DNA from: a virus | Length of the DNA: 23,846 nucleotides | Virus record (IMG/VR): IMGVR_UViG_3300006810_000385 | Coordinates: 1-23,846 of that record | Reading direction: 5' to 3' (one strand) | Shown here: one piece after another, positions 1 to 23,846 of the stretch | Numbering within the stretch: position 1 is the first letter of the stretch | Layout of the letters: every line of letters starts with the position of its first letter | Notes under the pieces: model-generated | The model's input: the letters and a program-made list of their open reading frames with translations, nothing else | What the model was told of the DNA's origin: nothing | Database searches by the model: none | Program-made: the position numbers and the translations under genes

Positions 1-1705
1 CTAAATCTTTAGCTAAAGCTGTTGCTTGTTTCATCGCTTCAGCTGAACTTAGTCTTCTAATTTGACCAGCCATTGTTTCTTTACCTAATGCAGTTAATAC
101 ACCACCACCTGTATCATACTTAAAATTAACATACAAGAAGTTAGGGTTGGTTTTGTCTTTTACAAATTTAGGTTCAGATACTCTTACGTATGAAGCTTCA
201 TTCATTTTTTTCTTTTCGTCACTACTATGACCAAAGGTTTTGTGAACTAATTTGTCTAATTCTTTGTGGAATTCGTTTTCTTCTTCTTTAGTAGCTTCGT
301 TTAATCCAAACATTGATAAAATTCTTTCAAGTATTTCAGGATGTCTATATAACCCTGCTAATAATGTAGAAAGTAAACCTGCCATTTGGACAGTAGTTCC
401 ATTATTTTCTAACCAAGTTTGGAATTTTTCTTTTAAACCTTTGTCTTCTTCTAAACCAAACATAGCATTTGTTTGTGATATATAATTAGCGTAAGGATCT
501 TGAATCATTGCTGCTCGTCTTTCAATTTCATCCTTAGACATATATTCATCCCCTTTTTTCTGAGGTGAGAGCTTAGCAATAGCAGTATCAATTTTATTTA
601 ATTCACGTCCGTATCTGTCAGCAATTGGACCACCTTCGGGTTCAGCTTCTTGTTCCATATCACGCATAATTTGAGCGCGTTTTTTCTTTAAAGCATCTAA
701 CTTTTTTAGTCTATCCATATTCTTCTTAAAGAAACGGTCGTTAGGATCACCACTAATATTATCTGTTTTCCTTTTTGATAATTCTTTAGATTTAGACAAA
801 GCAGATCTCATTTTCATAAGAACAGGATCATTTACATCAATAGCTTCTTCTACTTTAGTGATTTTAACGAAACCAACTAAGCCGGTTTTCTGTTTACCTT
901 CTTTACCATTTTCAACTCGAACAAAAGCGGGATAACCACCGACAGTACCTTCTACTCTTTTGTAAGTACCTCCACCATCAACTTTAACCATATCACCTAC
1001 TTTGATATTATCTTTAGCTTCATCTGTTCTAGTTAAATTTTTAAGTGCTTGAGAACGTTTATGAAGTTCAACAGCCGCTTTTTTATCAGTTGGATTGTTT
1101 TTACAATAGGCAGCTAATTCATTGTTTGAATAGTCTGAAAATGATTTTTCCTCATTTAATGAGGCAATACTATCTAGTGGGGGCATGTTAGCTGCTTTTC
1201 TCATAGTGTCTATATCGTATTTAGCTTTTGCTTTTTTAAGTATATCTCTATCTATTTCTTTATCAACAATAGGATCTATTAATCTAATATTATAATCATC
1301 TAAGTATGAATCAAGTTCTTCACTTGACATAAAATCAGATAATTGGTCGTCTGGGAGATATTCACCTAATTCGCCTAACATTTCAGACCAGTCTGATTCA
1401 GGGTCTGTAAAATCCATTTCGATAGTTTTACCAGCGTATTGTCTAAAGATTTGGTCTAGTGGATCACTAAACATATCTTCTTTTAAAGATTCTTTTGTTA
1501 AATCAGATAAAGACATTCCTGTTGTCTTTCCTGTTTTTAAATCTTTTAATTTAGCACGATCTTTTTCAATAGAAATTATTTCAAATTCTTTAGTATAATC
1601 ATCTTCTGTTGAAGCGTATTTTTTAGATACTTTGTCTCCTACTTTTAATGTATTTTCTTTTAAAGGTTTAGAAAAGAATTCTTGTATTTTATGAAGGTCT
1701 TTCAT
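1..1705 (-). CDS. Large candidate packaged/head-associated protein, C-terminus beyond window
   Basis: This open frame of 568 codons runs off the left edge without a stop. It starts at an ATG following AAAAATAA and overlaps the end of the 58-aa gene upstream. I do not recognise its function. The N-terminus [17 protein letters not shown] is a short amphipathic stretch containing I-Q-E (residues 7-9) and L-K-E (15-17), both matching the (L/I)xE tripeptide cut by T4-type prohead protease. Two similar small beta-rich stretches follow, around residues 20-70 ([10 protein letters not shown]) and 232-287 ([13 protein letters not shown]), possibly SH3-like. Between them is an acidic region; after them a Lys/Arg-rich helical region (295-380) and a short hydrophobic helix (439-456). 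L-N-E or M-N-E tripeptides occur at 183-185, 468-470 (GLNEATKE) and 501-503 (KMNEASYV), where the protein could also be cut. Internal capsid protein or processed precursor is inference; the coding call is firm. Confidence 0.8.
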
Positions 1706-1865
1706 TTATTTTTTTATTTGTTGTTTTTTTAGAAATAGGTTTTTCTATAGGTTTTTCTACAACTTTTTCCTCTATAACTTTTTCTTCTGGTTGAGGAGGA
1801 ACAGGAGAAGACTGATTAACAGTCGTGTCTCTAGTCATCTTAGCCATTGTTATGAACTTTCTCAT
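1689..1865 (-). CDS. Small Pro/Glu/Lys-rich protein, 58 aa, unknown
   Basis: This short frame begins at an ATG two bases past the stop of the GAF-like gene and ends at a TAA 17 bases inside the next gene. It reads [18 protein letters not shown], followed by a proline-containing linker and a charged tail with repeated E-K-V/E-K-P units ([17 protein letters not shown]). An internal ATG at 1847 is an alternative start. It fills what would otherwise be the only gap in a gapless operon, and that position is the main argument for it. The low-complexity composition offers no homology clue. It has no (L/I)xE targeting peptide near its N-terminus, unlike several neighbours. Function unknown; it could be spurious. 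Confidence 0.5.
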
Positions 1866-1866
1866 A

Positions 1867-2481
1867 TTATTTCTTTTTATTTAAATAATCATCTAAAAGC
1901 GTACCAATTACGCCTGCTTTCTGTCGTATAAATATCCAATCTTCTTTTGTAAATTTATACTCATTATTATATGATATAGCTAAAACACCAATAAAACGGT
2001 CATGTAAATCGGAAAGTGCTATCATATAAATTGATTTTGTACCAAAAGGTCTTGAAAAAGACTCTAAATCATAGTTTTTACCTTCTTCAAATGTTGGAAT
2101 TGTGATTTCTCCTTCTTTATATAATTCAGCCATTGCTTTAGGAAATAAAGAAACAGGAATGTTTTGGAACGTATGTTGAATTGATTTTACATCAAAGCCT
2201 AATTTTTCATAAAACACAGAAAATTTCTGGATTGATTTACCTGTTGGGTAAAAATGTCCTCCATTATGGAATTGAGCTATCCATACTCTATCAGCTTCCA
2301 TTTCTTCTAATAATGTCTCTAATTGCTCATCAATTAAGGAATTCATTTCAATGGCTTCATCTACTGGGTTAACTGGAATAGATGAATCGAATTTCTTTTT
2401 AGCCCAAGCGACAGCAATTGGTCCAAACACAGCAGTGATTAGGGCAACAAGTACAGTCGTCAACATAGTTAGTGGTTCCAT
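1867..2481 (-). CDS. Membrane-anchored GAF-like domain protein
   Basis: A 204-aa protein with an N-terminal hydrophobic segment (about residues 5-27, MLTTVLVALITAVFGPIAVA) followed by lysines (AKKK), so one membrane helix with the rest probably cytoplasmic by the positive-inside rule. Residues about 45-65 form a charged helix. Residues 65-195 have the look of a GAF sensor domain: ADRVWIAQFHNGGHFYPTGK, then KSIYMIALSDLHDRFIGVLAIS, where the last strand resembles the GAF core, and a closing helix FIRQKAGVIGTLLDDYL. The stop and the ATG of the gene before it share a base pair (TAATG), so translation is probably coupled. GAF domains commonly bind small ligands such as cyclic nucleotides; no ligand can be assigned here. 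The domain call comes from sequence pattern only. A membrane-tethered sensor inside a candidate virion-protein operon is unusual. Confidence 0.6.
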   Translation of the reverse strand: MEPLTMLTTVLVALITAVFGPIAVAWAKKKFDSSIPVNPVDEAIEMNSLIDEQLETLLEEMEADRVWIAQFHNGGHFYPTGKSIQKFSVFYEKLGFDVKSIQHTFQNIPVSLFPKAMAELYKEGEITIPTFEEGKNYDLESFSRPFGTKSIYMIALSDLHDRFIGVLAISYNNEYKFTKEDWIFIRQKAGVIGTLLDDYLNKKK

Positions 2482-3050
2482 TATTTTTTAAGTGAATTTA
2501 AGTATTTTAGTGCTTCTTCTTTTTGTTTAAGTAATTGTTCTTTACCAGAACCATCCCATTTTTCTACATCACCTGCTTCAGTGACAAAAGAATTTTTAGA
2601 GTTTATCATTTCATCAAACCAAACTTCAAAATCTTTAGTTAAACCTTCTACTTGGTCATTAACAACCTGTTTTTCTACTTCTTCTAATTTACCTTGTTTT
2701 CTTAATTCAGCCTCATGGTTTACCTGACAGTTAAAGCAATGGCCATACATTACATACCATCTTTTATCTAGATGAGGTTTCATAGTATGAGAACAAGAAG
2801 GGCAAAAAACAGGTAATACAATACCTTCTTTTGCCTTATCTAATTTAGTAATATTTTGTTTAATTCCGTTTTTGATAGTCCATGTTCGACCATCTTCTTC
2901 CCAAACATCTCCTTCGGAATGGAATTCTTTTGCTTTACTATAACCAATTCCAACAGTAGACTTTTCTCCATACTTGCCTTGAACCAAGTTACGGAGACGT
3001 TGAACGTCTTTTTGTTTAAATTCTTTTTTTAAAACTGAATCGTTTTTCAT
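2481..3050 (-). CDS. Zinc-ribbon protein of unknown function
   Basis: A 189-aa protein with a four-cysteine zinc ribbon: C83-x2-C86 (FCPSCSHTM) and C105-x2-C108 (HCFNCQV), separated by 18 residues. The N-terminal third is basic and charged (KKEFKQKDVQRLRNLVQGKY), followed by a conserved-looking tract FHSEGDVWEEDGRTWTIK. The C-terminal part is helical and Lys/Glu-rich. Such ribbons usually bind nucleic acid or mediate protein contacts. The gene starts directly after the TAA of the lysine-rich gene upstream (TAAATG) and ends in a TAATG overlap with the GAF-like gene, so it belongs to the same translationally coupled operon. It does not begin with an (L/I)xE targeting peptide. I do not recognise a named function. 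Confidence 0.72.
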   Translation of the reverse strand: MKNDSVLKKEFKQKDVQRLRNLVQGKYGEKSTVGIGYSKAKEFHSEGDVWEEDGRTWTIKNGIKQNITKLDKAKEGIVLPVFCPSCSHTMKPHLDKRWYVMYGHCFNCQVNHEAELRKQGKLEEVEKQVVNDQVEGLTKDFEVWFDEMINSKNSFVTEAGDVEKWDGSGKEQLLKQKEEALKYLNSLKK

Positions 3051-3368
3051 TTATTTTATAATGTCTCTTAAAACACTAGTTAATTTTAATTCTTTAACTG
3101 CTTTTAAGGATGGTTTATCTTTAGTAACTACTGTTACTTTATTTTTAGTAGCTACATCTTTAATTTTAGAAGCTAAAGCAGCAGCTGAAGAGTCTTTAGT
3201 AGTGATATCAATAACTACTTTTCCTTCAACTCCGTCTTTAATATCTAATTTAGCATCAGAATAATCTTTTTTCCATTCTTTAGAAAATTTATCTTTTGCT
3301 TCTTTAGCTGATTCTTTAGCTTTATCTCCAGATAATACTAGTCTTTTATATGTTACTGGTAAACTCAT
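3051..3368 (-). CDS. Small lysine-rich protein, unknown
   Basis: A 105-aa protein, strongly Lys/Asp/Ala-rich, starting MSLPVTYKRLVLSGDKAKES. Helix (residues 14-35), strand (47-56, EGKVVIDITT), helix (59-74) and strand (75-82, NKVTVVTKD) alternate in a way that suggests a small alpha/beta fold. No catalytic motif is visible. Its start overlaps the TGA stop of the HAD-like gene in an ATGA arrangement, and its TAA is followed immediately by the ATG of the zinc-ribbon gene, so it is embedded in the coupled operon. The high lysine content would suit a protein packed with DNA in a phage head, but that is inference. No family recognised. Confidence 0.68.
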   Translation of the reverse strand: MSLPVTYKRLVLSGDKAKESAKEAKDKFSKEWKKDYSDAKLDIKDGVEGKVVIDITTKDSSAAALASKIKDVATKNKVTVVTKDKPSLKAVKELKLTSVLRDIIK

Positions 3369-3910
3369 AGTCCTATATTTTGTAATTGTTTAATTGTGTC
3401 TGCAGCACTAGTATGTAAAATACCAATACCACCTTGACTTCTCCATTGTTCTATATTATCTGGGCGATCATCGATAAGTATTTTATCTCTACCAGAGTAA
3501 TTTTGTTTTTTAGAAGCTCTCGCTAAAATAAGTTTAGTTCCTGGGATGTTATTTTTAACCCATAAACGTTTTCCTAAACGTGATTCATTTTCTCTTGAAG
3601 GAGCTGATAATAATGTTGGGTTATATTTTGAAATATAATCCCATAATTCTTTACCATCCTTCATCCATGGAATACCTACCCAAAACTTAACACCGTTTTC
3701 TTTATCAATAAAGTTCCAAAACTTTTCTGAACCGTATTTGGCATCATATTGAGTTGGTGATAATTTTTCAGGGTTTAGAGAAGTAAAACGCTTATCAAAG
3801 TCACAAAGTACGCCATCCATGTCACAATAGATTTTGTATCTTTGTTCTTCAGCTTGGTTTTCTTCCTCTTTAAGCTGCTTATATACATCAGTTAATTTTA
3901 ATTTATACAT
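3365..3910 (-). CDS. HAD-superfamily phosphatase, 5'(3')-nucleotidase-like, with N-terminal targeting-like peptide
   Basis: A 181-aa HAD hydrolase. Motif I is YKIYCDMDGVLCDF, with nucleophile D30 and acid/base D32; motif II is the serine in TLLSAPSRE (about S102); a lysine around K114-K119 is the likely third catalytic residue; motif III is KILIDDRPDNIEQW with D147/D148. The DxDGVLxDF signature and the W/F-rich cap (FWNFI, KFWVGIPWM) resemble 5'(3')-deoxyribonucleotidases, which dephosphorylate nucleoside monophosphates; the substrate here is inferred. The catalytic domain is preceded by an extra ~23 residues, MYKLKLTDVYKQLKEEENQA, ending in an L-K-E tripeptide (13-15) like a T4 prohead protease site. 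Plain nucleotidases do not need this extension, so the enzyme may be packaged. The start overlaps the end of the 1230-aa gene by eight bases; the stop overlaps the next start as ATGA. Confidence 0.82.
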   Translation of the reverse strand: MYKLKLTDVYKQLKEEENQAEEQRYKIYCDMDGVLCDFDKRFTSLNPEKLSPTQYDAKYGSEKFWNFIDKENGVKFWVGIPWMKDGKELWDYISKYNPTLLSAPSRENESRLGKRLWVKNNIPGTKLILARASKKQNYSGRDKILIDDRPDNIEQWRSQGGIGILHTSAADTIKQLQNIGL

Positions 3911-6900
3911 TTTTTATACTATCCTCCCAATTACGTAACATAATATTACTTTTTTCATATGCTTCTCTTTCTAATTCATCCAAATGACCATCTTCATTTG
4001 TATTAGTTGTATTTATATTTCCTAATGTACCTTCAAGGTTTTGATGGTGATGAACCATTTCGTGGGCGAAAGAACGTAATACGTCTTTTGGGTGCCTTCC
4101 AAAGGTGTAAAGAGTTATTGACTTTTCTACTGGGTTGTAATAAGCTGTTCTGCCCAAAAGACGAGACGCGTTTTCTTTATCGTCTGAAATAACCTTAATT
4201 TTAGGCAATGGGGTCACATTCATTCCATTGTCTTTCATAAATACAGCTAAAGATAAGAATGTTTCTTTGGGATTCCAAGCCTCTTCAAAAACTTCATTTA
4301 CAAAATCTTTTGCTAATTCATTTAAACCAAAAGGATCTGATTTTATTTCTGAGATAATTTCAGTTTCATATTCTCCTAAAGGGTTTTTTGCTATAACTTC
4401 ATATTCTGTTTTTACCAATTGGTCAAAATATTTCCCATTCCATATTTTTGTTTTTTTATAAAAAGTAGGAATAGATATAACAACATCTTGAACAGGAACT
4501 TCAACTAAATATGATACTAAATTATCATTATAATCTTTTTTATACCAATTAAGAATTTTTTTCACACCTTTATAATCATAAGCATATGAGGAATAAGGAG
4601 TTTTATCTAAATTAATTTTAGTTAATCCAGGTTCTGCTCTAATTATTCTAAACATAGTATTAGAAGGAACTTGTTTATATTCCTTAGGAATATTTAATTG
4701 TAATAATTTTTGTAAAGCAGATGATCTTTTTTCTTTATCATCTAAAGAAGATATAATCCAGTCTTGTAAAACAGAATTTATTTGTTTATCTAATTCTTGA
4801 TCGTTTTCCTTTATAAGTTTTACTTTATTTAAAATATCTTGGGGTAAAGCTTTTAATACCATTGAATAAACTTTTCCACGTTTTTCACTTGTTGGGTTAA
4901 TAATTAACTTATTTACTTCAAAGCGATTTGTAAAATCTTTAATAATATCAACAATAGTTTTAAGGATACTTAAAGCATTGCCTTCACCTGTCATTTGGAA
5001 GGTATCAAGTTTAGAACTATATTGGTCTATTCCAAAAGAAACATCAAATGTTTTAGCTTCTGGGTTGTATTCGCCTGAATGAAATTCAACTCTGTAATCA
5101 TTGTCAGGAGTAGAAAATTTATAGTCAACTGAAATTAAAGAATTATCTTCTTCATCATAGTTTTTGTCTGAAACTTTAAATTGGTAAATTTCTTTTATAG
5201 GAGCGAAACCTGAACCATAAGGTAAAGCTGTTCCTGCTTGTGGGTCAGCTGCTTCTTTCATTTTACGTAAGCGTTCTGTTTTCTTTTTAGATGCTTCTTT
5301 ACGTTTTTCAGCATAATCTAAAGCTGTTTTTAAACGTTTTTTAACCTCAGGATCTTTTGCTCTACCATAAGCTGCTCTTACTCGTTGATGTATTACATTA
5401 ATAATCTGAGATTGACGAGCATGAGACTTTGATTTAAATGAAGCTTTATTTAAAGTATCTATTATATCTTGTTTAGTTTTAAAAGATATACCTACAGTGT
5501 CTTTTGGGTCTTCATCTGTGTATAATCTACGACTAGAACCTTTAGGTTTTTTACCTGTGCCTTTAGCTGGTTCTTTTCCTTCATATAATGTATCATGTCC
5601 AGGAAGTAAAGCTACTATCATTGGTCCTTTTTGAATAATTTTTGCTCCTGGAATTGCTTTACTTATAAAAGCTCTATACAAATTATCTCTTTGATTACCT
5701 GTATCTTCTTCGCCTGATTTTTTAGAAGGAGCATATACAATACCTTGAGCCTCTGTTTGATTTAGATAATATTTTATAATATCTACAATAGTAGACATTA
5801 CTTTGAATAGTTCCCCTTTATTAATAGTTATTTTAGAAGACATACCTCCTCCAAAATTAGGATCTATTACACCAGCTGCAAATTCTACATCTAATACAGG
5901 AATAAATTTATAAACATTACGTTGTAATTGAACACTATATTCAACACCTTTATCAGTTTCAAAACTTACCTCAATACCTATATCATCATATTCCTCTTCA
6001 GTCCATTTATATGGTTGAAGATTTGCTTCACCTACTTCATTTAAAGGTAAAGATAAAGCTTTAGCTCTTTTTTTCCATAAGTCTAAAATATCTTCTCTAT
6101 CTTTTTTAGATACTCTAGCTTTATCAAAGTAATTATTAATTACATCTTTAAAAGGTGTTCTTGACTTTTTAGCTTTTAGGTACATACCTTGAAGCATAGC
6201 GTCTACTTCTTGTTCTAGTTTAAAGTATTCTGATTTTGGGAGGAATTTTAATTTAATAAGATTTCTTAACAATTGGTCATCAGCCATTTCTTTAGAATCA
6301 AACCTTGTTACTTCTTCTCCTTTTTTATTTTTGTAAGTAGTAGTAGAGGCAACAACATTAGGCCCTTGCTGAGTCATATGTTCTATTTCATGTCTAACAA
6401 CATCAATTAAATCCATGTAAATTTCTTCCCATTTTTGAGGTAAGTCTCTAGGATCTACTTGAAATTTAACTTCTAAATAAGGTAATTTTCTTGTAGGATC
6501 AGCTCCTCCATCTACTCTATAGATACCATATTTAGTTTTTCTAACTGTTAATACAGCATATAATTCAAATTTAATAGGTTGACCTTTAGAGTTAACAGTA
6601 TCATAATCTTCCTCTAACTCAAATTTACCTGTACCTCCATCATATTGAGACTTCCATTCATCCATTATGTCTCTAACAACTGTACTTGTTATAGTATCAT
6701 AACGACCTTCAAATACTAATTTAGGATTAGTTGTTTCAAAATCATCTTTTCGCATAATTGTTTTAGCAATTGCTTTATTAACTTTATTAAGAAAAGGAAT
6801 ATTTAAATCTGTTCTTTTATCTGTAGCTACAATTTCTTTAAACTTAGTAAAAAAGTCTATAAATTCTTCTTTCTTTTTACCTAAACGTTTAAAAAATCCT

Positions 6901-7595
6901 ATTAATTGAGCTAAAGTAACATCTGATTCTCTGTCAGTTAGTCTGTCTAATAAATGAGAAGAAGTTAAATCAATATCAATTCCTAATTGTTTATCAGCAT
7001 AAGTATCAGCTTGTTTTAACTCATCAGGTGTTACAGCTTCTTTTAAGTTTTTAACCATATCCCAAATTTGTTCTTTTTCTTCAACGTCTGGGATCATGTG
7101 AAGGAATTGTTCTTTATTATTATCGGCTATTGCTTTTCTAGTTTTAGTTCCACTAACACCACCTTTAGAGGTAATCACTTTAACCTCAAGGTTAGGGTAT
7201 TTACTAATGGATTTAGTTCGGTTAGCAATATCAGCTAAATCATCTTCATCACCTTCTCTAGCTCCTAAAACCCAATAAACTTTTTCTTCAGGATGTTCTT
7301 TAGCATATCCTAAAACAGATTTAACAGGGGCAATAGATGCCTCAACATCTACTTTATCAGAAAGATAATTTTTATAAATGTTCCAAATAGCTAAAGATTC
7401 TTCCTGTGTAATACCATCTCTAACTCCACTACCAACAAATATTTTTAATTCATTTATGTCAGGAAGTTCTTCTAAAGCTTGTTTAGCAACATTAAAGTGA
7501 CCTTTGGTTGGTGGTTTAAACCCACCCCCATAAATAGCCACTGTTTTTGTTTCATCTAACAGTTCTCCAATAAGGAATTTAGTTAGTTGATTCAT
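3903..7595 (-). CDS. 1230-aa multidomain protein: nucleotidylyltransferase, two zincin sites, duplicated domain, ART-like domain
   Basis: The gene has modules in this order. Residues 1-15: peptide MNQLTKFLIGELLDE ending in L-D-E, like a T4 capsid-targeting sequence. About 16-185: nucleotidylyltransferase (IYGGGFKPPTKGHF with the T-x-GH motif at 30-33, and SGTKTRKA at 149-155, equivalent to ISSTxxR). About 195-300: helical region. About 300-520: zincin-like domain, HEIEH at 402-406 with E461 or E463 as possible third ligand. About 538-665 and 805-928: two copies of one unknown domain. About 675-780: very basic domain (KPKGSSRRLYTDE onward). About 978-1068: possible ADP-ribosyltransferase (FRIIRA, PYSSYAYD, TEYEVIA). 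About 1095-1230: second zincin, HEMVH at 1178-1182 with a downstream ELEREAY. (L/I)xE tripeptides lie at junctions: 184-186, 518-520, 670-672, 800-802, 928-930, 1091-1093. This resembles a packaged polyprotein, a role like T4 Alt. Nucleotidylyltransferase and zincin calls are good; ART is moderate; processing is inference. Confidence 0.85.
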   Translation of the reverse strand: MNQLTKFLIGELLDETKTVAIYGGGFKPPTKGHFNVAKQALEELPDINELKIFVGSGVRDGITQEESLAIWNIYKNYLSDKVDVEASIAPVKSVLGYAKEHPEEKVYWVLGAREGDEDDLADIANRTKSISKYPNLEVKVITSKGGVSGTKTRKAIADNNKEQFLHMIPDVEEKEQIWDMVKNLKEAVTPDELKQADTYADKQLGIDIDLTSSHLLDRLTDRESDVTLAQLIGFFKRLGKKKEEFIDFFTKFKEIVATDKRTDLNIPFLNKVNKAIAKTIMRKDDFETTNPKLVFEGRYDTITSTVVRDIMDEWKSQYDGGTGKFELEEDYDTVNSKGQPIKFELYAVLTVRKTKYGIYRVDGGADPTRKLPYLEVKFQVDPRDLPQKWEEIYMDLIDVVRHEIEHMTQQGPNVVASTTTYKNKKGEEVTRFDSKEMADDQLLRNLIKLKFLPKSEYFKLEQEVDAMLQGMYLKAKKSRTPFKDVINNYFDKARVSKKDREDILDLWKKRAKALSLPLNEVGEANLQPYKWTEEEYDDIGIEVSFETDKGVEYSVQLQRNVYKFIPVLDVEFAAGVIDPNFGGGMSSKITINKGELFKVMSTIVDIIKYYLNQTEAQGIVYAPSKKSGEEDTGNQRDNLYRAFISKAIPGAKIIQKGPMIVALLPGHDTLYEGKEPAKGTGKKPKGSSRRLYTDEDPKDTVGISFKTKQDIIDTLNKASFKSKSHARQSQIINVIHQRVRAAYGRAKDPEVKKRLKTALDYAEKRKEASKKKTERLRKMKEAADPQAGTALPYGSGFAPIKEIYQFKVSDKNYDEEDNSLISVDYKFSTPDNDYRVEFHSGEYNPEAKTFDVSFGIDQYSSKLDTFQMTGEGNALSILKTIVDIIKDFTNRFEVNKLIINPTSEKRGKVYSMVLKALPQDILNKVKLIKENDQELDKQINSVLQDWIISSLDDKEKRSSALQKLLQLNIPKEYKQVPSNTMFRIIRAEPGLTKINLDKTPYSSYAYDYKGVKKILNWYKKDYNDNLVSYLVEVPVQDVVISIPTFYKKTKIWNGKYFDQLVKTEYEVIAKNPLGEYETEIISEIKSDPFGLNELAKDFVNEVFEEAWNPKETFLSLAVFMKDNGMNVTPLPKIKVISDDKENASRLLGRTAYYNPVEKSITLYTFGRHPKDVLRSFAHEMVHHHQNLEGTLGNINTTNTNEDGHLDELEREAYEKSNIMLRNWEDSIKNV
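4821..5984 (-). repeat. Internal duplication of an unknown domain inside the 1230-aa protein
   Basis: Two protein-level copies, residues about 538-665 (DNA 5601-5984) and 818-925 (4821-5144), flank the basic domain. Each has a beta-rich half followed by STIVDIIKYYLNQ versus LKTIVDIIKDFTNR, then a strand (AQGIVYAPS versus VNKLIINPT), then a charged turn and a helix (NLYRAFISKAIPGA versus KVYSMVLKALPQD). The strand-helix order and the R-x-x-Y turn recall a GNAT-like fold, but no acetyl-CoA loop is evident, so I do not assign a reaction. The coordinates span both copies and the spacer. Confidence 0.6.
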
Positions 7596-7991
7596 TTATT
7601 TTAAAGCTTTAACTTTTTCAGCAGCTGATTTTCTTTTTTCCTCGATGGATTTTTTAGCTTCACGAAATTCATTCATAGCATCTTCCATTTCTTTAAGCTG
7701 GTCTTGAAATGCTTTTAAAGCTTCAGTACCTACTCTACGAGCATCAGATTTTTGTTTGTAAACACCTAAAATATCTTCAATTTTTAATCCACCTTTAACT
7801 TGAAGAGCAAACATTGGAAGGTCACATTCCCATACAACATCTTCTATTTCTGAATTTTGTTTTGGTTTTTCAACTACAAAGAATTTACCTACTTCATCTA
7901 CTGGAATTTTTTCAGCTTCGGTAATTGGGGATGTTTCTTTAACTGCTTTTTCAGCTTCTTCTACTTCATTTAATAAGTCTAATAATTTCAT
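7596..7991 (-). CDS. Coiled-coil protein with targeting-like peptide, 131 aa
   Basis: The protein starts MKLLDLLNEVEEAEKAVKE. L-N-E at residues 7-9 fits the (L/I)xE prohead-protease signature, and I-T-E follows at 23-25 (SPITEAEKIP). The middle (35-80) is beta-rich: KFFVVEKP, then VVWECDLPMFALQVKGGLK. The C-terminal 45 residues form a long charged helix with coiled-coil character (KAFQDQLKEMEDAMNEFREA through EKRKSAAEKVKALK). Its start overlaps the TGA of the kinase gene (ATGA), and its TAA is followed directly by the ATG of the 1230-aa gene. Size, acidity and coiled coil would suit an internal head or core protein. No named family is recognised, and no catalytic residues are evident. Confidence 0.72.
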   Translation of the reverse strand: MKLLDLLNEVEEAEKAVKETSPITEAEKIPVDEVGKFFVVEKPKQNSEIEDVVWECDLPMFALQVKGGLKIEDILGVYKQKSDARRVGTEALKAFQDQLKEMEDAMNEFREAKKSIEEKRKSAAEKVKALK

Positions 7992-8791
7992 TTGTTTATA
8001 AAGTTAGTGATTTTTTGTTGTGCTTGTTCTTTTGAGACTGAATTGTCTATAATATTTTTTATTTTATCAGAGTTTAAAAACTCTTCCATTTGTTGGTTTA
8101 ATTCCTTATTTAATTTTTCTGCTTTAGCCTGTTCTTTTTCTGTTTTAGGTTTAGCGTCTGTTGGTTTATATGGGTCAATATATTTTTGTAGAATTTTTTC
8201 TACATCTTTCATTGTCTCACTTTTACCTGTATTGGCTACAGAAACAAAATTATCTCCAAACAATTGTTTATATTCATCAAAGTTTTTATAAACTTGTAAC
8301 CAAGTTCTGTAAACAGCAGATGGCATTAAACTTCTATCTTCACCTCCTGATTTTTCAAAGTGCTTTTCATTTCTGTCTAGAGCCGTTTCTAAATCAGTGT
8401 AAACATAAAGCATCATAACATCGTAACCATTGTCTTTTAATTGATTATATAAGTTTATAGTTTGTTTAGATGAGGCTGAAGTGCCGTCTAGTATGAATGA
8501 ATTTTTATTAGCTATAGTATTAGGAATGTCTTCGTCTTTAAGCTTTTTAGTAGCCGCAGCCATAGCTTTCATAAAAGCACTCCTATTTTCAGCATCTGTA
8601 GCTTTTTGGTTTAAAGTAAAACCATCAGCCTTTGATAAAGCTGCTATAGTATCGTCTAAATTTAATGTTTTAAGTCCAGATAAGTCTAAGTCACCTGTTA
8701 TTGACCCTTTGCCTGCCCCTGGAGAGCCTGCCAAAATTATTGCTTTTGGATTTCCTTGCATTTCTATCAATAAAGATACCAGTCCAATCAT
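7988..8791 (-). CDS. P-loop kinase, Zeta-toxin/polynucleotide-kinase-like
   Basis: A 267-aa P-loop kinase. The Walker A motif is GSPGAGKGS (22-30) after the strand KAIILA; LNLDD (43-47) is the likely substrate/Mg site; FILDGTSAS (99-107) is the Walker-B-like strand; DVMMLYVYTDLETALDRNE carries arginine R140, and R162 lies in VYRTWLQV, both candidate lid arginines. The order matches Zeta-toxin-type and related small kinases that phosphorylate nucleotides, sugar nucleotides or polynucleotide ends; the substrate cannot be decided. Residues 205-267 are a Lys/Glu-rich helical tail. The kinase fold is preceded by only MIGLVSLLIEMQGNP, in which L-I-E (8-10) fits a prohead-protease site, so it may be packaged. 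It is the first gene after a terminator-promoter boundary and appears to lead the operon running leftward. The ATG has no Shine-Dalgarno sequence. Confidence 0.8.
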   Translation of the reverse strand: MIGLVSLLIEMQGNPKAIILAGSPGAGKGSITGDLDLSGLKTLNLDDTIAALSKADGFTLNQKATDAENRSAFMKAMAAATKKLKDEDIPNTIANKNSFILDGTSASSKQTINLYNQLKDNGYDVMMLYVYTDLETALDRNEKHFEKSGGEDRSLMPSAVYRTWLQVYKNFDEYKQLFGDNFVSVANTGKSETMKDVEKILQKYIDPYKPTDAKPKTEKEQAKAEKLNKELNQQMEEFLNSDKIKNIIDNSVSKEQAQQKITNFINK

Positions 8792-8803
8792 AGATAGGGT
8801 TTG

Positions 8804-8818
8804 TCATAAATATTATAA
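8804..8818 (-). promoter_or_regulatory. Candidate promoter upstream of kinase operon
   Basis: On the minus strand this reads TTATAATATTTATGA, ending 12 bases before the ATG of the kinase gene. The identical 15 bases occur at 9238-9252, 13 bases before the next upstream gene's ATG. It contains TATAAT. It sits immediately after an intrinsic terminator, where a new transcript would be needed. The strand assignment is inferred from position: the complement contains CATAAATA, similar to the T4 late consensus TATAAATA but facing the wrong way for these genes. Confidence 0.45.
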
Positions 8819-8841
8819 AAAAGGCTTGGATAACCAAGCCC
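8815..8841 (-). terminator. Intrinsic terminator for the minus-strand transcript
   Basis: On the minus strand there is a perfect 7-bp stem GGCTTGG / CCAAGCC (8834-8840 with 8823-8829) with a TTAT loop, followed directly by TTTTTTATAATA. It is the only clear stem-loop plus T-tract I saw in the window. It lies about 30 bases beyond the final TAA of the readthrough frame at 8871, so it ends the transcript carrying the replication enzymes and separates it from the kinase operon. Confidence 0.82.
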
Positions 8842-8870
8842 TTTCTTTTAATATTTTTTAAGAATTTTTA

Positions 8871-9011
8871 TTAACCAAGTGGGTTAGGAACATCTGTGTA
8901 TTTGGTATCAATCCATATTTGTTTACTTTGACCTTTATCGCCATCACCTCTCCAAAATTTAACTTCAAATGGGATGTTTTTCTTTTGTAAAAGATTATTT
9001 AAATATCTTCA
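8871..9011 (-). other. In-frame continuation of coding sequence beyond a TGA
   Basis: After the TGA at 9009-9011 the same frame continues for 45 sense codons to a TAA at 8871-8873. The translation looks like real protein, not random AT-rich sequence: RYLNNLLQKKNIPFEVKF, then WRGDGDKGQSKQIWIDTKY, ending VPNPLG. The junction would read RLPKAD-x-RYLNNLL, where TGG (Trp) in place of TGA would restore one 117-residue protein. The frame then ends just before the terminator, as expected for the true gene end. Possible explanations are a point nonsense mutation, a base error in the assembly, or stop-codon readthrough. Confidence 0.7.
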
Positions 9012-9224
9012 ATCTGCTTTGGGTAATCTATATTGTCTTTCAATATAAAAAAGGTGATGTTCAGGATTAACAAAATTTATTTCAAATCCTTTATTTTCTA
9101 AAGTATCAAAATCGTCTTGAGTTAAAACAGATCCATCTTCTTCGTTTAATACTTCCATCATTTTTTTAGCTTGACCTTCAGTGATAATACCTGCTAATTG
9201 ACTCATTCTTATAATGTCTTTCAT
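9009..9224 (-). CDS. Small protein with targeting-like peptide, interrupted by TGA
   Basis: A 71-aa frame starting MKDIIRMSQLAGIITEGQ, in which I-T-E (14-16) matches the (L/I)xE prohead protease signature; L-N-E occurs again at residues 26-28 (VLNEEDGS). The remainder is a small alpha/beta unit: LTQDDFDTLENKGFEINFV, then HHLFYIERQYRLPKAD, where the frame stops at TGA. The coding sense clearly continues beyond that stop (separate entry), so the intended product is probably about 117 aa and this is its first 60%. The start is chosen at the first ATG, 22 bases after the stop of the PD-(D/E)XK gene, in an A-rich leader (ATCAATAAAATG) without Shine-Dalgarno. A repeated promoter-like motif lies just upstream. 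Function unknown. Confidence 0.7.
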   Translation of the reverse strand: MKDIIRMSQLAGIITEGQAKKMMEVLNEEDGSVLTQDDFDTLENKGFEINFVNPEHHLFYIERQYRLPKAD

Positions 9225-9237
9225 TTTATTGATTTTA

Positions 9238-9252
9238 TCATAAATATTATAA
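9238..9252 (-). promoter_or_regulatory. Second copy of the promoter-like 15-mer
   Basis: The minus strand again reads TTATAATATTTATGA, identical to 8804-8818, ending 13 bases before the ATG at 9224. It overlaps the TAA stop of the PD-(D/E)XK nuclease gene. The same sequence at nearly the same distance from two successive starts argues for function. Promoter (TATAAT core) is the simplest reading, but a translation-leader element is possible. Confidence 0.45.
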
Positions 9253-10020
9253 CTTTCTTTTTACTTGAGTTTTAAACTCAGTAAATATTGGAGAATGCTT
9301 GGGGTTTTCTAAATCAAATAATTTTTTAACTGTTTTAAAGATATCTAGATTTTCTTCTTGGGTGCGAGATGACTCATACATTTCCCATCCTTTGCCTTGC
9401 ATTTTACCACTTGCGCCCTTACGCTTAGAAGATTTTAACCAAAGAATACCATAACGGTCAGGTACTTTACCATAACATTCTTCATAACACTTACCATAAA
9501 CAGCAGTTTGTAAATCATAAGTTGTTTGTAAATTATTAGATGTTTTAAAGTCTACAATCCAAAGTTGACCATCAATTTCACAAACCATATCACATGTACC
9601 TGCTACCTTAAGCTCGTCTGAAAATAAATGTACCTCAGTCTCAATTAATGTTGGGTTATATTCTTCCCACCAATCAACAAAACGTAAAAACATTTGCCAT
9701 ACATCCGGGTGATATAATGGACCACCATGAGGACCTAAAAAGTTTAATTCTTCTCCATTAAGGAAAGCCTCAATCATTTCATGTACTTGAGTACCTTCTT
9801 CACCTGCTTTTTTAACAATATATTCAGATGAATAACCTACTTTTTTTAACCAGTCTTCAAAGAATTTTCCTTTGGGGTAATATGATAAAACATAAGTTAC
9901 TGAAGGATAATACTCTCCGTTACGTCTATAGTAACGTGAGTCTGGCATAGTGATTTGTTTCGCATCTTCAGAAATTTGTAATATTCTATCGTAAGATTTT
10001 TTAATGTTTTTTTTACTCAT
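9247..10020 (-). CDS. PD-(D/E)XK nuclease, RecB/Cas4-like
   Basis: A 257-aa nuclease of the RecB/Cas4-type PD-(D/E)XK superfamily. Visible elements: GTQVHEMIEAFLNGEE with H80/E81 (motif I helix); ETEVHLFSDELKVAGTCDMV with D144 (the catalytic aspartate); LWIVDFKTS with D157 and K159 (the D/E-x-K); and LQTAVYGKCYEECYGKVPD carrying the QxxxY-type motif (Q171, Y175). The usual four-cysteine iron-sulphur ligands of Cas4/AddB are not obvious. Such enzymes are Mg-dependent DNA exonucleases or endonucleases used in phage recombination, replication or genome processing. It follows the primase gene with an ATGA overlap, consistent with a replication/recombination role and coupled translation. Confidence 0.83.
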   Translation of the reverse strand: MSKKNIKKSYDRILQISEDAKQITMPDSRYYRRNGEYYPSVTYVLSYYPKGKFFEDWLKKVGYSSEYIVKKAGEEGTQVHEMIEAFLNGEELNFLGPHGGPLYHPDVWQMFLRFVDWWEEYNPTLIETEVHLFSDELKVAGTCDMVCEIDGQLWIVDFKTSNNLQTTYDLQTAVYGKCYEECYGKVPDRYGILWLKSSKRKGASGKMQGKGWEMYESSRTQEENLDIFKTVKKLFDLENPKHSPIFTEFKTQVKRKL

Positions 10021-10946
10021 AAAAATAGTTTTTTTCCCATTAACTCAGAGAATGTTAAGGGATAAGTTTCTTGAATTAATTTAGTAAAGTTTTCAAAACC
10101 CATTTCACTTGGATCTTTATCTTTCATATCTACTAAATAAACTTCTTTTCCTTCATTTAATAAACGCTCACAGAATTGTAAAGCTTGTTTTTGAGCGTCT
10201 TTATCAAGGGCAATATATATTTTATCTACAGAAGACATTACTATCTTCTTCATTAATTTTGTTTGAATATTTTTTCCTAAAAGCGGGACTACATTTCTTT
10301 TGATAGATATAGCGTCAAATGGTCCTTCGCATAATATAAGTGGTATATTCCAGTTTATAAACAACTCAAATGGTATGATGTCGCGCGAGACAGATGGATT
10401 CTTATATTTTAAAGTAGAGTTTTTATCAAAGTTTCTAGCAGTAAAATAATTTAGTTTTCCTTCAGCATCATATGATGGAATAACAATCATTTTTTTATAA
10501 GGGCCTGAAGTGCAATATCCAATATTATATTTTAAAATATCTTCTTCTGTTATTCCTCTAGACTTTAGATAAGCTAAAGCATGTCTTCCTTCAATATCTG
10601 ATTTAGGAATGTCTTTAAATGCTTTAAATTCTTTAGGTAAAGTTAACTTATTAACAGTCTCAACTATTTTTTCAGGACCTGTATATTTTACAATAGAGTT
10701 TAACTCTGTTATTTTATCAGGATGAGCTTCAACTGCCTTAAATAATTGATATACTTTTTTACCTTTTTTATCACACACCCAACAATGCCAAGGATTTTCT
10801 CCTTTAGCATTTTCTTTCATATTGACTTCTAACTTAGGCTTATGGTGATTACAAAAAGGACAATGGTAAGCATAGTTACCACTTGCTGTTTGTTTGCCTG
10901 TTCCTAGGACAGAGTTAACTAATGCAATCAAAGGCTGATTGAGCAT
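10017..10946 (-). CDS. DNA primase (zinc ribbon + TOPRIM)
   Basis: A 309-aa primase that would make RNA primers at the replication fork. The zinc ribbon is HCPFCNHHKPKLEVN (C29, C32) with HCWVCDKKGK (C55, C58), as in DnaG/T4 gp61-type enzymes. A linker containing GRHALAYLKSRGITEEDIL leads to the catalytic core: MIVIPSYDAEGKLNYFTAR, then the TOPRIM domain with IPLILCEGPFDAISI (E207) and KIYIALDKDA (D248, D250), with a further acidic cluster VDMKDKDPSE. The length is close to T4 gp61 (about 340 aa), so this is a complete, compact primase. No helicase domain is fused to it. It overlaps the downstream nuclease by four bases (ATGA). Start at the first ATG in the leader TATTAAGACTATG. Confidence 0.87.
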   Translation of the reverse strand: MLNQPLIALVNSVLGTGKQTASGNYAYHCPFCNHHKPKLEVNMKENAKGENPWHCWVCDKKGKKVYQLFKAVEAHPDKITELNSIVKYTGPEKIVETVNKLTLPKEFKAFKDIPKSDIEGRHALAYLKSRGITEEDILKYNIGYCTSGPYKKMIVIPSYDAEGKLNYFTARNFDKNSTLKYKNPSVSRDIIPFELFINWNIPLILCEGPFDAISIKRNVVPLLGKNIQTKLMKKIVMSSVDKIYIALDKDAQKQALQFCERLLNEGKEVYLVDMKDKDPSEMGFENFTKLIQETYPLTFSELMGKKLFL

Positions 10947-10969
10947 AGTCTTAATATAATAAGAGATAA

Positions 10970-11446
10970 TTAAGAAGCAAAGTCTTTGGTGAAAAACTTT
11001 CCTAAAATATTATCATTAAAATATCCTTCTGGGTGTTCTAACACACCATATTTAAATAAAAACTTACATTCATAGTAAGTTAAAAGTTTTTTATTAGGAA
11101 CCAATTGTAAAATTTCACGGGTAAATTCCTCTTGTTTACCATCCTTTATGTATTCTAAAATTGGTTTAGCAGAGCCATAATAGGTTTTCCAGTCTGATTC
11201 TTTTGTTACTACTTTTGTAGCTGATTTTCTACCTGGGCCTGTTTGTTCTGCTAGTTCCTTTTTTGTTAGTTTTTTCTTTACGTTATGGTAAAGAACTTTT
11301 TTACCAAGGTAACATATTCCTGTAGGTCTATGAGTTACAATGTAAATAAAACCATAAGTATCTTCTGGGAAATCTTCAATTGTAAGATATTCTTTTTTTA
11401 TTTTTGTTCCCCAATCTGTTTCTGTTTTTGAAAACCAATTATTCAT
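10970..11446 (-). CDS. GIY-YIG-like endonuclease
   Basis: A 158-aa protein with a GIY-YIG-type opening: YGFIYIVTHRPTGICYLGKK, where GFIY (32-35) stands for GIY and YLG (46-48) for YIG. A Lys-rich insertion follows (VLYHNVKKKLTKKELAEQTG). The segment ESDWKTYYGSAKPI, then FTREILQLV, then LLTYYECKFLFKYGVLE provides the later conserved Arg (R110) and Glu (E126), and the tail has FNDNILGKFF. These residues fit Mg-dependent single-domain phage nucleases of this superfamily. Homing is possible, but no DNA-binding repeat domain follows and the gene sits in a normal slot between the tail genes and the primase, so a resident phage function is as likely. It lies five bases after the second tail paralog and 23 bases before the primase. 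Confidence 0.68.
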   Translation of the reverse strand: MNNWFSKTETDWGTKIKKEYLTIEDFPEDTYGFIYIVTHRPTGICYLGKKVLYHNVKKKLTKKELAEQTGPGRKSATKVVTKESDWKTYYGSAKPILEYIKDGKQEEFTREILQLVPNKKLLTYYECKFLFKYGVLEHPEGYFNDNILGKFFTKDFAS

Positions 11447-11451
11447 AAAAT

Positions 11452-12474
11452 TTATCTATCCATGTTTATAAGGATTGTTGTGTCTGTAGTTGGACTTGTA
11501 AGTAATGGTTGAGATAATTTACCAACTGCTAATAAGTTTTGATCATTATCATATAAACCTACTGTTGTAATATAAGGACTAAAATCAGATCCTGTAGCCC
11601 AACTATTTAAATATTGTCCAGGAGTATAGAATGTACCTATTGAACTTGAATAAGGTACACTGCCTGAAGAAACAGATGGGTTTAAAGTGAAATTATACTC
11701 ATTTTCATTAATAGTACATTTATATTGAGTTTCATAAATAGTTAATGAAGATGAGAATGAACAAGTTACATTAGAAGATGTTACAAAATTTTCAACTATA
11801 ACAGAATCTGATACTCCATAAAGAGATGAACCATATCTAGCTGTTCCATAAGTATCTCCTTGGGGTGATGAATCACTAGTAATTACTGCTATACCGTGGC
11901 TATAAAATATATTACCACATATTTGTCCTGTACTAGTAAAGATTAAATTACCTTCTCCATCATCGGTTATAGAACCACTAGGAGCAATCCAAGAAAAAGA
12001 ATTAGGTTGAATATAATTTCCAAACACTCCTGTTGGTATAGATATAACACCTATGGTTGAATCAGAACCTGTTGGAAAATATTTTTGGAAAGTTATATCT
12101 GTTTGTAAATAATTATAATATCTACCTTGAGAAGAAGTAGGTCCTACTATAACATCTCCTTCAACATCATATCCAGGTATTAAACTAGAGGTAGTAGGTT
12201 GGGCTCCAAAACTACTTGTAGTATTTAAGTAGTTAGAGTAATAAAGTAATTTTATAGACTCATAAACCAATTGTTGGTCTTGAGGAGTTATCTGACCCGT
12301 AGTAGGATTTGATCCTGATAGGAAAGGGATTAAATTTATATTTTTTCCTAAATAACGATCAATACCAACAGTAGAACCAGTTAAAGCAGCCGCCCCTTCA
12401 AAGGAGAATCTCTTGTTAACCTCAAATGGTGTAACAATTATATCTGACGCTAGAAACTGTTTGTACGCGCTCAT
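11452..12474 (-). CDS. Tail-associated structural protein, paralog B
   Basis: A 340-aa Ser/Thr/Gly-rich, beta-type protein typical of phage tail or baseplate appendage proteins, with many (S/T)GS tripeptides. The last ~55 residues hold YITTVGLYDNDQNLLAVGKL followed by SQPL, which matches the same position in the adjacent upstream gene (YITTVGMYNDNNELLAVAKL, SRPL). The N-terminus SDIIVTPFEVNKRFSFEGAA also parallels DDFVISADSVVAPMWSTGNA of the neighbour. This indicates a tandem duplication followed by divergence in the middle. It is the last gene of the structural block, just ahead of the GIY-YIG-like gene. Structural role is inferred from composition and context; no enzyme motif is visible. 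Confidence 0.65.
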   Translation of the reverse strand: MSAYKQFLASDIIVTPFEVNKRFSFEGAAALTGSTVGIDRYLGKNINLIPFLSGSNPTTGQITPQDQQLVYESIKLLYYSNYLNTTSSFGAQPTTSSLIPGYDVEGDVIVGPTSSQGRYYNYLQTDITFQKYFPTGSDSTIGVISIPTGVFGNYIQPNSFSWIAPSGSITDDGEGNLIFTSTGQICGNIFYSHGIAVITSDSSPQGDTYGTARYGSSLYGVSDSVIVENFVTSSNVTCSFSSSLTIYETQYKCTINENEYNFTLNPSVSSGSVPYSSSIGTFYTPGQYLNSWATGSDFSPYITTVGLYDNDQNLLAVGKLSQPLLTSPTTDTTILINMDR

Positions 12475-12479
12475 TCATT

Positions 12480-13544
12480 TTAGAAATCTAACTTAACTCT
12501 AATCAAAGCTTCTTTTGTAAAGTCTTTAGTTAAAGGTCTAGAAAGTTTAGCAACTGCTAATAATTCGTTATTGTCATTATACATTCCTACAGTTGTTATA
12601 TAAGTAACAGGATTATTAATAAATGAACTATATAATACTTCACCTGTTGAACCTGATATAAAACTTGGGTTTTCTGAATAGTTAAACTCTGAACTTCTTG
12701 GTCTTACAAAGATATAATCAGCAGTAATAGTTTCATCTGAATTAATAGTGAAACTAGCAGCTCCTGCTGAACCTGAAATAGCTTTATACATAGAAGACAT
12801 AGGAGTAATTCCTGGTAAGGCTGAACCTGTACCTGCGTTTCCTGAATCTGTTGAACCACTATATCCAAAAGCAATACCTCCACTAATAGCTGGTTGAGCT
12901 AAGGCTGTTGAGTTTAATAGAATAGTTCCAATGTCTGGTAAGAACCAACCATATGAACCTGACTTAGCAGAATAACCATCTGAAGTAGTTCCATCGTTGG
13001 TTATTTTAGTACCTGCTGAACCAGAAATTAATTGGTATACTCTTCCTGCTTCATTAAAAGTTTCAGCTACAATATATTGACTATTGTCTGTTAAAGATAT
13101 ATTTCCAGCACTTCCTGAAATTTTTAAGGTTAATGAACCTGGGAGTAATGATTCTTTATATCTAGCTCTTTCAAAAGTAATAGCGTGGAATTGGGATTGG
13201 GTAACATTACCAAATACAAAGTCTGTATTTTCATCTCCAATTACTAAGTTTTGGTATTGACCATAAACAGTAGATGAAGGTGATTTTCCATCAACTGCTA
13301 AGTTATATACTCTACTACCGCTACCATATTTGTTACCATAAGCAATTCCAAATTGAACTGCTGAACCTGATAAATCAGATCCTGTTTGGTATACATTTAG
13401 ATAAAAATCTCCAGAGGCACCAGCTTCTTGTACTGAAGAAGAGTAAAATTGAGTTAACTCAGCATTACCTGTTGACCACATTGGGGCAACAACAGAGTCA
13501 GCACTTATTACGAAATCATCAGCTTCTAATCTTTTAAATGACAT
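12480..13544 (-). CDS. Tail-associated structural protein, paralog A
   Basis: A 354-aa protein related to the next gene downstream, with an N-terminal LEADDFVISADSVVAPMWST, a long middle of beta-strands with SGSAG and TGSALPG turns, and a C-terminal domain ITTVGMYNDNNELLAVAKLS ending in RPLTKDFTKEALIRVKLDF. Low charge, high Ser/Gly and alternating strands are normal for fibrous or decorative virion proteins. It starts at ATG in TATAGAATATGTC, with no Shine-Dalgarno, ten bases after the 213-aa gene, and is followed after five bases by its paralog. Exact location in the virion is unknown; baseplate or tail-fibre periphery is the best inference given gp25/gp6-type genes in the same block. Confidence 0.66.
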   Translation of the reverse strand: MSFKRLEADDFVISADSVVAPMWSTGNAELTQFYSSSVQEAGASGDFYLNVYQTGSDLSGSAVQFGIAYGNKYGSGSRVYNLAVDGKSPSSTVYGQYQNLVIGDENTDFVFGNVTQSQFHAITFERARYKESLLPGSLTLKISGSAGNISLTDNSQYIVAETFNEAGRVYQLISGSAGTKITNDGTTSDGYSAKSGSYGWFLPDIGTILLNSTALAQPAISGGIAFGYSGSTDSGNAGTGSALPGITPMSSMYKAISGSAGAASFTINSDETITADYIFVRPRSSEFNYSENPSFISGSTGEVLYSSFINNPVTYITTVGMYNDNNELLAVAKLSRPLTKDFTKEALIRVKLDF

Positions 13545-13554
13545 ATTCTATATA

Positions 13555-14196
13555 TTAAGATACTTTATTTACTTGAACAGGAATAGTTACTCTAGCTCCA
13601 CTATCTCTACCTACAATTGTTAATGTAGTATACAAAGTAGTAGTTGTAGTTCCAAATAATGTATTAACAGTAGTACCTCTTAAACTTAAAGTTGTACCAA
13701 TTACTGTCTTAGATACATTAGTTCCAACAGTTGTTGTTTGGTTAAGAGCAGCAGCTTGATCTGTGTTAATACCTACACCTTCAAAAGTTGACATTAATCT
13801 AGCATCAGCAATTGTAAAGGTATATCCTGAACTTTCTTTTCTGCTAAAGTAGTTAGCTGTTTCAGGATCAATAACTTGTGATTGACCTTGTTTAATATTA
13901 ACAATTGATACTGTTTCAAGAATTGGCATTTTAGCTGTACCACGAGGTAAAGTAGTTAATTTATACTTCATCACTTGAGTTTCTTGAGGGAATGCTTCTA
14001 ACAAAGGCATATTTTGAATTGCCTCACCATAGAAAGCAGAACCTGAAGGGTGTGTTGGATTGTAAAGAGTATAATCAATTTCATCATCAGCTAAGGCAAA
14101 TTGTGTAATATTAAAATTACCTTGAGCTAATAATTCTCTTCCTTTTGTAGTTAAAATAGCATCAACTGTTACTACTGAATTATTTAAATATCCCAT
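13555..14196 (-). CDS. Tail/baseplate-type structural protein, 213 aa
   Basis: The protein opens MGYLNNSVVTVDAILTTKGR followed by ELLAQGNFNITQFALADDEI. In general pattern this recalls small conserved proteins of contractile-tailed phage structural clusters, in which a short N-terminal strand-helix unit (ILTxxGRxLLAxG, then FALADDEIDY) is followed by beta sandwich sequence. The C-terminal half is Thr-rich (TTVGTNVSKTVIGTTLSLRG, then TTTTTLYTTLTIVGRDSG). No enzymatic motif. It starts 44 bases after the preceding stop, the longest gap in the structural block, with a promoter-like motif in that gap. Exact function is not recognised. Confidence 0.65.
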   Translation of the reverse strand: MGYLNNSVVTVDAILTTKGRELLAQGNFNITQFALADDEIDYTLYNPTHPSGSAFYGEAIQNMPLLEAFPQETQVMKYKLTTLPRGTAKMPILETVSIVNIKQGQSQVIDPETANYFSRKESSGYTFTIADARLMSTFEGVGINTDQAAALNQTTTVGTNVSKTVIGTTLSLRGTTVNTLFGTTTTTLYTTLTIVGRDSGARVTIPVQVNKVS

Positions 14197-14211
14197 TATT
14201 GTGTAGTTTTA

Positions 14212-14226
14212 TTATAAATATATTAA
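14212..14226 (-). promoter_or_regulatory. Third, variant copy of the promoter-like motif
   Basis: The minus strand reads TTAATATATTTATAA, resembling TTATAATATTTATGA at 8804 and 9238. It ends 15 bases before the ATG at 14196, close to the 12-13 bases of the other two. It sits in the longest gap of the structural block (14197-14240). The complement holds an exact TATAAATA (14213-14220), the T4 late consensus, but facing rightward, antisense to all genes. Confidence 0.35.
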
Positions 14227-14240
14227 TTTTTTGTTTTTTA

Positions 14241-16988
14241 TTATATTAGATTATTAGTTTGGTATTGATTAATTATATTATCTAAATTATCTTTTAATTT
14301 TTGGGTTGGATAAAGAGGTAATATTAAACCGGGTCCTACTAAAGTGTTACCTGATTCAATAATTAAATTATCTGAGCTAAATGCCCATCTTCTAATAGAG
14401 AAATAATCTAAATTAATTGAAATATTAGAGGCAATAGGACTATTTAAATATAAATAAAGAATACTATTTATACCATCATATTCAACAGAATTAATAACAT
14501 ATACTTTTGATTCATCTCCTTCAAACCTTATTTCATCTAAAGGATTAATTACAAAAGGTTGAGGATTGCCAAATCCACTAGATGTATTATTTGATGTGAG
14601 CTCTTCTTGTTGAAAAAAACCACCATAAAAATAAGACATATCAGCTGAGGCTGTTAATATGTATTGACTATTAGATCCTGTAGTAAAATAATAAGAACCA
14701 ATATCAATAGAATAATTACTATTAGAACCTGTAAATGGGTTAACTTCATAATTATTAAAATCATATCTATCTAGATCGTTAGAAAGTGAATTTAATGTCA
14801 CGTAAAAAGTGTCTCCTGGAGATAAATAAATACTGGAAGATATACCATGTTGGTTATTTATAGAACCTGTATCTGAGGTTTTAGACGCACTAGCTATTTC
14901 AGTACCATTTTTATAAATTTTTAAAACTACATCTGCAGTATCTGGAGGTCCAACACCAGGATCATTTACATCATAACTCATTGACGCTGTTATAGAACCT
15001 CTTAAAGGAGTATAACCTTGAGGATATATATAAAGTCCAGTAGATGCGGTTAAAGCATTAGCTTGATTAATAGTAGGGGTATTAAAACTAGCTGTTGTTT
15101 CTGTATTTTTTGGTAAGTTATACTCATAAGGTCCAATTGCTTTAGCTTTTATAGATGTATTTACTCCAGGAGCTAAACTCATAGAAATATTATCATAATA
15201 ACCATTAACTAAATAATTTTGACCTACAGAACCTGTGTCTGAATGAAGAATATTCTGGGAGTTTACTAAAGGTTTATATATAGAATAAGATTGGGTAGCA
15301 TTAAGAAAATTAGAACTACTTATATTACTAAGTACAACTTGGTCATTTGTACTAAAATTATTATATATTACTGTTGAATAAACATTTCCTTCTGTTGTAT
15401 TAGGCTTATATACTTTTCCATCTTCATCAGCTACAAATCCTATCCTATAATTTCCACTACCTGATAACTCTGCTAATGTTCCTCCTCTTCCTCCTGGGGT
15501 GTATATAAAATAAGGGATTGTTTGTTCAACATTTGGAAGTTGACCTATTCCACTACCTGTGATAGGTATTTGGTTAAATCCAGGTGATGTAGATCTACTA
15601 CCAAAATATCTTGGGTTCGCACTTCTAGCCATAGTATAATTAGAATCAGGAACAGTAGCTTTTGTAGCGCTTCCACTTAATAACACCTGTTGATTAACTG
15701 GAATTGTTGTGCCTTGGGAGTAATCAACATCAAATAAGTTTACACTTGGTCTATAAGTGTCTACAAAATTAATTATAGGATCATTATTTATATCTTCAGG
15801 GAGTGCTTCAAATACTGTAAAATTACTTAAATTAATAGGATCAACAGTTGCACCACCAATAATATTTAAAAGATATACTTTAGGATTCATTCCTTTAACC
15901 TCAAATTTATCAATAACTTGTGGACTAGTAGTTAAAGTTATTAAACCTATATCTTCATAATATGGAGATGTGGATTTCTCTGTAACTCCATTAGCAAATG
16001 TTCTATTTGAATTTACTACAGCAAGTTTAGCATTAGGATTTCCTGTGGCTGTAAAACTTAAATAATATGTTTTATCTTCTTCAAAATTATAATCAATTAA
16101 ATTAGCGGCACTTGCTGTTACTCTAGGCCATCCCTTATATACACCAGGAGCAAAGAATGGTGCAGGATAAGTATATGCTACAGGTAGTAAAGGAGTTTGA
16201 AATACTTCAACAAAATTAATAGTATTGTTTGATAGGTTTCCATCTGTAACAACATATTCAGATCCTTTTAACTCACCATTAAATTCATATTCATTAGTAT
16301 AATATTTTTCAACTGAACCTGAAGGTGTTTGGGTTGTTTCTGAGAATCCATTTATAGAAGAGGCTGTAACACTTGTAATTGTTATATCAGCTGAGCTTGA
16401 GTAATTATCATTAGCTATTAAAAGATACCCTGATTTGAAGTCATAATTAAAGTTAAAGGTTTCTTCATAATAACCACTTAATAAAGAGGAAGTAACAATA
16501 GTAGTTGTATTTCTTAAAAAGTAACTAGAAGGTAAACTAGCACTATCATATACTTTTAAAGCGGTAGTAGCAGGAGATCCTCCGCCATATGAGGAAGACA
16601 TAGCAAAACTTACGTTATGAAGTCCTGATTGTGATAAAAATATTCTACCAACTTGTCCTGGTTCTATTAAGAAAGAAGCTGAAGTAGCTATAGTAGGAAC
16701 ATAATCTATAAAAGCACCACCATTTGATCCTATGGTTTCTTCTATTTCAATAGAACCTGTTAATGTTAAATCTTGATATACTCCTGGTTCATTCCATCCT
16801 GAATTGCTTCCTGAAAAAGAAGTAGTTGTTTGAGTATCTAACTGAGGTACAGGATATTTATTTCTTTCTAATAAATGTTGTTTAATAACAATACCTGTAC
16901 TTAATCCTGCTCTTGCTGGTGTATAGTCTTTAAGAATTTTAAATAATGAGTTATCATAATATTTAATTAATCTTATAAATCCCACCAA
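14241..16988 (-). CDS. C-terminal part of a giant tail/baseplate protein (frame-shifted)
   Basis: An open frame of 915 codons whose only upstream start in frame is a TTG directly after a TGA; no ATG lies near the real beginning of homology. Its first residues, GFIRLIKYYDNSLFKILKDY then TPARAGLSTG and VIKQHLLERNKYPVP, read like the middle of a protein, not an N-terminus. They join naturally to the end of the upstream gene if one base is re-read (see the frameshift entry). The rest is beta-rich and Ser/Thr/Asn-rich with many SGS turns, as in tail fibre or baseplate proteins. It ends with a helix, LYPTQKLKDNLDNIINQYQT. Most likely residues 990-1901 of one protein; independent translation from TTG is less likely. 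Confidence 0.68.
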   Translation of the reverse strand: MVGFIRLIKYYDNSLFKILKDYTPARAGLSTGIVIKQHLLERNKYPVPQLDTQTTTSFSGSNSGWNEPGVYQDLTLTGSIEIEETIGSNGGAFIDYVPTIATSASFLIEPGQVGRIFLSQSGLHNVSFAMSSSYGGGSPATTALKVYDSASLPSSYFLRNTTTIVTSSLLSGYYEETFNFNYDFKSGYLLIANDNYSSSADITITSVTASSINGFSETTQTPSGSVEKYYTNEYEFNGELKGSEYVVTDGNLSNNTINFVEVFQTPLLPVAYTYPAPFFAPGVYKGWPRVTASAANLIDYNFEEDKTYYLSFTATGNPNAKLAVVNSNRTFANGVTEKSTSPYYEDIGLITLTTSPQVIDKFEVKGMNPKVYLLNIIGGATVDPINLSNFTVFEALPEDINNDPIINFVDTYRPSVNLFDVDYSQGTTIPVNQQVLLSGSATKATVPDSNYTMARSANPRYFGSRSTSPGFNQIPITGSGIGQLPNVEQTIPYFIYTPGGRGGTLAELSGSGNYRIGFVADEDGKVYKPNTTEGNVYSTVIYNNFSTNDQVVLSNISSSNFLNATQSYSIYKPLVNSQNILHSDTGSVGQNYLVNGYYDNISMSLAPGVNTSIKAKAIGPYEYNLPKNTETTASFNTPTINQANALTASTGLYIYPQGYTPLRGSITASMSYDVNDPGVGPPDTADVVLKIYKNGTEIASASKTSDTGSINNQHGISSSIYLSPGDTFYVTLNSLSNDLDRYDFNNYEVNPFTGSNSNYSIDIGSYYFTTGSNSQYILTASADMSYFYGGFFQQEELTSNNTSSGFGNPQPFVINPLDEIRFEGDESKVYVINSVEYDGINSILYLYLNSPIASNISINLDYFSIRRWAFSSDNLIIESGNTLVGPGLILPLYPTQKLKDNLDNIINQYQTNNLI
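16973..16988 (-). other. -1 frameshift junction with slippery-like GGATTTA
   Basis: In the upstream frame the sequence is TGG GAT TTA TAA. The heptamer G-GAT-TTA (16982-16976) is followed at once by the stop. Re-reading the last T of GAT gives GAT TTT ATA AGA, i.e. NYDWWD-FIRLIKYYDN, and opens the next 912 codons. GGATTTA resembles the GGAUUUU heptamer used by some plant RNA viruses for -1 frameshifting, with UUA able to slip to UUU. The same effect would come from one missing T in GATTT(T)ATAAG, so an assembly error or deletion is a strong alternative. No strong downstream stem-loop is evident. Confidence 0.6.
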
Positions 16989-19945
16989 TCATAATTTGCT
17001 TTATATTTTTCAAAGTATGCTTCTCTTAAAATATCTAACTCAGGGTATGACTCAGATGATGAAGATACTTGTCTTGGATCACCAATATATTCTCCAATAT
17101 TAAAGTAACCTAAAGTTGAATTAATATCTTCATTTATTTCATTTTGAGGTGAAAATGCTATCTCAACATAGTTTGTATCCGCTGTATAACTTCCACTTAT
17201 AGATTCATTTTGTTGAATAGAAATAAAAAGTGACAATACATCAGCATTAGGAACATTAGCTTCACTTCCTGTATAAGGTAGTAAAGTATTTTTAGTCCTT
17301 ATTTTATTAGAAATAGGAGTTTGTATACCTGCTGGTACTTGATCAAAATAAATATGTTCTTTATTAGTGACATATTCATTACTACCACTTATATAAAAAG
17401 TGCTATTAGAAGCAAATGATGAAGTAGCTACCCAAGAACCAGTTACTTTAGGGTGAACAGAAGTTGATCCTGTATATAATTCACCTCCTAAAGTTGCTCT
17501 AAATGCTAAATAATCTGATCCTTCTATTGAGTAGGGATTCATTACATAAGCATCAAAATGACTCTTAGATAAAGCAACAGTGTAATATCTTATTTCTTGG
17601 AATGAACCTGTAAATATTTTAGAAGAAAGTGATGAAGATCCAAAATAAGAAGTTGTAGCATCTACCCAATGGTTTGAGTCTGAAGAAGTTAATGATGAAG
17701 ATGCTTGGAAATATATAGTATTACTACTTTCTCCTATATACTCTTTATTAGCGGCATATAAATCATAATATTCTAAGGTAGAGTTTTTAGTTAATAAAAC
17801 TGACCACCATCCACCATCATAGAATGGTAAATAAATACTAGCTGATTCATTAGGGTAAGCTGAAATATCAGGGATATATTCTAATAAAGCGTATTGATAA
17901 TAAGGATCTACTGGGTCAGCACTACTTGAAATCAAAGATGAAGTAGTATATCCTGAGCCTGTATATCTTAATCTAATTATATCTCCTGTATCTAAGGACC
18001 ATAAGCTTTCAGTAACAATACTAGCTGTGTTTTGAGGTAAACCATCAGTTTTAAATCTAAATTCTACAGCTTGAGGTACATCATCAACAGCGTTCCAATT
18101 AGTGTTTAATTCCCAACTTGAAGATATATAAGAAGAACCACTAGTATAAAAAGCATAATTAAATTCATTCTGCCAGTTATCCCATGTTTCAAAATTTTTG
18201 TCTTTACCTCCAAACTCATTAATTCTTAAAATAGTATCAGGAATACCAAACAAGGTAATTAAGGCTCTTAAACCTTCTACTGTACCTTTCTTTTTAAGAA
18301 TGTATGGTAAGTTATGGTATAATCTTTTATATGTTAATTTATTAACATCATCTAAAGTAATAGGAATATAAGAAGCACTAACAAAAGTATTAATTACTTC
18401 ACTTCCTGTAGGGTATAATTGACCATCTGCTCCTACACCTAATAATGATGGGTAAGTATTGTCTACTGAAAAATTATTAGTGTATATATTAACACCAAAT
18501 GATCTTAAAATATCAGCTATTATACCTGAAGGGGCACCATAGTCTAGACGGTTATCTGTGTTTGTTTTATCACTTATACTTTTGATATACACCCAAATGT
18601 TATCAAAAGATTGACCAGCCATTTTAACAAAAGTTAAATATTGGTCACTATCATAATCTTGTAAATAATCAGGAATTGAGTTTGTTAGTATATCTTGGTT
18701 ATCATCATCATATAGAGATGCTGAGTATAATTGACCCCCATAATAGGGAGCTCCATAAACATCAGTACCGTACCAATTTAAAACAGCAGCACTTCCTGTT
18801 GATGCTAAAGTGTAAGGTGGTTCTGAATTAGTTTTAGGCCAGGCTTTACTTCCAGACTCAAAATATAAATAATATTCATAACCATCAAAGTTAGTTATGA
18901 TGTCTGAAATATATTTTTGTAGGATTACTAAACTTCCACTTGAACTAGATGTTTGAGTTAAAGCATCTAAAGCAGCTATTTCATTATTGTAATCCTCAAT
19001 TTGTTTTGCTTTAGTATAAAAGTTTTGTAATCTAGATTTAGCGGAAGAGAAAAATACAAAATTAGAATAATCAGTATAATCTATATTAATTTCTACTCCT
19101 CTTTCTTCTAGTAAACTTTGTAATTGGTTTAAAGAACTTGTACTAACAGTACTTGTTAAAGTATTATAGTTTTGATAAGTTGTAGAGTTATTAACTAATG
19201 AGTTAATATTTAAATTAGTATTTGGTCCTTGTAAACTAACAATATCATCAACAGGACCAAAATCTTGAGTAAAACTTATATCATAAGCTATAGGGTCAGC
19301 AGCATTAGAACTTACATAACAAGTAGTTTTTAAATTATACCTGTTAGGTAAAGGCTGGTATAGTTTAATTAAAATACTATAATCTGCAGAACTTTTATCT
19401 AAATAAACATTAGTAGCTATTACAACATTACCACTACCAAAATTTAAATAGAAGTAATCATAAGTAGCATCTAAATTAAATTGAGCGTAAAATTCATCAT
19501 ATAAAATTTCTAAACTTTCATTAGAAATATTAGTATTATCTATTCTAATTTCTGTTCTATTAGATGAAATTTCACTTATATAATATCTGTTAGCATCAGA
19601 TGATCCTAACTCATTATTATAAAAAGCATAAGTAGTATAAACCTGACCTGTATCATAACCAGCATTAATAACATCATTTGCTGGGTTAATATCAATAGTA
19701 CTTAAGGTATTGTCTTGAACATTGTTTCCTAAACCTGTTGAAGACCAATTATTATAAGAAGAATTATAATATAAAAGATTATTATTTAAATCATAAACAC
19801 CAAATTCAACACTGCTACCTGATGTGGATATAAACCCTGTTTCTTCTGTGGAACCAATTAAACCACTATCTTCTCCTGACAAAGTAGGATAAGAAGGTAC
19901 TACTAAAGTGTATGGTATTTGATTTATAGTATAATTTTCAGCCAT
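16973..19945 (-). CDS. N-terminal part of a giant tail/baseplate protein with LamG-like domain
   Basis: A 990-aa structural protein. Residues 1-280 are beta-rich. About 290-345 is a helical/coiled stretch (LQSLLEERGVEINIDYTDYS, then KAKQIEDYNNEIAALDALTQ). About 540-585 holds YKRLYHNLPYILKKKGTVEG and LRALITLFGIPDTILRINEF, a tract reminiscent of the gpI/wedge-type connectors of contractile-tail baseplates. About 620-805 resembles a laminin-G/concanavalin-like sandwich (VEFRFKTDGLPQ, GGWWSVLL, FTGSFQEIRYYTVALSKSHF), often used for glycan contact. It ends ELDILREAYFEKYKANYDWW plus two residues at a TAA, immediately inside the next open frame. The evidence for a single ~1901-residue protein is given under the frameshift. 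It starts in TTTATAATGGCT, overlapping the preceding TAA. Confidence 0.75.
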   Translation of the reverse strand: MAENYTINQIPYTLVVPSYPTLSGEDSGLIGSTEETGFISTSGSSVEFGVYDLNNNLLYYNSSYNNWSSTGLGNNVQDNTLSTIDINPANDVINAGYDTGQVYTTYAFYNNELGSSDANRYYISEISSNRTEIRIDNTNISNESLEILYDEFYAQFNLDATYDYFYLNFGSGNVVIATNVYLDKSSADYSILIKLYQPLPNRYNLKTTCYVSSNAADPIAYDISFTQDFGPVDDIVSLQGPNTNLNINSLVNNSTTYQNYNTLTSTVSTSSLNQLQSLLEERGVEINIDYTDYSNFVFFSSAKSRLQNFYTKAKQIEDYNNEIAALDALTQTSSSSGSLVILQKYISDIITNFDGYEYYLYFESGSKAWPKTNSEPPYTLASTGSAAVLNWYGTDVYGAPYYGGQLYSASLYDDDNQDILTNSIPDYLQDYDSDQYLTFVKMAGQSFDNIWVYIKSISDKTNTDNRLDYGAPSGIIADILRSFGVNIYTNNFSVDNTYPSLLGVGADGQLYPTGSEVINTFVSASYIPITLDDVNKLTYKRLYHNLPYILKKKGTVEGLRALITLFGIPDTILRINEFGGKDKNFETWDNWQNEFNYAFYTSGSSYISSSWELNTNWNAVDDVPQAVEFRFKTDGLPQNTASIVTESLWSLDTGDIIRLRYTGSGYTTSSLISSSADPVDPYYQYALLEYIPDISAYPNESASIYLPFYDGGWWSVLLTKNSTLEYYDLYAANKEYIGESSNTIYFQASSSLTSSDSNHWVDATTSYFGSSSLSSKIFTGSFQEIRYYTVALSKSHFDAYVMNPYSIEGSDYLAFRATLGGELYTGSTSVHPKVTGSWVATSSFASNSTFYISGSNEYVTNKEHIYFDQVPAGIQTPISNKIRTKNTLLPYTGSEANVPNADVLSLFISIQQNESISGSYTADTNYVEIAFSPQNEINEDINSTLGYFNIGEYIGDPRQVSSSSESYPELDILREAYFEKYKANYDWWDL

Positions 19946-20310
19946 TATAAACTACCTGATATTATTTGTTGTTGTAATTGTTGGTTTTCTTCTCGCAATG
20001 AATCTACTTCTGCTATAAGCGCATCAACTAAATCATCTGGGAAAGTTGAAGTTCCTATGTATTCACTACTAGTTTTTATAAGGTACTCATGAGAATTTGT
20101 TTCTCCAAATTGAGGTATATCAAAAAATAAAGAATTATAAGAATCAAAGAATTGAACTATCCTAGCATTGATAAGATTTTGATCTAAAGCATCTGTGGCT
20201 GAGGAAGTGACCTGAGGTGTAGTGTCTACTAATTGAGTAAAATTAGTGTTTACTACCCTTTTAAATTGGGTTCTAGTATATACTTCTTTATTTAAATTAA
20301 TATTAGCCAT
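19945..20310 (-). CDS. Small baseplate-cluster protein with C-terminal coiled coil
   Basis: A 121-aa protein, MANINLNKEVYTRTQFKRVV at the start, a Ser/Thr/Asp-rich middle with aromatic patches (IVQFFDSYNSLFFDIPQFG), and a helical end (DDLVDALIAEVDSLREENQQ then LQQQIISGSL) with heptad-like leucines that would form a short coiled coil, probably trimeric or dimeric. It overlaps the 405-aa gene by eight bases at its start, and its TAA shares bases with the ATG of the 990-aa gene (TAATG), so the products are likely made together and may assemble together. No named family is recognised; a baseplate linker or chaperone-like partner of the giant protein is inference. Confidence 0.65.
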   Translation of the reverse strand: MANINLNKEVYTRTQFKRVVNTNFTQLVDTTPQVTSSATDALDQNLINARIVQFFDSYNSLFFDIPQFGETNSHEYLIKTSSEYIGTSTFPDDLVDALIAEVDSLREENQQLQQQIISGSL

Positions 20311-21520
20311 TAATTATTTTAAAATAGTAGTTATCATCAAAAACAATAGTTGAGTTACCTATAGTACTTTTAATTAATATTTTATAATATCTTTCAGGTT
20401 CTAAACCAGACATGAATAATTTGAAATAGTTACCTGTTGAGTCAGCACTTATTTTAGTATAAGTTGTATCAAAATCAATTACAAACTCATCTGTGTCTAA
20501 ATCTTTTACAGCATAATAAGAGGCTGTTGGTAAGTAATAGTTTGTAGTATAAAGAGAAGCTGTTTGCCATACTCTAGGAGGGTATGTTGGTCTTGAATTT
20601 ACTCTAAAAGTATTAACACTATCCAAAGTAAATGTTCCTGGATTCTGTTCTAAAGTAACTGTTACAGGTGTAGCAGATATTTCACTTATGGCTGAGGAAG
20701 TATTATAAGTAAAATCATTCCATTTAAACTCTAATTGTGGAGGATAAATAGTATTTGTATCTAAAGAATAATACTTTAATTCAGGTTGAAAATTTACATT
20801 ATTTGTAAATTCAGGAATTTGTTTTACAATAAATCCATCAAAAACATCATTTGGGATAGCTCCTGTATACCAAGCTCTAATTACATTAGATACATCTACA
20901 TTTAAATCTTTATCACTTGAGTAAGAGAATGATTGAGTAGCTCTTAAAGGATAAGTATCTGTATTGAAATAAGATACAGTTGAACCTGTAAACCAAGTAC
21001 CTCCTCCAGCATATCCATTAATATTTCTATTATCAGATGAACCTGTATATGAACCTGTAGAATAAGGATTATAAGAAGAATTGATAGTTGTCCAAGCATT
21101 GCTACCTGAATAATCTCTCCAATACCAACTTGTACCGTCTACTGAGATAGGGTCATCTAAGTATTTTCCTGTTCCCATAGACCAAGAACCTGAAACTGGG
21201 TATACTTCTAATAAGGTTCCTGTTGGACTAATATCTAAACCTGTAGCTGTAGATACAAAACATCTTAAATTTGCTGTCCAAGATCCTGTATCTAATAATT
21301 GTTCTGAGCCACTAATACCTAAGTAAGTAGTTGATTCTATAATATTTTCAATAGTAGCAGCATCAAAAGCTACTAAAAATCTGCTAGCTTGAGGGTTAAC
21401 TGTTGAATAAGCAAAAGTAGTAAGAGTTGATTCAATCATCTCATCTAACCCTGTATTCATGTTAGGGAATAAAGAATATATTGTCGCGTCTTTAGTAGGG
21501 AATATTTTATATACTGCCAT
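20303..21520 (-). CDS. DNRLRE-like tail/baseplate structural protein
   Basis: A 405-aa protein. The N-terminal ~240 residues resemble the DNRLRE/CBM-like beta sandwich: MAVYKIFPTKDATIYSLFPN followed by MNTG, then SRFLVAFD, and later DLNVDVSNVIRAWYTGAIPN with DGFIVKQI, the typical Val-Trp-G helix-strand end of that fold. The C-terminal part (about 290-405) has a fibronectin/Ig-like strand pattern (TVTLEQNPGTFTLDSVNTFR; YYKILIKSTIGNSTIVFDDN). No catalytic residues are evident. It directly follows the gp6-like gene (nine-base gap), where wedge-associated proteins are encoded in T4-like phages, so it probably belongs to the baseplate or its fibre attachment. Start at ATG in ATAATAAAATAAAATGG, no Shine-Dalgarno. 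Confidence 0.68.
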   Translation of the reverse strand: MAVYKIFPTKDATIYSLFPNMNTGLDEMIESTLTTFAYSTVNPQASRFLVAFDAATIENIIESTTYLGISGSEQLLDTGSWTANLRCFVSTATGLDISPTGTLLEVYPVSGSWSMGTGKYLDDPISVDGTSWYWRDYSGSNAWTTINSSYNPYSTGSYTGSSDNRNINGYAGGGTWFTGSTVSYFNTDTYPLRATQSFSYSSDKDLNVDVSNVIRAWYTGAIPNDVFDGFIVKQIPEFTNNVNFQPELKYYSLDTNTIYPPQLEFKWNDFTYNTSSAISEISATPVTVTLEQNPGTFTLDSVNTFRVNSRPTYPPRVWQTASLYTTNYYLPTASYYAVKDLDTDEFVIDFDTTYTKISADSTGNYFKLFMSGLEPERYYKILIKSTIGNSTIVFDDNYYFKIING

Positions 21521-21529
21521 TTTATTTTA

Positions 21530-23377
21530 TTATAGAGGTACTACTTTTCCTTGAATATCAGTGTTAGGGTATTTAACTTCAAAAATCATTGGATCAAGTG
21601 AAGGATATATAGTATTATTATTTGTTGCTCCAGCAATATCATAAGCGTAATTACTATATCCTAAACTTAATCCTGTTTTGTTAACAATACTAATATTTTT
21701 TACTGTTTGTACACCTTGTATTCTATCTAATAAGATGTATAAATCTCTTAAACCAATAGGCTGGTTTATTTGTTGGTTTTGAATATTAAAAAAGTTTTGT
21801 AAAGCTGTTACACATTTAATTAAGACATCATTATTATTAAAATTAGGTAAAGTAATAATTTCAAAATTAACACCAATGTTTATAATAAAGGCATCTTTAA
21901 TTCTTACAGAATCATTAACTGCTCTATATTGAGATAAATAATTAATTAAATTAGATTTAACAGTATCTGATGTAGTAGTTAATTGGGATAAGTTATTATA
22001 TCCTAAAACGTATAAGTCTAAAGTTGTTATTTTTTCACCAACATTAACATTTTGAGCTTTAGTTGGTTCAATATAAGCTTTAGCAACTCCACCATATTTT
22101 GAAGGCATAGATAAAGCTCTAACTAGATAATCATCTAGGGTAATGTTACGTAATTGAGCTTGATAATTAACTAAAGTATTTTGTCTAATTTCATTAGCTG
22201 TATCTCCTGATTTTCCACCAGAAGCAGCAGTTGGGTTATTAACTGTTAATGAAGCTAAAATGTTATTAGCTACAGCTGTTGTTAAATTATTATTTAAAAA
22301 AGTAGCTGTTGTTATTAATCTATTAATATTGTTTGCAGCTACATTTGAATTAACTCCTCCTCCTGTTAAATATCTTACAGTTAAAGTAGTATTAACAGGT
22401 GCAACACCATAAGTATCTGTGTATAAAAAGTTAGTTGGAGAATAAGCTACAGTTAAACTATCTTTACCAAATGGTAAACCTATACCTACATTGTTTGGGT
22501 TTGGAGTTATAACTTCATCTGTATCAGAAGGATTACCTGCTCCAAACTGTATTTGTAAAGTAGTAGCGTCTAATAAACGAGTAGCAAATCTTCTTTGAAC
22601 TTTTTTAAGTTGTAAAAGATAAGGAGCATTATCTCCAGCTGAATAGTTAGGATTATTTTGGTTAGTATTCTTAATAGAATCCATAACCATTTCTTGTCCA
22701 ACATAATCTACTTCATACCAAACATTACCTTCACTATCTGTTATATCTAAAATTCCTACAATATTAGAATCATCAATTAAAACAGTTGGAAAAGCTTGAT
22801 AATTTCCAAAAGTAAATTCTGTTGTTTTAATAGTAGCAGAATATGCTTGTCTAGTTTTCTTTAAAAGATAAAATAATGGCTCACCTCCTGAAATTTCATA
22901 TATTGAAACTTCTGTAGGGTCTAATGAACTACTTCTTGCAAAGTTAATAGGATCCTCAATAATAAAAGTAGTACCTCCTGTAGAAACTTGTGTGTTTGAA
23001 GGTAATGTTAAAGAGTAATTATAATCAGGAACATTATTAACTCCTGAACCAATAGCTGGTACTTGTTGATAAAAATCAACATCAACTACAGATACATTAG
23101 TTGCTTTAGGTTTATAACCTAACATATAAGCTAAGTCAAAAATGTTAGTGACTTGTCTTGAATATTGTAAGAAAGTTTCTTGTACTTGGTTATCTAAATA
23201 AAATGATAAAACATCACCTACATAAGCAGCCATCTCCATAAACATCATTCCTGGTGATGCTGGAGTAAAGTCATTGTAAGTATTAGGATAATAAGTCTTA
23301 GAATACTCAATTAAAGTATTTCTGAAACTTGTAAAGTCCCTATTTAAATAATTTATATTTCTATTAACGTTAGCCAT
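21530..23377 (-). CDS. Baseplate wedge protein, T4 gp6-like
   Basis: A 615-aa protein, near the T4 gp6 length (660 aa). Its N-terminus, LNRDFTSFRNTLIEYSKTYY then PASPGMMFMEMAAYVGDVLS with FYLDNQVQETFL, is the characteristic gp6-family opening; next comes AYMLGYKPKATNVSVVDVDF. The centre has baseplate-J-type sequence (LTVRYLTGGGVNSNVAANNI, then TLVNYQAQLRNITLDDYLVR with ALSMPSKYGGVAKAYIEPTK). The C-terminus, SVRIKDAFIINIGVNFEI through LQNFFNIQNQQINQPIGLRD, LYILLDRIQGVQTVKNISIV, fits the gp6 dimerisation domain. In T4, gp6 forms the wedge ring around the baseplate hub. It directly follows gp25, as expected from partners in the wedge; the genes overlap as TAATG. Confidence 0.88.
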   Translation of the reverse strand: MANVNRNINYLNRDFTSFRNTLIEYSKTYYPNTYNDFTPASPGMMFMEMAAYVGDVLSFYLDNQVQETFLQYSRQVTNIFDLAYMLGYKPKATNVSVVDVDFYQQVPAIGSGVNNVPDYNYSLTLPSNTQVSTGGTTFIIEDPINFARSSSLDPTEVSIYEISGGEPLFYLLKKTRQAYSATIKTTEFTFGNYQAFPTVLIDDSNIVGILDITDSEGNVWYEVDYVGQEMVMDSIKNTNQNNPNYSAGDNAPYLLQLKKVQRRFATRLLDATTLQIQFGAGNPSDTDEVITPNPNNVGIGLPFGKDSLTVAYSPTNFLYTDTYGVAPVNTTLTVRYLTGGGVNSNVAANNINRLITTATFLNNNLTTAVANNILASLTVNNPTAASGGKSGDTANEIRQNTLVNYQAQLRNITLDDYLVRALSMPSKYGGVAKAYIEPTKAQNVNVGEKITTLDLYVLGYNNLSQLTTTSDTVKSNLINYLSQYRAVNDSVRIKDAFIINIGVNFEIITLPNFNNNDVLIKCVTALQNFFNIQNQQINQPIGLRDLYILLDRIQGVQTVKNISIVNKTGLSLGYSNYAYDIAGATNNNTIYPSLDPMIFEVKYPNTDIQGKVVPL

Positions 23378-23793
23378 TATAATGTAAGGGTTATTGTATC
23401 ATTTATTCCAAAGTTTTTAACAGAATATGTTAATTCTATTTGCATTTCATTACTATCTTCAAAACCATATATGTTTAAATTTTCTATTGTTACATTAGGG
23501 AAAAATTGTTGAACATCAGTTTGAATAACTTGTTCTAAACTACTATAAGTTTGATTAGTTAATTGTTCAAAAACATATTCTCTTAAACTTGATCCAAAAG
23601 TAGGATTAAATACTCTTTCTCCTTTATTGGTTAAAAAGTAATTAATTAAGTTAGACTTAATTTGTTCTGCTGTTGTATATGTTGATCTAAAAACAGCATC
23701 AGCATTAAAAGGAATACTCACCCCTACTGCTCTTTGAGGTCTTAAAGAACTAGTTACTTCAATAGGGTATTTTTGTATTACTCCAAATGCCAT
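23377..23793 (-). CDS. Baseplate wedge protein, gp25-like (GPW/gp25 family)
   Basis: A 138-aa protein of the gp25/W family, close to the T4 gp25 size (132 aa). Key signature: NKGERVFNPTFGSSLREYVF (residues 57-76), preceded by SNLINYFLTN and followed by LEQVIQTDVQQFFPNVTIEN and the closing strand pair MQIELTYSVKNFGINDTITL. In T4-like phages gp25 sits at the centre of the wedge and triggers sheath assembly. It directly precedes the gp6-like gene, and the two overlap at TAATG. The start is an ATG sharing its A with the stop of the previous gene (TAAATAATGGC). Confidence 0.9.
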   Translation of the reverse strand: MAFGVIQKYPIEVTSSLRPQRAVGVSIPFNADAVFRSTYTTAEQIKSNLINYFLTNKGERVFNPTFGSSLREYVFEQLTNQTYSSLEQVIQTDVQQFFPNVTIENLNIYGFEDSNEMQIELTYSVKNFGINDTITLTL

Positions 23794-23846
23794 TATTTAG
23801 TCATTAATCCCATTATATGGTCTAAAGAAACTTGTCCTTCTGGTAA
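23793..23846 (-). CDS. C-terminal fragment of the preceding structural gene
   Basis: Only 17 codons are visible before the right edge: LPEGQVSLDHIMGLMTK then TAA, whose last A is the first base of the gp25-like ATG (TAATG), the same overlap used at other junctions in this block. A second frame is also open over this short stretch (ending GIND, stop 23797-23799), so the frame choice rests on the junction type. Function cannot be judged. Confidence 0.45.
   Translation of the reverse strand, partial: LPEGQVSLDHIMGLMTK

Follow-up and report, generated by a model that had tools for sequence, protein, structure and literature searches.

A private one-base deletion, rather than programmed frameshifting, very probably splits a long structural gene in a viral contig

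Two large overlapping frames in a virus record

Two large open frames overlap on the minus strand of a viral contig, and the question that they raise is whether programmed -1 frameshifting makes a short and a long protein from them or whether they are the pieces of one gene whose frame has been broken. The stretch analyzed here (the window) is a virus record of 23,846 bases with its main genes on the minus strand. An ATG-started frame of 990 codons (16973-19945, minus strand), which appears to be the 5' part of a long tail or baseplate-region structural gene, ends in ..KANYDWWDL at a TAA (16973-16975). This stop lies within a 915-codon frame (14241-16988, minus strand), the apparent 3' part of the same gene, which opens with TTG GTG GGA TTT ATA straight after a TGA and overlaps the first frame in the -1 register. 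In relatives the two parts are fused and the TAA is out of frame; only in the window contig is the 3' part out of frame. Directly before the TAA stands GGATTTA (16976-16982, minus strand), whose T-run reads as AAA at 16977-16979 on the plus strand. A -1 join at this motif gives ..NYDWWD-FIRLIKYYDN.., with 989 residues from the first frame and the 912 codons past the join from the second. When we recomputed the open reading frames, the arrangement described in an earlier note on this DNA proved right in its coordinates, its join and its 1,901-residue product, as did its remark that the second frame lacks a plausible start, the possible starts being TTG and GTG only (16988-16983).

The frame is unbroken in every relative found

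Searched with the opening of the 915-codon frame, IMG/VR yielded 31 loci, which carry 22 distinct junction protein sequences. The frame was open across the join, with zero stops, in all 31, and in nearly all of them similarity to the 915-codon frame began at residue 3 to 4, which is the site of the join. Because the relatives encode the same sequence across this point, the -1 join is not a chance juxtaposition. The split seen in the window, which conserved programmed frameshifting would lead one to expect in relatives too, is absent from all 31. The earlier note had proposed this alignment as a test in which a single frame in related phages would signify an indel, and a single frame is what we found throughout.

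The closest relative narrows the difference to one base. Locus L001, whose full record is L038 (IMGVR_UViG_3300007640_000511), is about 99.9% identical to the window over 16.9 kb (446-17355); the two differ by 22 substitutions and one indel. It has the same genes in the overlap, but its long gene is one open frame, and the sole indel, at 16980, leaves the window's T-run one base shorter. We also searched the whole collection for this site with a pattern that tolerates up to two additional bases; it matched three contigs, all of which equal the window plus one base over 47 bases. The window's shorter form was found in none of these three pattern-matched contigs, in a collection from which the window's own record may be absent.

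That the frame runs unbroken through the join in a near-identical phage, as in all the other relatives found, argues for an error or a chance mutation and against programmed frameshifting. As far as sequence comparison can tell, the split is very probably a private one-base deletion in one continuous gene, whether it arose as an error or as a mutation in the lineage. One continuous gene of about 1,901 codons would then specify a large structural protein in a T4-like phage, one with a contractile tail, and the loss of one base from a short T-run, private to this contig, would break the frame, with no recoding involved. Of the two explanations offered by the earlier note, the one in which a T is missing through mutation or assembly error is thus borne out by the single frame in the near-identical contig and in all the other relatives. 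The other, in which a programmed shift sets the ratio of short to long tail protein, fails, since no relative has the split.

Features of the putative shift site

Programmed -1 frameshifting at G-GAT-TTA would produce the 990-residue short form and the 1,901-residue long form in a fixed ratio, and the geometry fits, with a 0-frame stop directly 3' of the heptamer and a smooth join. The likeness to the viral heptamer GGAUUUU, on which the earlier note relied, holds in part: the heptamers are similar, and the site G_GAU_UUU of pea enation mosaic virus, a real shift site (PMC5009743, PMC4737148), also has a nearby stop. That site, however, belongs to an RNA virus, has tested cis elements and carries UUU as its A-site codon, whereas the window's motif stems from the one-base difference and is simply the local codons minus one base. 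GGAUUUU lets the A site re-pair fully in the -1 frame (PMC4737148). This full re-pairing is lost in GGAUUUA because its A-site codon is UUA, and the motif fits X XXY YYZ only loosely (XXX = GGA).

Nor does the surrounding sequence single out this site. Strict in-frame X XXY YYZ heptamers are plentiful in the AT-rich window (75 in minus-strand open reading frames), GGATTTA itself occurs a second time in frame at 6414, and the slippery motif is within chance expectation. We found no unusual stimulatory structure downstream of GGATTTA: the predicted fold is unremarkable, and 44 of 200 shuffled sequences fold at least as well (z = -0.75, pseudoknots excluded). The join falls not at a domain boundary but where the protein is most conserved, in a block with invariant R, IKY and DNSLF (motif DFIRLIKYYDNSLFK), and the short product would stop within that motif (..WDFIRLIKYYDNSLFK..). 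A shift is also unneeded in 31 of 31 relatives, including the one that is about 99.9% identical, all of which have a single frame. On the grounds of that single frame, the folding and the motif frequency, we rejected programmed -1 frameshifting, which we consider highly improbable here. A candidate tail-protein recoding site vanishes on comparison with a near-identical contig, and a false annotation is thereby averted; where a frame break is seen in a single metagenome contig, a relative should be compared before recoding is proposed.

The two frames as separate genes

The frames might instead be two translationally coupled genes, the second starting within the end of the first at the TTG or GTG noted above. 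A true division of the long gene into two, each with its own ATG, does exist in some relatives, but at other points: in L024 it lies about 204 codons upstream of the window's join, and in L007 and L016 it lies 189 to 232 codons downstream. At the window's own join no relative is split, the start of the second frame has no ATG, and no obvious ribosome-binding site was seen before the TTG/GTG. The protein is conserved right up to the join, and its residues there run on into those downstream, which counts against coupled genes. Given the single frame in relatives and this conservation across the join, we rejected coupled genes with a TTG/GTG start as very unlikely.

The divisions in other relatives have features of their own. 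In L024 (2887-8397), as in L023, L025 and L026, an 818-codon open reading frame is followed by a 45-base gap and then by an ATG-started 1,002-codon open reading frame in the same frame. The gap holds an AT hairpin with AATGAT repeats on either side and, as read by eye, lies within a LamG-like stretch. We considered a translational bypass like that of T4 gene 60. The frame that it would require does not match the register of the AATGAT direct repeats, and the gap folds unremarkably (z = -0.35). We therefore favor ordinary gene fission, and this division is likely a real one. In L007 (3055-9180) and L016 (2827-8943), a shorter long gene (1,214 and 1,247 codons, respectively) is followed within about 13 bases by an ATG-started open reading frame (822 and 786 codons); these are apparently natural division points.

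Identity of the long gene

Upstream of the long gene in the direction of transcription lie a 138-residue gene, a gp6-like baseplate wedge gene (phrog_219, phrog_10646) and genes of 405 and 121 residues; downstream lie genes of 213, 354 and 340 residues. The neighbors correspond one for one in L002, where the order is 400-120-1899-215-354-340 residues against 405-121-(990+915)-213-354-340 in the window, and a single 1,899-codon gene stands in place of the 990- and 915-codon frames. In Flavobacterium phage vB_FspM_immuto_2-6A, gp109 (YP_010114574.1) is similar to both frames and occupies the same place in the gene order, although it is a single 1,265-codon coding sequence, unlike the split gene of the window. 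The order there is baseplate assembly protein, baseplate wedge, proteins of about 370 and 112 residues and then the 1,265-codon coding sequence, and by homology to both halves, together with its conserved place after the gp6-like wedge, the window's gene fits the gp109 family of immuto-like Flavobacterium phages. Microcystis phage Mel-JY01, like immuto an isolated phage, also has one coding sequence, of 1,336 codons, which covers the first frame as far as residue 987 and extends past it. From the gene order shared with immuto, after the baseplate wedge, we infer that the long gene encodes a large structural protein of the tail or baseplate region.

Scans of both halves against Pfam, PHROGs and PDB sequences returned no family that identifies them. 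AlphaFold modeled the junction region too poorly for use (pLDDT 33), and a model of the N-terminal part (pLDDT 55 overall) had no match in the PDB at an E value of 0.001 or below; its strong viral matches were uncharacterized phage proteins of 756 to 1,287 residues only. The long gene thus represents a large, poorly characterized family of structural proteins with no usable Pfam, PHROGs or PDB match.

Error or mutation

The missing base could be an error of sequencing or assembly, or the virus that was sampled may truly carry the shorter T-run. In the latter case, a genuine frameshift mutation would be present in the phage population; the product would be lost unless low-level "compensatory" slippage restored part of it, and frameshifting that compensates for indels is a recognized class (PMC5009743). 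Such a mutation should be strongly harmful, however, with the C-terminal half lost from a gene that is continuous here in all relatives, and the window's other private differences look like unselected errors. We regard an error as the most likely source, holding somewhat over half of the probability, while a genuine mutation is a possibility of real but lesser weight, at roughly a third. That the shorter run is real in a living lineage kept viable by -1 slippage at GGATTTA, as an incipient recoding site, seems scarcely credible. Counting against an error is the length of the run, since three or four T's are few for a typical indel error.

The private differences bear on this choice. Two of those in the window are apparently damaging: at 9009 a stop codon replaces the Trp of L038, and at 17229, 249 bases from the indel, there is a Leu where L038 and L002 to L004 have Pro. 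Outside 9682-10440, almost all differences between the window and L038 alter the protein. This pattern would fit unselected errors or segregating harmful mutations but is suggestive only, because some of the private changes sit in the other contig: L038 has its own, for example, at 10768, 13749 and 13752.

The stop at 9009, a second lesion private to the window contig, ends a 71-residue open reading frame (9009-9224, minus strand), where L038 has one of 117 residues. Within 9682-10440, thirteen clustered substitutions relative to L038 are all synonymous, and few differences lie in the remainder of the 16.9 kb; judged by its substitutions, the cluster resembles a recombination tract. Over 10170-11380 the identity of L002 reaches 97%, against about 84% alongside. 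At about 5440 in L023, a private one-base gap relative to L024 to L026 breaks the start of the second open reading frame, a contig-private lesion like that of the window.
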